Origin: Janthinobacterium sp. SUN073
Lineage (GTDB): Bacteria; Pseudomonadota; Gammaproteobacteria; Burkholderiales; Burkholderiaceae_D
DNA length: 64,000 nt
Direction of reading: 5' to 3'
Assembly: GCF_030397665.1 (NCBI RefSeq)
Contig: NZ_JAPUBT010000011.1
Span: 1 to 64,000, forward strand
Shown piece after piece: positions 1-64,000 of this stretch. The first letter of the stretch is position 1; each line of letters starts with the position of its first letter. Under the pieces are notes generated by a model. That model ran no database searches. It saw only the letters and a program-made list of their open reading frames with translations, and was not told where the DNA came from. Both the position numbers and the translations under genes were made by a program.

Positions 1-120
1 CACCTGTAGGCCCGGTGACTCTCAACCCTGAACGAGACAGCGTTGTGGATCTGGCCGCCACCGTGGAAGGAATAAGTCAAAAAGCTGCATGAGTCGGGCG
101 ACAACTACCTTGACATTCAC

Positions 121-283
121 CGAGGGACTCAGGGCGCGAGGTTCAGGTCTGCCATTTGGCACACGAAGTGATGCGTTGAGTGCAGTGCGCGCCCTCGGTG
201 CGCGGAGTTGCCGCGCAGTGGCTGCAAGGAGAGGATTCGGGGCGGGCTGGGCCGATAGGCCCAGCCCTTCGAATCTCACGAAC
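121..283 (+). repeat. Intergenic repeat, left copy, ending in a long hairpin
   Basis: The sequence from about 138 to 283 matches 32649-32843 in the same orientation, with scattered substitutions and about 50 extra bases in the other copy. Its 3' part folds into a perfect 10-bp stem (244-253 with 258-267, loop GATA), extended outward by a GATTCG/CGAATC pair. The remainder of positions 1-440 shows no credible gene; short reading frames here merely translate the repeat. It could be the boundary of an inserted island or a REP-like dispersed intergenic element. The sequence alone does not separate these. Confidence 0.6.
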
Positions 284-424
284 AGTGTAACCCGTCGCTA
301 GTTTTTAAGCCTTCAAAATACTTCATACATTTCAGATGCTTACGCGCGATTTCGTCCCGCAATCAGTGTTTTTCTACCGTCTAACAACGGGCTGTTTTCA
401 CCGCCCTACACGGACGATGCGGAA

Positions 425-437
425 ATCCAATAATCAT
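425..437 (+). repeat. 13-bp direct repeat, copy 1
   Basis: ATCCAATAATCAT occurs here and again at 579-591, where it encodes part of the last codons of the SNF2-like helicase. The two copies bracket the acetyltransferase remnant. This is compatible with an insertion or deletion scar or a site-specific recombination core. Both copies are seen directly; the mechanism is inferred. Confidence 0.5.
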
Positions 438-447
438 AAATAAATGA

Positions 448-570
448 CTACGCAAGCTGCAGCTCCCAATATCCCACATCAATCCACTGATCAAATTTAC
501 GGCCGACCCGCTTGAACATGGCCACCTTCTCGAATCCCAGGCGTTCATGCAAAGCGACACTGGCGTCGTT
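448..570 (-). pseudogene. C-terminal remnant of a GNAT N-acetyltransferase
   Basis: Read leftward from 570 to the TAG at 448-450, one open frame encodes about 40 residues containing SVALHERLGFEKVAMF and KFDQWIDVGYWELQ. This is the typical C-terminal end of phosphinothricin/methionine-sulfoximine-type GNAT acetyltransferases (S-x-LHERLGFE, then the W-x-DV strand). The first two thirds of the family, including the acetyl-CoA binding loop, are missing. The scrap starts within a few bases of the end of the helicase gene and lies between two 13-bp direct repeats, so it was probably cut when the neighbouring island arrived. It cannot be functional. Confidence 0.75.
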
Positions 571-2617
571 AGGCAGTCATCCAATAATCATTCAGGCAGG
601 TGTGAATTTCTTTTGCAAGCTTGAAGCGCATAGCAGTTAGCAGCTGCGAGTGTGCGGTGGCCGGCATATCGATCTCTTCTGCAGTCACTACTGGAGCACC
701 ACCAAGGAGTACATCGAAGCGCGCGAGGCGCTCGCGGATGATGCGCACAAGCGCTTCGTCTCGCGTGTTGGGGTAGGCTGGATATGCATATTCGACGGGC
801 GCGCCAACCCGTGCCGCCCAGCTTGCGACGCGACGCACGCGGCCTTCCCGCTGGCGCACGCGCACGGGGCTAGGATCGAGTTCGTAGTGCACCAGGATGC
901 GGCAATAGCGATGCAGGTCAATGCCCTCCGATAGCTTGTCGGTAGCGACCAGCACATCCGGCCCGAACGGTGTGTTAAACAGCGCCAGGCTTTCAACGAT
1001 ATTTTCGGACTGAGGAAAAATGACCTTGTCCGCTGCATGCCTGCGCAGCGCGCTTGGCAAGTTTGCGTTACCGTCGTGCTCTTCTCGTTGAGCGATGTCC
1101 ATAACGGCCTCAGCGATGGTTGGTACAGCCCGATTGCTACCGGCTACCTTGCGCACGCGCGTCCTGCGAAGAGCCTTGATGAGCGCAGCACGATCAAGTT
1201 CGTCCACACCAGGCATCAGCCATCCCCGCACCTGGATATGGAAGCCAGGTTCAGTGACGAAGGCAAGCGCGGCATTATGCAACTCGGCGTCTTCGACAAC
1301 CGGCGCCAGGATCTCTGTCCACGCCTCTTTCCACGTGCTGCGTACCGCTTTCTTCAATACCGCGTACTGTCCCCGGGACTGAAGCGATTTCTCGTGCCGC
1401 AACGCGTCGCGCAGCTCCTTCGCGGTGGCGATATGGTGGCAGAACACCACCACCTTCTCGCCCTGCGCCACCTTACCGGCAATTGCTCGTGTCACAGCAG
1501 CGATTTTTTCGTGCTCCCTGCCCGCGAGAAAAGCGCGTAACTCATCCGCATGTCGTCGCGCGAGCAAGCCGATACGGCTGATATTGCCACGCAGTGCATC
1601 GCGCCTGGCATTAAATTCCTCGCTGACATGCTCCCCGGTTTCTTTCGAGACCAGGTCACGCAAGTATTCCCAACCCACGTGGAAGCGCGGGTCATTACCG
1701 CGCAGGCCGGTCGCTTCACCGGCCAGGCTGATTAGCCGATCCGCGCGAACCAGTGCCGTAATCACCTCGCCACTCGCGGCGGGAACCACGATGTCCCACG
1801 CGGCGCGGTCGCCGAAAATTTTCGTTCGCTGCGCTGGTGGCAACTGATCAATAGTCGTCCGCATCACCCAAGGCTTCAGTTGCGCGACTGCGGCACGCCA
1901 AAGCCCAACGGCAGCGTCTACTGGCAATGATGGCTCCTGCGTTGCCGCCTTACTTGCTTCGCCGATGAACTTTGAAAACGCAGTAATGTCATTCGTTGCC
2001 GCATCGCCTGCAGATACTTGGCGTAGCATCGACACCAGTTCGGCAATGTGAATCGAAAACGGTGTCGCGGTGAGGAAGAGCATCCATCGGCAGCGTTTCG
2101 AGCGCGTTTTCAGACGGGTCTTGAAATTACTGGTGTCATTCTTGGAACGGTGCGCCTCGTCCACAATGACCAGCTCCGGGCGAAGTCCCGGAAAATCTTC
2201 GTTAGCATAAAGCGCATGCGTGGTGAGCACGATACCGCCGGCGCTGGAGCGGCTGACCGCCCAACTGCCGTCGCTCATCCTGTGCTGCAGACGAGGCGAG
2301 CGGACCCCAGAGAGCGATGGCATGGCCCCCAGTACCTTGCCGATATCCGTTTCCCATTTCGACTGTAGCGTTTTTCCCGGAACAATGATGAGCACAGAGC
2401 CGCCATTCCTGGCTACGATGAGCGCTGCCAATGCCGCGACCCATGTCTTGCCAAGCCCTGCGTCATCGGCCAACACCACGCCTCTCTGGCTTGCAAGTCG
2501 TTTCAGTATCTCGCGGGCGCTGGCCAGCTGACGAAGCAATGACGCCAGGTCAGTGGCGCCCCCGCTTTGCTGCGGGTCGAGCAGCGCTGCGGCATTTAAT
2601 AAAGTTGTGTTCATCAT
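569..2617 (-). CDS. SNF2-type DEAH-box helicase, 682 aa
   Basis: A superfamily 2 ATPase. It has a Walker A motif DDAGLGKT (residues 51-58), a DEAH box in VIVDEAHRSKN (about 153-156), motif III LTATPF, and a C-terminal helicase lobe with VATDKLSEGIDLH and the motif VI-like QREGRVRRV. The arrangement matches stand-alone SNF2/RapA-like translocases that couple ATP hydrolysis to movement along DNA or protein displacement. It is the last gene of a leftward operon: its ATG overlaps the TGA of the Tdp1-like gene by 4 bases, so translation is likely coupled. The final codons run into the 13-bp repeat and the acetyltransferase scrap, so the natural C-terminus may have been altered by that junction. 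The partners suggest DNA-directed defence; the specific role is inferred. Confidence 0.88.
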   Translation of the reverse strand: MMNTTLLNAAALLDPQQSGGATDLASLLRQLASAREILKRLASQRGVVLADDAGLGKTWVAALAALIVARNGGSVLIIVPGKTLQSKWETDIGKVLGAMPSLSGVRSPRLQHRMSDGSWAVSRSSAGGIVLTTHALYANEDFPGLRPELVIVDEAHRSKNDTSNFKTRLKTRSKRCRWMLFLTATPFSIHIAELVSMLRQVSAGDAATNDITAFSKFIGEASKAATQEPSLPVDAAVGLWRAAVAQLKPWVMRTTIDQLPPAQRTKIFGDRAAWDIVVPAASGEVITALVRADRLISLAGEATGLRGNDPRFHVGWEYLRDLVSKETGEHVSEEFNARRDALRGNISRIGLLARRHADELRAFLAGREHEKIAAVTRAIAGKVAQGEKVVVFCHHIATAKELRDALRHEKSLQSRGQYAVLKKAVRSTWKEAWTEILAPVVEDAELHNAALAFVTEPGFHIQVRGWLMPGVDELDRAALIKALRRTRVRKVAGSNRAVPTIAEAVMDIAQREEHDGNANLPSALRRHAADKVIFPQSENIVESLALFNTPFGPDVLVATDKLSEGIDLHRYCRILVHYELDPSPVRVRQREGRVRRVASWAARVGAPVEYAYPAYPNTRDEALVRIIRERLARFDVLLGGAPVVTAEEIDMPATAHSQLLTAMRFKLAKEIHTCLNDYWMTA

Positions 2618-4416
2618 CGTTGTGCTTCCTCGACCAGCAGGCGCAGCTCTTCAGCCGCAATGGCAGCCCCCGGGTCATTGCCGGCGCGGCGCTCAAGCGC
2701 GGCAGCGAGACGCAATCCTAGAGGCAGATGGACGTTGACAGGCTGGAATTCGATCTCCTCCCGCCATGTATCGACGACCTGCCGCCAGCGACGGGCCGCC
2801 AGCAGCCAGGACAGGCTGTAGTCGGCACTGCTGGCTGCACGCTCCTCACCCTTTTTGCCGCGAGAGCGGGGTGGGCCGGAGGGAACAGGTAGGCCGCCAT
2901 ATTGCTCCAGCTCGATGTCTTCCGCCAGGTGCATCACATCGTACCCAAGGCCGGCCGGCAATGGCCTTCCGGGCCGGATGTCGGTGATCGGGAGCACGAT
3001 CTGTTCGCCATTCGCGTCAGGGGAAACCAGCCTGACTTTCTCGGGCTGCAGGCCATCCAGCGATTGGGTTGCGATCCATCGTTTCCCCTGTTTCACGGCA
3101 GGCGGGAACGGGTACCAGTCCTGGCCGTCTTGCCACTCAGCCATTACCGCGCAACCGGGGCGCAGGCGATAAGCGCAGGTCAGCGTGCTTTCGCTACGCG
3201 TGACCTGTGCCCACCGGAGCCAATGAATCTCGTCGTTAACCGGTAGGCGCTCCATTAGCGCGACGTCGCCGGTGAATCGCTGGAACGGACCGTGCAAGGG
3301 CAGCGACTGTCTCTCCACAAAGACCGATAGCTCAAAATTCTTCGGCGGCATCCCATCAGGCACACCCCAAGCGGCTTTCGACCAATTGTGCGAGCCAAGC
3401 ATCAAGCCATGCCGGAACCCATAGAATTTGGCATGGCACCAGCGCCTGTCGTTCGGATGGCCTTCCGCCAGCACGGGCTTGACGCGCGGATCAGCGACCG
3501 CCAACAACCGAACTCCCGCCGTGTCCAGTGCGCCCTGTGCGGCGACGGGCATTTTCCACAAGCCCGGATCAAGAGACTCTGCCGCTCCCACCCAGGGATG
3601 CGATCGATCTGGCCAGAACAGTTCTACCTTGTCCGGCCGGACGCCGAGCATGGCACACCAGGCCCTGATTTCCTTGTCATTCCACTCGCCAATGGAGGGT
3701 GTGAGGATGCGGACACCCACCTTGCCCGCAGCCGTCTTTCCTGCCAGTAGGCCGGTTTGCTGGCGGTCCATGTGTCGGCCCGGAATGCTGGTGATGAAAT
3801 GGCTGCCCTGTATCTCCGGGCAGCGCTGCAGTAACTGGATGAACCTGCTGGTGGCACCGGAGCAATCGGCTGCGACGCCAAGTGCATCCATAAAGTCGCA
3901 CAGCGCGGCATGAGGTTTACCGCTGCGGCCAGCTTTCTCAAGCGGTAGACAAATACTCCAGCCTGCCTGCAGCTGACCATGGAACGCATCCGATGTGAGG
4001 TTAGTGGACGAGATGGTTATCTGCAAATATTCGCCGTCCTGCCGCCACCAGTGGCACAGCCACAGCTTCGCGTGCTGAACGCTGTCGCGATCGCTGCCGA
4101 CCATGCGGCAGTCGACATAGCTGCCCAGCCACGGCAAACTAGCCATGTTCTCTTCAGGCAGTGCGCACGAAGTCACGATCGTGATTTTCCCTGGCACTTT
4201 CTGCAGAGCTGCCACGGCCGCCCCCACGAACAGGCGATCATTGTCCGAATCGGACGATTCACCTTGGTCGAGCTGAAGCAGCACCGGCAGCACATCGCGC
4301 AGCAGAAAGTGTGGTGATACGGGCTGATACGAGGTGAGAAACGCGTCCAGCAGGATGGCTTTCTCCGGTGGGAGCGGCATTGGCGACCGCTGCTCGAGGG
4401 ATTTCCTATTCATCAC
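2614..4416 (-). CDS. Tdp1-like phospholipase D superfamily protein, 600 aa
   Basis: Two HKN-type active-site motifs are visible. The first is HAKLWLCHWW (H115, K117) followed by SSTNLTSDAF (N139). The second is HAKFYGF (H328, K330) followed by LGSHNWSKAAWG (N344). The second closely mirrors the SANLSKAAWG signature of tyrosyl-DNA phosphodiesterase 1, which hydrolyses 3'-phosphotyrosyl and other 3' DNA adducts through a covalent phosphohistidine intermediate. The length is near that of eukaryotic Tdp1. The start is GTG at 4416 or ATG at 4413; it directly follows the stop of the upstream gene and overlaps the helicase start by 4 bases. The C-terminal 200 residues show nothing recognisable. A nuclease role instead of adduct repair is possible. 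The PLD assignment is firm, the Tdp1 subfamily likely. Confidence 0.8.
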   Translation of the reverse strand: MMNRKSLEQRSPMPLPPEKAILLDAFLTSYQPVSPHFLLRDVLPVLLQLDQGESSDSDNDRLFVGAAVAALQKVPGKITIVTSCALPEENMASLPWLGSYVDCRMVGSDRDSVQHAKLWLCHWWRQDGEYLQITISSTNLTSDAFHGQLQAGWSICLPLEKAGRSGKPHAALCDFMDALGVAADCSGATSRFIQLLQRCPEIQGSHFITSIPGRHMDRQQTGLLAGKTAAGKVGVRILTPSIGEWNDKEIRAWCAMLGVRPDKVELFWPDRSHPWVGAAESLDPGLWKMPVAAQGALDTAGVRLLAVADPRVKPVLAEGHPNDRRWCHAKFYGFRHGLMLGSHNWSKAAWGVPDGMPPKNFELSVFVERQSLPLHGPFQRFTGDVALMERLPVNDEIHWLRWAQVTRSESTLTCAYRLRPGCAVMAEWQDGQDWYPFPPAVKQGKRWIATQSLDGLQPEKVRLVSPDANGEQIVLPITDIRPGRPLPAGLGYDVMHLAEDIELEQYGGLPVPSGPPRSRGKKGEERAASSADYSLSWLLAARRWRQVVDTWREEIEFQPVNVHLPLGLRLAAALERRAGNDPGAAIAAEELRLLVEEAQR

Positions 4417-5772
4417 CTAGTTCTCATTCTCTGTATCCGGTTCCTCATCGGTCTGGCGCTCCCTGTCGCCCTGCAGGGCGATGGGTAGCGTGGAGATCAC
4501 CTTGCACCCCTTGGCAAGATGGGCTAGCGCCGCCAGGCGAAAGCGATAGTAGCCGCCTGGTGGCTGAGCATATTGGGCGACGCGATCGACCTTGCCATCC
4601 CGCTCTCTCAGCCACAGCAGTCCTCCAGCAGACTGCTCGTGCAACCGTAGAAGACGCTGCAACCGCGCTGCAGGACTGCCCTTCTGTCGCAAAGCAGCAG
4701 CGAAACGCTCCACCTGAGGCCAGACATTGCCGGTCCCCCATTGCGCGCAAGCCCTGGCCAACTGGTCCAGTTCCGGCGCCATGCCGGCCGCGACCTCGGC
4801 AACGTCCGGTTGCGCGTTTTGATTTTGGGCTGTGAGCCTGTAGGTCGCATCCAGGGCATCGATTGCCGCATCCGCCAAGTATGCAAACTGCTCCAGCTTG
4901 CTTAGCCTAGCCCGATCCCGACTTTCCCAGCCGTTACGCACTAATAGGAGCCGCTGGAGCTCGCCGCAAAGTTCCGCATGCGTGCGCGCAGTACTGGCCG
5001 CCAGCCCATCGGCGACCGCGCGACGCCGACTTCCGTCCGGGAACAGCTTTGGCGTGATCAACGCGCGCTCGGCTGGAAGCAATGCCTTGACATACCCAGG
5101 CAAAAAATCGCTTGAACTCGGGGGTGAGCTGGCAATAGGCCAGCGTCGCAGCCAGTAGGCGAGCCAGCCGTTATCGGGGTCACCCTTCAGGATGTTTCCT
5201 GGCTTGGGATTGGGCACCTGCCCGGCAGCGACGCGAGCAAGCTTGCGCCCCTCTGGCGATAGGGTCCATCCGTCCACCTCGAGCAGCGCCAGGTGTCGTA
5301 ACAGGCTTCGGTAGGCGGCGTAAGGACCAACATAGCGATAGCGCCGCCACTGGCCCTGCCCCATTTCCAACTGCAGATTCAGGTACTGTTCCAGGTTAAG
5401 CCTTCGGACGGTGCGGCTACCGGGCAGCTGCCGGCCTTTGCCCTGATCGGGCAACTGGCAGGCCTCCATTACCCAGCGCAGTTCCAGACCGCGCAAACGG
5501 TCGTAGTCACCGGCGACACCGCTTGGCGCGACAACGGTGGCTTGTACTTGCTGCAGGCTCCAGCAGAGGATCGTCAGCCAACGAGCGTCACGCTGGCGGT
5601 TGGTCAGATCGGGAGCAAGCAGGTCAGCATAGAACGTGGCGACTTCCGCAAAGCCGAATGGATCGCGGCGGCGTTGGGGCTCCCGGACTAGTGGGACGGT
5701 TTGAAATAGGACGGGTTTTGATGGCATCGACGCGTTAGTGTTGTTCAAGACAGCGCGCCGCACGGAAGGCAA
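4417..5772 (-). CDS. Unknown protein, first gene of the Tdp1/helicase operon
   Basis: I do not recognise this 451-residue protein. It is mostly helical, rich in Arg, Leu and Ala, with no P-loop, zinc-binding cluster, signal peptide or membrane segment. The C-terminus is acidic (DEEPDTENEN). The longest frame starts at TTG 5772. An ATG at 5727 (peptide MPSKPVLFQT) is an alternative; neither has a convincing Shine-Dalgarno sequence. It abuts the Tdp1-like gene with no gap, so the three genes form one leftward transcript. Being first and the only member without an enzymatic signature, it may be the recognition or scaffolding subunit, which is inference only. Confidence 0.7.
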   Translation of the reverse strand: MPSVRRAVLNNTNASMPSKPVLFQTVPLVREPQRRRDPFGFAEVATFYADLLAPDLTNRQRDARWLTILCWSLQQVQATVVAPSGVAGDYDRLRGLELRWVMEACQLPDQGKGRQLPGSRTVRRLNLEQYLNLQLEMGQGQWRRYRYVGPYAAYRSLLRHLALLEVDGWTLSPEGRKLARVAAGQVPNPKPGNILKGDPDNGWLAYWLRRWPIASSPPSSSDFLPGYVKALLPAERALITPKLFPDGSRRRAVADGLAASTARTHAELCGELQRLLLVRNGWESRDRARLSKLEQFAYLADAAIDALDATYRLTAQNQNAQPDVAEVAAGMAPELDQLARACAQWGTGNVWPQVERFAAALRQKGSPAARLQRLLRLHEQSAGGLLWLRERDGKVDRVAQYAQPPGGYYRFRLAALAHLAKGCKVISTLPIALQGDRERQTDEEPDTENEN

Positions 5773-6577
5773 GGATATGAATTTGACTTCCAGCGATTTA
5801 TTATGGCGCCGGTGAAGTATTAAATTAATAACAAATTTTGTTAAAAACGAGTAGATGATTTCTTACTTAGGAACTGCGCCGAAAAACCGACCGGCGTCTA
5901 AACTCCGCTTCCTAGCGGTGTGGCACCCATTATCTACTGATCCGTGCCAATGCTCAAGCTGTGCTGTAATGACGCTTATAGAAGGAACGTTCTACTTAAC
6001 TTCTCAGAGCAAAAGTATTTACTATCTTTCCTCCCATTTTATCGGAGCTGTGCTGAAGTTATCAGAAAAGTTGTCGCCGTTGATGTACCAGATCACTTTT
6101 TTGAGATCTTATTCCGGTTTGATTGTCCGCGTCGTTTTTTTTTAAAATTGGCAGCCTGTTGCTCCTTCGCAATCCCCTCGATATATGCTAGAGTTATTGG
6201 CGTAGACTTTCTAGAGCGCCGGATCGGCGCTTTGCTCGTCGCTCCGCGATACAACAACCACAATGGGAGCCGTTTTTCTGGCTTTTTTGAAGAAAGAATT
6301 CACCCAAGCCATGTATCTTTATATTTGCCGTCGTCCTGCATACGACTGTAGTCCGATGATGGCATTGCCAAGTGCAGCCTCGCTAAGGAATAATTTTGGA
6401 ATTGCAGGCCCGTTTTCCAAGCACAGGTTATTATTCCGTTCTTGCTCAATTTGAACTGCGAAATAGAGCTGGTTTGGCAGGATTCAGGTCCCATATACTC
6501 TCCGCCATGCAGCCATGTGCTAGAGCATTACTAAACTGGAACAGGCACGAATTTCTTTCATTCTCAAGGATTCTTAT
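5773..6577. other. AT-rich divergent intergenic region
   Basis: About 800 bases lie between the leftward Tdp1/helicase operon and the rightward TerY-P operon. The base composition is far more AT-rich than in the flanking genes, and no frame codes for anything recognisable. The region must hold the promoters of both operons, but I could not pick convincing -35/-10 pairs. An AAGGA Shine-Dalgarno lies seven bases before the ATG at 6578. Confidence 0.5.
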
Positions 6578-7312
6578 ATGAGCAACACTCCGTTCGATCC
6601 GTCGAAATTCACGGCGCCGAAAGCCAAACCTTTGCCGGTAATTCTTTTGCTAGATGTCAGCGGTAGCATGAGTGGGGACAAAATCCGCAACTTGAATCTT
6701 GCTGTCCGGGATATGCTGGAGGATTTTCGTGACACGGAAACCAGCGAAATCGAAATCCATGTGGCCATCATTACCTTCGGTACGGAGGTGCGACTGCACC
6801 AAGCGCTGACCAGTGCCAGTGCTCTCCAGTGGCAGGACCTTTCCGCCAGCGGCATGACGCCACTCGGAACGGCACTCCAGATGGCGAAGGCGATGATCGA
6901 AGACAAGGATACCGTGCCATCGCGCGCCTATCGTCCGACCGTGGTGCTCGTCTCCGACGGCGGGCCTAATGATGCATGGGAAAAGCCGCTGAGTCAGTTC
7001 ATCGGCGATGGACGTTCCGCAAAATGCGACCGCATGGCGATGGCCATCGGCGCCGATGCAGACGAAGCTGTACTCGGCAAATTTCTGGAAAACTCCCCGC
7101 ACTCTCTTCTCTATGCCGAAAACGCAAAGCAACTTCGCGATTGCTTCAAGTTCATCACGATGTCCGTCACCATTCGGACAAGGTCGCAGACCCCGAATAC
7201 CGTGCCCACACCGGACGCCATCGATCTCCGGCCGACCACGATCGAGGCCCGGCAGCACAGTGCCAAATCCGTAGCGCAGCCATCTGCGGATCAAGATGGA
7301 GGCTATTGGTAA
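6578..7312 (+). CDS. VWA-domain protein (TerY-like), first gene of the TerY-P operon
   Basis: A 244-residue von Willebrand factor A domain. The metal-ion-dependent adhesion site is visible as LLLDVSGSMSG (D26-x-S-x-S), with the downstream MIDAS threonine probably in GMTPLG and the second aspartate in VSDGGPND. VWA proteins of the TerY family act as metal-dependent protein-binding scaffolds beside PP2C phosphatases and kinases. The last 50 residues look like a flexible tail. ATG at 6578 is preceded by AAGGA at good distance. The stop overlaps the next start in TAATG. Because a second, shorter VWA protein lies nearer the phosphatase and kinase, this copy may have a distinct partner, perhaps the WXG-like protein. 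Cytoplasmic: no signal peptide. Confidence 0.85.
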   Translation: MSNTPFDPSKFTAPKAKPLPVILLLDVSGSMSGDKIRNLNLAVRDMLEDFRDTETSEIEIHVAIITFGTEVRLHQALTSASALQWQDLSASGMTPLGTALQMAKAMIEDKDTVPSRAYRPTVVLVSDGGPNDAWEKPLSQFIGDGRSAKCDRMAMAIGADADEAVLGKFLENSPHSLLYAENAKQLRDCFKFITMSVTIRTRSQTPNTVPTPDAIDLRPTTIEARQHSAKSVAQPSADQDGGYW

Positions 7313-7581
7313 TGGCACAGGCCATCGGAGACCCGGATGAACTGGAGCGATTTGCATATTCGTTGCAGCAGTTTATCGATACACTCAACGATGCCGTGGG
7401 CAACCTCAACAGCGCTTTCGCAGTGCTTGGCGACACCTGGCAAGATGAGAAACGGGCGCGTTTCGAAGAGGATTACAACGCGCTCGTCCAGCAACTGCAG
7501 CAATTCGATGCGAACGCATCAGAGCAGGTACCGTATCTAGGCGCACTTGCATCGCGCTTGCGGCATTACCTGCAGAGCTAG
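7312..7581 (+). CDS. Small helical WXG100-like protein, 89 aa
   Basis: An 89-residue all-helical protein with the central sequence LGDTWQDEKRARFEEDY. It has two predicted amphipathic helices flanking a turn with a conserved-looking Trp, then a spaced aromatic (F-x-x-x-Y). This is the layout of WXG100/ESAT-6-like proteins, although the exact W-x-G is replaced by W-Q-D. WXG100 proteins normally partner FtsK-type ATPases of type VII-like systems, and an FtsK-like ATPase lies four genes downstream. The ATG overlaps the preceding stop by one base. Family membership is suggestive, not proven. It is hidden inside a longer, implausible frame, so an automatic start would be wrong. Confidence 0.7.
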   Translation: MAQAIGDPDELERFAYSLQQFIDTLNDAVGNLNSAFAVLGDTWQDEKRARFEEDYNALVQQLQQFDANASEQVPYLGALASRLRHYLQS

Positions 7582-7595
7582 GGCACGGAGCTGGA

Positions 7596-8906
7596 ATGGC
7601 ACAAGTCTCAATCGGACAAGTAGAGAATCTGGAAGACCTGTTGCGCGGGCTGCATACTGTGCGCGAGGTACTAACGACCGCATGCCACGAACAGGTTGGT
7701 GTAGCCGAACAGAAATCCCAAGAGGTTCGCGAAGAAACCCAGCGCAGCGAGGGCATGCTTGACAGTGCTATCCAGCAGGAGCAGGCCGCCGGACAGGTTG
7801 TTGACGACGCCTGGGATGCGTGCGATCGAAGTCACCGCACGCTCGGTTCTACAGAATCTTCCTTGTCGACCTGTCTTGCTCACACAAATGCGGGGGATGG
7901 TACCGGCGCGGACTGCTCCAGCGAGTACGCTTCGGTCTCCAGAGCCGAAGCTGCTGTCGCACAGGCCGAATCCGTTCTGGAGAACGCAAAGGCAAAGTTC
8001 GAGCTCGCGACGCAACTTCGCCAGTCGATGGAACAGCGCACGGATCACGTAAAACAGGCGCAATCAATGGCGGAGCAGGCTGCGGAGCAGGCGCGGCAGG
8101 AATGCAATGCGCGGCTCGCGGCGGTCGATCAGGCTGTCGAGATCGGCGCTGCGCGGATCCATGCCGCGCAACAGGCCCTAGATGCCTATCTAGCGACCGA
8201 TGCACCGGCGGCAGCATTCCATGCCTGGCTCAAGTGGAATCCTGCAGGACCGGGTGCCCTGATCACGCCAGACATACTGCGAGACCGGATGAACCTGTCG
8301 TCAGAGCATCGGCGCATGCTTCAGCATTACCTGTACGAACGCAACCCCGCGTATCGCAACCAGGTGGACAAGTATCGCGGCCAATGGGCCGCGGCCAAGG
8401 GCGATGCGGAACGCAACATCGTTGCGCGCCGTGCTCGCATCCACCTGAGCGGCGAGTTCGGCGAGCAGATCGCGCGGCACGCACTTGCCCCGCTGGGCGG
8501 GCGGATCGAAACGCAGGGCCGAACCTTCGTTGGCGACAACGGCCGCTACACGAAGACGGATCTCCTGGTGACCGGCCTGCGGGCACCGATCGTGCTGGGA
8601 CGTGGCGCAGGCATGGCTGCGCCGGTGGGCGGCTCGATGGCATTCGAGGTGAAATGTGGCAAGGCGGCCTACCTCTATTCACAGAAGGATCACATGGTCT
8701 TCCAGGCCGAAGGGCACAAGCAGGCAGATGCGCAATGCACGCTCTGCTCGCGGGACATCCACGACCTCCCTCCTGAAAAGGAGAAGGAACTGCGCGATGC
8801 ATTACGGGAAGCGGGTTCGCCAATGGTGGGAATGCTGCCAACGAAAAATGAAATAGACCAATCTTGCCTGGCATTCATTCAGGAACAGAGAGAGGGGCAG
8901 CCATGA
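7596..8906 (+). CDS. Coiled-coil protein with PD-(D/E)XK-like C-terminal domain
   Basis: 436 residues. About the first 190 are Ala/Gln/Glu-rich coiled coil (repeated AEQAAEQARQE-type heptads). The C-terminal 150 residues contain GRYTKTDLLV (D322) and, 29 residues on, MAFEVKCG (E351, K353), preceded by an EQIARHA helix. This D...E-x-K spacing is that of PD-(D/E)XK nucleases. A CTLC cysteine pair follows. The architecture, a long coiled coil before a nuclease-like end and next to a WXG100-like gene, resembles LXG-type polymorphic toxins and also DNA-binding restriction subunits. The stop overlaps the next start by 4 bases. Nuclease activity is inferred from motif spacing only. Confidence 0.65.
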   Translation: MAQVSIGQVENLEDLLRGLHTVREVLTTACHEQVGVAEQKSQEVREETQRSEGMLDSAIQQEQAAGQVVDDAWDACDRSHRTLGSTESSLSTCLAHTNAGDGTGADCSSEYASVSRAEAAVAQAESVLENAKAKFELATQLRQSMEQRTDHVKQAQSMAEQAAEQARQECNARLAAVDQAVEIGAARIHAAQQALDAYLATDAPAAAFHAWLKWNPAGPGALITPDILRDRMNLSSEHRRMLQHYLYERNPAYRNQVDKYRGQWAAAKGDAERNIVARRARIHLSGEFGEQIARHALAPLGGRIETQGRTFVGDNGRYTKTDLLVTGLRAPIVLGRGAGMAAPVGGSMAFEVKCGKAAYLYSQKDHMVFQAEGHKQADAQCTLCSRDIHDLPPEKEKELRDALREAGSPMVGMLPTKNEIDQSCLAFIQEQREGQP

Positions 8907-9244
8907 TGTTACGCATGACCATCGTCAGTCCTAGCATTGCCGAGCAGGTCCGAGTTGAGGTCGGCATTCTGCGCCGCGCAGTCGATGCCGGCGACCTGGA
9001 CCGGACGGATGAGGCAACCGCGCGTCTTCTGGAGCTGACGGCCGCTTGCCGATCGATCGACTTGTCGGAAGAGGACTGGCGCGCGTTCATGAACGACGTC
9101 AGGCGCGGGAACCCTGCGTTCGAATCGAGCTATCTGTTGCCGGGCGAGGTGTGCGCTTCCCTCTTCCCGACCATCAGCGCCAGCGACCAGGTTCTTGAAC
9201 TGCCGATCGATGGAGAGATTGGTGAGGACGAGATCGATGTTTGA
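8903..9244 (+). CDS. Small unknown protein in the TerY-P operon
   Basis: 113 residues, not recognised. The protein is acidic at its C-terminus (PIDGEIGEDEIDV) and helical in the first half. ATG 8903 is chosen because it overlaps the stop of the upstream coiled-coil gene in ATGA. The longer frame from 8864 would overlap that gene by 43 bases. The 3' end overlaps the next gene by 8 bases. Tight coupling on both sides shows it is a genuine operon member. It could be an immunity or chaperone-like partner of the preceding nuclease-like protein, which is speculation. Confidence 0.65.
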   Translation: MMLRMTIVSPSIAEQVRVEVGILRRAVDAGDLDRTDEATARLLELTAACRSIDLSEEDWRAFMNDVRRGNPAFESSYLLPGEVCASLFPTISASDQVLELPIDGEIGEDEIDV

Positions 9245-9467
9245 CGATGTTTTGGGAATGGCAACACTGTGCTCGGAACACTTCCGCGACGGTGTGCCCG
9301 ATGCGTTTGGCGCATCCCTGGCCACCGAGGTGCTTGACCCAATTCTGAAAGAAATCGACTCGCTACGCATTTTCAATACAGAGTTTCAGCGGCAAGTGCT
9401 CAGCATTGACACAAGCCTGGCGGATGCACGCGGCATTCAGGGTCACGATCACGGGTGGGACAGATGA
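9237..9467 (+). CDS. Small helical unknown protein, 76 aa
   Basis: The most likely start is ATG 9237 (peptide MFDDVLGMA), overlapping the preceding stop by 8 bases. The stop overlaps the FtsK-like ATPase start in ATGA. The product is predicted to be helical, with no known motif. Size and position between a WXG100-like/coiled-coil pair and an FtsK-like ATPase would fit a second small helical partner of the same complex, but the sequence gives no family match I can name. Confidence 0.55.
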   Translation: MFDDVLGMATLCSEHFRDGVPDAFGASLATEVLDPILKEIDSLRIFNTEFQRQVLSIDTSLADARGIQGHDHGWDR

Positions 9468-12187
9468 GCGGCGTTCACTACCATTACAAAGAGACGATCT
9501 CCCGGATGAACAAGGCGATCGCGGATTATCGCGAAGGTCTCCTGCGCATCACACGGGAATACGAGGCCGTCTACGTTCGGATTGATCACTCCCGTCGCGG
9601 CGCGCATGGACTCGCGGACGACACGCAGCAGGCCGATAGCGGCCGCGCGAAAAGAATATTGAACTGGCAATCGGTGTTTGCCAAAGAATGGGAAAAGGTC
9701 GCTGCTGCGAATGCGCGTTCGAGCGCCGAGCTTCTTCGGACTCAGCCCTCTTTAATCGATTTCCGACGCGATCACCCGCCGATGGCTTCGCGCATTCCCG
9801 CACACATCGCGCTCGGCTCGCATCAATTTTTTTTCGAAAAGCTTTCCTGCCTGGTGCCATGCACCGTGCCATTTCCGCTTGCCCGGCCCATCGCTCTGTC
9901 GGAAGACAACGCGGCGCACCAGCGCCTTGCGCATGCCCTCCTTCTTCGCCTGCTATCGGCTTTGCCGCCGGGACAACTGGAACTGACGCTCGTCGACCCG
10001 CTGCAACTGGGACAATCGCTCAGGCCCTTCCTGTCGCTGCTGAAAGTGACGCAATTAGTGCCGCAACAACGTGTGCTGACTCGCTCGGACGAGATCGAAG
10101 CCGCCCTCGGCACACTGACGGACGAGGTCGAGGAGCTGATTCAGCATCGGCTCAACGACAAGGCGGCCACTTGGTCGGCATACAACGCCACGCATCCCTC
10201 CAGTGCCCTGTCCTACAAGGTCGTGCTGCTGTCCGATGTCCCGGAGCAACTCTCGGACAAGAGCCTGTGGTTCCTGGAACGGCTTTGCGAGAATGGTCCG
10301 CGTTGTGGTGTCCTGCCCATCATCACGCTTGATGCAGAGCGCATGGAGGACGGGCGCTACGCGAAACTGCGCGCCACGCTGGACGCCTCGGCCATGGACT
10401 TCGACGCGCTGCTGGCGGGCACGGCGGACGCGGCAGACGGTTGCGATGGGCTGTCGTTCGCCTACCAACCGGAGCAGTGGCCCCATCAGGAGGTGTTGGA
10501 GGGATTTTTCTCCGCACTTGCCCAGGCTTGCGCCGACAAGTCGCGTTTCAGCAGGACGCTGCCCGACCTCTGGACGCCTTTCAGCAAGGGCGCCAGTACC
10601 GGCGGTGGTTTCGATATTCCTATCGGCTGGACACCCGCAGGGGAGCCCGTGTCACTGATCCTGGGTGCGACCGCGTCCGAGCACCACGCATTACTTGCTG
10701 GGAAAACCGGCTCCGGAAAATCCAACCTGCTGCATGTGTTGATTCATACGCTGTGCGAAAAATACGATCCCGCAGAACTTGACCTTTATCTGCTGGACTA
10801 CAAGGAATCGACGGAATTCAATATTTATGCCGCTCCGCCCTTGCCGCACGCCCGTCTGGTGGCCACGGAAAGCGACCCGGAATACGGCGTGACGGTGTTG
10901 CGTCATCTCGTGGAAGAGCTCGAAGGGCGCGCGCGCATGTTCAAGAACACGGGCGTGCGCGATTTTGCCGAATACCGCCTTACCGGCCTTGCGCGGCTGC
11001 CGCGTATCCTTCTCGTCATTGACGAGTTCCAGGTCCTGTTTTCGGAAAAGCGCCAGGTTGCAGAGGCGGCTGAGCAACTTCTCTCGCAACTCCTGAAGCA
11101 GGGCCGCTCCTTCGGCATCCACATTCTGCTGGCAACGCAGACACTGAAGGGCATCAATGCCCAATCGATAAGCAGTCTCATCACCCAGCTGGGAAGTCGC
11201 ATCGCGCTGGCCTGCGGCCAGGAAGATTCGGCGATGATCCTGGGAGGAAATAACTGGGCGGCAGCCGAGCTTCGCAGCCCGCCCGAGGGCATCATCAACA
11301 ATGCCAACGGTGCGAAATCGGGCAATGTGAAGTTCCTGATTCCTTTGGCGGAAGGTGCAATGTGCCGCGAGCATGTGGGCAGGCTCGCGGCATATGCAGC
11401 TTCGCCTGGCGCGCGCGCCAAGACACGGATATTCAGCGGAGCGTACTTGCCGGAACTGCCATCCCCCGAAGCATTGTCAGCGCTGTGCGCGCCAAACGCG
11501 ATTGCCCTGGGCGAGCGCCTGACATTCGAGGCCGACGCGCTGATCATCCCGCTCGCCCGGCGCGCCGCATTCAACGTCCTGTTCAGTGGTTACGACGACC
11601 AGATTCACGACGGGCTGCTGGCCGCCACGCTCTCAAGCATCAGGTTCGCCGGCGACTTCGACGAGGTCGTGTATTTCAACGGGCGAGGCGTTGTTCCCGG
11701 CGGTGGCGTGCCTGCCGCCGCCGCGGCGCTGGGCGCGCGTTTCAAGGCGTACGACGACATTGCCGCGCTACCACTGCAAGCGATAGCGGACGGCATCGGT
11801 ACCCGCCGTGTCGCGCTCATCATCGATGGTCTCGATGCCGAGAAGGCGCTGCATCCGGCGCCGTCGTTCAGGCCCGCCAAGCCTGGTGAACCACCGTCTG
11901 CGGCGGACCTGCTGAAGCGCCTCGCGGAAGAAGGTCCGCGCAAAGGCACATTCGTGTTCGTGTTCGTGGACCGATGGCAGCGCTGTGCCAGTGCCTGCAA
12001 GGACCTCCTGGCATTCTTCGAGCTGCGGGCAGCCTATTGCATGAACGAAGACGACGCAGGATCGCTTGTCAGTGGTGGCATCGGCAAGTTCAAGGGTATC
12101 GAAAAGCCCAACCGCGCCGTTTTTGTCAACAGGATGACCAACGAGATCGCATGGTTCAGACCCTATATTCGAAAGAACCCTCAATGA
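9464..12187 (+). CDS. FtsK/SpoIIIE-HerA-like ATPase, 907 aa
   Basis: A P-loop motor with Walker A AGKTGSGKSNLLH (about residues 412-424) and Walker B ILLVIDEFQVLF (about 513-524). An LLATQTLKG sensor-like segment follows, as in FtsK/SpoIIIE translocases and type VII EssC proteins. The first 80 residues are coiled coil. No transmembrane segment is visible, so it is a soluble motor, unlike FtsK or EssC. The C-terminal part (from about 680) may be a second, degenerate ATPase lobe: SGYDDQIHDGLLAATL and VALIIDGLDAEK occur without an intact P-loop. ATG 9464 is chosen for the ATGA overlap and the preceding GGGTGGGA. It probably pumps DNA or a partner protein for the neighbouring nuclease-like products. 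Confidence 0.88.
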   Translation: MSGVHYHYKETISRMNKAIADYREGLLRITREYEAVYVRIDHSRRGAHGLADDTQQADSGRAKRILNWQSVFAKEWEKVAAANARSSAELLRTQPSLIDFRRDHPPMASRIPAHIALGSHQFFFEKLSCLVPCTVPFPLARPIALSEDNAAHQRLAHALLLRLLSALPPGQLELTLVDPLQLGQSLRPFLSLLKVTQLVPQQRVLTRSDEIEAALGTLTDEVEELIQHRLNDKAATWSAYNATHPSSALSYKVVLLSDVPEQLSDKSLWFLERLCENGPRCGVLPIITLDAERMEDGRYAKLRATLDASAMDFDALLAGTADAADGCDGLSFAYQPEQWPHQEVLEGFFSALAQACADKSRFSRTLPDLWTPFSKGASTGGGFDIPIGWTPAGEPVSLILGATASEHHALLAGKTGSGKSNLLHVLIHTLCEKYDPAELDLYLLDYKESTEFNIYAAPPLPHARLVATESDPEYGVTVLRHLVEELEGRARMFKNTGVRDFAEYRLTGLARLPRILLVIDEFQVLFSEKRQVAEAAEQLLSQLLKQGRSFGIHILLATQTLKGINAQSISSLITQLGSRIALACGQEDSAMILGGNNWAAAELRSPPEGIINNANGAKSGNVKFLIPLAEGAMCREHVGRLAAYAASPGARAKTRIFSGAYLPELPSPEALSALCAPNAIALGERLTFEADALIIPLARRAAFNVLFSGYDDQIHDGLLAATLSSIRFAGDFDEVVYFNGRGVVPGGGVPAAAAALGARFKAYDDIAALPLQAIADGIGTRRVALIIDGLDAEKALHPAPSFRPAKPGEPPSAADLLKRLAEEGPRKGTFVFVFVDRWQRCASACKDLLAFFELRAAYCMNEDDAGSLVSGGIGKFKGIEKPNRAVFVNRMTNEIAWFRPYIRKNPQ

Positions 12188-13947
12188 AGAAGTTCCTGCT
12201 CACCTGGTATGGCATCACCGACTTCCGCGCATCGCTGGGGTTTGAAAACACGGACGGTCCTATCGCCGGGGCACTGGTGGCCGAGGAGTATTCTGATGTC
12301 GTCGTGCTGTGCTACACGCGGATGGACGACACGTCCGGCGGGACGGATGCCCAGGCGGCCTTCGAGGCAGCGCTGGCAGCGGTCCATGACGCGGGCCAGC
12401 ACAGGGACTGGAAGGTGACTGGCGAATTCGTTTCCAGATTCGCCAACACCCCCGCCGCGCACGCGCATTTCGCCCGCTGGCTGGAAGAGCGCGTGCATGC
12501 TGCGGGGACGAATACGAAAGTCTGTTTCAAGAGCGAAAAGCTGCGCGAACTCAATGATACGGAGGGAATCTACGCCTGTGCCATGGACGCACTGGACTTC
12601 GCTGCCAAGGCAGATGGTGAGAAGCTCGTCACGCTCTACCTGAGCCCGGGCACGCCGGTCATGGCCTTTGTCTGGGCACTGGCGGCACTGCGGCATCCGG
12701 ACCTGAAAAAACGGCTCATCGTCTCGCCGGTCGTCGGCAAGCCCCCCGAGGTCATTTCTTTGCCTGCCGAATGGCTTGATCGGCATGACGCAAGCCAGAC
12801 AGGCTCAGGCAGCGTCGTCGACGGGTTCGACGTGACATTCCACCTGTTCGGCGAGCAGCGCATGCCGTCCCTGCTCGGAATTCGGCAATTCGCGTCAAAA
12901 AAACATGTCTTCGTCAATTCGAAGGAATATCCCGCATCGTGCGTGGAATCGTTCCTCGACGGCAATCCGTTCGAGGAGCTTGCCGTCTCGCCCTGGGATG
13001 CCAGATCCGTCCACGATAAGATCATCCATCATGCCAAGCCGCTGCCGGCGAATACGCGTATCGGCATCAACCTCACTGGCGGAACAAAAATGATGTTCAC
13101 CGGCGCCCTCTCGGCCGCCCGGGCGCTTGGCGCTGTCCCGTTCTATTTTGACAGCCGCAATCATCGCGTGACCTTTGTCGACAGTCATTTCCAGGAAGTT
13201 ATCAGGCCGATCGATTCAATCGAAGACTTCCTGATCCTGAACGGGAACGGATTGAAGGTATCGGAAAAGGGTTTGCCAACCGAGATGCCGGCAGATCGCC
13301 GTCGCCTGACCGACATGTTGTGGAGAAATCATACGAAGATCGCGCGCTGCTACAGGAAGTTGCGCGAGTTTAACGATGGATGTAAACCGTTCGTCTTCGA
13401 AAATGAGCATTTCTATTTTTCGCTTGGCAAGGATGCCTCTGCCACAGCAAGAGGTGGCGGGTTGGACATGCATTTCCAAAACTGGCCCGATTTTGCGAAA
13501 TATCTGTCGGGCGGCTGGTTCGAGGAATACGTGTATTCGCAGTTCAAGCCCTACGAAGACAAGGGCATCATCAAGGATCTGAGAATCAACGTCAAGTTAC
13601 AGCTCGATCGTGAAAACGCCCCCGGGGCGCTGCGTCCGGACAGCGCCCTGTACAACGAACTCGATGTCGTGTTCACCGATGGCTATTCGCTCTACATCGT
13701 GGAGTGCAAGGCAGGCGATGTGACACAGGAGCAGGTGATGAAATTGCAGAACCTCGTCCGATTCTATGGCGGGGTGGAAGGTCGAGGCATCCTTGCTTCG
13801 TGCTTCCCGCCCGCCACCGAGGCAGTGCGGAAGAAGATCAAGGATGCAAGATTATCGCTTTGCAGTGGAAAATGGTTCTCGGAACAGCTCGATGCCCTGA
13901 TGGACGGCATCGCGGCACGCGCCAGATCAATCCGGGAAGCCCCATGA
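12184..13947 (+). CDS. CARF-domain nuclease (DUF1887/Card1-like), 587 aa
   Basis: The central region has the CARF hallmark NLTGGTKMM (from about residue 296). It is followed by a C-terminal restriction-endonuclease fold with ELDVVF (D494) and YIVECKAG (E507, K509), the order seen in Card1/Can2 nucleases activated by cyclic oligoadenylate. The N-terminal 120 residues (LTWYGITDFRASLG, then VVVLCYT) recall a second CARF/RtcR-type sensor half, making it longer than Card1 (about 370 aa). It starts in ATGA overlap with the ATPase gene and ends in ATGA overlap with the second VWA gene. No CRISPR locus or Cas10 is in the window, so the activating nucleotide is unknown. It is probably the signal-gated effector of the operon (inferred). 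Confidence 0.82.
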   Translation: MKKFLLTWYGITDFRASLGFENTDGPIAGALVAEEYSDVVVLCYTRMDDTSGGTDAQAAFEAALAAVHDAGQHRDWKVTGEFVSRFANTPAAHAHFARWLEERVHAAGTNTKVCFKSEKLRELNDTEGIYACAMDALDFAAKADGEKLVTLYLSPGTPVMAFVWALAALRHPDLKKRLIVSPVVGKPPEVISLPAEWLDRHDASQTGSGSVVDGFDVTFHLFGEQRMPSLLGIRQFASKKHVFVNSKEYPASCVESFLDGNPFEELAVSPWDARSVHDKIIHHAKPLPANTRIGINLTGGTKMMFTGALSAARALGAVPFYFDSRNHRVTFVDSHFQEVIRPIDSIEDFLILNGNGLKVSEKGLPTEMPADRRRLTDMLWRNHTKIARCYRKLREFNDGCKPFVFENEHFYFSLGKDASATARGGGLDMHFQNWPDFAKYLSGGWFEEYVYSQFKPYEDKGIIKDLRINVKLQLDRENAPGALRPDSALYNELDVVFTDGYSLYIVECKAGDVTQEQVMKLQNLVRFYGGVEGRGILASCFPPATEAVRKKIKDARLSLCSGKWFSEQLDALMDGIAARARSIREAP

Positions 13948-14414
13948 CGCTCTATCTGGTGTGCGATATCTCCGGCAGCATGGGCGACGACGGCAGGCCG
14001 TTCATCGTGAGGACTGCGGTGATGACCATCGCGCAGTGGGCGCGGCTCGGATACGGGCTCGCACAGATCAAATTGTGCGCCTGGGCATCGCAAGCAACGC
14101 TGCTGTCCGACTGGAATGTCCAACAGGAATACCCTGCGCAACTGCTGGCCTGCAAGGGCGCTTCGAACTGGAATGCCCTGGTCCAGATGTTCGGGGACAA
14201 CCCGGGCGGCAGAATCCTTCTTCTGTCCGACGGGTTCTGGTCACGTGACGAGGCGCGGATATTCAAGCAATGGAAAGATCGCCTCCCGCCCGACACGCTG
14301 CGCATCGTCAGGACCGGCCCGGATGCCAGCCCCCAGCTCAAAGGCGCGGATGTATTCAGCACCGAAGACTTGTTTGCCGCGCTCGATGACTGGCGGGAAG
14401 GCGGCCCGGCATGA
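13944..14414 (+). CDS. VWA protein of the TerY-P triad, 156 aa
   Basis: A compact von Willebrand A domain opening directly with LVCDISGSMGDDG (MIDAS D8-x-S-x-S) and ILLLSDGFW as the later aspartate loop. Immediately downstream lie a PP2C phosphatase and a Ser/Thr kinase, each in overlap. This VWA-phosphatase-kinase order is the TerY phosphorylation triad, reported as an antiphage system by Gao and colleagues (2020) and described genomically by Anantharaman, Iyer and Aravind (2012). The domain probably presents the kinase or phosphatase to its substrate. Distinct from the 244-aa VWA protein that opens the operon. Confidence 0.88.
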   Translation: MTLYLVCDISGSMGDDGRPFIVRTAVMTIAQWARLGYGLAQIKLCAWASQATLLSDWNVQQEYPAQLLACKGASNWNALVQMFGDNPGGRILLLSDGFWSRDEARIFKQWKDRLPPDTLRIVRTGPDASPQLKGADVFSTEDLFAALDDWREGGPA

Positions 14415-15127
14415 GCCTCTGGAAGAGTTATGGCGCCAGCGTGCGCGGCCCCGGCCATATGGCCACGGGCGTACCCAACCAGGATGCGTGGGCATCGTTT
14501 CACCGTGTCTGGGGCGATGGCATCGTCGTTTCCGATGGCGTCGGTTCGAAGCCCTTCTCGAATGTGGGGAGCGACGCGGCCTGCTTCGCGGTGAAGCAGG
14601 CCGCTTGCGCATGGCGCGACGATCCCGACTCGGCGCCCCACGTGCTGCTCGGGCACATCCGAAGCCTTTGGCTGTCGAGTGTCGCCCCGCTCGCACCCAG
14701 CGATTGCGCGGCCACCTGCCTGTTCGCATTCCGGCTCCGGGACCGGCTTCACATGGGCATGCTCGGCGATGGCCTTGCTGCCGCGATCCGGTCGGATGGC
14801 TCCGTACTGTCGCTCGTGGAGGACAAGTCGCAGGGCTTTTCGAACATCACAATGGCGCTTTCTCCGAGCGTTTCTCCACAAGACTGGCGCTATGTATCGC
14901 TGCCGGTCGCGGAATGCACCGCGGTCCTGCTCTGCACCGACGGTGTGTCGGACGACCTGGACAATCCCGACGGGTTCGTCAGCGGTCTTGTCGATGCCTG
15001 TCGTCCCCTCGCTGCCGCAAGTGCCAGCCGCCACATGCGCTACATGCTCGGAAACTGGCCAACGCCGAGGCACACCGACGACAAGACCATCGCCTGTCTG
15101 TACCGCGAGGAGGCCACGTATGAGTGA
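14411..15127 (+). CDS. PP2C-type protein phosphatase of the TerY-P triad
   Basis: 238 residues with the metal-binding motifs of PPM phosphatases: VVSDGVGSKP (D42), GMLGDG, LCTDGVSDD (D177) and HTDDKT near the C-terminus. It would dephosphorylate Ser/Thr on the partner kinase or its targets using Mn or Mg ions. No membrane or regulatory domain is attached, and the length is that of a minimal PP2C core. The start overlaps the VWA gene stop in ATGA; the end overlaps the kinase start by 8 bases. Strict stoichiometric coupling of phosphatase and kinase suggests a switch whose default state is set by their balance. Confidence 0.9.
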   Translation: MSLWKSYGASVRGPGHMATGVPNQDAWASFHRVWGDGIVVSDGVGSKPFSNVGSDAACFAVKQAACAWRDDPDSAPHVLLGHIRSLWLSSVAPLAPSDCAATCLFAFRLRDRLHMGMLGDGLAAAIRSDGSVLSLVEDKSQGFSNITMALSPSVSPQDWRYVSLPVAECTAVLLCTDGVSDDLDNPDGFVSGLVDACRPLAAASASRHMRYMLGNWPTPRHTDDKTIACLYREEATYE

Positions 15128-16466
15128 GTTCGACAAGCACCGAACCCAGGCGCCGCTTGCCGACGAATATGGCAATGTCCACCAGATCGCTGACGAACTT
15201 GCCAGGGGTGGTCAGGGCGTCGTGTTCCGCACCAGGGATGCAGATCTGGCAATCAAGCAACCGCTCGACCCATCCGGGCAACCCGACAGGCGCGCCAATA
15301 TGCGCGACCGTTTCCGGCACATTCGCCTGCTGCCGATGCCTGCCCGTGTTCCAGTCTCACTGCCTCTGGCCATCCTGCGCGACCAACCCGGCTACGTGAT
15401 GCGCCTGTTGAACGGGATGAAACCGTTCAATGCCTTCGATCTGGACGGCAGGGCAAAGAAGGCGCAGGAGGACGGGAACGTCGCCCTCCCCGAATGGCTG
15501 GCAAGGATTCAGGACAGAGACATGGCATTGCGCCTCCTGCATTATGCCGGTACGGGCTCGACGCGCCGCCGCCTGTTCGCGCTCGCGAAGTGCGCCGCTA
15601 TCCTCGCCCGTCTCCACAGTGCGGGACTGGTCTATGGCGACATCTCGACCAACAATGCGTTCCTGGGCGAGGGAGCTTCCCGCGATGTCTGGCTGATCGA
15701 CGCGGACAACATGCGCTTTGAACAGTCGAGCGCGGGCAGTGCTGTCTACACGCCGGGTTATGGCGCCCCCGAAGTCGTGCGTGGCACCGGCGACTCGCGT
15801 CCGCGGACAGATTGCTGGGCGTTCGCGGTCATGGCGTTCAAGATGCTGGCGCTGTGCCACCCCTTCATCGGCAAGAAAGTGCTGGAACCCGAGGACGACG
15901 AAGGCGGATGGGATGACAAACCGGCAGAGGACGGTGCGCCTGCCGACTTGGATGAGCGGGCCTATGCCGGTTACCTGCCGTTCGTGGATGACGAGGACGA
16001 CGATTCGAACGAGAGCATTGGCGGCCTCCCTCGCGACCTGGTCGCCACGGCGGGACTGCGTCGCCTGTTCCAGGAAACCTTCAACGCGGGAAGACATCAC
16101 CCGCACCGTCGTCCGGCAATGGCGTTCTGGGCACTGGAGCTGGCCAGGGCATTCGACCAATCGCTGGAATGCACGGCATGCAAAATGAGCTATTTAGCGC
16201 ACCAGCACGAGAACTGTCCTTACTGCCGCGCGCCGCGTCCAGCTTTCATCCGTGCCAGAACCCCGCGCTGGGAAATCTCGATTCCCGCCGACGCCACCGA
16301 AGCGGCGCTTCCGCACCGTCTGTTCCACCCGTTTTCGTTCGAGCACAACGACAATACCGAATATGAGGCAGTCCTGAATTTCTCGACCAAGACCATCACG
16401 CCGGTGCGGGGCACGAGGCCATTTCCTGACAATCTGACTGTCGAGTTCGTAGGAGCGGGACAATGA
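15120..16466 (+). CDS. Ser/Thr protein kinase of the TerY-P triad with zinc ribbon
   Basis: 448 residues. Kinase-fold signatures are a glycine-rich loop GGQGVVF (about 30), an IKQ lysine (about 46), a catalytic loop VYGDISTNNAF (D174, in place of HRD) and LIDADNM (D194, in place of DFG), then an APEVV-type activation segment end. An acidic insert (LEPEDDEGG and following) is unusual. The C-terminus has a zinc ribbon CTAC...CPYC. Start ATG 15120 is deduced from its 8-base overlap with the phosphatase; a much longer frame upstream is a shadow. The stop overlaps the helicase start in ATGA. The zinc ribbon may hold nucleic acid or partner proteins. The catalytic-motif deviations are the usual ones for TerY-P kinases. 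Confidence 0.88.
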   Translation: MSEFDKHRTQAPLADEYGNVHQIADELARGGQGVVFRTRDADLAIKQPLDPSGQPDRRANMRDRFRHIRLLPMPARVPVSLPLAILRDQPGYVMRLLNGMKPFNAFDLDGRAKKAQEDGNVALPEWLARIQDRDMALRLLHYAGTGSTRRRLFALAKCAAILARLHSAGLVYGDISTNNAFLGEGASRDVWLIDADNMRFEQSSAGSAVYTPGYGAPEVVRGTGDSRPRTDCWAFAVMAFKMLALCHPFIGKKVLEPEDDEGGWDDKPAEDGAPADLDERAYAGYLPFVDDEDDDSNESIGGLPRDLVATAGLRRLFQETFNAGRHHPHRRPAMAFWALELARAFDQSLECTACKMSYLAHQHENCPYCRAPRPAFIRARTPRWEISIPADATEAALPHRLFHPFSFEHNDNTEYEAVLNFSTKTITPVRGTRPFPDNLTVEFVGAGQ

Positions 16467-19400
16467 AATTCCAGGATATCCCGGCCGACATCCTCACTCT
16501 GCGCGTCAAGCCGACTGGCAATGCGGTCGCCCTGCGCGAGCAACCTGTCCTTTCGGTGGAAGCAGATCCATCCCGTCCGGATCAATTCGACATCCGCCTC
16601 AGGGATGCCCTGGTGTCCGTGCGGCCTGTCGCCGACAACGACGTCCGCCGTCTCAATGCCGAGCTCGCAAGCGGTCGGGCACTGCTCGCGCAACTTGACA
16701 ATCCCGCGGCCGACGGCAGCACGGACCTGCGCATCGCCTTCTTCACGGGCGAGTGTCTCGAAATGGGCGGCATTGATATCGGCGTGGACGAGTATGTGGA
16801 GGACGCGGTCGCCAGGCTGTGGCATCGAAAAAGCGAATTCAAGGGCGAGCGCCTTTACGGCATGCTCGACAAGCGCTGCTGCCTGCGCCACGGCGACAGC
16901 GCCTATTTTTTCCTGACTGCCGGCCCGGCGATCGACGAAGCCTTGCAGCCGGAAGGCTCCGAAACGGCATCGGACGACGATAACGATGCGACCGGGTCCG
17001 ACGACATGGAAAATGCGGACGAGCCGAACCCGGTTCCTGGCGATGCAGCCCGTGCGCAGAAGGCGACGCCGAACCGCAAGAACTCCTTCTGCGTCACCGG
17101 CGACGGCATCCGCTTTGTCGCCACCGCAACCTCCCAGCCAAACAACACATCCATTTTCCTCACGACCCGCCTGACCAAGGCCAGGAAAGGATCCGACCGC
17201 GCCCTGCGCCTGGCCAGGGGAACCCTCCGCTTCGTTGACTGGACCCAGGCGGGACAGATCCAGACCCTGGCCAGGGCGCAAATGACCGCGCTCACCCAGG
17301 ACAACGGGAGTTATCTGAAGAAGTGGGACGAGTTTGGCGATCTGGAAGGTGAACTGCTGCTCAGACAAGCACGTGAAGTCGGGTCGCTGAAGTTTTCCGA
17401 TATGGTGCAGCAGCGCAACGGCACGGTTTCCGTTTGCATATCCGGGGCCGCCGATTCCGCCCTGGACGCATTGGCGGACGGACGCGTGCCGGAAATCGAG
17501 ATTATCGACGAGCTACCGGACTACCTGAGCAATGAATCGCTGCGCTTTGTCGACTTTGCGATCCGAATGAAACAAGCGGAGGAAAGTGGCACCTCGGCCC
17601 GAAAGAGTGTGCAGCGCGAGGAAAAGACCAATTTCGGCGTCGCCGATTTCGACAGGGAGTCGATGACACTCACCCTCAAGGCGGAAACCCTGCCGAAGCA
17701 AACCGGCATGCTGATCCTCTCGCTTGCCGGTGAGATTGCCCAGATCAAGCGGCGGATGGCCGCCCGCAGTGCGATCGTCGAAGGCCGTGCGGCCAATCCT
17801 CAGCTCGGGCTCCTGATCGAAGAACGGGGGCAAATCACGCCGATCCGTGCTTCGCACAAGGTTGCCCCCTTGACCGCATTCGTTCGCAACAAGGTGTTTC
17901 GCAATCCACCGACCGCCATGCAGGAGAAAGCCATCGAGACGGCACTGAACACTCCTGACATCGCGCTGGTTCAGGGACCGCCCGGCACCGGCAAAACCAC
18001 TGTCATCGCAGCGATTCTAGAACGGCTCAACGAGCTGTCGGACAGGCGCGGCGCAAACATCAGGGGCCAGGTGCTATTGACCGGCTTTCAACACGATGCC
18101 GTTGAAAACATGATCGAACGGCTCACGCTCAACGGCATTCCGGTTCCGAAATTCGGGAAGCGTTCCAACGCAGAGGAAGATAACGCCAGCCTCTTCGAAG
18201 CGAGGATGGACGAATGGTGCGAAAAACTCGCTGCCGAACTTCGCCAGCGCAATCCGCGGATCGCGGACATCGAGCAGGAAGCGGACATCAAGAATCTGTG
18301 CCTGCAATACATCCAGGCGCCGACGCAAGCGCTGGCGGCGCGTCTGGCCGGCAAGATTGCAGAGCTCGGCATCGCCATTCTTGGCGAGGGTGCTGCGCGA
18401 CAAGCCGCAAATCTTGCAAAAAAACTTTCGAACGAAGAAAAGCTCAACGGAGATGCCAGCGAGTGGCTCAACACCGTGCGTCGCCTGCGAATTCATCCGG
18501 GAAGCTTCGCGGACGATGGACCGGAGAGGGCTGACGACGCACTGGAAGAGCTGCGCGGCGTACTCGACGCGAGCGATCTCGACTTGCTGGAAAAAGCCAG
18601 CATGTGGCGCAGCGAAGACGGTCTTCCGACTTTCCTGGATAAGCTCGCGACCCTCAAGAATACGCTGCTTGCCCGCTTTACCGCCCCGCCTCTGTTCCGT
18701 GTGGAGAAGCAAAACGATGAAATCCTTGCGTTGGCGGAAATTGCAACCAAGCGAATCCAGGCCGCCGGACATTCGGTAAGGGACAGGAAATCCGCCGCCC
18801 TGGCCGAGTTCCTGGCCGAGCTCGAAAGCAACGCTTACGGGATGATTGATGCAGTGTCCGAGTACAGTTTTGCGTTTGCCGCCACCTGCCAGCAAAGTGT
18901 GAACAAGCGGATGCAGATCCAGAAAGGCATCACTGGAGGCGGCGTCAGCCAGAGCCAGAAATCGATCGAGTATGAATACGTCATCGTCGATGAGGCCGCC
19001 CGCGTGTCGCCCCGCGATCTGATGGTCCCGATGGCGCAAGGCAAACGCATCATCCTGGTCGGCGACCACCGACAACTACCCCACATCATCGACGACGAGG
19101 TAGCCCGCCAGATGGAGGCGGGCGAAACCGGCCAGCAGGAGTCTGAGTGGCTCAAAAAATCCATGTTCCAGTATCTTTTTTCTGAACGTTTGAAAACCCT
19201 CGAAGAGAAGGATGGCGTCCTTCGCCGTGTCACGCTCGACAAGCAATACAGAATGCACCCGCTGCTGGGCGACTTCATCAGCCGCAATTTCTACGAACGT
19301 TTCGACCCGGTGGAGCGATTCGGTTCCGGGCGGCCCGACAGTGATTTTGTCCATGACCTGCCCGATACGAACGGCAGACCGGCGGTCTGGCTGAACGTGC

Positions 19401-19906
19401 CTGCCAGGAAAGGCAAGCACCAACGCAGCGGAACGAGCTGGACGCGCCCGGCCGAGGCCACAGTCATCGTCCGCCAGTTGCAAGCATGGATGAACTCGAA
19501 TGCGGGCACGTCGCTTTCGTTCGGCGTGATCTCGTTCTACAAGGCACAGGCCGAGCTCATAAAAAAACAACTCGGCATGCTCCGGCACGATGACAAGCGG
19601 CTTCGCGTCGGCACGGTGGACTCGTTCCAGGGAATGGAGTTCGACGTCGTCTTTTTGTCGATGGTCAGGACCTTGCCGCACAACCCTAAACCGGACAATG
19701 ACGATCGGGAGGCACAGGCGCGAACGCTTTTTGGCCACCTCTGCCTGTACAACCGCCTGAATGTCTCCATGAGCCGCCAAAAAAAGTTGCTGGTCGTTGT
19801 GGGCGATCTGGACTTGCTGCAAGGCCGGCTTGCCGCGGAGTTTGTTCCGGGGCTGGTCGATTTCCACAAACTCTGCCGTGAACAGGGCGTGGTGCTGCAA
19901 TGCTGA
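16463..19906 (+). CDS. UPF1-like superfamily 1 helicase, 1147 aa
   Basis: The C-terminal 650 residues carry the full UPF1/Dna2-type SF1B motif set: QGPPGTGKTT (about 505), YVIVDEAARVSP (about 842), GDHRQLP, DKQYRMHP, VGTVDSFQGMEFD and RLNVSMSRQK. The N-terminal 480 residues are an unrecognised region with an acidic Asp/Glu-rich linker around 165-195. A long insertion of about 300 residues between motifs Ia and II is helical and could bind nucleic acid or a partner. An AGGAG lies before ATG 16463, and the start overlaps the kinase stop. UPF1-like helicases unwind DNA or RNA 5' to 3'. A target for the kinase, or a motor acting with the McrB-like protein, is inferred. Confidence 0.9.
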   Translation: MKFQDIPADILTLRVKPTGNAVALREQPVLSVEADPSRPDQFDIRLRDALVSVRPVADNDVRRLNAELASGRALLAQLDNPAADGSTDLRIAFFTGECLEMGGIDIGVDEYVEDAVARLWHRKSEFKGERLYGMLDKRCCLRHGDSAYFFLTAGPAIDEALQPEGSETASDDDNDATGSDDMENADEPNPVPGDAARAQKATPNRKNSFCVTGDGIRFVATATSQPNNTSIFLTTRLTKARKGSDRALRLARGTLRFVDWTQAGQIQTLARAQMTALTQDNGSYLKKWDEFGDLEGELLLRQAREVGSLKFSDMVQQRNGTVSVCISGAADSALDALADGRVPEIEIIDELPDYLSNESLRFVDFAIRMKQAEESGTSARKSVQREEKTNFGVADFDRESMTLTLKAETLPKQTGMLILSLAGEIAQIKRRMAARSAIVEGRAANPQLGLLIEERGQITPIRASHKVAPLTAFVRNKVFRNPPTAMQEKAIETALNTPDIALVQGPPGTGKTTVIAAILERLNELSDRRGANIRGQVLLTGFQHDAVENMIERLTLNGIPVPKFGKRSNAEEDNASLFEARMDEWCEKLAAELRQRNPRIADIEQEADIKNLCLQYIQAPTQALAARLAGKIAELGIAILGEGAARQAANLAKKLSNEEKLNGDASEWLNTVRRLRIHPGSFADDGPERADDALEELRGVLDASDLDLLEKASMWRSEDGLPTFLDKLATLKNTLLARFTAPPLFRVEKQNDEILALAEIATKRIQAAGHSVRDRKSAALAEFLAELESNAYGMIDAVSEYSFAFAATCQQSVNKRMQIQKGITGGGVSQSQKSIEYEYVIVDEAARVSPRDLMVPMAQGKRIILVGDHRQLPHIIDDEVARQMEAGETGQQESEWLKKSMFQYLFSERLKTLEEKDGVLRRVTLDKQYRMHPLLGDFISRNFYERFDPVERFGSGRPDSDFVHDLPDTNGRPAVWLNVPARKGKHQRSGTSWTRPAEATVIVRQLQAWMNSNAGTSLSFGVISFYKAQAELIKKQLGMLRHDDKRLRVGTVDSFQGMEFDVVFLSMVRTLPHNPKPDNDDREAQARTLFGHLCLYNRLNVSMSRQKKLLVVVGDLDLLQGRLAAEFVPGLVDFHKLCREQGVVLQC

Positions 19907-21855
19907 AGCTCCTGGACTATGGCAAACCGAACCCCTTTGGCGAGACCATCGGCAGGCCGCGCAATCTTGCATGGCCAGTCAGCGCCTATCGCGTGACCCT
20001 GCCGAGGCGCTCCGGTGATGGCGAGGACTTGAATCCGTTCGAGCGTGTGATCTTAAAACTCCTCGATGTACTTGGCGCGGTCAAGGATCACGAACTGGCG
20101 GATGAAACCCGCATTCCGCTGGATCTCGTACGCAGCATCCTCCTGCGTTTGCAGGACAAGGAATTGATCGACGGATCCAATGCCGTGATCGAACAGGAGC
20201 GCGATTACGAGGGCAGTCAACATGCGAAAGCGCCGCTGTTCGTCACTGCGCTCGTGTTTCGTGAACTCGTCACCGGGAAGCACCTGCCGTTCGTGCACTG
20301 GCTGGACGACACCAATCCGCTACAGAAAAAGGAGCGTGAAGAGGATCAATTCTGGTCTATCCGTATGGATGACGAGCACAAGCGCCCCCCCCTCACCCAG
20401 CGAGACGTCATCAAGGTCCTGCGGGCAGCGCAGAGGCGATCCGCAGCGTTTGGCAAAGATGACAGGATTCCGCCGGTCCAGCAGATCAGGATCGTTCAAC
20501 AACCTGAACTGCATTATCTCGACTGCCCCATCGCCATCCAGAAAAGCGACGGCGAGTTTCGCATCGCAGATCCTTTTGGTAACGGATTTTCCCTGTTTCT
20601 CGAAGGGGCGCTGGAGCGCCTGCTTGAACAGGATGAAAAACTTGCTCAGTGGCTGCGGAAGTGGAAACATTCGCTGAGCAATCCTCGCAACGGGGAATCC
20701 GACGCAAGAATGAAGGAGGCGTTCGACAACAAGGCCAACCGGCAACGCTATCCGAAGCTCCTCGACAACCTGCACCTGCAACGAAGCGCATCGTTTCACT
20801 CCATTGCCCAAATTTACGCGTCCAGCGAGTGGGCATTGTTTTACGCCAGCAGCCGTCGTCCATTCGAGAAACCCGTCGCCACGCTCAAGTTTACGGCCCA
20901 GGCAGAGCACCCTGCCCTGCTCGCCGACGCCGCGACACAAATCGGCCTGACATTGCCCCCATTCGGGTTCAAGCCGGTCAGAGAAGGAAAGCTCAGGGAT
21001 TTCGAAGACGGGAAGGCGGAGTTGGCTACGGTCCTTTCGATCGCCGTTCTCCAGGCACAAGGCGACGATTCGCATCCACTGCACCGTATCGCGTCTTCGC
21101 ATCCGGAATTCATCATTCGTCTTTTTGGCATCAAGAGAAAGCGCGACGAAAAAAGCCATGGAAAAGGCGGCGCCGATGCTCCGGACAAAGAATTGCCCGA
21201 TGCCCCGTTCATGCGTGACATGATCCATGCACTCCTGCCCGACATGGTGTTTTCCGGCATGCCGGTTATCGAAGCGGACAGGAATTCTCGCTCCGATGCA
21301 CTTCTGGATGCCCGCACCAGCATCCAGAGCGAATTCGAGTTCAAGACGTTCAATCGCATGGGGACGAACCTGAAAGAACGTCTGGTGCATGCGGAACGCT
21401 TCTTCCTGTCGTGCAAAGACGGTGACGATGGAATCGGCTTCGTTCGCGAACTCTACGCCGCGCTCCAGTCGGCGTTCGAGATGTCGCTGGCGGGCAGGCT
21501 GCCGCCCGATACGGACGATGACCTGCTCATCGAATCGGCTGGCAGGAAGGCCACTTCCGCCAAGCTCTGCAGTGAACTCCCGGACAGCCTGCGCACCGTC
21601 AGGGCTTTGGCCGTCCGTCAGACCCTGCAGGGTAGCGGACAGTCGCTCGGCGCATGTGTTCTCGCATTTCTGCTCATGTCCGATGACGACAGCCTGCATT
21701 CGCTCGCCGACGCGCAGCCGTCGTTCGTGAACGATGTGGCGAACATAATTGCCAAACGCGGACATGGCAACGAGCCACTGCCGCTGTCGAAAGCGGCCAC
21801 AGCTGAGCTTCGCAAAGCATCCTACAAAACAATCAAAACACTCATTGAGGTATAG
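19900..21855 (+). CDS. Unknown 651-aa protein with N-terminal winged-helix-like segment
   Basis: Residues about 45-105 (FERVILKLLDVLG ... VRSILLRLQDKELID) read as a winged helix-turn-helix: a helix, a DETRIPLDLVRSIL recognition region and a wing. The rest is unrecognised, mainly helical with an HSLSNPRNGESD loop and many charged residues. There is no P-loop or evident nuclease motif. ATG 19900 overlaps the helicase stop by 7 bases, and only three bases separate its stop from the McrB-like gene. It resembles in size the DNA-binding accessory subunits of multi-gene defence systems. The role is not assignable from sequence. Confidence 0.7.
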   Translation: MLKLLDYGKPNPFGETIGRPRNLAWPVSAYRVTLPRRSGDGEDLNPFERVILKLLDVLGAVKDHELADETRIPLDLVRSILLRLQDKELIDGSNAVIEQERDYEGSQHAKAPLFVTALVFRELVTGKHLPFVHWLDDTNPLQKKEREEDQFWSIRMDDEHKRPPLTQRDVIKVLRAAQRRSAAFGKDDRIPPVQQIRIVQQPELHYLDCPIAIQKSDGEFRIADPFGNGFSLFLEGALERLLEQDEKLAQWLRKWKHSLSNPRNGESDARMKEAFDNKANRQRYPKLLDNLHLQRSASFHSIAQIYASSEWALFYASSRRPFEKPVATLKFTAQAEHPALLADAATQIGLTLPPFGFKPVREGKLRDFEDGKAELATVLSIAVLQAQGDDSHPLHRIASSHPEFIIRLFGIKRKRDEKSHGKGGADAPDKELPDAPFMRDMIHALLPDMVFSGMPVIEADRNSRSDALLDARTSIQSEFEFKTFNRMGTNLKERLVHAERFFLSCKDGDDGIGFVRELYAALQSAFEMSLAGRLPPDTDDDLLIESAGRKATSAKLCSELPDSLRTVRALAVRQTLQGSGQSLGACVLAFLLMSDDDSLHSLADAQPSFVNDVANIIAKRGHGNEPLPLSKAATAELRKASYKTIKTLIEV

Positions 21856-21858
21856 GCA

Positions 21859-24405
21859 ATGGAACAATCTGGTACGTTACAAGAGGAATTGAAGCTTATT
21901 GCCCATGACTTGGGGGAACGCGAGGCCGCCCTGAAACGCCGGGAAGACGATCTCGCCAAGCATGAACTTGCCATGAGCGTACGCGAGCAGGCAATTGTCA
22001 CCCACCATCAGGTACTCGAAGAAAAAAAGGCCGAACTGGCCCGCCGTGAGCAAGCCGTTGTCGCTGCCGAACAGGCGCGCGACGCGGACTTCGCCGACGA
22101 GCGCGCCGCCTTGCAGGCCGAGTTGCGCGACAAGCGCGCAGATGCCGACAGAGCCATTGCGCAGAACCGGGAGCAGAAGCTTTCCGCCCTCGAGGAGGAA
22201 ATCACTGGCCTGCGCGCCAAACGCCTGGAAGACATTTCCAGCGCTGAAAGCAGCGAGCGCGATCGCATCCGTGCCGGCATCACCAGGGAGCGAGACGCAT
22301 GGACGAAAGCGCAGGATGACGCGCGCAAGCTGCTCGATGCGGAATACGCGGAGCAGGGAAAGCAAAAGGGTGCCCTGTCCGCCCTGCAGGGCGAAATCCA
22401 GGAACGATCGGCTGAGCTTGAACAAGCCGAGCGACTCCTGGAGCGCAAGGAACAAAGGCTGGAGCAACAATGGCAGAGGCGCAGCGACAAGCTCGATGAA
22501 GAACTCGACTCCCGTCTGGAGCAGGCGCGGATGTCACTGGCGTCACAACGACAGTCACTCACCGAGGAAAACAGCCGCCTGCGCGAAAGCCTTGCTGTGC
22601 AGTCCGGTCTTGTGGGGGCCTTCGAGCAACTGAAGCGGCAACTCGGGGGGAAAGACCCGGCCGAGATCCTGCGCGATCTGAACAGCCATACCGATGAACT
22701 CAAGCGCCTTCGTGAAGAACTTGCCACCCGTCCGACCGAAGAGATGCGCGAGCGCAACCACGTGCTCGAATTGGAAGCAAGGAAACAAAAGGCACGCGCA
22801 GATGACCTTGATCGCCAACTCGCCGGCAACGACGTCGCGATTGCGGAAGTGGGCGACCTGCGCCGCAAGAACTCCGAACTCAACGCGGAGAGCAAGTCGC
22901 TGGCGCAAAGGGCTTCCATCTTCGAAGGTGCAGCGAACGAAGCACAAGCTGAACTCAACCGCTTGCGCGCCGCTTACGAACGCCCCGCAGAAGTCGAGGC
23001 GCGTCACAAGGAAATAGAGATTCCGCATTTCAGCGCGGACAAGGTCGTTCCCCCCGCTAAAACCGCTGTCGACGAAATGACATGGCTCACAGGGATCAGC
23101 AATGCCTGCGATGCCTACGGATTGCACTTCAACACCCGTATACTGAAAGCCTTCCACACGTCGCTGAAAACAGCCGAATGGTCACCACTGACCGTTCTCG
23201 CCGGCGTCTCCGGCACCGGAAAATCCGAACTACCCCGTCTCTACTCTCACTTCGGTGGCATTTACTTTGAGCCACTTTCCGTCCAGCCAAACTGGGATTC
23301 GCAGGAATCCCTGCTGGGCTTCTTCAATTCCATCGACAACAAGTTCGACGCCCAGGCGGTGCTGCGCTTTCTGGCGCAAAGCCAGAAGCCGTGGAGCGAT
23401 GACTATCCGGGCCTGGCCGACGCAGTCTGCCTCATCCTTCTCGACGAGATGAACCTCGCGCACCCCGAGCTTTACTTCGCCGAATTCCTGAGCAAGCTCG
23501 AACTGCGGCGCGGCAGGAAAGGCGACGATGTGCCGTTCCTGCCCGTCAAGATCGGTGCCGGGATGGCACCCTACAAGCTCCAGCTTGGCCGCAATGTCCT
23601 ATGGGCCGGAACCATGAACCAGGATGAGACGACCAAGTCGCTTTCCGACAAAGTCATTGATCGCTCGATCATCATCAATTTCCCGCGCCCGACCGAACTC
23701 AAGCGTCGCCTGAACCTGAAGCCACTCGACGACAGGAATCGTGGCGCTGCATTGCACAAGAAGGCATGGCAGGGATGGCTGGCCCAGGGCAGCGACTTCA
23801 CGGAAGAGGAAATCACGCCATTCAAGACGTTCATCGAGAAGATGAATGCGGCGCTCGCTGTTTCCGGACGGGCGCTTGGTCACCGTGTGTGGCAATCCGT
23901 GGAATATTACATGGCGAATTACCCGGATGTCCGCTCGGCCGAGAACCCGGTCCAACGCGCCAGGGCAATGCACACGGCCTTCGAGGATCAGCTGGTCCAG
24001 AAGGTCATGCCGAAACTGCGGGGCATCGACACGCGCGGCAAGAGCAAGACCGAATGCCTCGACAGGATCAGGGGGCAGATCGTGGCTGGTATCGGCGGAA
24101 ACAGCTTCAACCTGTCCGAAGATTTCGACCTTGCCTGCGAACTGGGCTACGGCCAGTTCATGTGGCAATCGGCCAATTACCTGAACGATGCCGCCACGGA
24201 AGTCGGCGCCCCAACCGCCGAAGCCTCCGTGAACGGTCATGCCGGTCATCACGAAGAGCCGCCGTCACTATTCCAGAAGGCCGAGCCTGACCAGGAGAAG
24301 CGCCGCCGCGCATGGAACGCGAAGCCCTCGGAGAAGCGGAGCGAACTGCGCAGGCAACTGGAAGAAAACGAAAGGACCGGACGAATTGTCGCCAACAATG
24401 CCTGA
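21859..24405 (+). CDS. Coiled-coil McrB-like AAA+ ATPase, 848 aa
   Basis: The first 370 residues are a nearly uninterrupted charged coiled coil (repeats such as ERLLERKEQRLEQQ). A McrB-type AAA+ module follows: Walker A AGVSGTGKSELPRL (about 447-460), CLILLDEMNLAHPE as Walker B plus the N-L-A element, and a sensor-like WAGTMNQDETT with IDRSIIINFPRP. The DEMNLA and GTMNxD signatures are specific for the McrB/MoxR-like clade, where nucleotide hydrolysis drives a nuclease partner. The coiled coil replaces the DNA-reading domain of McrB. The stop lies within the start region of the next gene, which looks like the McrC-like partner. Likely assembles as a ring, as the clade does. Confidence 0.85.
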   Translation: MEQSGTLQEELKLIAHDLGEREAALKRREDDLAKHELAMSVREQAIVTHHQVLEEKKAELARREQAVVAAEQARDADFADERAALQAELRDKRADADRAIAQNREQKLSALEEEITGLRAKRLEDISSAESSERDRIRAGITRERDAWTKAQDDARKLLDAEYAEQGKQKGALSALQGEIQERSAELEQAERLLERKEQRLEQQWQRRSDKLDEELDSRLEQARMSLASQRQSLTEENSRLRESLAVQSGLVGAFEQLKRQLGGKDPAEILRDLNSHTDELKRLREELATRPTEEMRERNHVLELEARKQKARADDLDRQLAGNDVAIAEVGDLRRKNSELNAESKSLAQRASIFEGAANEAQAELNRLRAAYERPAEVEARHKEIEIPHFSADKVVPPAKTAVDEMTWLTGISNACDAYGLHFNTRILKAFHTSLKTAEWSPLTVLAGVSGTGKSELPRLYSHFGGIYFEPLSVQPNWDSQESLLGFFNSIDNKFDAQAVLRFLAQSQKPWSDDYPGLADAVCLILLDEMNLAHPELYFAEFLSKLELRRGRKGDDVPFLPVKIGAGMAPYKLQLGRNVLWAGTMNQDETTKSLSDKVIDRSIIINFPRPTELKRRLNLKPLDDRNRGAALHKKAWQGWLAQGSDFTEEEITPFKTFIEKMNAALAVSGRALGHRVWQSVEYYMANYPDVRSAENPVQRARAMHTAFEDQLVQKVMPKLRGIDTRGKSKTECLDRIRGQIVAGIGGNSFNLSEDFDLACELGYGQFMWQSANYLNDAATEVGAPTAEASVNGHAGHHEEPPSLFQKAEPDQEKRRRAWNAKPSEKRSELRRQLEENERTGRIVANNA

Positions 24406-27400
24406 TTCTGCAGCAGCGAACGTCACGCTGACCCAACTCTACACCGACTATCGCGGCCTCCCGGAGGCTCGCGCGCTGGCCCGCACAGTGCTCGATCAAT
24501 CGGACTGGTTTTGCCATGTCGCCGAGTTTGACCCGAAAACAGGGGATGCGATGCCCCAGCCGCTGTCATCGGTACTGGCAAAGATCGCCAGGTACGCGCC
24601 ACCAGGTCCCGACAACCCGGTTCGCGACCGCCTGTGGCGTATCGCTGAACACAGTCGAGCTTCACTGGAGCGACTCTTTCGCGCACTTAACGAGAGTCCC
24701 CGTCGGGAGCAGGCATTACTGCCTATTCACGCGGTGCGCGAACTGGATGCCACGAGCTTCATCAAGCTCAGCAATCGCCCGGGACGCAACATACGCGAAA
24801 AACTGGCCGGCAATCCGTATATGCAGGCGGTTCGTCGGTTTCAATCCGTCGACCTGCCCGAGAACCGCCTCCTGAAAGCGTTCGTCATTCGCATTGCGGA
24901 ACTGCTTGAACTACGTAGGGACTACCTGGGTCACGAAGACGAACTTCTCCCCAAAATACAATCGTGGCTTGTATCCGGCGATGCCCATGGTATTGCCCGG
25001 TGGGACAATCTCCCCCCTAACAACACACTGCTGTCCCATCGCGATTACCGACGCGTCTGGGATGCATGGAGCTGGCTGCAATCGCTCGATGACGACGTAG
25101 CGCGCGATCTTTCGCAACGCGAACTGCGCCACAAGATGATGCGTCTCTGGAAGCAGTGCGCGCAGATGTGGGCGGGCGGCAAGTCTCTCTTCGCGGAGAT
25201 TCCTTTGCTGTTCGATTACGAGAAGTTCGAGATAGTGCCGTGGTCTTCGCACCCGCCCCTGTTCAGGGAGACAAAGCAAAGCATGTCACGGCAGCCTCGG
25301 GTTGAGGAGATCCCGGAGCCGGTCTGCATTGATCTCACCCTCCTGCGCCCGTATTACGCCACGGCCCTCGGCAAAACGGGACAGCCGCTCCGCACTACCC
25401 TTCTGTGGCAGCGCTGGAAGCGGGACAATGAAGTGTTGGAAATTGAACTCTTCGATTCCGATGCCGCCTATCTTCATCCGGAAGCGAGCGCAGTGTCCTC
25501 ATCGGACCTGTTCTTCGCCAAGGACAATGCGTCCGAGCAGTTCGATGGCGCCGCTCGCGCATTCGCCTCCCGATTGCGCGGCGTTTTCGGGCACGACACG
25601 TTCATCTGGCTTGTTCCCGACTTCCTCAACGACTTCTCGCTTGAGGTCATCCGGCGCAACCTGAACGCCCGCTTCCCGGATGCGGAGCCGCTCCCGCGCA
25701 GCGTGGCCACGGTGTTCGAAAGGGTCGACTATGCCAAGATCAGGGATGGCTCCGCGATCGTGGTCCTCGATGCCATCGGAGGCGTCACGTGCGCCACGAA
25801 ACTCCTCGCCAGATTCGACCGGGAACTGAAAAAACAGGTCCCCGAGACAAATGGCTTTTACTGGGAGCGGCATCCACCGGTCATCCTCTCAAGCGCAGCC
25901 ACGGACGAGGCCAAGGCGCATGCCTACGACATCCCGACGGTCGACGGCAAAGAACAGTGGCACGACGCGGTTCGGCCGGCAAGACCGGAGTTCATCGACG
26001 CCTCGTCCCTCAAAGCCAATCCCCACATCGGGCAATTCTCGTTTGCCATCAACTTGACCGGAAGTCCTGTTTCCGGCGGTACCCGCCTTCATGAACTGCA
26101 GCAGCGCGCCGGTCGTATTCCGCTCTGGCGCGACCAAGTTCCTGAGCTGTCGATCAAGGTCATGAAGGATGGCCGCCCCCAGCGCTTTCATCTCGTTTCG
26201 CGCGGCATGACCGTCAAACCGATCCGCGGCACGCCGGTTACGATCAAGGTCGAAGAGGACTTCACGCTCCCGGCCGGCAGGCCGTCCTATCGATTTCCGC
26301 TGTTTCTGGGCGAGAGCGCCGACGATCTTGGCTTTTCGGCCAGCCTTGACTCATCCGCATTCCCGCTAAGTGAAAGCGTAGTATGCAGGCTCCACCTTAC
26401 TTTCGAATATGGTGCGGACGATCCGTACAAGCTCGTCTTCATTCCGCTATGCCAGTCATTTCCGCCAATCCGCGCCATATGGAGGCGTGCGGAACAAAGT
26501 ATCATCACCGATACCCCAGCACCGGAATACCCGGCGCGGATGAGCTGGGCAGATTTGCAGCGCGTGCCCAAACCCAACAGCGATGACACCTCAGACCTGC
26601 TGGAATGGGTGCAGAAGGCGATATTCCGCCTGGACGGGGATATTGTTATCCGGCCCAAGCCCAGAACCATTGGCGTTGTAAGTCGGGACTGGCGTACTGA
26701 CAAGAAGGGCGCCCGCTATACCTTCGCCACATGTGACGCCACGTCGGAAGCGGTATTCATTCACCAGAGGAGCCTTGTTGATGGATCCGACTACACCGCC
26801 TACACACCAGGGCAGAGCATTTCATTCGAACTTCAGGAGCGCGAAGGAAAATATGCGGGCTCGAAAGTGGCCGCTCCAGAATACACGGAGACGGTGCGCC
26901 TAAAGGATTTCGACGACGCTTTGGGCAAAAGCATAGCGGACGGTATCCGCAAGCGTCTTTACTTTCCGATCGTTCAAGTCTGGCGCGACGGACGCTCGAT
27001 TGGCGACCCCGAATGTCCCGGAGACTTCGCCGCTGCAATGAAGCAGAATATCGCCTTTCTCGTAGCATTATTAAAGGAAGAAAAGCTTCCTGAGACGGTA
27101 CGGAATACAATCCGGTTTCTCTTGTCGTGCATGCACAGGGACGCCGCGGTGGAATGCGTCGAATGGATCAATGGGCAGGTCGGCAATGAAGGTATTCGTC
27201 ACAAGCAGGCAGTTGGCTTCGCGCTTGGGGATGTTTCGGAGCAATGGCAAAGGGATCTGCTGTCGAGGCTCGTGGCAAACCCGGCGAGCGACGTACTTCG
27301 CGTGTTCGCCTATGCCGTCTGGCGCGAGCAGCACTTCATTGAAAGGTTCAGCAACCACGAATTGAAATCTGTTTTGAGTAGGCTGCAGGTACTGCTGGGC

Positions 27401-27766
27401 TCAATTAGACTGTGCCCCCCAGCGAACGACAGGTGGTCCATCCCCAACTGGATTCGCGCAACGACAGAGCCGCTCGAACTCCTGCTCGGCCTGCTGCGCA
27501 CGCGCAACTCGTCCGACCCCGAAATCAGGACACTCCTTCAGCCGCACCAGAAAATCACCAGAGAACTGGCCAAGCAGGTCGAACGGGTGACGGAGATTGT
27601 CGCGAAGTCGAATTTTCCCCTTTTCTCGCGGGTGCAGATCCGGCTCCAGAAACCTGAATGGGACCTTACCCCCGATCTGCTCTATGCTCTGCGCCTGTAT
27701 CTCACCGGCGACGATGGCGCGAATGCAATCCACATTTCCAGCGTCTCCGATAGTGAGAATGAGTGA
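24398..27766 (+). CDS. Giant DUF2357/McrC-like protein with cold-shock-like domain, 1122 aa
   Basis: It begins at ATG 24398 (MPDSAAANV), overlapping the McrB-like gene by 8 bases. Around residue 150 the segment SVDLPENRLLKAFVIRIAEL matches the P-E-N-R-x-x-K helix of DUF2357/McrC-type proteins that pair with McrB-like ATPases. Around 400-480, FIWLVPDFLNDFS, then PRSVATVFE, then VVLDAIGGVTCATKL, has the rhythm of an Hsp70/actin-like fold (tentative). Residues about 758-824 (IGVVSRD ... VFIHQRSL ... GQSISFEL) read as a cold-shock/OB domain, a nucleic-acid binder. The C-terminal 290 residues are helical, perhaps repeat-like. A canonical PD-(D/E)XK site was not found. It is the last gene of the operon. 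Confidence 0.65.
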   Translation: MPDSAAANVTLTQLYTDYRGLPEARALARTVLDQSDWFCHVAEFDPKTGDAMPQPLSSVLAKIARYAPPGPDNPVRDRLWRIAEHSRASLERLFRALNESPRREQALLPIHAVRELDATSFIKLSNRPGRNIREKLAGNPYMQAVRRFQSVDLPENRLLKAFVIRIAELLELRRDYLGHEDELLPKIQSWLVSGDAHGIARWDNLPPNNTLLSHRDYRRVWDAWSWLQSLDDDVARDLSQRELRHKMMRLWKQCAQMWAGGKSLFAEIPLLFDYEKFEIVPWSSHPPLFRETKQSMSRQPRVEEIPEPVCIDLTLLRPYYATALGKTGQPLRTTLLWQRWKRDNEVLEIELFDSDAAYLHPEASAVSSSDLFFAKDNASEQFDGAARAFASRLRGVFGHDTFIWLVPDFLNDFSLEVIRRNLNARFPDAEPLPRSVATVFERVDYAKIRDGSAIVVLDAIGGVTCATKLLARFDRELKKQVPETNGFYWERHPPVILSSAATDEAKAHAYDIPTVDGKEQWHDAVRPARPEFIDASSLKANPHIGQFSFAINLTGSPVSGGTRLHELQQRAGRIPLWRDQVPELSIKVMKDGRPQRFHLVSRGMTVKPIRGTPVTIKVEEDFTLPAGRPSYRFPLFLGESADDLGFSASLDSSAFPLSESVVCRLHLTFEYGADDPYKLVFIPLCQSFPPIRAIWRRAEQSIITDTPAPEYPARMSWADLQRVPKPNSDDTSDLLEWVQKAIFRLDGDIVIRPKPRTIGVVSRDWRTDKKGARYTFATCDATSEAVFIHQRSLVDGSDYTAYTPGQSISFELQEREGKYAGSKVAAPEYTETVRLKDFDDALGKSIADGIRKRLYFPIVQVWRDGRSIGDPECPGDFAAAMKQNIAFLVALLKEEKLPETVRNTIRFLLSCMHRDAAVECVEWINGQVGNEGIRHKQAVGFALGDVSEQWQRDLLSRLVANPASDVLRVFAYAVWREQHFIERFSNHELKSVLSRLQVLLGSIRLCPPANDRWSIPNWIRATTEPLELLLGLLRTRNSSDPEIRTLLQPHQKITRELAKQVERVTEIVAKSNFPLFSRVQIRLQKPEWDLTPDLLYALRLYLTGDDGANAIHISSVSDSENE

Positions 27767-27767
27767 G

Positions 27768-27808
27768 TCAGTACAGGCGGCTCAAATGGTATCCGCCGCC
27801 TGTGCTGA
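27768..27808 (+). terminator. Strong hairpin just after the TerY-P operon
   Basis: A 14-bp inverted repeat (27768-27781 with 27795-27808, one G-T wobble, 13-base loop) begins two bases after the last stop codon of the operon. No run of T follows, so it is either an atypical terminator or an mRNA-stabilising 3' hairpin. Confidence 0.5.
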
Positions 27809-28034
27809 ACTAAGAAAAACTTTCATCAAATCAACATTTAAAAATTTGCATGTTATTTGGCGGCAACTGTGCTGTGTCACCGCTTCGGCCACAGGCTTGT
27901 TATGTGGCGCGCCCATTTGGCTGAGCGCGTGCACTTTCTTCTCGTTTGTGTATTTTGTCATCGTCAAATCCATCGCCCCATAGCAGATTAGAACTCCAAT
28001 TGCTGGAGGCGACAACTATTTTGACAGAGGTAGC

Positions 28035-28396
28035 GTGCTTGAACATGACGGCGTCAAATCCGAACTGGCGAAGGTCATCGAACGCATCCACGCGCGTCCG
28101 CACCGGCCGCGCACTACCTTCATCGTCGCGCTGCCAAACGGCTACCAGGTCAAGAAGTTGCTTTTGCGCCTGCGTTTCGATGGCGCCCGAAAAGCTGCAG
28201 CGGAACTGGCGCTAAAGGCTGGCGACGAGGAGCAGGCTAGTCGCACAAGGCCTTCCAGTTCCGCGATATTCGGGCGCGCCCCGCCAGCGACATTGCCGAC
28301 CTGAGCGCCGCCACCTCCTTGCTGGAGCATAGTGAAAAAGTCATCACCGAAAAAGTCTATCGACGTATTGGCCAAAAGGTATTGCCGGCAAGATAA
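28035..28396 (+). pseudogene. Broken tyrosine-integrase C-terminal half
   Basis: Two frames are needed to read this remnant. The first (28035 to about 28240) gives SELAKVIERIHARPH and RFDGARKAAAELALKAGDEEQA. The second (28247-28396, ending TAA) gives KAFQFRDIRARPASD, LLEHSEKVITEKVYRRI and GQKVLPAR. This is the end of a phage-type tyrosine recombinase; the box II arginine and the late tyrosine (VYRR) are preserved. A frameshift near 28240 and the missing N-terminal half make it inactive. The gap from 27809 to 28034 and the stretch 28397-28549 hold no recognisable gene. It marks a lost integrative element to the right of the TerY-P operon. Confidence 0.75.
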
Positions 28397-28549
28397 ATTA
28401 CAAAGAAATACCAAGTTTGCAATAACAATAAAATCCTCTATAGATAGAGACGGCAGCCTCTGAGTTTATTTGTGCAACAAAACCCTTGGGACGCGAAAAG
28501 TTGCCCAGACGAACTTAAATTACCAATATAAGGGCTAGAATATAGCTCA

Positions 28550-29462
28550 GAGACGGTTTAATAACATAGCGGAAAATTTAGTCGATGCAGCAGCAGCGAT
28601 CCCATGGCAAGGTAGACCATGTTTTCCGACACGTCAATGCGCTGTTCGTAGTCGCGCACCAGGCGCCGGTAACGCATCAGCCATGCGAACGTTCGCTCGA
28701 CCACCCAGCGCCTTGGCTGAACAGCGAAACCTTGCTGCCCCTGCAAACGCCGCACGACTTCCACAGTAAAGTCGAGAAACGCGGCCTTGTCCATCAACTG
28801 TCTGCGGTCGTATGCCGCATCTCCAAACAGATGCTTCACCCACGGCCAGCGTTTGATCAAGCCATCGAGCACCATCTGCGCGCCAGTGGAGTCGGCAATG
28901 TCGGCTGGCGTCAGGTGCATCGCCAGCAAGCGACCATCCGTGTCGACCGCGATATGGCGTTTGCGCCCGCTGAGTTTCTTGTTGGCGTCATAACCTCGCG
29001 TTCGCGCGCGGGGCGCTTTCACGCTCTGGCTATCGACAACACCGGCACTCGGCAGCACCTCCCGCTCATTGCACAAGCGATCAAGCATCAGCGCCAAGTC
29101 ATGGATGGTACGAAACAGCATGCGCCGCATCAGCCGCCGAAACCAGTAATAGACCGTCTGATACGGAGGGAAATCATTCGGCAGCATGCGCCACTCGCAT
29201 CCAGACCGCACCATGTAACGCAACGCATTGATCACCGTGCGCAAATCCGTCTTGCGAGGCCTTCCCGTCTTCGCTTGCTTTGGCAGCAGCGGTGCGATCA
29301 AGCGCCACTCTTCATCTTTCACATCCGTGGGATAGCCACGTTTGAGTCCCGTCCTCACCTGCTGATGCCGGTTTCGATTCTCTTGCGTCCACATCATCAA
29401 TCGCTCCAAAACATCAAAGATGCTTTGACCCGAAAGTTGCTATGAAGTTTTTAAACCGTCAC
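28550..29462 (-). mobile_element. IS5-family insertion sequence
   Basis: A 913-bp element bounded by inverted termini: GAGACGGTTTAATAAC at the left and, on the other strand at the right, GTGACGGTTTAAAAAC. It contains a single transposase gene. I could not see a convincing target-site duplication (left flank CTCA, right flank TTAG), so it may have moved by recombination or its ends have decayed. Confidence 0.82.
28558..29409 (-). CDS. IS5-family DDE transposase, 283 aa
   Basis: A full-length transposase. The N-terminal DUF4096-type segment (DVKDEEWRLIAPLLP, TVINALRYMVRSGCEWRMLP) is followed by the DDE catalytic core: VVDSQSVKAP (first Asp), LFGDAAYD (second Asp) and WVVERTFAWLMRYRRL (Glu, in the Y-R-E-like helix). 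A GYDANKKLSGRKRHI linker is characteristic of the family. The frame is intact and would be active if the termini are. A long frame on the opposite strand is its shadow. It sits right after the integrase remnant, so it may have contributed to its decay. Confidence 0.92.
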   Translation of the reverse strand: MERLMMWTQENRNRHQQVRTGLKRGYPTDVKDEEWRLIAPLLPKQAKTGRPRKTDLRTVINALRYMVRSGCEWRMLPNDFPPYQTVYYWFRRLMRRMLFRTIHDLALMLDRLCNEREVLPSAGVVDSQSVKAPRARTRGYDANKKLSGRKRHIAVDTDGRLLAMHLTPADIADSTGAQMVLDGLIKRWPWVKHLFGDAAYDRRQLMDKAAFLDFTVEVVRRLQGQQGFAVQPRRWVVERTFAWLMRYRRLVRDYEQRIDVSENMVYLAMGSLLLHRLNFPLCY

Positions 29463-29706
29463 TTAGAAACTCTCGCTCAGCTTGAGCTTCTACCATAAGT
29501 TTTACTGTTCATAATTCATTGCCACATTTGTCGTATAAAAATTGAATGCTTAAAGCAAAAAATTCAATCGGCATTGATATTGGCAAAGTGTAACTTCCTT
29601 CACACGGGTGGCAAAGGCAGCAGCCGCGTACGATGGAGGAACCACCTCATATCCTCATTCAATCAAGATCAAGAAAAAGAGGCATACGTCCTTACCATCA
29701 TAACGC
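29463..29706. other. Intergenic, nothing recognised
   Basis: About 240 AT-rich bases between the insertion sequence and the 3' end of the KGGVGR ATPase gene. No gene, RNA or clear terminator was identified. Confidence 0.4.
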
Positions 29707-31563
29707 TCATAACAAAATTGATGAAATAGAACGACAGAAAATTGGAAGAATTTCCTCCCCCTGATACAACTTCTTCATCTCTAATAGATCATCCTTAAAT
29801 CTACTTGGACTCACCTCCAAATATCTCCAGCAACTAAAAGATGGACCAGACTCCTCAGCAACTTTTTCCGAAGCCATTTCAATTAGCTTAAAAGCCTGCT
29901 CCGTATCGCCTACTGCATAATATGAAAACGACAAACACTGAAGGTAATTTGAACTATTAGAAGCGGTTTCAAAACTTAACGCATGAACAACACTTTTAAA
30001 ATACCGTTCTGCAATTGGATCACGACTCCAATACTTTGCCATAGCATAATTAAATGTCGAACTTACCTCTACGACATCAGTATCAAACATTGTTGTTTTT
30101 GAAATAAAATCAGCTGCCAAATCTAATTTACCAATTGCAATCAGCGCAATTGCAAGGGCGTTACAAGAATCATTCCAAGAGCTTTTCTCAATTTTCCCCT
30201 CAGAGATTGCTTTCGAAAGCAACTCAACAGTTAATGCTGCACTTAACTTACTATCATGCAATTTTCCTGCCAAATAAATCAATTCATCACTTTTAAGAGA
30301 TAATATAGCAGGCGCAGACAAAACCTCTGGCGTAGAACTATACCCAAGACGACTCGCCAGCTTCAACGTCCAAAGAAGCTCACTTGGGAGAACACCATCC
30401 CTCATATCTAATATATTCTTTAAATCCGACCAGATAGCATCATTATCCCTATCTACACTTTGATTAAAACGAATAATTGCACGATCAAGAAATGCTCGTG
30501 AGGTACGGAAGCCATTTTGAATGGCTGCATCAAGAAGAATTTCGCTTTCATCCAAACTACCTAATGCCCGCCGCGCTCTAGACATAAAGAATAAAACTTC
30601 GGCATCATTAGAAAAATCACTTTCGAACTGAGTCAATCTTTGATCTACTTCCTTAACAGAAAGTTCGTTAGAATGATCGAATGACATCTTAACAACTGAT
30701 CGCAAAAATTCTATCGCGGTGGCACGATCTTGAAAATTCCCACTAGTAATTTCATCTGCCAACAATTTATATTCACCTGACAAAGGATTTTTTGGATATT
30801 CGATAGTGAATACCGCCTCATTAATCAATGCAAATGAATTATAATGATGTATAATGGCAGAAGGCCTCACGTACTCAAGCTGCCTACTAAAATTTCCCAG
30901 CGCTTTTTTTAGAACGTCCTCATCATCTTCTAAGCTTGGAATATTAGAAGCTATGAAGTGAAGCTTAGGCTGTCGCAAACCTGGCATACCTTTTTGGGCT
31001 TTAATCTCAGATGTAATTTTTGTCAAGCCCGTTAAATTTTGCTTATTAGGAGTAAAAAGCAAACAAACAGCATCAGGAAGCTGGCGAGTACATATTCCTG
31101 CGATATCAGTATATCCAGTTCTAGAATCGATAAAAACATAATCTGGCTTCAAAAATGAATCCCACTGTGCACGCAAATCCTCCATCAAAAGATAGCCGTT
31201 ATGAGACTCATATAAATCTTGCCAATTAATTGATGAAAAAAGTGCTTGATAATCACCATTTTGACAACCAGCAGGCATTACCCATAAGCGATCTTCTGTC
31301 TCTTGATATTTCGATGACTTATAAACGTAATTAGATACATCAGGAACATTATCGCTTGAAATATAGTCAGTGATGAACTCGACTAATCCAGGAGTTTTAG
31401 CAATAGGAGCAATGAGCTCAAAGTCGGATAGACCTGGCGCTTCCAAATCAAAGTCGACCATTAAGATACGCCGCCCCTGCTTCGCCAACTCAGCAGCCAC
31501 GTTAACGAGAGACATAGTTCTCCCAACGCCCCCCTTAAACGAATAAAACGTCACTACATACAT
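29707..31563 (-). CDS. KGGVGR-type ParA/MinD-like ATPase with TPR-like C-terminus
   Basis: 618 residues. The N-terminus has the deviant Walker A YSFKGGVGRTMSLVN (the Arg replaces the usual Lys in KGGVGKT), then MVDFDLEAPGL and VFIDSRTGY as Walker A' and B. This defines the KGGVGR branch of MinD/ParA-like SIMIBI ATPases, repeatedly found beside effectors in defence islands. The C-terminal half (from about 320) has helical repeats such as DESEILLDAAIQNG, typical of TPR-like arrays. The DNA is markedly AT-richer than the neighbours, a sign of transfer. It starts three bases after the stop of the MqsA-like gene, so all three leftward genes form one operon. It may sense a trigger and free the toxin (inferred). 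Confidence 0.82.
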   Translation of the reverse strand: MYVVTFYSFKGGVGRTMSLVNVAAELAKQGRRILMVDFDLEAPGLSDFELIAPIAKTPGLVEFITDYISSDNVPDVSNYVYKSSKYQETEDRLWVMPAGCQNGDYQALFSSINWQDLYESHNGYLLMEDLRAQWDSFLKPDYVFIDSRTGYTDIAGICTRQLPDAVCLLFTPNKQNLTGLTKITSEIKAQKGMPGLRQPKLHFIASNIPSLEDDEDVLKKALGNFSRQLEYVRPSAIIHHYNSFALINEAVFTIEYPKNPLSGEYKLLADEITSGNFQDRATAIEFLRSVVKMSFDHSNELSVKEVDQRLTQFESDFSNDAEVLFFMSRARRALGSLDESEILLDAAIQNGFRTSRAFLDRAIIRFNQSVDRDNDAIWSDLKNILDMRDGVLPSELLWTLKLASRLGYSSTPEVLSAPAILSLKSDELIYLAGKLHDSKLSAALTVELLSKAISEGKIEKSSWNDSCNALAIALIAIGKLDLAADFISKTTMFDTDVVEVSSTFNYAMAKYWSRDPIAERYFKSVVHALSFETASNSSNYLQCLSFSYYAVGDTEQAFKLIEMASEKVAEESGPSFSCWRYLEVSPSRFKDDLLEMKKLYQGEEILPIFCRSISSILL

Positions 31564-31566
31564 TTT

Positions 31567-32124
31567 TCACCCAGCTCTTCTAAGAAAAAACGTTTGACTT
31601 GCCGGCGCAAGATTATTTATAGCATTCGCATCCAAACCTAAGCCATTGAACTTATTTTCTTTAGAAATTTTCACATCATCCATTCCGCCCCCTCTATTCC
31701 AACGCTGCAACCTTTCTACATTCTCTGGAAACTCTAACAGCCTAAGATATAAATCATTACTTTCACTTTGAAGAACTTGCCTATTCTCCCAGCGCTGAAT
31801 ACTGGCCTGTCCCAAATGAGTCAACTCAGCAAACAACTTCTGCGAACCACTCAACCGCACTCTCATTTCTTGAATTCGCCCCGGGGTAAGCAATCTCAGA
31901 TGATTACATATTGCATCATATCGTATCTCGTCTGCCTTCTCACCCACAAATTCAAATCCACAATTTCTACAACTGCTAACAGGTATATATATATTTAGTA
32001 CAGCTAAATCCTTCCCACGACCATACTCAAATTTTTCAAGTTCTCTTTGAGTCACTACATCATGAGCCTCACACATTGGGCAACAAGTAATTCCATCCTC
32101 GATTTTTTTCCCAATTTCATTCAT
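31567..32124 (-). CDS. MqsA-like zinc-finger/HTH antitoxin, 185 aa
   Basis: The N-terminal zinc-binding segment has CCPMC...CRNC cysteine pairs, as in the MqsA/YgiT family. A DNA-binding helix-turn-helix of Xre type follows: LTPGRIQEMRVRLSG, then QKLFAELTHLGQASIQRWEN. Antitoxins of this family neutralise an adjacent RNase toxin with the N-domain and repress their own promoter with the C-domain. The gene lies downstream of a small toxin-like gene, the toxin-first order typical of mqsRA. The C-terminal 60 residues are extra compared with E. coli MqsA and might contact the ATPase encoded next. Confidence 0.78.
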   Translation of the reverse strand: MNEIGKKIEDGITCCPMCEAHDVVTQRELEKFEYGRGKDLAVLNIYIPVSSCRNCGFEFVGEKADEIRYDAICNHLRLLTPGRIQEMRVRLSGSQKLFAELTHLGQASIQRWENRQVLQSESNDLYLRLLEFPENVERLQRWNRGGGMDDVKISKENKFNGLGLDANAINNLAPASQTFFLRRAG

Positions 32125-32156
32125 TCCACATCCCTTCTAATTTATCAAAGCCAATT

Positions 32157-32519
32157 TCACTTAGCACATGTGCTGTAATGAAAACTTCGACCAAAAACTC
32201 CAGGAGGACACAGTTGAAGCTTAATGTACAAATTTTCTCCATTTGGTTGCTTTACAATCAACACGTAACCCTTCTTACCAGGGGGTATATCTAAAATAAT
32301 TACTTCCACAGGATGATTTGCCTCAAGGCACTCTGCCACATACTCCCAAGCTCTGAAGGGCGTAAAACACCGTCCATTTTCATCATCTGGATCCACTACG
32401 CTACCCGGACTCCAATGAGTAGGTTTCGCACGCGAGAATTCCGAACTGCGTTGCTTAGTAGCCCGACACAAACGAGCCAGATCGAAACGAATACTGTTAG
32501 GGATATCCTCGCTACTCAT
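32157..32519 (-). CDS. Candidate toxin of the MqsRA-like pair, 120 aa
   Basis: A small basic protein whose C-terminal half alternates beta strands (VEVIILDIPPGKKGYVLIV, then LYIKLQL), ending in GRSFHYSTC. The YIKLQL...SFH ending is that of RelE-fold mRNA interferases of the MqsR/DUF4258 neighbourhood. It precedes the MqsA-like antitoxin gene, as toxins do in this family. Start ATG 32519 has only a weak Shine-Dalgarno. The promoter must lie in the AT-rich stretch to its right. The family call rests on context and the strand pattern, so confidence is moderate. Confidence 0.55.
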   Translation of the reverse strand: MSSEDIPNSIRFDLARLCRATKQRSSEFSRAKPTHWSPGSVVDPDDENGRCFTPFRAWEYVAECLEANHPVEVIILDIPPGKKGYVLIVKQPNGENLYIKLQLCPPGVFGRSFHYSTCAK

Positions 32520-32648
32520 ATGATATGCGTTCTATGCTTTTTTTCAAGGTCGAAGACTAAATGATACATCAAAAGATGTCATTCAATGCCATCATCTACC
32601 TGAAATATGGATGAATCCTAGCAAAAAAAGATACGAGAACACTTCTTG

Positions 32649-32848
32649 CGACGCGAGGACGCGAGGGTCAGGTCCGCCATTCGGACACGGACTGATGCGT
32701 CGGGTGCTGTGAAAGCTTGCTCAGCCGAAAACCTAATTAGAACCACGAACGCGCGCCTGCGGCGCGCGGAGCTGCCGCGCAGCGGCAGCAGGTGGAGGAT
32801 TCGGGGCGGGCTGGGCCGGTAGGCCCAGCCCTTCGAATCTCACACGCA
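32649..32848 (+). repeat. Intergenic repeat, right copy
   Basis: Matches 138-283 in the same orientation: GCGAGG-TCAGGT, ATGCGT, GCGCGGAG-TGCCGCGCAG and the terminal hairpin (stem 32808-32817 with 32822-32831, loop GGTA). It carries about 50 bases absent from the left copy. No gene is supported in 32520-33168. Peptides on the opposite strand only translate the repeat. Confidence 0.6.
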
Positions 32849-32868
32849 GGGCGCGAAGGCGCCCTGCT

Positions 32869-32928
32869 CGCTTCCGCCAGGCAATAAAAAACCGCCCGAA
32901 GGCGGTTTCTTTATTTCTGGCGGAAGCG
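32869..32928. terminator. Terminator nested in a 12-bp inverted repeat
   Basis: AAACCGCC (32889-32896) pairs with GGCGGTTT (32901-32908) around CGAA, followed by CTTTATTT. This is a good rho-independent terminator. It is enclosed by CGCTTCCGCCAG (32869-32880) and its exact complement (32917-32928), sequences resembling tRNA 3' ends. A further 9-bp hairpin GCAGGGCGC/GCGCCCTGC directly precedes it. It separates the leftward toxin-antitoxin operon from the histidine kinase. Confidence 0.65.
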
Positions 32929-33168
32929 GTGTCATACGAATAAATAGGTTTCATGCGGCTTTCATCGGCTATAAAAATATCGTACCTACCGAACTGCCTA
33001 CAACCAACAAAGCAGAAATGTTTGACTGTGGAAACGCGCTCGACGAGGCAAGTTCCACCTGAAAAACTAGCCAAAAACATGGTGAAAAGAAACTTCAAAG
33101 CTGCAACGCCCGCCACGGCAGCGAAATAGGCAAAGGAAACACTCATAAGCCGGTAGGGTGGCCCTGTA

Positions 33169-35115
33169 ATGAACTATACTGGCTGCACCCTCTGCCATCA
33201 GCAAACGCGCTGGCCGGCTAAACTATCACTTACTCCCCCAGGACCCTGCGTCCATCCATTTCTGGGCTTCTATTATGTTGCACAAATGGAACCAGATACC
33301 ATGTTATATCCGAAGAGTTTCAGAAGCTTGTCATCGATGACGCTCGCCGTAAATAGCACCCCAGCAGAAGTCACGCCACTTGAAAAAAACCATACGGGAA
33401 ATGTAGAGATCGAGCTCTTGCATGAAGAGGTCAATGCTTTATGCCTGCAGTTGGGTAAGCCTGCACGCTATCCTGTTTACACGACAGGGACTATTAAGCC
33501 TGGAAGCTATGAGCAGTCCGCCCTCCTTGGGCCAGGCGCCGCCACTACTAGCGCCTCTTTACTAGCCGAGAGTGAAAAACGCTATCGGACTCTGTTCGAT
33601 TTGAGCCCAGTCGCCGTGTATGTCGTTGATGATGCCGGCATCATCCGGGATTTCAATATGCATGCGGCCGAGCTGTGGGGCAAGGTGCCTGTCCGGGGCG
33701 ATACCGATCAACTTTTCTGTGGCGCACATAAATTATTCCGTGCGGACGGTAGTTTCATGCCGCACGACCGCACACCAATGGCGGCGATCATTGAAGGAAA
33801 ACTTGATGAGGTACGCGACACTGAAGTGATTATCGAGCGTCCTGATGGGTCTCGTATCACCGTAATCGTTAACATCGTGCCGTTAAGAAGCGCTGATGGC
33901 CATACGATTGGTGCAATAAATTGCTTTTATGACATCACTGAGCGCAGCCGAATGGAAGCCGAGATTCGCACCCAAACACAGGAATTGGCCGAACTTCACC
34001 ACCGAAAAGATGAATTTCTAGCCATGCTCAGCCATGAGTTGCGTAATCCTCTTGCCCCAATTACGAGTGCAATGCAACTGTTGCGTTTCAATCAGGATGA
34101 AACACCCGTACAGCGCAAGGCATACGATGTGATCGAACGCCAAACTGGGCAGCTGGTTCATCTCGTCAATGAGCTGATGGAGATTTCACGCATCAATAGC
34201 GGAAAGATCCGTCTTGAGAAACGAGACATCCTCATAAATGAAGTAGTGACCAGGGCGGTAGAGACAACGCAGCCATTGGTAACGGAACGACTGCATGAGC
34301 TTAAGATCATTTTGCCGCAGGAGGCGCTTTGGCTGCATGCGGATGCAGACCGCATCGAGCAAGTGCTGATCAACCTCATCTCAAATGCCGCAAAATATAC
34401 TGCTCCTGGAGGAAATATTTCGATTACAGTAGAAGAGTGGGGCAGCATAGCTCAACTGCGGGTTCGGGACTCCGGCATCGGGATTCCTCCCGAGTTACTT
34501 CCCCATGTATTTGATTTATTTACGCAGGCATATCGCTCTTTGGATCTTTCCCGCGGAGGGTTGGGAATTGGACTCTGCCTCGTCAAACGCCTGGTCGAAC
34601 TGCATGGTGGCAGTGTGTCCGCCACGAGCGTGCTGGGCATCGGTAGCGAATTTATCGTTAGCTTGCCGACCAGCCCGGCGCCGATCAAGCACATGACGAC
34701 GGATCTGAGCGAAATCCAACATCGACGAAATACGTCACGCCGCGTGATGGTCGTCGATGACAACAAGGATGCGGCAGATACCCAAGCTGAACTTCTTGAA
34801 GCATACGAGTATGAGGTGCGCGTAATTTACGACGGGATTGCCATACTTAAGGAAATGATGGCTTACCGCCCTCATGTAGTATTGCTCGATATTGGATTGC
34901 CAGGACTCAATGGCTATGAAATCGCGCGTCTGATCCGTCAACAAGCGGTGTTTGACGACGTGACACTCATAGCAGTGACAGGATACGGTTCCGAGGCCGA
35001 CCAGCTCAAAGCACGCGAAGCCGGGTTCAATTATCACTTACCAAAGCCGACAAATTTCAGTCTTTTACAAGAAATGATGCGTGTAAGAGATAGCTCACTT
35101 GTGCAAGGTGGTTGA
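33169..35115 (+). CDS. Hybrid sensor histidine kinase (PAS-HisKA-HATPase-REC)
   Basis: A soluble 648-residue sensor kinase. A PAS domain spans about 132-250 (LSPVAVYVVDDAGIIRDFN). HisKA follows, with the phospho-accepting H289 in LSHELRNPLAPI. The HATPase domain has N-box LISNAAKYT and G-boxes DSGIGIPPE and GLGIGLCLVK. A receiver domain carries D574 in VVLLDIGLPG. No transmembrane segment is present. It would autophosphorylate in response to a cytoplasmic or redox cue and relay to its own REC domain; no separate response regulator adjoins it. The first 45 residues look unconserved, so translation may start at ATG 33286 or 33301. It is a common chromosomal type and is not obviously linked to the defence genes. 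Confidence 0.9.
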   Translation: MNYTGCTLCHQQTRWPAKLSLTPPGPCVHPFLGFYYVAQMEPDTMLYPKSFRSLSSMTLAVNSTPAEVTPLEKNHTGNVEIELLHEEVNALCLQLGKPARYPVYTTGTIKPGSYEQSALLGPGAATTSASLLAESEKRYRTLFDLSPVAVYVVDDAGIIRDFNMHAAELWGKVPVRGDTDQLFCGAHKLFRADGSFMPHDRTPMAAIIEGKLDEVRDTEVIIERPDGSRITVIVNIVPLRSADGHTIGAINCFYDITERSRMEAEIRTQTQELAELHHRKDEFLAMLSHELRNPLAPITSAMQLLRFNQDETPVQRKAYDVIERQTGQLVHLVNELMEISRINSGKIRLEKRDILINEVVTRAVETTQPLVTERLHELKIILPQEALWLHADADRIEQVLINLISNAAKYTAPGGNISITVEEWGSIAQLRVRDSGIGIPPELLPHVFDLFTQAYRSLDLSRGGLGIGLCLVKRLVELHGGSVSATSVLGIGSEFIVSLPTSPAPIKHMTTDLSEIQHRRNTSRRVMVVDDNKDAADTQAELLEAYEYEVRVIYDGIAILKEMMAYRPHVVLLDIGLPGLNGYEIARLIRQQAVFDDVTLIAVTGYGSEADQLKAREAGFNYHLPKPTNFSLLQEMMRVRDSSLVQGG

Positions 35116-35187
35116 GCGCCGCAAGCACTCGCCCATCTCCTGGAAAAGCTTATGTGCTGATGCGTCAAAAATGCGGATTCGGAGGCC

Positions 35188-35332
35188 AGTGCGGGTTCGA
35201 TTCCCGCCGTCTCCACCACTGAATTGTTTAGAATCAAGTAGTTAGCAAGAAGAAGGCTGTCATTATTTGGGTTGTTTTTGGGCTGTTTTAGCCTAGGAAT
35301 GACAACAAAATGACAGCCTTTTTTTATGTGCG
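35188..35332 (+). repeat. tRNA/tmRNA 3'-end scrap plus tail, copy 1 (att-like)
   Basis: The stretch 35191-35218 has a perfect T-arm (GCGGGTTCGATTCCCGC) followed by the acceptor 3' strand and CCA, as at the end of a tmRNA or tRNA gene. No 5' half or anticodon arm precedes it; the histidine kinase gene ends only 75 bases upstream. The next 110 bases, including an AAGGCTGTCATT/AATGACAGCCTT inverted repeat, recur at 36190-36316. This is the signature of an attachment site left by an element that integrated at an RNA gene. The sequence from 35333 to 35572 holds no recognisable gene. Confidence 0.7.
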
Positions 35333-35572
35333 CCCCGTACACCATAGAGCGGAACACTGCACTTTGATCGTGGCTCCGCGCCGATACATTGATGATGCAA
35401 TAGCGTATTTCTCCTATGAAAACTTATTGGAAACTCGAAAAGTTACACCAAAAACTACGCCAATTAACATAGAGATGTGCACTCAAAAACAAGGGAAATC
35501 TTGGGTAAAATTAGGTTAGCTCCCATTTATTTTGTGGTAAAGATACCAATCAGCCCTCTTGAAAGTTAAGCA

Positions 35573-36106
35573 ATGAAATCAGTCTTCCTCAACGGCACCG
35601 TTGGTGTTGGAAAGTCAACCACCGCCGAACACCTGGGGGCGCACCTCATCGCACACAAAATTCCGCACGCTGTTATCGATCTGGACAGCATTAGGCAGCT
35701 CTGGCCAGCGCCTGAAGGCGATCCATTCAACCTAGAGATTGAACTCTTAAACCTCGCAGCCGTTGCCGCAAACTTTGAGCGTGCCGGAGCACAATGCCTC
35801 GTGATTGCCGGCGTCATCGAAAACGTAAGTACCGCGGCACGTTACCGCGCTGCCTTGCGCGACGGGCAGCTCTCAATCTGTCGCCTTACCGCTCCGGCCG
35901 GAACAGTTGAACAACGGTTACGGTCCAGGCATGTCAACGATGCGGAAGGACTTCAGTGGCATCTGCACCGAAGCATAGAGCTCGATTCAATTCTCCACGC
36001 TGCAAACGTGGATGACGTGGTGATTGATAGCGCTGAAAAATCGCCCGATGAAATCGCAAAAAAGGTTTTTGCGGTTCTAGGATGGACAACGAACTTAGTC
36101 CTGTAA
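35573..36106 (+). CDS. Small P-loop kinase-like protein, 177 aa
   Basis: A compact P-loop protein: Walker A NGTVGVGKSTTAEHL (residues about 7-21), VIDLDSIRQLWP as the acceptor-binding strand, and LRSRHVNDAEG as a lid with two arginines. The size and layout match adenylylsulfate-kinase/chloramphenicol-phosphotransferase-like small-molecule kinases, which phosphorylate a nucleoside or antibiotic hydroxyl. The substrate is not deducible. It lies alone between two copies of an RNA-gene 3' end, so it looks like cargo of a tiny integrated element. The gene is complete with ATG start; no clear promoter was found. Confidence 0.75.
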   Translation: MKSVFLNGTVGVGKSTTAEHLGAHLIAHKIPHAVIDLDSIRQLWPAPEGDPFNLEIELLNLAAVAANFERAGAQCLVIAGVIENVSTAARYRAALRDGQLSICRLTAPAGTVEQRLRSRHVNDAEGLQWHLHRSIELDSILHAANVDDVVIDSAEKSPDEIAKKVFAVLGWTTNLVL

Positions 36107-36189
36107 GTTCAGCCAACTTGTACAGTAGCCTCTCCTTGCATCCAGATTTCATAGTATTCTAAAAATCTTGCACCTATTGAAAACCACGA

Positions 36190-36316
36190 CTCGGTTTCGA
36201 TTGCCGCCCTCTCCACCACTGAATTCTTTAAAATCAAGTAGTTAGCAAGAAAAAGGCTGTCATTATTTGGGTTGTTTTAGCCTAGGAGTGACAACAAAAT
36301 GACGACCTTTTTTATG
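36190..36316 (+). repeat. tRNA/tmRNA 3'-end scrap plus tail, copy 2 (att-like)
   Basis: A degenerate copy of the 35188-35332 sequence. The T-arm has decayed (CGGTTTCGATTGCCGCC), but the acceptor 3' strand, CCA and the following tail (TGAATT, TTTA, AATCAAGTAGTTAGCAAGAA, GGCTGTCATTATTTGGGTTG, TTTTAGCCTAGG) are almost identical apart from an 11-base deletion. The spacing between copies is about 1.0 kb. Confidence 0.7.
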
Positions 36317-36498
36317 CTCCCACGCAAGAGAAGTTCATTGTTGACAACTGGCTGGTCCAGAATAGGCGCAGCCAGTCGCTTACCCATTAAGTTTATTGCA
36401 TAAATACACACAAAAAAGCACTTTCTATCCCCCAAGCTCAAGCCTAAAATATGGCTCTGCAAAATCGCTCCTTGCCGTATGAGCGTATGGAGAAGCCC

Positions 36499-36759
36499 AT
36501 GGATAGTAGCGAGAAACCACAAAACACTGACTGCGAGTACCAAATAGCCACCTACAAAAAGGTAAACGGCATGTTCCAGGGCGTTGTCTTGGTTACCGCT
36601 TATGCTGGCATCCAGCAAAAGCCAATTGTGGAGATACCTACATCCCTTACCTTCCAAACTCAACATGCCGCGAAGATCGAGGCTTCTGCACTGGCCTCTC
36701 GGCTAATCGAAACTGGCGCGATGATCGCCCTTTTGCCGCAAAGGGCGAAACCCGAATGA
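36499..36759 (+). CDS. Small orphan protein, paralogue of the gene at 37257
   Basis: 86 residues, with no known family. ATG 36499 has GGAG six bases upstream and is preferred over ATG 36487. The C-terminal half (AAKIEASALASRLIE) matches the other protein's AAEIEASAYAHELVV, and both share a Y-x-I/F strand and a GVV/GVI strand at the same spacing. They are therefore a divergent duplicate pair, perhaps of a small alpha/beta fold. Each seems to be transcribed separately. Confidence 0.55.
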   Translation: MDSSEKPQNTDCEYQIATYKKVNGMFQGVVLVTAYAGIQQKPIVEIPTSLTFQTQHAAKIEASALASRLIETGAMIALLPQRAKPE

Positions 36760-36760
36760 T

Positions 36761-37045
36761 CTACTCGCTATCAATGTGAACGGATCGCCGCATAAAATTC
36801 ATTCGCTGTCGCTCTAAGATGACCCTCTGTAAAACTGTCAGCATGGCGCCGATGTGCGGAGACGCGTTTTCTCTTTGAAATTTACTGCCAATCAAATGTA
36901 GTCGGCTTTGCACCTCTACCAAGTCAATACTTGCCACGTTTGCAACAATGAGGTCACCAAGCTCGAGGCCAAGCATGTTGTACAGCTCCCTCTCCCGGTC
37001 AAACAATTCCGAATGTCCGTCAGACACAAGGGTATCTGAATTCAT
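36761..37045 (-). CDS. Small unknown protein, 94 aa
   Basis: Start ATG 37045 follows a strong GGGAGGT Shine-Dalgarno; a longer frame to 37129 lacks one. The product (MNSDTLVSDGHSEL ...) is helical and charged, with a basic end (RQRMNFMRRS). No motif is recognised. It converges with the rightward gene ending at 36759, leaving one base between the two stops. Confidence 0.6.
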   Translation of the reverse strand: MNSDTLVSDGHSELFDRERELYNMLGLELGDLIVANVASIDLVEVQSRLHLIGSKFQRENASPHIGAMLTVLQRVILERQRMNFMRRSVHIDSE

Positions 37046-37256
37046 CTCTACCTCCCACGTCAGAAAAATTGCAACAGCAGCAACAAATATCGACTGCGAT
37101 ATCATAATAATAACGCAATTACACTGCATGAGCCCGCTACTCCATAAGCAGCAGCTCCATAAAAGTATTGATTTAAATCAAGTCTAGAAGTGATTTATGT
37201 CGCCTTGCAAGCTCGACAGAACATACTGCTACGATCTCTTTACGGAAGAAAATCTC

Positions 37257-37538
37257 ATGCGGTTCTCGCACAAACATTGCATGGGCGACTATGAGTTCTA
37301 TTTGACAACAGAACTCTGCGTGAACGAATTACATCGAGGAGTCATCGTGTTTATGAAAGCTGGGGTGCCTAGTGGCCAGCTGAATCAATCTGTAACTATC
37401 AACACACCCAGCGCTTTCAAGTCGGTGAGAGCTGCTGAAATTGAAGCGTCCGCATATGCTCATGAACTAGTCGTAAGCAAAGCGATTGATGATTTTTTCC
37501 AACCTGAAACCATGTCGCTGGCACGATTGCCGCTGTGA
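37257..37538 (+). CDS. Small orphan protein, paralogue of the gene at 36499
   Basis: 93 residues from ATG 37257, preceded by GGAAG. The upstream frame to 37197 is less likely. It shares its core with the 36499 product: GVIVFMKAG and AAEIEASAYAHELV. No family is recognised. The pair flanks the leftward 36761-37045 gene. Confidence 0.55.
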   Translation: MRFSHKHCMGDYEFYLTTELCVNELHRGVIVFMKAGVPSGQLNQSVTINTPSAFKSVRAAEIEASAYAHELVVSKAIDDFFQPETMSLARLPL

Positions 37539-37606
37539 AACCAGGCTGTAAGGAACTCTGCATGATCGCAGGCATCTAATGTCTTACTACTCTGCGAGCT
37601 TGCAAA

Positions 37607-37867
37607 ATGTATGAAATATATTTATCAGTTGCCGATAAGCATATTTATGAATGGGCCAAAACCAAGACGTGCGATATAGCCATCGCAAAGGCCGCGTTTC
37701 AAGAATTAATCAACTACAGATTTCTTAGCCACCAGCCATATCAGGTCACGTTGCTGTGCAACGGTGTTCTCATCGCCCAGCACCGTTTTGATAGTCCAGT
37801 TGGCAGCCCATTCGACTGGAGTGTGCGGGCACTCCCCATAAATGTTGAGTGCCCGAAGAACGGTTGA
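37607..37867 (+). CDS. Small orphan protein, 86 aa
   Basis: Starts MYEIYLSVADKHIYEWA. A beta-alpha-beta rhythm similar to the two proteins just upstream suggests a third distant relative (strand, AKAAFQELI helix, QVTLLCNGV strand), but the identity is too low to be sure. The Shine-Dalgarno is weak. No function is assignable. Confidence 0.4.
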   Translation: MYEIYLSVADKHIYEWAKTKTCDIAIAKAAFQELINYRFLSHQPYQVTLLCNGVLIAQHRFDSPVGSPFDWSVRALPINVECPKNG

Positions 37868-37929
37868 AACAGCTTTGTTATGGCAGGTCCTTTCATCCAT
37901 GGCACTCTCAACGCAACCCGGGCTCGTAT

Positions 37930-38568
37930 TCATTTTTTCACACGCGGCGGAAGCGGATCAGCTACAGCCACTAGGCGTTCTGCTGGATACTGCTGGAACA
38001 AATCCTCTTCGCTCACAAGGGAACCATCGAGCCAGCCGTGATACTGGTCCGGGTCGAGGATCATCACCATCCGTTTTTCGTCATCCGGCTTGTGGAAACG
38101 CTGCATGAGCGGGTGGCCATCGGCGTTTATCGTCAGCATCGAGAACGACAACAGCAAATCTTGCGGGCGGAATTCCCAAATACCGGCGATGGCAGCTGGC
38201 ATGCCATCGGCGCGCTCGATGCGCCAGCGCACCGGCTTTCCAGTCTCATAGCAAGGTTCGAAGAAATTATCCGCAGGAATAATGCAGAATTGTTTGCGCT
38301 TCCAGGCATTGCGGAAGGACGGCTTCTGCGCCACGGTTTCGGTGCGGGCGTTGTAGGTCTGGCGCGCCAGCTTCATATCGGCCCAATGCGGAACCATGCC
38401 GAAACATGCCGGCGCGACTTCCAACTCGCCGGGCACGTCGTGCGAAGCGCGAATGATCGGCGCCATGTAGCCGGGCCAGGCTTCCGGCGGCAGCTCAAAT
38501 TGAGGGGTGCGGACAGCGAAATGCTGTTCGATTTGATCGCTACGGCTGGGGGTATAGTCGGCGCACAT
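37930..38568 (-). CDS. yedK: SRAP-family abasic-site DNA-protein crosslinker (YedK/HMCES-like)
   Basis: 212 residues starting MCADYTP: the catalytic Cys2 is exposed after removal of Met1 and forms a thiazolidine with abasic sites in single-stranded DNA. Other family motifs are present: YNARTETVAQKPSFRNAW (the Asn and Glu of the active site), CIIPADNFFEP, and FHKPDDEKRMVMIL with the conserved His. The length is standard for bacterial YedK. ATG 38568 is preferred over a longer frame because the Cys must be residue 2. It follows a small gene that is itself preceded by a LexA box, so it belongs to the SOS regulon here. Confidence 0.93.
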   Translation of the reverse strand: MCADYTPSRSDQIEQHFAVRTPQFELPPEAWPGYMAPIIRASHDVPGELEVAPACFGMVPHWADMKLARQTYNARTETVAQKPSFRNAWKRKQFCIIPADNFFEPCYETGKPVRWRIERADGMPAAIAGIWEFRPQDLLLSFSMLTINADGHPLMQRFHKPDDEKRMVMILDPDQYHGWLDGSLVSEEDLFQQYPAERLVAVADPLPPRVKK

Positions 38569-38578
38569 GCAATTTATT

Positions 38579-38917
38579 CTACCTGCCTTCTGGCATTGGC
38601 GGCGGCTCCGTCCCGACAAAACACAGCCAGGACTGCGCATAGTCGCAAAATTGCATGTCTTTTTTGCTGCGCTCAAACCCTGACAACACCATGCGCCCAT
38701 CCCGATACCAGAGCAAATTCACATCGAAAAGTGTCTCAACGTGGTTTCCGCTTTCGCCGTAAGTGAAGCGGGCCAGCTTGACCAAGCGGTGCAAGCCTTG
38801 GTCTGTGGTTTCAACGACTTCCAACGTTCCGGGCCGTGCCGAGTTATAGCGGTCATGCAGCCGTCGCTTGGGCACCTCTACCCCAGCAAGGCGCATCTTT
38901 AACATTTTAACAATCAT
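38579..38917 (-). CDS. SOS-controlled small protein upstream of the SRAP gene
   Basis: 112 residues (MIVKMLKMRLAGVEVPKRRLHDRYN...). No family name comes to mind. It has beta-rich stretches (FDVNLLWYRDGRMVLSGFER) and might be a small DNA-binding or regulatory protein. The start at 38917 is supported by the LexA box lying just 19 bases upstream, which rules out the longer frame to 39127. Ten bases separate it from the SRAP gene, so the two are co-transcribed leftward. Confidence 0.65.
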   Translation of the reverse strand: MIVKMLKMRLAGVEVPKRRLHDRYNSARPGTLEVVETTDQGLHRLVKLARFTYGESGNHVETLFDVNLLWYRDGRMVLSGFERSKKDMQFCDYAQSWLCFVGTEPPPMPEGR

Positions 38918-38935
38918 TGTGACACCTGAATAAAA

Positions 38936-38955
38936 TACTGTACATACATACAGTA
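38936..38955 (-). promoter_or_regulatory. LexA (SOS) box
   Basis: TACTGTACATACATACAGTA is a near-perfect 20-base LexA operator: CTGT, eight bases, ACAG, with the flanking TA on both sides. It sits immediately upstream of the start at 38917, where bound LexA would block transcription of the two-gene SRAP operon. DNA damage should induce it. Confidence 0.9.
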
Positions 38956-39421
38956 TATCAAGAGTTCTTGAGGCCGCAATACCTGACAATGATGCGAGAG
39001 CGTGAAGATGAACGATGCGCAGAATACAGACACCAATGCATGGGCTAGAACCGCGCCAGGACGCGGCACAGCGCGAAAACAACACCGTTCCCACGTCGCA
39101 ACACCAGCCGCAGAAAAAACCGCTCAAAGTGCGTCAAAATGCGTCAAATCGCATGCCCCCTCTTCGCCCCGCCGCGCCAGTCCTCATGCTCCTTCGGCCA
39201 TGGCGCACATTTGAGTCAAAAGACCCCTAACTAGCGGGCAGGTGTGGAGGGGGGACAACTGCGCGCGCCGGGCCGAAATGGGCTTTTTCCTTGCCTCCAG
39301 AGCAACATCAATCGTCGGGACGTGAAAAAGCCGCCTCATGGGCGGCTTGTACGGTGGCTGGGGCGCTTCGGTGCGGCTGGGCCGTCACGGCCCGGCTCTA
39401 CCGGCTAGCGCGGCGTGCCGG
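38956..39421. other. Left junction of the prophage; possible cos region
   Basis: No credible gene in about 460 bases. A near-duplicated GTGCGTCAAAATGCGTCAAA lies around 39128-39147. At 39238-39283 a GC-rich stretch (GGAGGGGGGACAACTGCGCG) is reminiscent of the cos-proximal sequence of P2-like phages of Burkholderiales. An AAAAAGCCGCCT/GGCGGCTT hairpin follows at about 39326-39348. The cos call is tentative. Confidence 0.3.
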
Positions 39422-39637
39422 TCATCCTGGGCGGCCGGCGCGGGCCTTCGCCGCTTGCTCCTTCTCGTAATCGTCGCGGCAGTCCACGTTGCAGAACGGC
39501 AGGCCAGGCGCCAGCGGCTCGTCGCAGTAGTGGCAGCAGCCGTGCGCCACCAGGGCGGGCCGTCCGCGGACAGCGGCCAGGCCGCGCGCCACCTCGGCGA
39601 AGATGATCTTGTCAGTGTTGTCCACGTGGTCGCTCAT
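39422..39637 (-). CDS. Phage C4-type zinc-finger protein (TraR/DksA-like), 71 aa
   Basis: Short protein with CCHYCDEPLAPGLPFC and NVDC, a four-cysteine zinc finger like that of TraR/DksA-type phage proteins. It overlaps the portal gene end by 4 bases and is transcribed with portal and large terminase. Probably binds RNA polymerase or nucleic acid; the role in the phage is unclear. Confidence 0.7.
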   Translation of the reverse strand: MSDHVDNTDKIIFAEVARGLAAVRGRPALVAHGCCHYCDEPLAPGLPFCNVDCRDDYEKEQAAKARAGRPG

Positions 39638-40698
39638 GCTGCGCTCTCCCCTGTGGCCAGCTCATACGGGGCGAAGCGCACCACTTCCACGCCCGCCCAT
39701 TCGTTGATCGCCATGAACTGCGACTGCAGCGGCACCAGCTCGTTGCGGGCAAAGACGCGCGCGGCCGGCTCGACGGCGCCGAAGCCGCCGGCATTGTTCG
39801 GCAGGATGCCCATCAGCTGCGGCGGCACGCGGTGCGCGGCCAGCTGGTCGTCGCGCGTGACGCTCTTGATGTTAAAAAACTCATCCTTGGCGGCCACGTC
39901 CGAGACGGGCAGAATCTGGATGCCGTCCTTCTTGCCGTTCGGCGCGTACATGAACAGGTTGCGGAAGTTGCCCGGCCCCTTGCTGTCGCGCATGGCCTGG
40001 CGCAGGTTGTCCACGTCCTGGGTGTTGGCGGCGGCATCCGTCATGTAGAACACGAAGCCGGCGTGCGAGCCGTTCTTGTAGTACTTGCGGCGGAACAAGG
40101 TGGCCGCCTCGTTGAGCCAGGCCGATTGCAGCGCGCTCAGGTATTGCGGCACGCCGTACAGCTCTTGGTTCACGTCCGGTTCCATCAGGTGGAAGATGCG
40201 GCCCTTGTCGAACTGGTGCGCCGTGCCGTGATTGGTGACGAAGAAATAGGTATCCCAATCGACGCCACGGCGCATGTACTTGGCCAGCGCATGCGCATAG
40301 CTCAACGGGCGCCCGCTGCGGCTGGGCCGGTCTTCCAGGTAGCAGTTGCCGAAGGTGAGAAAGTCGAGCGCCATGCGCTTGAAGGCATCGCGCGTCAGAT
40401 ATTTGCTGGGCACCAGGGTGGACGCCAGCACGTTGGCCTTGAAGTGGATCGCGCTTGAGTGATGCACGCCGGCATTGAATGACTTGGCCAGGCCGGCCAG
40501 GTTGACGGGCGGTTCATACCAGTGGCCGTTCTTCCAGCATTCGAAGCAATCGAGAATGTCACCGTGCTCGAGCACGGGCGTCGGGTCGCCGAAGGAAAAC
40601 GCCTGGATGCCGGCAGCGTCCGGCGCCGGGACCGACGATGCTGCTATGTTGGCGCCAGGCGCGGAACGCGCGCGGGCGCGCTGATGTCGTTTGCTCAA
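39634..40698 (-). CDS. Q: Phage portal protein (P2 gpQ)
   Basis: 354 residues. The portal vertex through which DNA enters the capsid. Clear P2 gpQ features: FSFGDPTPVL, WYEPPVNLAGLAKSF, TFGNCYLEDR and RRKYYKNGSHAGF. The start is a TTG at 40698, embedded in the terminase stop (TCTTGA) with GGAG eight bases upstream; the longer frame is not credible. P2 gpQ has about 344 residues, so it is full length. Confidence 0.93.
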   Translation of the reverse strand: MSKRHQRARARSAPGANIAASSVPAPDAAGIQAFSFGDPTPVLEHGDILDCFECWKNGHWYEPPVNLAGLAKSFNAGVHHSSAIHFKANVLASTLVPSKYLTRDAFKRMALDFLTFGNCYLEDRPSRSGRPLSYAHALAKYMRRGVDWDTYFFVTNHGTAHQFDKGRIFHLMEPDVNQELYGVPQYLSALQSAWLNEAATLFRRKYYKNGSHAGFVFYMTDAAANTQDVDNLRQAMRDSKGPGNFRNLFMYAPNGKKDGIQILPVSDVAAKDEFFNIKSVTRDDQLAAHRVPPQLMGILPNNAGGFGAVEPAARVFARNELVPLQSQFMAINEWAGVEVVRFAPYELATGESAA

Positions 40699-42506
40699 GA
40701 GTAAATCTCCATGATGGATTGGTTGTTGTCGGTACTGCCTTCGAAGGGTTCGTGATCGAGCGCGTGCATGCAGGCCCATGCCAGGTCGGCGTGACCCGTC
40801 TCGTCGCTGCGCCCAGCCACATAGGTGACGTGCCGCCCGCTGGGCGTGAGGGTCTTGCGGATCGCCATGAACGATTGCGCGATGTCGATCCAGCCGGCGT
40901 CGAATTCCAGCCGGCCCTTGCTGATGATGTTTTTCGCCTTCAAGACCATGCGCGTCTTGACTTCCGGCGAGTAATTCAGGGCCGTGACGGCTGGGAAGAA
41001 GCCGCGCACGATGGGCAGCACGCCGATGCCCATGCCGGTCGTGTCGATGCCGATGTATTCCACGTTGTAGCGCTGCGTCATCTGGCGGATGGATTCGGCG
41101 TGGTCCTCAAAGCTCTGGCCGCGCCACTGGTGGCGCTCCAGCACGCGGAACTTGCCGCCGGCCGTCATGGGCGGCGCCAGCACCACGCAGCCGGCGCTGT
41201 CGCCATTCAAGGCCGGGTCATAGCCGATCCACACGGCGCGGTTGCCGAAGGGGCGCAGGCCCAGCAGGGGCTTGTAGTCGTCCCATTCGACCCAGGAATC
41301 GACCATGCAGCGCTGCAGCTCGTTCAAGGGGAAGACGCTGGCGGAATCGTCGATGAAATTGCACATCAACAGGTTTTCAAACTGGTCCGGGCTATATTCG
41401 AAGTTGCGCAGTTCGTCGATGTCGAATAGGTTGCAGCCGCCGCGCTCGGCGTCGAGGATGGTGACGATCTGGCGCCATATCTTGTCTTCGCCCGTGTAGC
41501 CGGACGCCAGGCGCTGGTGGCTGACATCGATGTTGAATTGCTCGGCCTTGGCGCGGCGCTTGTTGAACAGCTCGCCCGTCCAGAATGGGTAGGCTTGGTG
41601 CGTGGTCGATGATGGCGTGGAGAAATACGTCTTGCGCCATTTTTTGTGGATGGCCATGCCCGAGGCCACCTTGTTCAACTCCTGGAAATTCTGCGTCCAG
41701 AAAAATTCATCGAAATAAAAATTGCCGTGGTAGCCCTGCGCCGTGCGCGCATTGGTGCCCAGGAAATACAGGTGGGCGCCGTTCGGCAGCACGATAGGGT
41801 CGCCCGTCAGGTCGATGCCGGCCGCTTCGCGCGCGAATTGCACGATGTATTGCTTGAAGACGTGGGCTTGCGACTTCGACGCGGACAGAAAAATCTGGTT
41901 GCGGCCTGTTTCCATCGCATCGGCAACCGCCTCGCGGGCGAAATACCAGGTGGCGCCGATCTGGCGGGACTTGAGGATGGCGCGTGTGCGCTGGTCGCCG
42001 TTGCGAAACCAGACCTTTTGATAGTCGAAGAGCGAATCCTGGAAGGCGTCGAGCAGCTGGATTTTCTGTTCTTCGCTGAAATCGTTGCGCGTCGGCTTCC
42101 TCTTCGGGCCGGCATTGCGGTTCGCCAGCTTCGGGTTGAGATCCACTTCGTTGCCGCCCGGCTGCTCGTAGCGGCGCACGCGCGCCGCCTGCACGATGGC
42201 GCGCATCAGCAGATCGATTTCTTTGTAGTCGCTGCCGCTCTTGACCTCTTTTTCGATCAGTTTCACCAGGCGCAGCTCGGCCGCTGCCTCGACATGCTCA
42301 ATGGCCTGCGCCTTGTCCCACTCATCGCGCAGCTTCCAGCTATTGATGGTGCTGCGCTTGATTCCCAGGTGGCGGGCGATGGACGAAATGCGCCAGCCCT
42401 TCCAGTACAGGGCGCGCGCGGCGCGGCGCGGCTCGGATTCGGGCACGGCCAGTTCACCGATGATTTGGTCGGTGGTTTGTTCGCTTGTTTTCTCGATTGT
42501 CAGCAT
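40695..42506 (-). CDS. P: Phage terminase large subunit (P2 gpP)
   Basis: 603 residues from ATG 42506 (MLTIEKTSEQT). The N-terminal HTH region (GWRISSIARHLGIKRSTINSW) is followed by the ATPase (SRQIGATWYFAREA as Walker A-like, FYFDEFFW as Walker B) and the C-terminal nuclease (VWIGYDPALNGDSAG, GIDTTGMG). It packages DNA cut at cos. The length is close to P2 gpP (590). Its stop overlaps the portal start. Confidence 0.95.
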   Translation of the reverse strand: MLTIEKTSEQTTDQIIGELAVPESEPRRAARALYWKGWRISSIARHLGIKRSTINSWKLRDEWDKAQAIEHVEAAAELRLVKLIEKEVKSGSDYKEIDLLMRAIVQAARVRRYEQPGGNEVDLNPKLANRNAGPKRKPTRNDFSEEQKIQLLDAFQDSLFDYQKVWFRNGDQRTRAILKSRQIGATWYFAREAVADAMETGRNQIFLSASKSQAHVFKQYIVQFAREAAGIDLTGDPIVLPNGAHLYFLGTNARTAQGYHGNFYFDEFFWTQNFQELNKVASGMAIHKKWRKTYFSTPSSTTHQAYPFWTGELFNKRRAKAEQFNIDVSHQRLASGYTGEDKIWRQIVTILDAERGGCNLFDIDELRNFEYSPDQFENLLMCNFIDDSASVFPLNELQRCMVDSWVEWDDYKPLLGLRPFGNRAVWIGYDPALNGDSAGCVVLAPPMTAGGKFRVLERHQWRGQSFEDHAESIRQMTQRYNVEYIGIDTTGMGIGVLPIVRGFFPAVTALNYSPEVKTRMVLKAKNIISKGRLEFDAGWIDIAQSFMAIRKTLTPSGRHVTYVAGRSDETGHADLAWACMHALDHEPFEGSTDNNQSIMEIYS

Positions 42507-42642
42507 GCCGCCAGCGTAGGCCGCGCGCGCGCGGAACGGGGAAAGGCAAAAGTCGCTATGCCCGATAGCAACCCGCCCCGCATTGAATCGCAACGCCAAG
42601 ACGTTGACCATGGCGTTATCCGATCAACCGAGACTGACCACC

Positions 42643-43434
42643 ATGGCAACCAAATCCCAATTCTTCCGCGTCGCCACCGAAGGCGCCACCACGGACGGCC
42701 GCAACATCGACCGCGCAACCATCGAGCAGCTGGCCGCCAGCTACAACCCGAAAACCTACGGCGCGCGCATCTGGCTCGAGCACATTCGCGGCATCCTGCC
42801 CGACAGCCAGTTCAAGGCCTACGGCGACGTGATTGCCGTCAAGGCCGAAGAGGTAGACACCGACAATGGCAAGAAACTGGCGCTGTTCGCGCAGATCGAG
42901 CCGACGCCGGAACTGGTCGCCATCAACAAGGCGAAACAGAAGCTGTATTCCAGCCTGGAAATCGCCCCTGACTTTGCCGATACGGGCATGCCCTACCTGG
43001 TTGGCCTGGGCGTCACCGACAGCCCCGCCAGCCTGGGCACCGATGCACTGAAATTCTCAGCGAACCGCAAGCAGCAAAGCACCAATCTGTTTAGCGCTGC
43101 CGTCGAAGTCGAGCTGGTGTTCGATGAACCGGCGGGCGTCAAGCTGGCCGATGCCATGAAAAACTTGCTGTCGCGCTTTTCCACCACCACAGGCAGCAAC
43201 GCGGCGCAGTTCGCCGACATCAGCGAAGCCGTGCAGGAACTGGCCGGCCACGTCGTCACCGTCAACAACAACTATGCCGACACCCTCAAGCGCCTCGACG
43301 CGGCGGAAAAGGCGCAGAAAGCAACGCAAGACGAGCTGGCCACCTTCAAGGCGCAGATGGACGAGGCGCCCGGCAACGGCCCGCGCCGCCCGTCCGCCAC
43401 CGGCAACGAAGGCGCCGTGCAAACCGAGTTTTAA
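42643..43434 (+). CDS. O: Capsid scaffolding protease (P2 gpO)
   Basis: 263 residues from ATG 42643 (MATKSQFFRV). Opens the rightward late cluster and is divergent from terminase. The N-terminal half is the serine autoprotease (WLEHIRGILPDSQFKAYG, SLEIAPDFADTGMPYLVGLG, TDSPASLGTD). The C-terminal half is helical scaffold. It directs capsid assembly and trims the capsid protein and itself. Confidence 0.93.
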   Translation: MATKSQFFRVATEGATTDGRNIDRATIEQLAASYNPKTYGARIWLEHIRGILPDSQFKAYGDVIAVKAEEVDTDNGKKLALFAQIEPTPELVAINKAKQKLYSSLEIAPDFADTGMPYLVGLGVTDSPASLGTDALKFSANRKQQSTNLFSAAVEVELVFDEPAGVKLADAMKNLLSRFSTTTGSNAAQFADISEAVQELAGHVVTVNNNYADTLKRLDAAEKAQKATQDELATFKAQMDEAPGNGPRRPSATGNEGAVQTEF

Positions 43435-43479
43435 GCACACGCCATCCCCAACACCCCACCAACAACGGAGCACCGATCA

Positions 43480-44496
43480 ATGAAAAAGAATACCCGCCAG
43501 GTCTACAGCCAGTATGAAAACCGCCTGGGCCAACTGAACGACACGGACAGCGTGGCCAAGACCTTCAGCGTGGCGCCCAGCGTGCAGCAAAAGCTGGAAA
43601 CGAAGATGCAGGAATCGAGCGAATTCCTGTCGAAGATCAACATCATGGGCGTGGCCGAGCAGGAAGGCGAAAAGCTGGGCCTGGGCGTGTCCGGCCCGAT
43701 TGCAGGCCGCACCGACACCAAGGCCAAGGAACGCGAAACGCGCGACCTGTCCACCCTGGACAGCACGAAATACCGCTGCGAGCAAACCAACTTCGACACG
43801 CACCTGACCTATGCCAAGCTGGACGCCTGGGCCAAGTTTTCCGACTTCCAGTCGCGCGTGGCCAACGCCATCGTGATTCGCCAGGCGCTGGACCGCATCG
43901 TCATCGGCTTCAACGGCGTGAAAGTCATGGCCACCACCGACCTGGCCGCCAATCCGCTGCTGCAGGACGTGAACAAGGGCTGGCTGCAGCACCTGCGCGA
44001 ACAGGCGCCCGAGCGCGTGCTGGGCCTGGCCGGCGCCGGCTTGCCGGGCAAGGTCATCATCGGCGACGGCACGGACGCCGACTATGCCAATCTGGATGCG
44101 GCCGTGGTCGATGCCGTCAACTTGCTGGACCCGTGGTATCAGGAGGACACGGGCCTGGTGGCCATCGTCGGGCGCAAGCTTTTGAGCGATAAATACTTCC
44201 CGCTGGTGAACACCAAGCAGGCGCCCACGGAAACCCTGGCGGCCGACATTATCCTGAGCCAGAAACGCATCGGCGGCTTGCCGGCGGCGCGCGTTCCCTA
44301 CTTCCCGGACAACGCCATCCTGATTACCCGCTTCGACAATCTGTCGATCTACTTCCAGGACGGCGCGCGCCGCCGCCGCGTCGAGGACAAGCCCTCGCGC
44401 GACCGCATCGAGAACTACGAATCGTCGAATGACGCCTACGTGATCGAAGACCTGGGCCTGGCCGCACTGGTGGAGCACATCGAGCTGAAAGCCTAA
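43480..44496 (+). CDS. N: Major capsid protein (P2 gpN)
   Basis: 338 residues, HK97-fold major head protein. Typical gpN landmarks: FLSKINIMGVAEQEGEKLGLG, GWLQHLREQAPERVL, TETLAADIILSQKRIGGLPAARVP and the C-terminal YVIEDLGLAALVE. A good GGAG precedes the ATG. Near the length of P2 gpN (357). Confidence 0.95.
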   Translation: MKKNTRQVYSQYENRLGQLNDTDSVAKTFSVAPSVQQKLETKMQESSEFLSKINIMGVAEQEGEKLGLGVSGPIAGRTDTKAKERETRDLSTLDSTKYRCEQTNFDTHLTYAKLDAWAKFSDFQSRVANAIVIRQALDRIVIGFNGVKVMATTDLAANPLLQDVNKGWLQHLREQAPERVLGLAGAGLPGKVIIGDGTDADYANLDAAVVDAVNLLDPWYQEDTGLVAIVGRKLLSDKYFPLVNTKQAPTETLAADIILSQKRIGGLPAARVPYFPDNAILITRFDNLSIYFQDGARRRRVEDKPSRDRIENYESSNDAYVIEDLGLAALVEHIELKA

Positions 44497-44499
44497 GCC

Positions 44500-45216
44500 A
44501 TGAGCAATCTGTCTCCTGCCCTGCGCCACCGCGCGCGCATGCTGGCCGAGCGCACGGCCGGCGCCGCCGAACCGCTGGGCGTGACCACTGGCAACGCTTA
44601 CGACCTGATGCTGTATAAGCTGGCCGACGACCGGCGGCGCCTGAAATCCATCCAGTCGGTGGAACGCAAGATCGAAGTCAAGACTACCTTGCTGCCCGAT
44701 TACGACCAGTGGATCGACGGCGTGCTGGCCGGCGGCAAGGGCGCCCAGGACGATGTCGTGGCCGCGCTGCTGGTGTGGCACATCGATACCGGCGCGTATG
44801 ACCGCGCCCTGGTGATTGCCGCCTACTGCATGGAACACAAGTTCACCCTGCCGGACGGCTACAGCCGTGACATTCCGACCATGATGCTGGACGAATTTGC
44901 CGCCGCTTACCTGCAGGGCAAGCTGGGCGACGATCCGCAGCACGCCGTGGCCGTGCTAGGCGCCGTCGAAGCCATGACGGTCCTCTGCGACGCGCCCGAC
45001 CAGGCGCGCGCCAAGCTGCACAAGGCCATCGGCCTGGCCATGGTGGCCGTGCTGGACCAGCACGACGAGGCGGACATCGCCCCGGCCCTGCTGGAACAAG
45101 CCGGCGTGGCCATGGCCCAGTTGCAGCGGGCGCGGGCCTTGTCCGAGTCCGTCGGCGTCAAGAAAGAAATGGAACGGCTGGAACGGCGCATCAAGCGCGC
45201 GGCCGATTCCAGCTAA
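44500..45216 (+). CDS. M: Terminase small (endonuclease) subunit (P2 gpM)
   Basis: 238 residues. gpM binds the cos region and cuts with gpP. Sequence marks: YDLMLYKLADDRRRLKSIQS, LPDYDQWIDGVL and VLVWHIDTGAYDRAL-like helix. It follows the capsid gene by three bases, as in P2. The 3' end is helical and basic. Confidence 0.9.
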   Translation: MSNLSPALRHRARMLAERTAGAAEPLGVTTGNAYDLMLYKLADDRRRLKSIQSVERKIEVKTTLLPDYDQWIDGVLAGGKGAQDDVVAALLVWHIDTGAYDRALVIAAYCMEHKFTLPDGYSRDIPTMMLDEFAAAYLQGKLGDDPQHAVAVLGAVEAMTVLCDAPDQARAKLHKAIGLAMVAVLDQHDEADIAPALLEQAGVAMAQLQRARALSESVGVKKEMERLERRIKRAADSS

Positions 45217-45318
45217 AGAGCAGCCCCCGGCGCACAGGCGGCACGGGGGGATTCCGATCAATCCATCGATCCGATGAACCCCGTCCACCGCCTCCCATTC
45301 AATCCCACCGCAAACACC

Positions 45319-45825
45319 ATGTCCTTTATCGCCCTCCCTCCCCGTGCGCAACCCGTCGCCGGCACGCCGCCGGCACCGCTCCCCGTTCCCGGAATCGTGG
45401 AAAACGACGGCTGGTTTCCCGACATCCTGCTCACCGATATGCGCGACGCCATGCGCCTGGATGGCACCGTCACCGACGCGCGCCTGGTGCAGGCCGTGGT
45501 CGATGCCATCCTGCAGGTCAACCGCGAGCTGGCCGACTGGCAGGGCAAGCATGCCGCCGCCGGTATCACCGCCCTGGTCGATGTGCCGGCCACGCGCATC
45601 AACCGCGAATCCCGCCTGCTGGCGCAGTACCGGCGTGCCGTCTACAGCACGGCGAAAGCGGATCTGATCGAGCGTTACCGCGACTACGACAGCACGGCCA
45701 CGTCCGTCAGCGACAAGAAAAGCATGGAATGGCTGGACGAAGCGCCCGGCGCGCAGCGGCGCAATGCGCAATGGGCCATCGCCGATATCGTCGGCCGCAC
45801 GCACCTGACCGTGGAGCTGATCTGA
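45319..45825 (+). CDS. L: Head completion protein (P2 gpL)
   Basis: 168 residues from ATG 45319 (MSFIALPP), matching the usual 169 of P2 gpL. A longer frame from 45274 is less likely. Contains GWFPDILLTDMRDAMRLDGT and YRRAVYSTAKADLIERYRD, typical of the family. It seals filled heads before tail joining. The stop overlaps the X start in TGATG. Confidence 0.9.
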   Translation: MSFIALPPRAQPVAGTPPAPLPVPGIVENDGWFPDILLTDMRDAMRLDGTVTDARLVQAVVDAILQVNRELADWQGKHAAAGITALVDVPATRINRESRLLAQYRRAVYSTAKADLIERYRDYDSTATSVSDKKSMEWLDEAPGAQRRNAQWAIADIVGRTHLTVELI

Positions 45826-46040
45826 TGCAGGTACGCACGCAGCAGCACGACACGGTGGACGCCCTGGTGTGGCGCTACCTGGGCGACGGCGCGGGATACG
45901 TCGAGCATACCCTGGAGCTGAATCCCGCGCTGGCGCGCCACGGCGCCGTGCTGCCGGCAGGCCTGGTCGTCACCCTGCCCGAGCTGGCGCCCAGCACGGG
46001 CCAGGCGGCGGCAGCCGATCTTGTGCAGCTATGGGATTAA
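45825..46040 (+). CDS. X: Tail protein X (P2 gpX, LysM-like)
   Basis: 71 residues: MQVRTQQHDTVDALVWRYLG and LELNPALARHGAVLPAGLVV, the LysM-like fold of gpX, which is needed for tail baseplate assembly. Exact P2 position between L and the lysis genes; coupled to L. Confidence 0.92.
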   Translation: MQVRTQQHDTVDALVWRYLGDGAGYVEHTLELNPALARHGAVLPAGLVVTLPELAPSTGQAAAADLVQLWD

Positions 46041-46104
46041 CGCAGCAATCCACCCTTTATCCATCATGAAAAATCTCTCACCCCTCACCTCGGAGTATCA
46101 AGCA

Positions 46105-46476
46105 ATGTCTGCAGAATCGTTTGGTGGTTTCGCCACCCTGGTCAAACTGTACGGCTTCAAGGCGGCGCTGGGCATGGTCGGCGCCGCCATGCTGTATATC
46201 GTGCTGCCGCCGCTGAATGCCGACGGCACCTTCAACAAGGGCGAGTTCGTCGCCCGCCTGGCCTGCGCGGGCGTGTTCTCGTGCCTGCTGGGCGGCACCG
46301 TGTACCAGCTGCTGTGCGCCCAGCTCCCTGCCATCGGCGCCATGGTCAACGCCTCCGCCATCGACCTGATCGTCGGCGCACCCGGCTGGTGGGTATCGCG
46401 CGCCGTGGCCCTGTGGTTCCAACGCCGCAGCGACAAGGACATCGCCGAGCTAGTCAAAGACGCGAAGGAGCATTGA
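46105..46476 (+). CDS. Phage holin
   Basis: 123 residues from ATG 46105, preceded by GGAG; an ATG at 46066 in the same frame is a possible dual start as in other holins. Two hydrophobic segments (GFKAALGMVGAAMLYIVL and LACAGVFSCLLGGTVYQLL), a hydrophobic middle and a charged C-terminus (RRSDKDIAELVKDAKEH). It would form the inner-membrane hole that releases endolysin. Confidence 0.85.
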   Translation: MSAESFGGFATLVKLYGFKAALGMVGAAMLYIVLPPLNADGTFNKGEFVARLACAGVFSCLLGGTVYQLLCAQLPAIGAMVNASAIDLIVGAPGWWVSRAVALWFQRRSDKDIAELVKDAKEH

Positions 46477-47036
46477 TGGCCACCACCGACAATCCCCTGA
46501 TTGCGCGCGTCATCGACGCCATCCTGCGCGCCGAAGGCGGCTACGTGAACGACCCGCAAGACAAGGGCGGCGAAACCAATTACGGCATCACGGTGGCCGT
46601 GGCGCGCGCCAACGGCTACACGGGGCCGATGCGCGAGCTGCCCGTGGCTGTGGCGCGCGCCATCTACACGGCCCGCTACATCACGGAACCGAAGTTCGAC
46701 CAGGTGCTGGCTATCCATACCGGCATCGGCGCCGAAGTGATGGACACGGGCGTGAACATGGGGCCGCACCGCGCGACCGAGTTCCTGCAGCGCTGGCTGA
46801 ACGGTTTCAACGACACGGGCGCCCGCTATCCCGCCCTGTTCGTCGACGGCCGCTTGGGCGCGCAGTCGCTGGGTGCGCTGGCCGCTTTTCTCAAATGGCG
46901 CGGCCAGGATGGCGCCGCCGTGCTGCTGCGCGCCTTGAACGGCCTGCAGGCGGCGCGTTACCTGGAAATCACCGAAGCCAACAAGACCCAGCGCCGTTTT
47001 CTGTTCGGCTGGATCAAGGAACGGGTGGCCATGTGA
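46476..47036 (+). CDS. Endolysin, glycoside hydrolase family 108-type N-acetylmuramidase
   Basis: 186 residues. The catalytic Glu lies in ILRAEGGYVNDPQDKGGETN, followed by YGITVAVARANGY, both typical of the GH108 family; the C-terminal peptidoglycan-binding part contains VDGRLGAQSLGAL. Cuts the glycan backbone of the cell wall. ATG 46476 overlaps the holin stop; no signal peptide, so release depends on the holin. Confidence 0.92.
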   Translation: MATTDNPLIARVIDAILRAEGGYVNDPQDKGGETNYGITVAVARANGYTGPMRELPVAVARAIYTARYITEPKFDQVLAIHTGIGAEVMDTGVNMGPHRATEFLQRWLNGFNDTGARYPALFVDGRLGAQSLGALAAFLKWRGQDGAAVLLRALNGLQAARYLEITEANKTQRRFLFGWIKERVAM

Positions 47037-47545
47037 GCACGACCACCTGGCGCCCGCTGGCCGTCGTTCTCCTGTGCGGCACCATCGCGGGCTGGACGAC
47101 GCAGGGCTGGCGCAAGGATGTCGCCATCGCCGAACTGCAGCGGGCAGCGGCCAGCGACAAAATCACCGCCGCCAGCGCGCTGCGCCAGGCCACCGCCCGC
47201 GTGCTCACGCTGGAGCGCGCCGCCGGCGCCGCCCTGGCGCAGCGCGCCGACCACCTCACCCAGGAGCAAACCCATGCGAAAACCGAACGTGACCGTTTCA
47301 ATGCTGACGTGCGCAGCGGCGCTGTGCGCCTGTCAGTCCCCGTCGCCAGCGGCCAGTGCGCCGCAACTGCAGATACCGCCGCTGCCGCAGGCCATCGGAT
47401 TGAAGCGCGCGCCGAACTTGACCCATCGACTGCGGCAGCTCTTGACGCCATTGCCGGCGACGGCGACGACGCCACCCGCCAGCTGAACGCCTGCATCGAC
47501 GCCTACAACCTAGTACGAGATACCTACCATGTACAAACCGAATAG
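47033..47545 (+). CDS. Rz: Inner-membrane spanin (Rz-like)
   Basis: 170 residues from GTG 47033, overlapping the endolysin stop. An N-terminal transmembrane anchor (PLAVVLLCGTIAGW) is followed by a periplasmic coiled coil. This is the i-spanin layout that links to Rz1 and fuses inner and outer membranes at lysis. The Rz1 gene is nested in another frame. Confidence 0.85.
   Translation: MSTTTWRPLAVVLLCGTIAGWTTQGWRKDVAIAELQRAAASDKITAASALRQATARVLTLERAAGAALAQRADHLTQEQTHAKTERDRFNADVRSGAVRLSVPVASGQCAATADTAAAAGHRIEARAELDPSTAAALDAIAGDGDDATRQLNACIDAYNLVRDTYHVQTE
47274..47486 (+). CDS. Rz1: Outer-membrane spanin lipoprotein (Rz1), nested in Rz
   Basis: 70 residues in the +1 frame inside Rz: MRKPNVTVSMLTCAAALCAC, with a lipobox (LCAC) for lipidation of Cys20, followed by a proline-rich mature part. 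Nested Rz1 genes of this kind are classical in lambdoid and P2-like phages (P2 lysC). Confidence 0.82.
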   Translation: MRKPNVTVSMLTCAAALCACQSPSPAASAPQLQIPPLPQAIGLKRAPNLTHRLRQLLTPLPATATTPPAS

Positions 47546-48017
47546 CCTGCGCCAGCACTTGGCCGCCGCCATCCCCGACCTGCAGCGCGACCCCGACCGC
47601 CTGCTGGTCTTCGCCGACGAAGGCAACGTCGTGGCGTCGGCCACCGCCTCCCTCTCCTTCGAATACCGCTTCAAGCTCAACCTGATCGTCACAGATTATG
47701 CGGGCGATGCCGACGCCATCATGGTGGCCCTGATCGCCTGGCTGAAAGTCCACCAGCTCGACCTGATGGCCAACGAGGAAACCCGCAAGCACGGCATCGC
47801 CTTCGAGGTGGATTTTAATAACCATGAAACGGTCGACATTTCCATCAAGCTGGACCTGACCGAGCGCGTGGCCGTCAAGACCGGCGAAACGGGCCGCCTC
47901 GACATCAAGCACCTGGCCGAGATACAGCACACGCCGGCCTATGCGGACGAGTTTTGGAAACTGTATGACGGCGACACCCTGCTGGCCGAATGGCGCACGC
48001 CCGAGGCGACAGCATGA
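47529..48017 (+). CDS. R: Tail completion protein (P2 gpR)
   Basis: 162 residues: MYKPNSLRQHLAAAIPDL, NVVASATASLSFEYRF and DITLK-like strands, typical of gpR. Overlaps the end of Rz by 17 bases and S by 4. Needed for tail completion and head-tail joining. Confidence 0.92.
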   Translation: MYKPNSLRQHLAAAIPDLQRDPDRLLVFADEGNVVASATASLSFEYRFKLNLIVTDYAGDADAIMVALIAWLKVHQLDLMANEETRKHGIAFEVDFNNHETVDISIKLDLTERVAVKTGETGRLDIKHLAEIQHTPAYADEFWKLYDGDTLLAEWRTPEATA

Positions 48018-48481
48018 GCGACGGTCTGCACGCGCTGGAAGCCTGGGCCGGCGCCCTGCTGGCCAAGCTGCAACCGGCCCAGCGCCGCGCCATCAATCAC
48101 AAGGTGGCCATCGACCTGCGCCGCAGCCAGGCGCAGCGCATCAAGGCGCAGCAGGGGCCGGATGGCGCCGCGTATCCAGCGCGCAAGCGGCGCAAGGAAT
48201 TCAAGGGCAAGAATGGGCGCATCAAGAGGCAGAAGGCTGCCATGTTCGCCAAGATCCGCACCGCCAAGCATCTGAAAGTAAAGGCGACCGGCGACCAGAT
48301 TGCAGTCGGCTTCTTTGGCTGGGTGGCGCGCGTGGCGCATGTGCATCAGTTTGGCCGGCAAGACCGACTTTCAAAAAAAGGGCCGTTCTACAAATACCCT
48401 GAGAGGCCGCTGCTGGGGTTAAGTGAACCGGATCGATCCCTGATCCGTGAATCTTTACTGCAACACCTGAGACAACCCTAA
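48014..48481 (+). CDS. S: Tail completion protein (P2 gpS)
   Basis: 155 residues from ATG 48014. Family marks: RRSQAQRIKAQQGPDGAAYPARK, in which the G-P-D-G-x-x-Y/W motif is diagnostic, and VHQFGRQDRL. Works with gpR in finishing the tail. It is followed directly by a low-GC inserted gene. Confidence 0.9.
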   Translation: MSDGLHALEAWAGALLAKLQPAQRRAINHKVAIDLRRSQAQRIKAQQGPDGAAYPARKRRKEFKGKNGRIKRQKAAMFAKIRTAKHLKVKATGDQIAVGFFGWVARVAHVHQFGRQDRLSKKGPFYKYPERPLLGLSEPDRSLIRESLLQHLRQP

Positions 48482-48487
48482 TGGTGT

Positions 48488-49306
48488 GTGATTAGAACCT
48501 CAGCAGACATCAATTTGCAAATTAGTAAAAGGATGTGGAGCCTTCTTCGAGATGCTAAAATTAGCGAAAAAAATAGCATGCTAGAATTTTTCTCATCCGT
48601 CTATTTTAATAAGCGTCTTACTTTTGCAAATATCAACTTCCGAAATAAAGGAATAAAATTGTCATTATACATAGATAAAAATAAGCCTTCCCATTATGGT
48701 GGTCCCAATCCCAACTTAGATGGTTGGATTTATATTGCATACGACTGCCGGCATTTGGATGAATCAAAAATTGGATTTACAACTAAATCTCTTTGGGGTA
48801 GGGTCCAGCAATCTACAACCAATCCCTACTATACTCTTTTCGCTGCTTTCCACGTTTCAGCCGAACAACATAGGGAAATCCGTTATATCGAACATTACTT
48901 TCAAAAAATAACAGGTGCCACCTCGATCCAGCACCACTCAACTGGGAGCGAATCGGAATGGTTCAATTCTTCACCAGATGCAGTTTTATCCCAAATTGTA
49001 GGAAAAGCGGTAAACGTATTGAAAAATATTATGACGGAAGATTTGGAATTTGATTACACCAAACATGTATATATTCCAAACATAAATCCTTATTCAGCCA
49101 GATTAAAGCGTCAACAAGCTGAAGATTTCAAAAGATTTTCCGCTCCAGATATTTTTATTGACGATCTTGAAAAAGGATGGTCAAAATGGCCAGAAAGACC
49201 TAATTTCCTTGCGGAGTTAGCCGCTATAGATATTGCTGCCGACCTGCTTATCGCTGGGCCCGACATTCTTATAAGACGGCTAAACTACGATTATGCACTA
49301 CGTTAA
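48488..49306 (+). CDS. Low-GC GIY-YIG (T5orf172-like) protein, prophage moron
   Basis: 272 residues. The segment GWIYIAYDCRHLDESKIGFT, then SLWGRVQQ, PYYTLFAAF and IRYIEHYFQKIT, follows the GIY-YIG pattern of the T5orf172/MUG113 family: Y-I strand, KIG-T, arginine helix, and a Glu in the E-x-x-F/H helix. The gene is far AT-richer than the phage genes around it and sits between S and V, where P2 carries orf30. That marks it as an inserted accessory gene. The start (GTG 48488) is uncertain; ATG 48533 is possible. The function could be a nuclease against competing phages or a host-interference gene; the nuclease motif is seen, the role inferred. About 170 AT-rich bases after it hold nothing recognisable. 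Confidence 0.65.
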   Translation: MIRTSADINLQISKRMWSLLRDAKISEKNSMLEFFSSVYFNKRLTFANINFRNKGIKLSLYIDKNKPSHYGGPNPNLDGWIYIAYDCRHLDESKIGFTTKSLWGRVQQSTTNPYYTLFAAFHVSAEQHREIRYIEHYFQKITGATSIQHHSTGSESEWFNSSPDAVLSQIVGKAVNVLKNIMTEDLEFDYTKHVYIPNINPYSARLKRQQAEDFKRFSAPDIFIDDLEKGWSKWPERPNFLAELAAIDIAADLLIAGPDILIRRLNYDYALR

Positions 49307-49480
49307 TAACAGTGCAATTATAAATCGCAATAAACATAAAAATACATATTAATTCTATTTTTTTACTAGATAGGAACGCACTGAGCCAAATCAAGACATA
49401 AATATCAATGGTAGTCGCTATCCTCTTTATCAACCCGCCATCGCGTGCATCCGCACGCGGACTTCGGCAACATGCACTGC

Positions 49481-50143
49481 ATGAACGCCGACCTGTCCGA
49501 CCTCCTTCGCTTGCTGCAAAACCTGATCCGCCTGGGCACCATCGCCGAGGTCAAGGAGGCCAAGGCGCGCGTGCGGCTTGGGCCGACGCTCACCACCGAA
49601 TGGCTGAAATGGGCTACACGGCGCGCCGGCAGCACGCGCACCTGGTCGGCGCCCACCATCGGCGAACAGGTGATCGTCTTTTCCCCTGGCGGCGACCTGA
49701 CGCGCGGCATCATCGTACCGGCGCTGTACTCACAGGAATTTGACGCGCCCGAAACCAGCGACACCATCCACACCACGCATTACCCCGACGGCGCCGTGGT
49801 GCAGTACGACCATGCGACCCATGCGCTGACGGCCACGCTGCCCGGCGGCACGGCCACCATCACCGCCGACAAGGTGACATCTAACGCGCCCAGCACCATT
49901 TGCACGGGCGACCTGACCGTCATGGGCAATCTGCTTGTCGAGCAATCGGCAACGGTCAACGGCGCCATCGCGCTGAACGGCGGTGTGAACGCCAAGGCCG
50001 GCGCCGCTGGCGGCGTGGCCATGACCGTGCAAGGGACGATCAAGGCCAGCGAAGACGTGCTGGCCGGCGCCATCAGCCTGGCCAAACATCCGCACGGCGG
50101 CGTCAAAGCCGGCAGCGACCAGTCGGGCGGGCCGCAATCATGA
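49481..50143 (+). CDS. V: Baseplate spike protein (P2 gpV)
   Basis: 220 residues from ATG 49481 (MNADLSDLLRLLQNLIRLGT), matching the gpV N-terminus. The OB domain (EQVIVFSPGGDLTRGIIVPALYS) is followed by a repetitive beta-helix tip (LTVMGNLLVEQSATVNG). Forms the membrane-piercing tip of the contractile tail. Start chosen by homology. Confidence 0.92.
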   Translation: MNADLSDLLRLLQNLIRLGTIAEVKEAKARVRLGPTLTTEWLKWATRRAGSTRTWSAPTIGEQVIVFSPGGDLTRGIIVPALYSQEFDAPETSDTIHTTHYPDGAVVQYDHATHALTATLPGGTATITADKVTSNAPSTICTGDLTVMGNLLVEQSATVNGAIALNGGVNAKAGAAGGVAMTVQGTIKASEDVLAGAISLAKHPHGGVKAGSDQSGGPQS

Positions 50144-50484
50144 TGGGCATGCACGCCGCCACCGGGCGCAGCCTGACGGGCCTGGGCCACCTGCGCCAGT
50201 CCGTGACCGACATCATCACGACGCCCATCGGCTCGCGCATCCGGCGCCGCCGCTATGGCTCCGAAGTGCCCGAGCTGATCGACCAGCCCCTGAACAGCGC
50301 GACGCAGTTGCGCATCTACGCGGCCACCGCCTTTGCCCTGCGCCGCTGGGAACCGCGTTTGCAGCTCGCCAGCGTGCAGCTCACACGCGACACGGACGGC
50401 GCCATCGCGCTGCTGCTCGATGGCACGGCGAATGGCCAGGGCATCACCCTGTCCGTACCCGTCAAGCAAGGCGGTGCCGTATGA
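50140..50484 (+). CDS. W: Baseplate wedge protein (P2 gpW)
   Basis: 114 residues, MMGMHAATGRSLTGLGHLRQ and TPIGSRIRRRRYGSEVPELID, the gp25-like lysozyme-fold family. Length as in P2 (115). ATGA overlap with V. Confidence 0.93.
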   Translation: MMGMHAATGRSLTGLGHLRQSVTDIITTPIGSRIRRRRYGSEVPELIDQPLNSATQLRIYAATAFALRRWEPRLQLASVQLTRDTDGAIALLLDGTANGQGITLSVPVKQGGAV

Positions 50485-51392
50485 GCACGCCCATCGACCT
50501 GACCCAATTGCCCGCGCCCAGCGTGGTCGAGGTGCTGGACTTCGAAACCATCCTGGCCACACGCAAAGCTCACCTTGTCAGCCTGCTGCCGGAAGCCGAA
50601 CGTGCGGCCGTCACGGCCCTGCTGGAACTGGAATCGGAACCGGCCACCAAGCTGCTGGAAGAAAACGCGTATCAGGAAACCATCCTGCGCAACCGCGTCA
50701 ACGAGGCGGGCAAGGCCGTCATGCTGGCGTTCGCCCTCGATGGCGACCTCGATCAACTGGGCGCCAACGTCAACGTGGCGCGCTTGGTCATCACGCCCGC
50801 CAATCCCAACGCCATGCCGCCCGTGGCCGCCGTCATGGAAGACAACGACGCCTACCGCCTGCGCATCCAGGAAGCGCCGGATGGCCTGTCCGTGGCCGGC
50901 CCGAAAGCCTCCTACGAATTCCACGCGCGCAGCAGCGACGGCCGCGTCAAGGATGCGAGCGCCACCAGCCCGGCGCCGGCGCACGTCATCGTCACGGTGC
51001 TGGCCAACAACGACACCGGCATCGCCGACGCCGCGCTGCTTGCCACCGTGGCGGGCGCGCTCAACGCCGAGGAAGTGCGCCCCCTGGGCGACCGCCTGAC
51101 GGTGCAAGCCGCCCAGGTCATCGACTACCAGATCGAGGCCAGCCTGTTTATCGGCGTCGGGCCGGAAGTGCCGATTCTGCTGGACGCCGCGCGCGCCAAC
51201 GCCGTGCGCGTGTCGCAGCCGCGCCGCCCGCTGGGTCACAGCATCTACCGTTCCGCCTGCAGCGCCGCCGTCCACGTCGAAGGCGTGCGCAAGGTCGTCT
51301 TGACCAGTCCGGCGGCGGACATCGAACTGAACGCCACCCAGGCCGCGCGCTGCACGGCCATCAAACTGAACGTGATAGTGCTCGATGAATAG
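50481..51392 (+). CDS. J: Baseplate wedge protein (P2 gpJ)
   Basis: 303 residues (P2: 302). DLTQLPAPSVVEVLDFETIL, LRNRVNEAGKAVMLAFA and ADGRVKDASA-like repeats identify baseplate J, the T4 gp6-like wedge component. Overlaps W and I. Confidence 0.94.
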   Translation: MSTPIDLTQLPAPSVVEVLDFETILATRKAHLVSLLPEAERAAVTALLELESEPATKLLEENAYQETILRNRVNEAGKAVMLAFALDGDLDQLGANVNVARLVITPANPNAMPPVAAVMEDNDAYRLRIQEAPDGLSVAGPKASYEFHARSSDGRVKDASATSPAPAHVIVTVLANNDTGIADAALLATVAGALNAEEVRPLGDRLTVQAAQVIDYQIEASLFIGVGPEVPILLDAARANAVRVSQPRRPLGHSIYRSACSAAVHVEGVRKVVLTSPAADIELNATQAARCTAIKLNVIVLDE

Positions 51393-52005
51393 GACCGTGC
51401 CAACCCTGCCACCCAACACCACGGCGCTGGAGCGCGCCATTGCCGTGGCTTGCGCCGAGCTGGTCAACGTGCCCGTGCCGCTGCGCGAGCTGTGGAATGC
51501 CGACCGCTGCCCCGTCAATCTGCTGCCATTCCTGGCCTGGGCCTGTTCCGTCGACCGCTGGGACGACGCCTGGCCCGAATCGATCAAGCGCGGCACCATC
51601 AAGGCGTCCTATTTCATCCACAAGCACAAGGGCACGATTGCCGCCGTGCGCCGCGTGGTGGAGTCGCTGGGCTATTTGATCCGCATCACCGAATGGTGGC
51701 AAACCACCCCGCCCGGCGTGCCGGGCACTTTCCGCCTCGACGTGGGCGTGCTGGACTCGGGCATCACGGACGCCATGTTTCAGGAAATGGAGCGCCTGAT
51801 TGCCGACGCCAAGCCCGTCAGCCGCCACATGACGGGCCTGGCCATCTATCTGGAAAGTCGCGGCAGCATCTACGCGGGCGCTTGTGCGTACCACGGCGAC
51901 GCCATGACCGTGTATCCCTGGATCGCGGAAACCATCGAAGTGCGCGGCACGCTGTTGCAGGCCGGCGCATCCCATACCATCGACACCCTGACCATCTATC
52001 CATGA
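51385..52005 (+). CDS. I: Tail protein I (P2 gpI)
   Basis: 206 residues (P2: 176). ELWNADRCPVNLLPFLAWAC and SVDRWDDAWPE are the gpI signature. Links baseplate to the tail fibre. The extra C-terminal 30 residues (FAITIYP-like strands) are a common variation. ATGA overlap with H. Confidence 0.93.
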   Translation: MNRTVPTLPPNTTALERAIAVACAELVNVPVPLRELWNADRCPVNLLPFLAWACSVDRWDDAWPESIKRGTIKASYFIHKHKGTIAAVRRVVESLGYLIRITEWWQTTPPGVPGTFRLDVGVLDSGITDAMFQEMERLIADAKPVSRHMTGLAIYLESRGSIYAGACAYHGDAMTVYPWIAETIEVRGTLLQAGASHTIDTLTIYP

Positions 52006-53633
52006 GCACATACTTTGCCATCCTGACCGAAATGGGCGAGGCCAAGCTGGCCAACGCCATCGCCCTGGGTCAAACCCTGAAATTGAAAAGCCTGGCAGTG
52101 GGCGACGGCAACGGCAATCTGCCCATGCCATCGCGCACGCAAAAGGCGCTGGTGCATGAAGTGCGCCGTGCCGGCCTAAATCAGCTGACGGTCGACCCGG
52201 CCAACACCAGCCAGATCATCGTCGAGCAGGTGCTGCCCGAGGACGTGGGCGGCTGGTGGATACGCGAAATCGGTATCTACGACGAAGCCGGCGACCTGTG
52301 CGCGGTGGCCAACTGCCCGCCCAGCTACAAGCCCCTGATGATGGAAGGCAGCGGGCGCACGCAAGTGGTGCGCATCGTGCTGATCGTCGCCAGCACGGCC
52401 GCCATCGAGCTGAAGATTGACCCGTCCATCATTCTGGCCACCCGTAAATATGTCGATGACCAGGACATCATTGTCCGCGCCTACAGCGATGAAAAACTGG
52501 CCAAGCACCTGGCCGCACCCGACCCGCACCCGCTGCTGGCCAAGGTCGCCTATGTCGATCAGCAGGACGCCAGCGCACGCGCCTATGGCGATCAGCAACT
52601 GGCCAAGCACCAGGCTGCTGCCGACCCGCACCCGCTCCTGGCGAAGACCGCCTATGTCGATCAGCAGGATGCCAGCGCGCGCGCCTATGGCGACGAGCAA
52701 CTGGCCAAGCACCAGGCCACTGCTGACCCGCACCCGCTACTGGCGAAGGCCGCCTATGTCGATCAGCAGGATGCCAGCGCCCGCGCCTACGGCGATCAGC
52801 AACTGGCCAAGCACCAGGTCGCTACAGACCCGCATCCGCTCCTGGCGAAGACTGCGTATGTCGATCAGCAGGACAGCAGCGTCGCTGCCTATGGCGACCA
52901 GCAACTGGCCAAGCACGTGGCTGCTGCCGATCCGCATTCGCAATACAGTAAAAAAGAAGTGGCAACACTGCCGAAGTTCAACGCGTCGCGCCAGCTGGCC
53001 AGCGCCGAGTTTGTACAGCAGGCGCAAGGGAGCATGGTGAAATACGTTGGCGTGAATGCCGACCGCATCTTGACGACAGACGACATGGGCGCCGCCCTGT
53101 ACTTTACCGCCCCTGGACTGACCCTCACCATTCCCAGCCCGGATTCGCTGGGCATTCCCGCCAATTCGGGCAAGTACTTCAAGCTCTTCGGCCTGAACCA
53201 GTCGCCAGGCACGATTGCGTCCGGAGCCGGCGTGGTCATTGGCTATGACGTTGGCGACGTGAAAAAAATCATCATCAAACAAGGCCAGTTCATCACCGTG
53301 ATGGCGACAAGCAGTCAAGTCTGGCAAGTCATCGATGCGACCGCCGAAATGGGTCGCAATGCCGATTTTTCGTCAAAGCTGGCTGCAAATAACGGCCACC
53401 AAAAATTGCCAGGTAATTTCATCATGCAATTTGGTGATGCCACTGCGACGCCCGGAGGAAATTTCATTGCTTTCGATATCGTCTTCCCTGTGGAGTGCTT
53501 CGGCGTTTGTCTCACCGGCGCCAACAGCGACGCAGTCAATCGCCTGGGAACCAGCAAGCCAAGCAGGACGGGCTTTACCGCGTACTCGTCCGATTCCACG
53601 CCAGCCACCCGCTACATCGCCTTCGGAAAATAA
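52002..53633 (+). CDS. H: Tail fibre protein (P2 gpH-like), 543 aa
   Basis: The first 150 residues are the conserved P2-type attachment domain (FAILTEMGEAKLANAIALG, GGWWIREIGIYDE). Five 34-residue tandem repeats follow (YVDQQDASARAYGDQQLAKH plus a DPHPLLAK linker), each 102 bases. The C-terminal domain ends GHQKLPGNFIMQFG ... IAFGK, as in gp53-like tail-fibre tips. Start ATG 52002 in ATGA overlap with I. The C-terminus would decide host range; the fibre shaft length is probably set by repeat number. Confidence 0.9.
   Translation: MSTYFAILTEMGEAKLANAIALGQTLKLKSLAVGDGNGNLPMPSRTQKALVHEVRRAGLNQLTVDPANTSQIIVEQVLPEDVGGWWIREIGIYDEAGDLCAVANCPPSYKPLMMEGSGRTQVVRIVLIVASTAAIELKIDPSIILATRKYVDDQDIIVRAYSDEKLAKHLAAPDPHPLLAKVAYVDQQDASARAYGDQQLAKHQAAADPHPLLAKTAYVDQQDASARAYGDEQLAKHQATADPHPLLAKAAYVDQQDASARAYGDQQLAKHQVATDPHPLLAKTAYVDQQDSSVAAYGDQQLAKHVAAADPHSQYSKKEVATLPKFNASRQLASAEFVQQAQGSMVKYVGVNADRILTTDDMGAALYFTAPGLTLTIPSPDSLGIPANSGKYFKLFGLNQSPGTIASGAGVVIGYDVGDVKKIIIKQGQFITVMATSSQVWQVIDATAEMGRNADFSSKLAANNGHQKLPGNFIMQFGDATATPGGNFIAFDIVFPVECFGVCLTGANSDAVNRLGTSKPSRTGFTAYSSDSTPATRYIAFGK
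52449..52958 (+). repeat. Five 102-bp tandem repeats in the tail fibre gene
   Basis: Units begin at 52449, 52551, 52653, 52755 and 52857, each starting with the YVD codons. Units 2-5 are over 85% alike; unit 1 is diverged (DDQDIIVRAYSDEK). The unit length is 34 codons with no frame break. Confidence 0.9.
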
Positions 53634-53634
53634 T

Positions 53635-54156
53635 ATGACGATCTTCTATTCCAATGCCATCCGTGGTTTTTATCCGGCCGCCATGCGTGCCGACTACGAA
53701 CGTGCCGGCACCTGGGCAGCCGATGCCGTCGAAGTGACGCCCGAGGACGAAGCCATGCTGCGCGAGGCGATCACCGCCGGCGCGACCATCCGCAAGAAAT
53801 CCGGCGGCAAGTGGACAATCACCGCGCCCCCGCCACCACCGTTCGCCGTGCTGGCCGCCCCGACACTGGCCAGCGTGCGCCAGACGCGCGACGCCATCCT
53901 CAACCGCCTGGCCGGTATCGGCTTTGCCGCCATGGCCAGCGGCGACACGGCCACCGCGCAAGCCATCGCCACGGCGCGCACCTGCCTGCTGGACATCACC
54001 ACCTGCCCGACAGTCGCCGCAGCGCAGGACATCGAGGCCCTGCAGGCGGCCGTCAACGCCGAATTCCAGCGCATCGCCGAGGCCTTGCCGAATGAGGCAC
54101 GGCGCGCATTTGATGACGCAGGCTTGGCGCTGGCGCCGGCCGCCAGCACCCAGTAA
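53635..54156 (+). CDS. G: Tail fibre assembly protein (gpG-like)
   Basis: 173 residues from ATG 53635 (MTIFYSNAIRGFY), two bases after the fibre stop. Chaperone-type layout: N-terminal FYPAAMRADY motif, basic middle, C-terminal helices with RQTRDAILNRLAGIG. Assists trimerisation of gpH. Confidence 0.82.
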   Translation: MTIFYSNAIRGFYPAAMRADYERAGTWAADAVEVTPEDEAMLREAITAGATIRKKSGGKWTITAPPPPPFAVLAAPTLASVRQTRDAILNRLAGIGFAAMASGDTATAQAIATARTCLLDITTCPTVAAAQDIEALQAAVNAEFQRIAEALPNEARRAFDDAGLALAPAASTQ

Positions 54157-54190
54157 TACCCCGATACTCACCACCTACCAGGAGAACAAG

Positions 54191-55366
54191 ATGGCCACCG
54201 ACTACCACCATGGCGTGCGCGTCATTGAAATCAACGAGGGTTCGCGCCCCATCCGGACCGTGTCCACGGCCGTGCTGGGCCTGATCGCCACGGCCGACGA
54301 CGCCGACCCGGCCGCCTTCCCGCTCGACACGCCCGTGCTCGTCACCAACGTGCTGGCCGCCATGGGCAAGGCCGGCAAGACGGGCACCCTGTACCGCAGC
54401 CTGCAGGCCATCGCCGCGCAGACCAAGCCACTGACGGTCGTGGTGCGCGTGACCGAAGGCGAAACGGAAGCGGAAACCACCACCAACGCCGTGGGTGGCG
54501 TGTCGCCGGACGGCAAGTACCTGGGCGCCCAGGCGCTGCTGGCGGCGCAAAGCAAGCTGGGCGTGAAACCGCGCATCCTGGGCGCGCCAGGCCTCGATAC
54601 CCAGGCCGTCACCAATGCCCTGGCCAGCGTCGCGCAGCGCCTGCGCGGCTTCGTGTATGCGTCAGCCTATGGCTGTGCCACCGTCACGGCGGCCACCGCC
54701 TATCGCGGCCAGTTCGGCCAGCGTGAAGTCATGATGATCTGGCCCGACTTCGTGAACTGGAATACCGCCACCGACGAGGAGGCCAGCATTTCCGCCGTCG
54801 CCTACGCCATGGGCCTGCGCGCCAAGATCGACGAGGAAACGGGCTGGCATAAGACCCTGTCCAACGTGGTCGTCAACGGCCCGACCGGCATCACCAAGGA
54901 CGTGTTTTTCGACCTGCAAGACCCCGCCACCGACGCCGGCGTGCTCAACGCCAAGGAAGTGACCACCCTGATCAACATGGGCGGTTACCGCTTCTGGGGT
55001 TCGCGCACCTGCGAGGAACGGGGCGGCTTCTTCTATTTCGAAAGCTACACGCGCACAGCCCAGGTGCTGGCCGACACCATTGCCGAGGCCCACTTCGCCT
55101 ATGTCGACGTGCCCCTGCATCCGTCCTTGGTGCGCGACCTGCTGGAAAGCATCAACGCCAAGTTCCGCGACCTGAAATTGCAGGGCTACATCATCGACGG
55201 CCGCGCCTGGTATGACGAGCAATACAACGACAAGACGGCACTGAAAGACGGCAAGCTGGCCATCGATTACGACTACACGCCCGTGCCGCCGCTGGAAAAC
55301 CTGAAATTCCAGCAGCGCATTACCGACCGCTACCTGGCCGACTTTGCCTCGCGCATCGCCGCCTAA
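54191..55366 (+). CDS. FI: Tail sheath protein (P2 gpFI)
   Basis: 391 residues (P2: 396). MATDYHHGVRVIEINEG, RTVSTAVLGLIATADDA and the C-terminal LKFQQRITDRYLADFA. Contractile sheath subunit. AGGAG before ATG 54191. A GCCCGCG/CGCGGGC hairpin (55380-55397) lies between this gene and the tube gene. Confidence 0.95.
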   Translation: MATDYHHGVRVIEINEGSRPIRTVSTAVLGLIATADDADPAAFPLDTPVLVTNVLAAMGKAGKTGTLYRSLQAIAAQTKPLTVVVRVTEGETEAETTTNAVGGVSPDGKYLGAQALLAAQSKLGVKPRILGAPGLDTQAVTNALASVAQRLRGFVYASAYGCATVTAATAYRGQFGQREVMMIWPDFVNWNTATDEEASISAVAYAMGLRAKIDEETGWHKTLSNVVVNGPTGITKDVFFDLQDPATDAGVLNAKEVTTLINMGGYRFWGSRTCEERGGFFYFESYTRTAQVLADTIAEAHFAYVDVPLHPSLVRDLLESINAKFRDLKLQGYIIDGRAWYDEQYNDKTALKDGKLAIDYDYTPVPPLENLKFQQRITDRYLADFASRIAA

Positions 55367-55419
55367 GCGCCACCACCCTGCCCGCGCCTGCGCGGGCGCA
55401 TTGAAATACTGGAGAAATT

Positions 55420-55929
55420 ATGGGCCTGCCCCGCAAACTGAAAAACTTCAACCTGTTCCAGAATGGCGTCTCGTTCATGGGCATGGTGCCCGAAGTCACC
55501 TTGCCCAAGCTCAGCCGCAAGATGGAAGAGTACCGCGCCGGCGGCATGAGCGGCCCCGTGTCCGTGGACTTCGGCAACGAGGCGCTGTCGCTGGAATGGA
55601 GCGGCGGCGGACTGATCGCCGAAGCCCTGAAACAGTACGGCGCGCATGCGCACGGCGCCGTGCAACTGCGCTTTGCAGGCGCCTACCAGGAAGACGATGA
55701 CGGCACCGTCGCCGCCGTGGAAGTGGTCGTGCGCGGCCGTTACAAGGAAATCGATATGGGCGGAGCCAAGATGGGCGACGACACCACCCACAAATACACC
55801 ATGGCGTGTAGCTATTACAAGCTGATGATCGACGGCGCCACCGTCATCGAACTGGACTTCATGAGCGGCACCGAGAACTTCGGCGGCGGCGACACGAATG
55901 CCGCCATCCGCAAGGCCATCGGCCTGTAA
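55420..55929 (+). CDS. FII: Tail tube protein (P2 gpFII)
   Basis: 169 residues (P2: 172). MGLPRKLKNFNLFQNG, GGMSGPVSVDFGNEALSLEW and YKLMIDGATVIELDF are diagnostic. Forms the inner tail tube. GGAG before the ATG. Confidence 0.95.
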   Translation: MGLPRKLKNFNLFQNGVSFMGMVPEVTLPKLSRKMEEYRAGGMSGPVSVDFGNEALSLEWSGGGLIAEALKQYGAHAHGAVQLRFAGAYQEDDDGTVAAVEVVVRGRYKEIDMGGAKMGDDTTHKYTMACSYYKLMIDGATVIELDFMSGTENFGGGDTNAAIRKAIGL

Positions 55930-55969
55930 TCCCCTTTTTTACTGACCACCCCACCACAAGGAACACAGC

Positions 55970-56278
55970 ATGCACAACGATACCCAAAACAGCGCCATCA
56001 TCGAACTGGACGACCCGATCAAGCGCGGCGATACCCTCATCACCTCGCTGACCGTACGCAAGCCCAAGGCGGGCGCCCTGCGCGGCATTTCCCTGATCGA
56101 GCTGGCCAACCTGAACGTGTCGGCCCTGCAGATCGTGCTGCCACGCATCACCGAACCGACCTTGACCGCGCACGACATCGCCAACATGGACCCGGCCGAC
56201 CTGCTGGCCGTGGGCGTCGAGGTTGCCGGTTTTTTGGCGAGCAAAGTAGATCGCCTTTCGGTATCCCCGGCGAAGTAG
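55970..56278 (+). CDS. E: Tail assembly protein E (P2 gpE)
   Basis: 102 residues, DDPIKRGDTLITSLTVRKPK and LTAHDIANMDPADLLAVG. Tail assembly chaperone for the tape measure. Near its 3' end it contains the slippery heptamer T-TTT-TTG, at which -1 shifting yields the E-E' product. Confidence 0.9.
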   Translation: MHNDTQNSAIIELDDPIKRGDTLITSLTVRKPKAGALRGISLIELANLNVSALQIVLPRITEPTLTAHDIANMDPADLLAVGVEVAGFLASKVDRLSVSPAK

Positions 56279-56400
56279 AAGACGCCATGGCCGACATTGC
56301 CGGCGTGTTTCACTGGACGCCGGCAGCGATGGACGGCTTTACGATTGATGAACTGATGGCCTGGCGCGAACGCGCCAGGCAGCGAAGCGGAGCGGAATAG
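56230..56400 (+). CDS. E' extension reached by -1 frameshift; GpE-family peptide
   Basis: T TTT TTG at 56230-56236 is in the E reading phase needed for -1 slippage. After slipping, reading continues from 56236 without a stop to TAG at 56398, giving MADIAGVFHWTPAAMDGF ... LMAWRERARQRSGAE, the conserved E' tail. P2 makes an E-E' fusion by the same T-rich heptamer (Christie and colleagues, 2002). Its stop abuts the tape measure ATG at 56401. Confidence 0.85.
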   Translation, partial: FFGEQSRSPFGIPGEVEDAMADIAGVFHWTPAAMDGFTIDELMAWRERARQRSGAE

Positions 56401-59271
56401 ATGGCTGGTCGGGATCTGAAATTACAGGTAGTGTTTGCAGCGCTGGACAAGATCACCGGCCCGCTCAAAAAAATCATGGGCGGCTCGAGCGATACGGCCA
56501 AGGCCTTGAAGGCGACCAGCGACCGCTTGCGCTATCTAAATGCACAGCAAAAGAACATCAGCAAATTCCGCGAACTGCATGGAGGCCTGGACGCCACGCG
56601 CGCCAAGCTGGAAGCGGCGCAGCAGAAAGTGGCCAGCCTTGCCGTCAAGATGAAACAGGCGGAGGCGCCCACGCGGGCCATGACGCGCGAGTTTAACGCC
56701 GCCACCAAAGCGGCCGGCGCCTTGAAGACGGCAGGCCAGCAGCAGGCCCAGCAACTGCAGGTCATGCGCGAGCGCCTGGGCGCCGCCGGCATCGGCACCA
56801 AAGACTTGGCCAACCACGAGCGCACCTTGCGCCGCGAGATCGAGGCCACAAACAAAACCATGACGCTGCAGCAGCAGAAGCTGGCCAACGCGGCCGCCAA
56901 GCAGCAGCGCGTCACCAACGCCACCCAGCATGCGGACAAGCTGCGCAGCAAGGCGGGCAGTATTGCCATGGCCGGCGCGGGCGCGACAGCGGCCGGCGCG
57001 GTCATGGCTATGCCTATCGCCAAGGGGCTACACGAGGCGAAGCATTACCAGCTGGAAAAAGCCCGCGTGAATGCGCTGGGCCTGGGGCCGGAAACCAGCC
57101 AGCAGGCGATCAAGTTCGCCAAGAACATGAAGACCTACGGCACCAGCCAGAACGAAAACCTGGAACTGGTACGCGACGCGATGTCGATCTTTGGCGACCT
57201 GCACCACGCGGAAATGGTCGCGCCCACCCTGGCTAAGATGAAGTTTGCCAACAAGGCTTTCTTTGGCGCCGAGTCGGGCGAAGAGAACGAGCGCATCTTC
57301 ATGGACTTGCTCAAAGTCATCGAGCAACGCGGCGGCACGGCCAGTTCGGAGAAATTCCACGACCAGGCCAACATGATGCAAAAGGTCATCACGGCCACGG
57401 GCGGGCGCGTGGGGCCGACGGAATGGCTGAACTTCATCAAGACGGGCGGCATCGCCGCCAAGATCATGGACGACAAGCAGTTCTATTACCAGATGGAACC
57501 GCTGGTGCAGGAAGTCGGCGGCCACCGTGCCGGCACGGCCCTGATGTCCGGCTATTCGAACCTGTATCAGGGGCGTACCACCAAGCGCGCCGTGACCAAT
57601 CTGGAAAACCTGGGACTGATCGGTGACCACAGTAAAGTGAAGCACGACAAAGTCGGCCAAGTCTCTACGCTTGGCCCTGGCGCCCTGCTGGGCAGTGACA
57701 TTTTCCGGCGCAGCCAATTTGAGTGGCTGGAGCAGGTGCTGTTGCCACAACTGGAAAAGAAAGGCATCACGGATCCCAAGAAAATTGAGGATACCATCGG
57801 CAGCCTGTTTTCGACGCGCACGGCCGGCAATCAGTTTCTGGATATGTTCAAGCAACGCATCCAGATGCACAAGAACGCCAAGCTGAACGCAGGCGCGTAC
57901 GACATCGAGCAGATTTATGACCTGGGCAAGCAGCAGGCCGGCGGCGCGGAGCTGGAAGCGACGGCCAGACTGGCCAACCTGAAACTGACCATGGGCGAAA
58001 AAATCCTGCCGCTGTACGCGCAGGGACTGGAGATGGCGATCAGCGCCATCACGCGCCTGAATGCCTTCATGGAGCGCAACCCGACCACGGCCAAGGTCAT
58101 GATTACCGCCTTTGCCGTGCTGGCCGGCCTGCTGCTGGTACTCGGGCCGCTGATGCTGGGCATCGCCGCCCTGGTCGGCCCGTATGCCATGCTGCACGTC
58201 ATGTTCGCCAAAATGGGCGTGACGGGCGGCGTGCTCACGCCCATCTTGCGCAACCTGGGCGGCGCCTTCATGTGGGCAGGCCGGGCCGTGCTGTGGCTGG
58301 GCCGCGCTCTTCTGATGAACCCGATTGGCATCGCCATCACAGTCATTGCCGGCGCCGCCTTCCTGATTTATACATACTGGGAGCCGATCAAGGCTTTCTT
58401 TGGCGGCCTGTGGTCAGATGTCAAGACGGCGTTTGCCGGCGGCATCGGCGGCGTCAGCGCCCTGATCGTCAACTGGTCGCCACTCGGCCTGTTCTATCGC
58501 GCCTTCGCGGGCGTGCTGGGCTGGTTCGGCATCGTGCTGCCGGCCAAGTTCACCGACTTCGGCGCCAGCATCCTGCAGCGCATTACCGCGTCCTGGGTGC
58601 CTATTTCCACCTTCTTTGCCGATATCTGGTCACGCCTGCACACGGTCTGCGCCGGCGGCATGGCCAGTATCAGCGCCCTGATTATCAACTGGTCGCCTGT
58701 CGGCGTGTTCTACCAGGCGTTCGCGGGCGTCATGAGCTGGTTCGGCATCCAGCTGCCAGCCCAGTTCACCGAATTCGGCGCCAACATCCTGCGCGGCCTG
58801 GTCAACGGTATCACCGGGTCCATGGGCGCCGTCAAGGACGCCATCAGCAACGCCGGTTCCAGCACCATTGCCTGGTTCAAGGAAAAGCTGGGCATCCACA
58901 GCCCGAGCCGCGTGTTTGCCCAGCTGGGCGACTACACCATGCAGGGCCTGGCCGTGGGCCTGGACCGCAGCGAAGGCGCGCCCATTGCCAAGGTATCGGG
59001 CCTGGCGCAACGCCTGACGCAACTTGGCGCCGGCATCGCCATCGGAGCGGCCACGGCGTTACCCGCCAGCGCCTTTGACACGCGCGCCCCGCTGTCCCAG
59101 GGCACGTTTGGCGCCGGCATGACCATCCAGGGCGACAAGATCGAAATCACTTTCAACGTGCAGGCCGGCACCGATCCCCAGGCCATCGCGCGCGCCGTGA
59201 GCGCGGCGCTCGATCAACGCGACCGCGAAAAGGCGGCGCGCATCCGCTCGTCCCTGCGCGACCACGATTAA
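56401..59271 (+). CDS. T: Tape measure protein (P2 gpT)
   Basis: 956 residues (P2: 815). Coiled-coil N-terminal half (LKKIMGGSSDTAKALKATSD), the TMP core ELVRDAMSIFGDLHHAE, hydrophobic stretches around 565-600 and 635-660 (VMITAFAVLAGLLLVLGPLM), and a C-terminal HSPSRVFAQLGDYTMQGLAVGL motif. The length sets the tail length. Two near-copies of a GNWSPLGLFYRAFAGVLGWFG-type module (about 690-710 and 770-790) suggest an internal duplication. Confidence 0.93.
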   Translation: MAGRDLKLQVVFAALDKITGPLKKIMGGSSDTAKALKATSDRLRYLNAQQKNISKFRELHGGLDATRAKLEAAQQKVASLAVKMKQAEAPTRAMTREFNAATKAAGALKTAGQQQAQQLQVMRERLGAAGIGTKDLANHERTLRREIEATNKTMTLQQQKLANAAAKQQRVTNATQHADKLRSKAGSIAMAGAGATAAGAVMAMPIAKGLHEAKHYQLEKARVNALGLGPETSQQAIKFAKNMKTYGTSQNENLELVRDAMSIFGDLHHAEMVAPTLAKMKFANKAFFGAESGEENERIFMDLLKVIEQRGGTASSEKFHDQANMMQKVITATGGRVGPTEWLNFIKTGGIAAKIMDDKQFYYQMEPLVQEVGGHRAGTALMSGYSNLYQGRTTKRAVTNLENLGLIGDHSKVKHDKVGQVSTLGPGALLGSDIFRRSQFEWLEQVLLPQLEKKGITDPKKIEDTIGSLFSTRTAGNQFLDMFKQRIQMHKNAKLNAGAYDIEQIYDLGKQQAGGAELEATARLANLKLTMGEKILPLYAQGLEMAISAITRLNAFMERNPTTAKVMITAFAVLAGLLLVLGPLMLGIAALVGPYAMLHVMFAKMGVTGGVLTPILRNLGGAFMWAGRAVLWLGRALLMNPIGIAITVIAGAAFLIYTYWEPIKAFFGGLWSDVKTAFAGGIGGVSALIVNWSPLGLFYRAFAGVLGWFGIVLPAKFTDFGASILQRITASWVPISTFFADIWSRLHTVCAGGMASISALIINWSPVGVFYQAFAGVMSWFGIQLPAQFTEFGANILRGLVNGITGSMGAVKDAISNAGSSTIAWFKEKLGIHSPSRVFAQLGDYTMQGLAVGLDRSEGAPIAKVSGLAQRLTQLGAGIAIGAATALPASAFDTRAPLSQGTFGAGMTIQGDKIEITFNVQAGTDPQAIARAVSAALDQRDREKAARIRSSLRDHD

Positions 59272-59286
59272 GAAGGAATAACCACC

Positions 59287-59895
59287 ATGATGATGATTTT
59301 AGGAATGTTCGTCTTCAGCCTGCCGACCCTGGCGTATCACGAGCTGCAGCGGCAAACGGAATGGAAGCACGCCAGCACGGCCCGCGTGGGCCTGCGCGAC
59401 GCGCACCAGTATGTGGGGCCAGGCGACGACACCATCACCTTGTCGGGCTGGGTGGCGCCGGAACTGACCGGCTCCCTGTATTCGCTCGATGCGCTGCGCA
59501 TGATGGCCGACACCGGTAAATCGTGGATTCTGATCCAGGGCACGGGCCGCATTCTCGGCTCGTACCGCATCACCAGCATGACCGAGGGCCGCACCATTCT
59601 GGACGGCAGCGGCGGCGCGCGCCGCGTCGAGTTCTCGATTGCGCTCAAGCGCGATGACGACGGCGTGCTGGCCATGGTCGGCCTGGGCGACATCGGCGAC
59701 CTGAAAAACATGCTCAGCATCGACGGCATGACCAGCAGCATTGCCGGTGCGGCCAGGAATGCCGTGGGCAGCGTGGTCGGCAATGTGGTCGGCGGCATCA
59801 CGTCGAAATATGGCGGCGTGGTCAGCGAGATGAAAGACAAGATCGGCGGCAGCATCAGCGGCGCCATCGGCAGCGCGGCGGATAAGTTCAAATGA
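59287..59895 (+). CDS. U: Tail protein U (P2 gpU)
   Basis: 202 residues (P2: 159). MMMILGMFVFSLPTLAYHEL, WKHASTARVGLRDAHQYVG and GRRVEFSIAL-like strand identify gpU. An extra C-terminal glycine-rich helix (GNVVGGITSKYGGVV) is present. Caps the tail tube. Overlaps D by 4 bases. Confidence 0.93.
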   Translation: MMMILGMFVFSLPTLAYHELQRQTEWKHASTARVGLRDAHQYVGPGDDTITLSGWVAPELTGSLYSLDALRMMADTGKSWILIQGTGRILGSYRITSMTEGRTILDGSGGARRVEFSIALKRDDDGVLAMVGLGDIGDLKNMLSIDGMTSSIAGAARNAVGSVVGNVVGGITSKYGGVVSEMKDKIGGSISGAIGSAADKFK

Positions 59896-61124
59896 GCGAG
59901 CATATCCCCGCCTTCAAGGTCAGCATCGAGGACAAGGATTTGACGGCCATCGTGTCGCCGCGGCTGATTAATTTGACGTTGACCCTGTGCCGTGGCGACG
60001 AGAGCGACCAGCTCGATATCTCGCTCGATGACACCGACGGCAAGCTGGCCCTGCCGCCGCGCGGCGCGCAGATCGCCCTGGCGCTGGGCTGGCAAGCCAC
60101 CGGCCTGGTGGACATGGGCAAGTTCACCGTCGACGAGGTGGAGCACAGCGGCGCGCCCGACACCATCACCCTGCGCGCCAGGTCGGCCAACCTGATCGAC
60201 ACCTTCAAACAGCAGCAGGAACACAGCTTTCACAAGACTACCCTGGGCGCCATCATCGAGGCCATAGCCTTCCGCAACGAGCTGGCGTCGGGCGTCTCGG
60301 CACGCCTGCGCGACACGGCCATCGAGCACATCGACCAGACCCACGAAAGCGATGCGGCCTTCCTGCGCCGGCTGGGCCGGAAATACGATGCGGTGGCCAC
60401 CGTCAAGAACGACACCCTGCTCTTCATCCCCATCAACCAGAGCCGCACCGCCAGCGGCAAGGCGCTGCCCGTCATTCCCGTCACGCGTGCCCTGGGCGAC
60501 GGCCACCGCTACCACAGCGCCGAGAGCGACGCCTACACAGGCGTGCGTGCCTTCTGGCACGATGAGCGCCACGCACGCCGCCGCAGCGTGGTGGCCGGCG
60601 TGCCCGGCAACAGCAAGCGCCTGCGCACCACCTTCGCCAATGAAACAGACGCGCGCACGGCGGCCGTGGCCGAATGGCAACGCATCCTGCGCGGCCTGGC
60701 CACATTTGAAATGAACCTGGCCTTGGGCAACCCGGCCTTGTTCCCGCAATCGCCCGTGACCGTGCAAGGCTTCAAGCCCGAGATCGACGCCACCGAATGG
60801 CTATCGGTCAAGGTCACGCACAGCCTAGGCGGCAGCGGCTTTACCACGCACGTGGAGTTTGAAACGAAGATGGAAGCGGTCGAGGTGGAACGCGAGGACG
60901 AGAAAGACCCGGACGAAGGCATCACGGGCGTGGTGGCCAAGTGGAAAGACGTGGCGGCGAAGAAGAAAAAGGCGGGGCAGGAGCAGGCCGGGGCCACGGG
61001 CACGCTCAAGACGCTGGAGCATCATTACAAGAGCAAGCAGGCCGCGAAGCGGGCGGCCCTGCATGCCTGGAAGCATATTGAAGAAGTGCGGGACATCATC
61101 CGTGAAAATATAGATAATTTTTAA
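59892..61124 (+). CDS. D: Late control/baseplate hub protein D (P2 gpD)
   Basis: 410 residues (P2: 387). IPAFKVSIEDKDLTAIVSPR, LTLCRGDESDQLDISLDD and TLGAIIEAIAFRNEL identify gpD, the gp27-like hub. The C-terminus is extended, Lys-rich and helical. It is the last phage gene seen; no ogr activator gene follows within the window. Confidence 0.93.
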   Translation: MSEHIPAFKVSIEDKDLTAIVSPRLINLTLTLCRGDESDQLDISLDDTDGKLALPPRGAQIALALGWQATGLVDMGKFTVDEVEHSGAPDTITLRARSANLIDTFKQQQEHSFHKTTLGAIIEAIAFRNELASGVSARLRDTAIEHIDQTHESDAAFLRRLGRKYDAVATVKNDTLLFIPINQSRTASGKALPVIPVTRALGDGHRYHSAESDAYTGVRAFWHDERHARRRSVVAGVPGNSKRLRTTFANETDARTAAVAEWQRILRGLATFEMNLALGNPALFPQSPVTVQGFKPEIDATEWLSVKVTHSLGGSGFTTHVEFETKMEAVEVEREDEKDPDEGITGVVAKWKDVAAKKKKAGQEQAGATGTLKTLEHHYKSKQAAKRAALHAWKHIEEVRDIIRENIDNF

Positions 61125-61206
61125 AAGGCTCAATAGTCCATTAAGAAACTTAAAATAAGCTAATTATTTTTTATCGGGAAATTTCACCCATGATACTTCT
61201 TACGAT

Positions 61207-62268
61207 CTAATCATCACGAGGCATTCGTCCATCGCAATGTTCACATCCAGTCACATAACTACTCTCCCAATTTCGGGTGCAACGTTCGCCACAACATTCA
61301 CACTGACTTAGACTGCTAAATAAAGTAAAACAATTCACACAAAAAAACTTCCCCTTGTACTCACAAATAGTTTGATACCCTTGGCATTCATCACAATTGG
61401 CAGGAGTATTTGCGTCATAATAATTATTGTAATCCGTCTTCGACTGGTCTAGCAGGCTATAAAAATCGTCAGTTGAAATCTCGTGATCACACTTAGAACA
61501 TTCAAATGTAGTGTCTACTTTTAAAACTTGATCAGGATCATTGCATTCAGGACACTGCACTTCAAAAAACTCATCCCTCTCAAGGCAAACGTGGCAATAA
61601 TATTGCTTAAAATCTGGCACGCTCTTATCGAAAATCTCTTCAAACGATTTCTGATGGCATTTAGGGCAATTAAGAAAGGCACATCCTCCCTTTGTTTTAC
61701 CATCAATCAAATTTTTTATATCAGGGCTAGAGAATTTTGCAACTGCATAATGCTGCGTCAGCAATAAGTGGCTCTCCATCTTTCGGAACCTTGAAAGAAA
61801 TGGCTTAAACTCTTCAGAAAAATCCTTTGTAATAAATTTATTCAACTCAAACCATGCAACTGCTTGCTCCAACCGAATGGCTTCTTTTTCTTTTTTCGTA
61901 CTAGCCTTATGAAAAAAATGAACCATTCTATTTCTGTGTATTCTAACCTTATTAAATGCCTCCTTGGCTTCTTTCGTCAATCCATTCTTGTTCTTTAGTG
62001 ACTTAGATAGCAACTTACAAGAATCTTCAAATGAGACAGAAACGAAGTCTCCGCTTTCATATTTTTCCCTATCGCGCTCTCCGCCTGCAACAACAAGAGA
62101 CCAATGATCAAGAACAAGAGGGGCTTTTAAAAAAATCTCAACACCCGTATAGAAATTTATAACCGAATGCTTCGTTTCATCTTCCAATTGCGCTATGGCC
62201 TTTTCTAAAAAATCGATGCCATTCTCAACCAAATTCTCAAAATCATTTTTTATAGCATCATTTTTCAT
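61207..62268 (-). CDS. HEPN-like protein with C-terminal zinc ribbons, 353 aa
   Basis: The N-terminal 190 residues are helical with HRNRMVHFFHK (R112-x4-H117), the R-x4-6-H motif of HEPN ribonucleases. The C-terminal half holds at least five Cys pairs (CPKCHQ, CHVC, CPEC, CSKC, CDEC, CECC, CEHC), that is, several zinc ribbons. A long AT-rich gene with weak start; ATG 62268 (MKNDAIKNDF) is preferred over 62304. HEPN plus zinc ribbon points to an RNA-cleaving toxin with an RNA or protein sensor. It follows the prophage tail genes in opposite orientation, with the SEFIR gene next; the short gap before it (61125-61206) has nothing. The family is recognised by motif only. Confidence 0.65.
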   Translation of the reverse strand: MKNDAIKNDFENLVENGIDFLEKAIAQLEDETKHSVINFYTGVEIFLKAPLVLDHWSLVVAGGERDREKYESGDFVSVSFEDSCKLLSKSLKNKNGLTKEAKEAFNKVRIHRNRMVHFFHKASTKKEKEAIRLEQAVAWFELNKFITKDFSEEFKPFLSRFRKMESHLLLTQHYAVAKFSSPDIKNLIDGKTKGGCAFLNCPKCHQKSFEEIFDKSVPDFKQYYCHVCLERDEFFEVQCPECNDPDQVLKVDTTFECSKCDHEISTDDFYSLLDQSKTDYNNYYDANTPANCDECQGYQTICEYKGKFFCVNCFTLFSSLSQCECCGERCTRNWESSYVTGCEHCDGRMPRDD

Positions 62269-62374
62269 ATTTTTCTTTTCATATTTAAATATACAGCGTG
62301 CCACGCAATAAAAACTCTAAAACGACTTTTTGAAAAATATTCTCAATCGAAGAATTAAAAAAAATAACCACTTA

Positions 62375-63820
62375 TCAATCTCGGGTGGCGAGTTTATCTA
62401 TACCAATGAGCGAAGAGATACTAACCGTTCGATAGCCAAAGCGAGGTGCGCGCTGAGTATTCTTATGCACCTCCAATAAAGGTTTCAAGTCGTCCAACTC
62501 TTTTACAGCAAACATGCCCTTAATGCGGTCAAAGTACGCTTTGGATTGGGCACGGGAAAATATCTCGAACGCCCCATGGCTACTACTCGCGGATGCAAGC
62601 ATTGTAGGCCACCAACTGACATACGAATCGTTTTCAACAGAGAACACTTCACCGCGAAGATACGCAACAAAATCTGCTTGTGCCAACTTCACTTCGCTTA
62701 GCCCCGTCCCCGCCAATCGCTCCTTCATGAACACCCCGACAGGAGAGAGGTAGCGTGTTTGCATACGGTTATCGCGATTAATGAGCGTTTTAATCTCGTG
62801 GTTAAAAATGGTGAAATCAACCATCCGATCTAGTCCGAACTCTCGATTACGTTCGAAGTAATAACCGTCGTTCAGAAGACGAATGCATAGATCAAATCGT
62901 TCATGTGCGATGAATATCGCTACCGCATGAAGGAAAAACTCATACCCAAGGAATTTAAAATTATCGACATCAGTATCATAATAGGATCCATTACGAGCAG
63001 GAATGTAGAAGTAGGGAATCAACGACTCAAAGAAACGATGTGTCTTAGCGCCAAAGTCTCCAGCCGTATCATAAACAGCGATAGCTTCGAAAATTTGATT
63101 CAGCTCATTTCTAAGAGATATCGTAGGGAGAAGGTTATCAATAAACTGTTCATCCCATTCTTTACTTGGATCCCTGACGATTCGAAGGCGCTCGAAATTT
63201 GTAGCGACTATCTGAAAATACTCAGTCAAAGCGCCCCCAGCAGACAGCTTATTACCTTTGATGGCTTCGAGTGCGCGACGAAAAAGCGGCGTTGTCCCAA
63301 GCGAGATTTCGGGATCCTCATCGAGATATGCCGGGCGCTCGCCAATAGGTTTCCGCTGATATAGTGGCTTATCATTGATCCAACGAACCAGTCGCTCAAA
63401 ATTTTCCGCGAAGTCTTCCTGGCCGCTTAGATCAATATATATACGGGAAGCGTAGTAAGTAGGTAGATATGGTTTTCCATCACTGTCTCGCTCCTTAAGC
63501 ACAGCGACAAATTTGTTCTGATCTGTCGCGGCATATATCTTGGGCGAAATAATTTGCGCCTCGGTTCCGACGCCACCACTCCGAGTATTCGTCTTTTCAG
63601 CGTACGCTTTATCGCAAATTAGCAATACCTTCTTAATGTTCGGATCATTAACCATACGCTCCATAAATGCGATTGATTCATGCCCTTCTCGAAGATCAAA
63701 CTTATCTAAATGAACATAAACCCCTGAGTCTCCTAGATCGTTGGCCAAACCCACCACCCATTGCTCATGTTCCGGGCTAGACCAACTATAAGAAATGAAT
63801 ACTTGGGGTTTTGAATCCAT
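62375..63820 (-). CDS. SEFIR/TIR-domain protein, 481 aa
   Basis: N-terminal domain of about 130 residues: QVFISYSWSSPEHEQWVVGL, YVHLDKFDLREGHE, then VLLICDKAYAEKTNTRSGGV. This is the SEFIR subclass of TIR domains, often found at the front of bacterial defence effectors where it can hydrolyse NAD+ or make signal nucleotides. The remainder (350 residues) is a helical domain without known name (FEAIAVYDTAGDFGAKTH, and others), perhaps the sensor. Strong GGGAGGT precedes ATG 63820. It stands first in the leftward direction, 106 bases before the HEPN gene, so both could be on one transcript. No catalytic activity can be claimed from sequence alone. Confidence 0.78.
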   Translation of the reverse strand: MDSKPQVFISYSWSSPEHEQWVVGLANDLGDSGVYVHLDKFDLREGHESIAFMERMVNDPNIKKVLLICDKAYAEKTNTRSGGVGTEAQIISPKIYAATDQNKFVAVLKERDSDGKPYLPTYYASRIYIDLSGQEDFAENFERLVRWINDKPLYQRKPIGERPAYLDEDPEISLGTTPLFRRALEAIKGNKLSAGGALTEYFQIVATNFERLRIVRDPSKEWDEQFIDNLLPTISLRNELNQIFEAIAVYDTAGDFGAKTHRFFESLIPYFYIPARNGSYYDTDVDNFKFLGYEFFLHAVAIFIAHERFDLCIRLLNDGYYFERNREFGLDRMVDFTIFNHEIKTLINRDNRMQTRYLSPVGVFMKERLAGTGLSEVKLAQADFVAYLRGEVFSVENDSYVSWWPTMLASASSSHGAFEIFSRAQSKAYFDRIKGMFAVKELDDLKPLLEVHKNTQRAPRFGYRTVSISSLIGIDKLATRD

Positions 63821-64000
63821 GCTACCTCCCTCAATGAAAGATTGTACTGATCAACATATTTAATGTTAAAACACAACTCAACGATGGCCCTCAAACTTCA
63901 AATATACGACAGAATAAATCAAGTATGCGACGTAACTAACTCCAATTACCTCGAACCCAAGTTGGCAAAGTACCTGATGCGGCAGCGGCACATTCACATT
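63821..64000. other. Right edge of window
   Basis: The last 180 bases are AT-rich with no recognisable coding start; they presumably contain the promoter of the leftward SEFIR gene. Confidence 0.4.

Follow-up and report, generated by a model that had tools for sequence, protein, structure and literature searches.

What could a phosphodiesterase of the Tdp1 type be doing beside a SNF2-type ATPase in a bacterial operon? The question is raised by the first 64,000 nucleotides of a contig of Janthinobacterium sp. SUN073, the stretch that was analysed and is called the window here. The sequence-only reading of this DNA had placed three ORFs at 569-5772, and the ORF coordinates bear this out: they lie back to back on the minus strand and are referred to below as genes A, B and C.

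4417..5772, minus strand: gene A ('ZacA-like'), 451 aa from a TTG; a homologue lies upstream of gene B in 20/20 loci, some incomplete
2614..4416, minus strand: gene B ('ZacB-like'), 600 aa, a predicted Tdp1-type PLD phosphodiesterase
569..2617, minus strand: gene C ('ZacC-like'), 682 aa, a SNF2/SF2 ATPase; a homologue lies downstream of gene B in 20/20 loci, three of them cut at the stretch end

Genes A and B abut, gene A ending at 4417 and the GTG start of gene B lying at 4416, and genes B and C overlap by 4 bases (2614-2617). Judged by eye, the ATG at codon 16 is a likelier start for gene A than the TTG.

A conserved three-gene unit

Conserved synteny had been proposed as a check on the earlier reading. 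Using the PLD alignment alone as query, we fetched 20 related loci besides the window, and the order A-B-C is kept in every one. Because the order recurs in 20/20 loci fetched through the PLD alone, the arrangement is not a matter of chance. It was largely visible already when only the window and locus L007 served as queries. (L007 and L019 are one contig; L007 was used for alignments and neighbour counts, L019 for the counts out of 20.) The loci belong to Pseudomonadota, Myxococcota and Planctomycetota, and pairwise distances in the A, B and C gene trees correlate with r of 0.94-0.98. These data show the three-gene unit and its co-inheritance.

Fold and active site of gene B

The PLD protein had been assigned to the Tdp1 type rather than to generic PLDs, and our analysis agrees. 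Gene B scores 38.2 bits against the Pfam family PF06087 (Tyr-DNA_phospho; cut-off 22), which also matches 20/20 members of the gene B family at E ≤ 0.1 (best 5.2e-24), and the family profile matches human TDP1, an enzyme that clears proteins from DNA ends, at 9.8e-11. When the predicted model was submitted to Foldseek, ranks 1-46 were all TDP1. The best fit is to human TDP1 (Z 21.2, with TDP1 rows at 19.7-21.2), compared to 15.1 for the best other PLD among the rows listed, so that the model is closer to TDP1 than to generic PLDs. The structural match, at 14-19% identity, spans residues 2-390, and the C-terminal ∼200 aa (beta-rich and helical) fall outside it. The protein thus shares a fold and eight catalytic positions with the TDP1 of human and yeast; it differs in being bacterial and operonic and in carrying the additional C-terminal region. 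The active site lies in two halves.

3967..4074, minus strand: active-site half 1, H115-x-K117 ... N139 ... Q150, invariant in 20/20
3331..3435, minus strand: active-site half 2, H328-x-K330 ... N344-W-S-K-A-A-W-G ... N-F-E362-L, with invariant residues in 20/20

H115, H328 and the motif SHNWSKAAWG had been read correctly from the letters. N139...Q150 aligns with NLIHADWHQKTQGIW of human TDP1, and half 2 aligns with SANLSKAAWG...SYELGV; in half 2, residues H328, K330, S342, N344, S346, A349, W350, G351, N360, F361, E362 and L363 are invariant (20/20). The N-Q and N-E residues were aligned to TDP1 and the H-x-K residues assigned by motif order. The eight catalytic positions form a Tdp1-type H-K-N-Q / H-K-N-E site without the HKD aspartates, and all eight are invariant across 20/20 family members. 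(In L033, gene B is split in the sequence, and this locus was omitted from the PLD family alignment.) In predicted fold and in active site, gene B is a Tdp1-type PLD. The earlier reading had staked itself on a TDP1-like structure and on a recurring third gene; since both were found, it holds on these two points.

Tdp1 hydrolyses 3'-phosphotyrosyl bonds, as described in PMC10137840. Gene B might be a genuine 3'-adduct remover that hydrolyses such bonds and releases or destroys covalent recombinase- or topoisomerase-DNA intermediates, with gene C clearing protein; the intermediates would stem from tyrosine recombinases of phages or mobile elements, or from self-inflicted lesions. The presence of all eight Tdp1 catalytic positions, Q150 and E362 included, and a fold closest to TDP1 speak in favour of this reading, which we nevertheless consider distinctly unlikely. 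The active-site type by itself does not fix the substrate of gene B. Moreover, gene B has N at the first of two serines that follow P..G in TDP1, a serine that we take to be DNA-binding (this concerns a single column, at which the alignment ends). Known phage terminal proteins are attached at 5' ends. Because Tdp1 acts on 3' adducts, the earlier suggestion that gene B acts on protein-capped phage DNA is chemically awkward. We think it very improbable that the operon encodes a bacterial immune complex with a working tyrosyl-DNA phosphodiesterase as effector. Such a complex would detect and take apart 3'-phosphotyrosyl protein-DNA intermediates of phage or mobile-element tyrosine recombinases, telomere resolvases and IB topoisomerases; the SNF2 protein would strip protein, and the acidic-tailed adaptor would gate the enzyme.

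Kinship with Azaca, and comparison with other systems

The sequence-only reading had known of helicase-PLD systems, but of none with a Tdp1-type PLD and this third gene. As to the lack of a known relative it needs amending: by its gene order and by weak homology the operon resembles Azaca (zacABC), an established phage-defence system, and what stands as distinct is the Tdp1-type PLD together with a gene A that is not DUF6361. Both operons encode, in order, an unknown protein of ∼400-450 aa, a PLD of ∼600 aa and a SNF2-type helicase. The best PADLOC matches follow the same order, namely ZacA (E 0.0025), ZacB (6e-6) and ZacC (4.3e-21). The ZacB model is matched by 20/20 gene B family members (best 1.3e-14) and the ZacA model by 1/16 gene A family members. 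By profile comparison, gene B is homologous to its Azaca counterpart and gene C is a putative homologue. For gene B versus ZacB, hhalign gives a probability of 97-98% over ∼300 columns; for gene C versus ZacC, it gives 97.8% over only ∼60 residues around helicase motifs V-VI, which are common to many SF2 enzymes.

Gene C matches PF00176, PF04851, PF00270 and PF00271 above the Pfam cut-offs, and its best NCBIfam matches, DrmD and DpdE, are far below theirs. Its ATPase motifs are conserved.

2444..2467, minus strand: Walker A (DDAGLGKT) of gene C; D51, D52, G54, L55, G56, K57 and T58 invariant in 18/18 alignment rows
2150..2161, minus strand: Walker B / DEAH box of gene C; D153, E154 and H156 invariant in 18/18 alignment rows

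Gene A has no Pfam match above cut-off. Its predicted model is all-helical except for one short hairpin, and no match to its fold was found (Foldseek E > 1; best Z 4.2, to pore-toxin and 14-3-3 rows); we do not count the missing structural match as evidence of a new fold. Two features are of use in the comparison with ZacA.

5554..5673, minus strand: N-terminal motif RRDPFGFAEVATFYADLLAPDLTNRQRDARWLTILCWSL of gene A, the chief region of alignment with Azaca ZacA/DUF6361
4420..4479, minus strand: acidic tail formed by the C-terminal 20 residues of gene A, with an acidic excess of 6

The likeness of gene A to ZacA/DUF6361 is limited to the N-terminal motif, with an hhalign probability of 6-11%. 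For the motif, hhalign gives P 0.006 against Azaca ZacA and P 0.0028 against 12 Azaca ZacA proteins, and 0/200 column shuffles reach the real score (best shuffle 29.6 versus 30.4). The tail has an acidic excess of at least 5 in 14/16 gene A family members (the exceptions being L031 and L035, whose gene A is split in the sequence), compared to 0/12 Azaca ZacA proteins, 2/94 neighbour proteins and 2/93 control proteins.

Some loci of both types also share a neighbour, a PD-(D/E)XK nuclease paired with UvrD. In L068 and L070, Azaca has this pair immediately upstream. Among the Tdp1-type loci, it is found directly upstream in L022 of Dyella solisilvae, where it is 69-71% identical to the L068 pair, and 0.4 kb upstream in L030 of Rhodopseudomonas rhenobacensis (48-49% identical). 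In total, 2/20 Tdp1-type loci, 3/12 Azaca loci and 0/18 control loci have it, many flanks being short. UvrD query matches at L038 (30% identity over 269 residues) and L007 (2.3e-7) were not counted as pairs, and L017 has the nuclease only.

The operon might then be a divergent Azaca whose mechanism is identical to that of canonical zacABC. The common order, the size class of A and B, the PADLOC and hhalign matches and the shared neighbour are all in keeping with this. However, canonical ZacB carries generic PLD motifs (mostly HPK...SRNLT and LHAK...GSANAT...NVEV) and matches PF06087 in 0/4 cases. DUF6361 (PF19888) is matched by 4/4 canonical ZacA proteins but by 0/16 gene A family members at E ≤ 1, and ZacC has ∼1000-1250 aa, whereas the gene C family, at ∼690 aa, is shorter by 300 aa or more. 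An identical mechanism is therefore unlikely in our view, and we call the operon a putative sister type of Azaca. No account of the Azaca mechanism was found in the literature searched.

DISARM (DrmC/DrmD) and the PADLOC type PLD_Helicase likewise combine a PLD nuclease with a SNF2 helicase in defence. Their HMM matches are weak, and in the window their PADLOC scores are lower than those of ZacB and ZacC. DrmC matches up to 14/20 gene B family members (best 5.6e-7), compared to 20/20 for ZacB. The genes present in every family locus are A, B and C, and of the 126 neighbour PADLOC models, the 25 listed do not include DrmA or DrmB. For the PADLOC candidate PDC-M27, compared by model matches alone, PDC-M27C is the second-best match of gene C and PDC-M27B matches 7/20 gene B family members, yet these matches are weaker than those of Azaca. 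Further precedents for SF2-plus-PLD defence are SauUSI (PMC3874153) and DruE (PMC13192584).

Defence neighbourhood and proposed function

The family's neighbourhood is rich in defence genes, as had been claimed for the window. At 1e-20, 94 neighbour ORFs match 126 PADLOC models, versus 2 for 93 control ORFs, with redundant models counted and controls unmatched by phylum. The neighbour set is what remained of 97 filtered ORFs after removal of 3 operon fragments; for the control set, 94 of 146 ORFs were drawn at random and one (3227 aa) was removed.

Tdp1 belongs to DNA repair, and eukaryotic SNF2 proteins have roles in repair and in chromatin. Given this, and given that the family is found in diverse environmental bacteria, one could picture a horizontally mobile DNA-repair module for 3'-end cleaning that has no part in defence. 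We hold this to be a long shot, as the neighbourhood is rich in defence genes and the distribution is sporadic: within the genus, 1/40 genomes has the operon (the window's own), and an order-level search at E ≤ 0.001 gave matches in 3/250 genomes, including a weak one. The gene A profile, run on 398 genomes of the phylum, found the window only. No confirmed relative turned up among viral contigs (queried with the window PLD and the PLD family alignment), phages (L007 PLD) or plasmids (window PLD, L007 PLD and window gene A), and hence we have no evidence of phage or plasmid carriage.

Several candidates were set aside. A gene A match in G089 (L003/L008) is a long frame of high GC content, and its locus has no A/B/C profile matches. 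In another part of the genome (C32, L009), a PADLOC ZacB match is a different PLD protein, no L009 ORF matching the A/B/C profiles, and two weak PADLOC ZacA matches (L040 and L041), also without A/B/C profile matches, were not used.

We favour a different reading, in which A-B-C is probably an ATP-driven complex that surveys DNA and acts as a nuclease; that it is an Azaca-like complex for DNA surveillance and cutting seems to us, on balance, likely. Gene C would load on DNA, translocate or remodel, and sense DNA that is foreign or abnormal, for instance free ends or structures left by stalled replication. Gene B would be the catalytic output, breaking or trimming phosphodiester bonds through a covalent phosphohistidine intermediate and with no metal; its Tdp1-type site could instead serve 3'-end repair. 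Gene A would be a helical adaptor coupling B and C, and its conserved acidic tail plausibly mimics DNA, keeping B switched off until C is engaged. We infer that the three proteins form a complex, that B is autoinhibited, that DNA is the substrate and that the operon acts against phages.

Among the literature matches listed, there was no report of a Tdp1-type active site in a conserved bacterial operon beside defence genes, which is where this family places one. The family suggests that Azaca-like systems have an exchangeable PLD slot, and makes the mechanism of Azaca testable by asking why similar partners are served by two PLD active sites so unlike each other. It also offers a bacterial source of Tdp1-fold enzymes for comparison with the human enzyme, an inhibitor target.

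One further feature adjoins the operon.

448..577, minus strand: remnant, at the 3' side, of a gene for a GNAT acetyltransferase (named by eye), directly adjoining the end of gene C

At the DNA level, the remnant is 87.5-89% identical to genes that are intact in three sister species, the identity ending at 574-577, and it is a probable marker of the island boundary at the end of gene C.

Gene B and the operon it belongs to

Three genes occupy the first 5.8 kb of the window, with neighbours that abut or share 4 bases:

4417-5772, minus strand: gene A, predicted helical protein, 451 aa
2614-4416, minus strand: gene B, PLD protein, 600 aa
569-2617, minus strand: gene C, SNF2-type ATPase, 682 aa

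The contig measures 196,870 bases; the window, its bases 1-64000, has no sequence visible left of base 1. Against Pfam, C showed SNF2/ResIII/DEAD and Helicase_C domains above the cut-offs, B matched PF06087 (Tyr-DNA_phospho) with 38.2 bits (cut-off 22), and A gave no convincing match.

The sequence-only reading had taken B for a Tdp1-type PLD rather than a generic one, and our data agree. PF06087 was matched (E<=0.1) by all 20 B members, from the window and 19 related loci, with a best value of 5.2e-24, and a profile of these members found solved human TDP1 at 9.8e-11. Eight catalytic positions of B (H115, K117, N139, Q150, H328, K330, N344 and E362) are invariant in 20/20. We take these to be Tdp1 H263, K265, N283, Q294, H493, K495, N516 and E538; the profile alignment itself shows the N-Q and N-E parts, and the H-x-K parts were matched by motif order. 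Comparison of a predicted structure of B (mean pLDDT 79.5, pTM 0.82) with human TDP1, the check proposed in that reading, pointed the same way. TDP1 took ranks 1-46 in Foldseek, and VIA-align gave TDP1 rows a Z of 19.7-21.2 (human TDP1 1rg1_A: Z 21.2, 338 residues, 3.6 A), versus 15.1 for F13, which came next, 14.1 for PLD4 and ∼11 for Streptomyces PLD. Judged by its profiles and predicted fold, B is a Tdp1-type enzyme. A PF06087 match occurred in two of 200 genomes from the order (one above cut-off), both times inside an A-B-C operon.

Conservation of the three-gene unit

A two-sequence PLD alignment, scanned against species genomes from a collection of 84,980, found 20 loci. The order and strand of A, B and C are the same in all 20, so the three-gene synteny that had been proposed as a check is upheld. 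Some copies are damaged or incomplete: the start of A in L020, L029 and L034 (all close to or at a contig edge), C in L016, L020 and L023 (truncated by the stretch end), a frame-split B in L033 and a broken A in L035. L019 and L007 are one and the same contig, first found as L007. With the window and L007 proteins alone as queries, most A and C neighbours were already recognised; those unlisted (A in L021, L026 and L029; C in L016, L020 and L023) were either open-ended or masked by ORFs overlapping them. Judging by record titles, the hosts include Gallionella, Dyella, Rhodopseudomonas, Roseateles and Oxalobacteraceae, as well as Polyangiaceae, Archangiaceae and Planctomycetes. The window forms a long lone branch in a quick tree, and distances in the A, B and C gene trees correlate at 0.94-0.98, as expected for co-inherited genes.

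Relationship to Azaca

The best PADLOC matches of A, B and C were, in gene order, ZacA (0.0025), ZacB (6e-6) and ZacC (4.3e-21) of the anti-phage system Azaca, reportedly first described by Millman et al. in 2022. ZacB was matched by 20/20 B members, ZacA by just 1/16 A members. In NCBIfam, C was closest to DrmD (3.8e-22) and then DpdE, both far under their cut-offs, and neither A nor B had a match. For comparison we used 4 canonical Azaca loci and 8 plasmid loci, the latter annotated with DUF6361 and, in most, also with a phospholipase D family protein and a helicase. Profile comparison gave 97-98% for B and C and only 6-11% for A, confined to its N-terminal part. The A–ZacA score (30.4) was reached by none of 200 column shuffles, the best of which came close (29.6).

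Several features separate the systems. DUF6361 is present in 4/4 canonical ZacA versus 0/16 family A proteins, and PF06087 is absent from all four canonical ZacB, whereas every B member matches it. SKAAWG is missing from the motif stretches printed for 12 Azaca ZacB, and canonical ZacC ORFs span ∼1000-1250 aa, compared to 682 aa for C of the window. Sequence comparison marks the A-B-C system as Azaca-like; because DUF6361 was sought in A and not found, we do not file it as Azaca. The table of one review lists Mokosh and Azaca with one PLD-like domain (PMC10952713). Among the open-licence PMC papers listed (titles, abstract starts and some passages), we found no description of Azaca or an anti-phage helicase system with a Tdp1-type enzyme, no paper on DUF6361 and, by title, nothing on ZacB in defence.

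A PD-(D/E)XK nuclease and UvrD helicase pair occurs beside both systems:

L068 919-6986: Azaca, adjoining upstream
L070 845-6900: Azaca, adjoining upstream
L073 419-5427: Azaca, nearby on the opposite strand
L022 497-6600: Tdp1-type, directly upstream (69-71% identity to L068)
L030 152-6129: Tdp1-type, 0.4 kb upstream (48-49% identity)

With many flanks short, these are at least 3/12 Azaca and at least 2/20 Tdp1-type loci, versus 0/18 control loci. L017, another Tdp1-type locus, has the nuclease nearby without UvrD. It is possible that the pair is a partner module shared by Azaca and the Tdp1-type system.

Two further loci (L040 6647-8209, L041 6459-8051) encode proteins of 520-530 aa with a PADLOC ZacA match near the N-terminus only, followed by genes of ∼786 aa; these are perhaps another family using the ZacA N-terminal motif. 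On another contig of the window's genome (L009, 5137-9356), a second PLD protein (866 aa) has a 540-aa gene just upstream.

Possible action and genomic setting

Known phage terminal proteins are 5'-linked. Because Tdp1 acts on 3' bonds (PMC10137840), protein-capped phage DNA as such, the target put forward in the sequence-only reading, is unlikely; should the enzyme really remove adducts, a better fit would be the 3'-phosphotyrosyl intermediates formed by tyrosine recombinases. The pairing of an SF2 ATPase with a PLD nuclease is well established in defence, as in SauUSI (PMC3874153) and DruE of Druantia III (PMC13192584). C would sense DNA and move along it, B would cut or trim DNA by the Tdp1 phosphohistidine route, and A would couple the two. 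An acidic tail (acidic excess >=5), present in 14/16 family A proteins versus 0/12 Azaca ZacA and 2/93 controls, could act as a DNA-mimic brake.

Signs of a defence role are indirect. At E<=1e-20, 94 neighbour ORFs matched 126 PADLOC models, which are redundant, versus 2 models for 93 control ORFs. Among the best 25 of the 126, RTasHel (4 neighbour proteins), GajB (3), and methyltransferases and mad2 (2) were most frequent. Window neighbours matched CARF4-PDDEXK, MkoA-like, SspH/HerA-like and bSEFIR models, and 4 of the 10 scanned had no PADLOC match at 1e-5. Surrounding features are:

448-577: 3' end of a GNAT acetyltransferase gene (41 codons plus stop), adjoining C; named by eye
6578-27766, plus strand: long gene set (PADLOC scan and by eye), including second vWA, phosphatase-like and kinase-like genes
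9455-12187, plus strand: FtsK/HerA-like ATPase, after a vWA protein (PADLOC scan and by eye)
11974-13947, plus strand: CARF4-PDDEXK match (PADLOC E 9.8e-264)
16463-19906, plus strand: MkoA-like helicase (PADLOC scan and by eye)
∼42600-61000: prophage-like stretch, with ORFs that by eye resemble capsid-scaffold and tape-measure genes
55371-55467: tRNA-Arg, inside the prophage-like stretch
62375-63820: strong bSEFIR match (PADLOC E 4.7e-105)

Only the window's own genome, among 40 of the genus, carries the A-B-C system. The last 41 codons of GNAT, a gene intact in sister species, adjoin the operon's left edge, a remnant that would be expected of an island. DNA similarity to the sister sequence stops at 574-577, and the C stop codon therefore lies in GNAT-derived sequence; C may be a few residues short at its C-terminus (profile end 694; 694-704 in the other complete loci). 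In the sister species, the intact GNAT gene lies beside arsenic-type genes (ORFs read by eye). The gene set at 6578-27766, which also includes large uncharacterised proteins, is possibly one composite conflict system.
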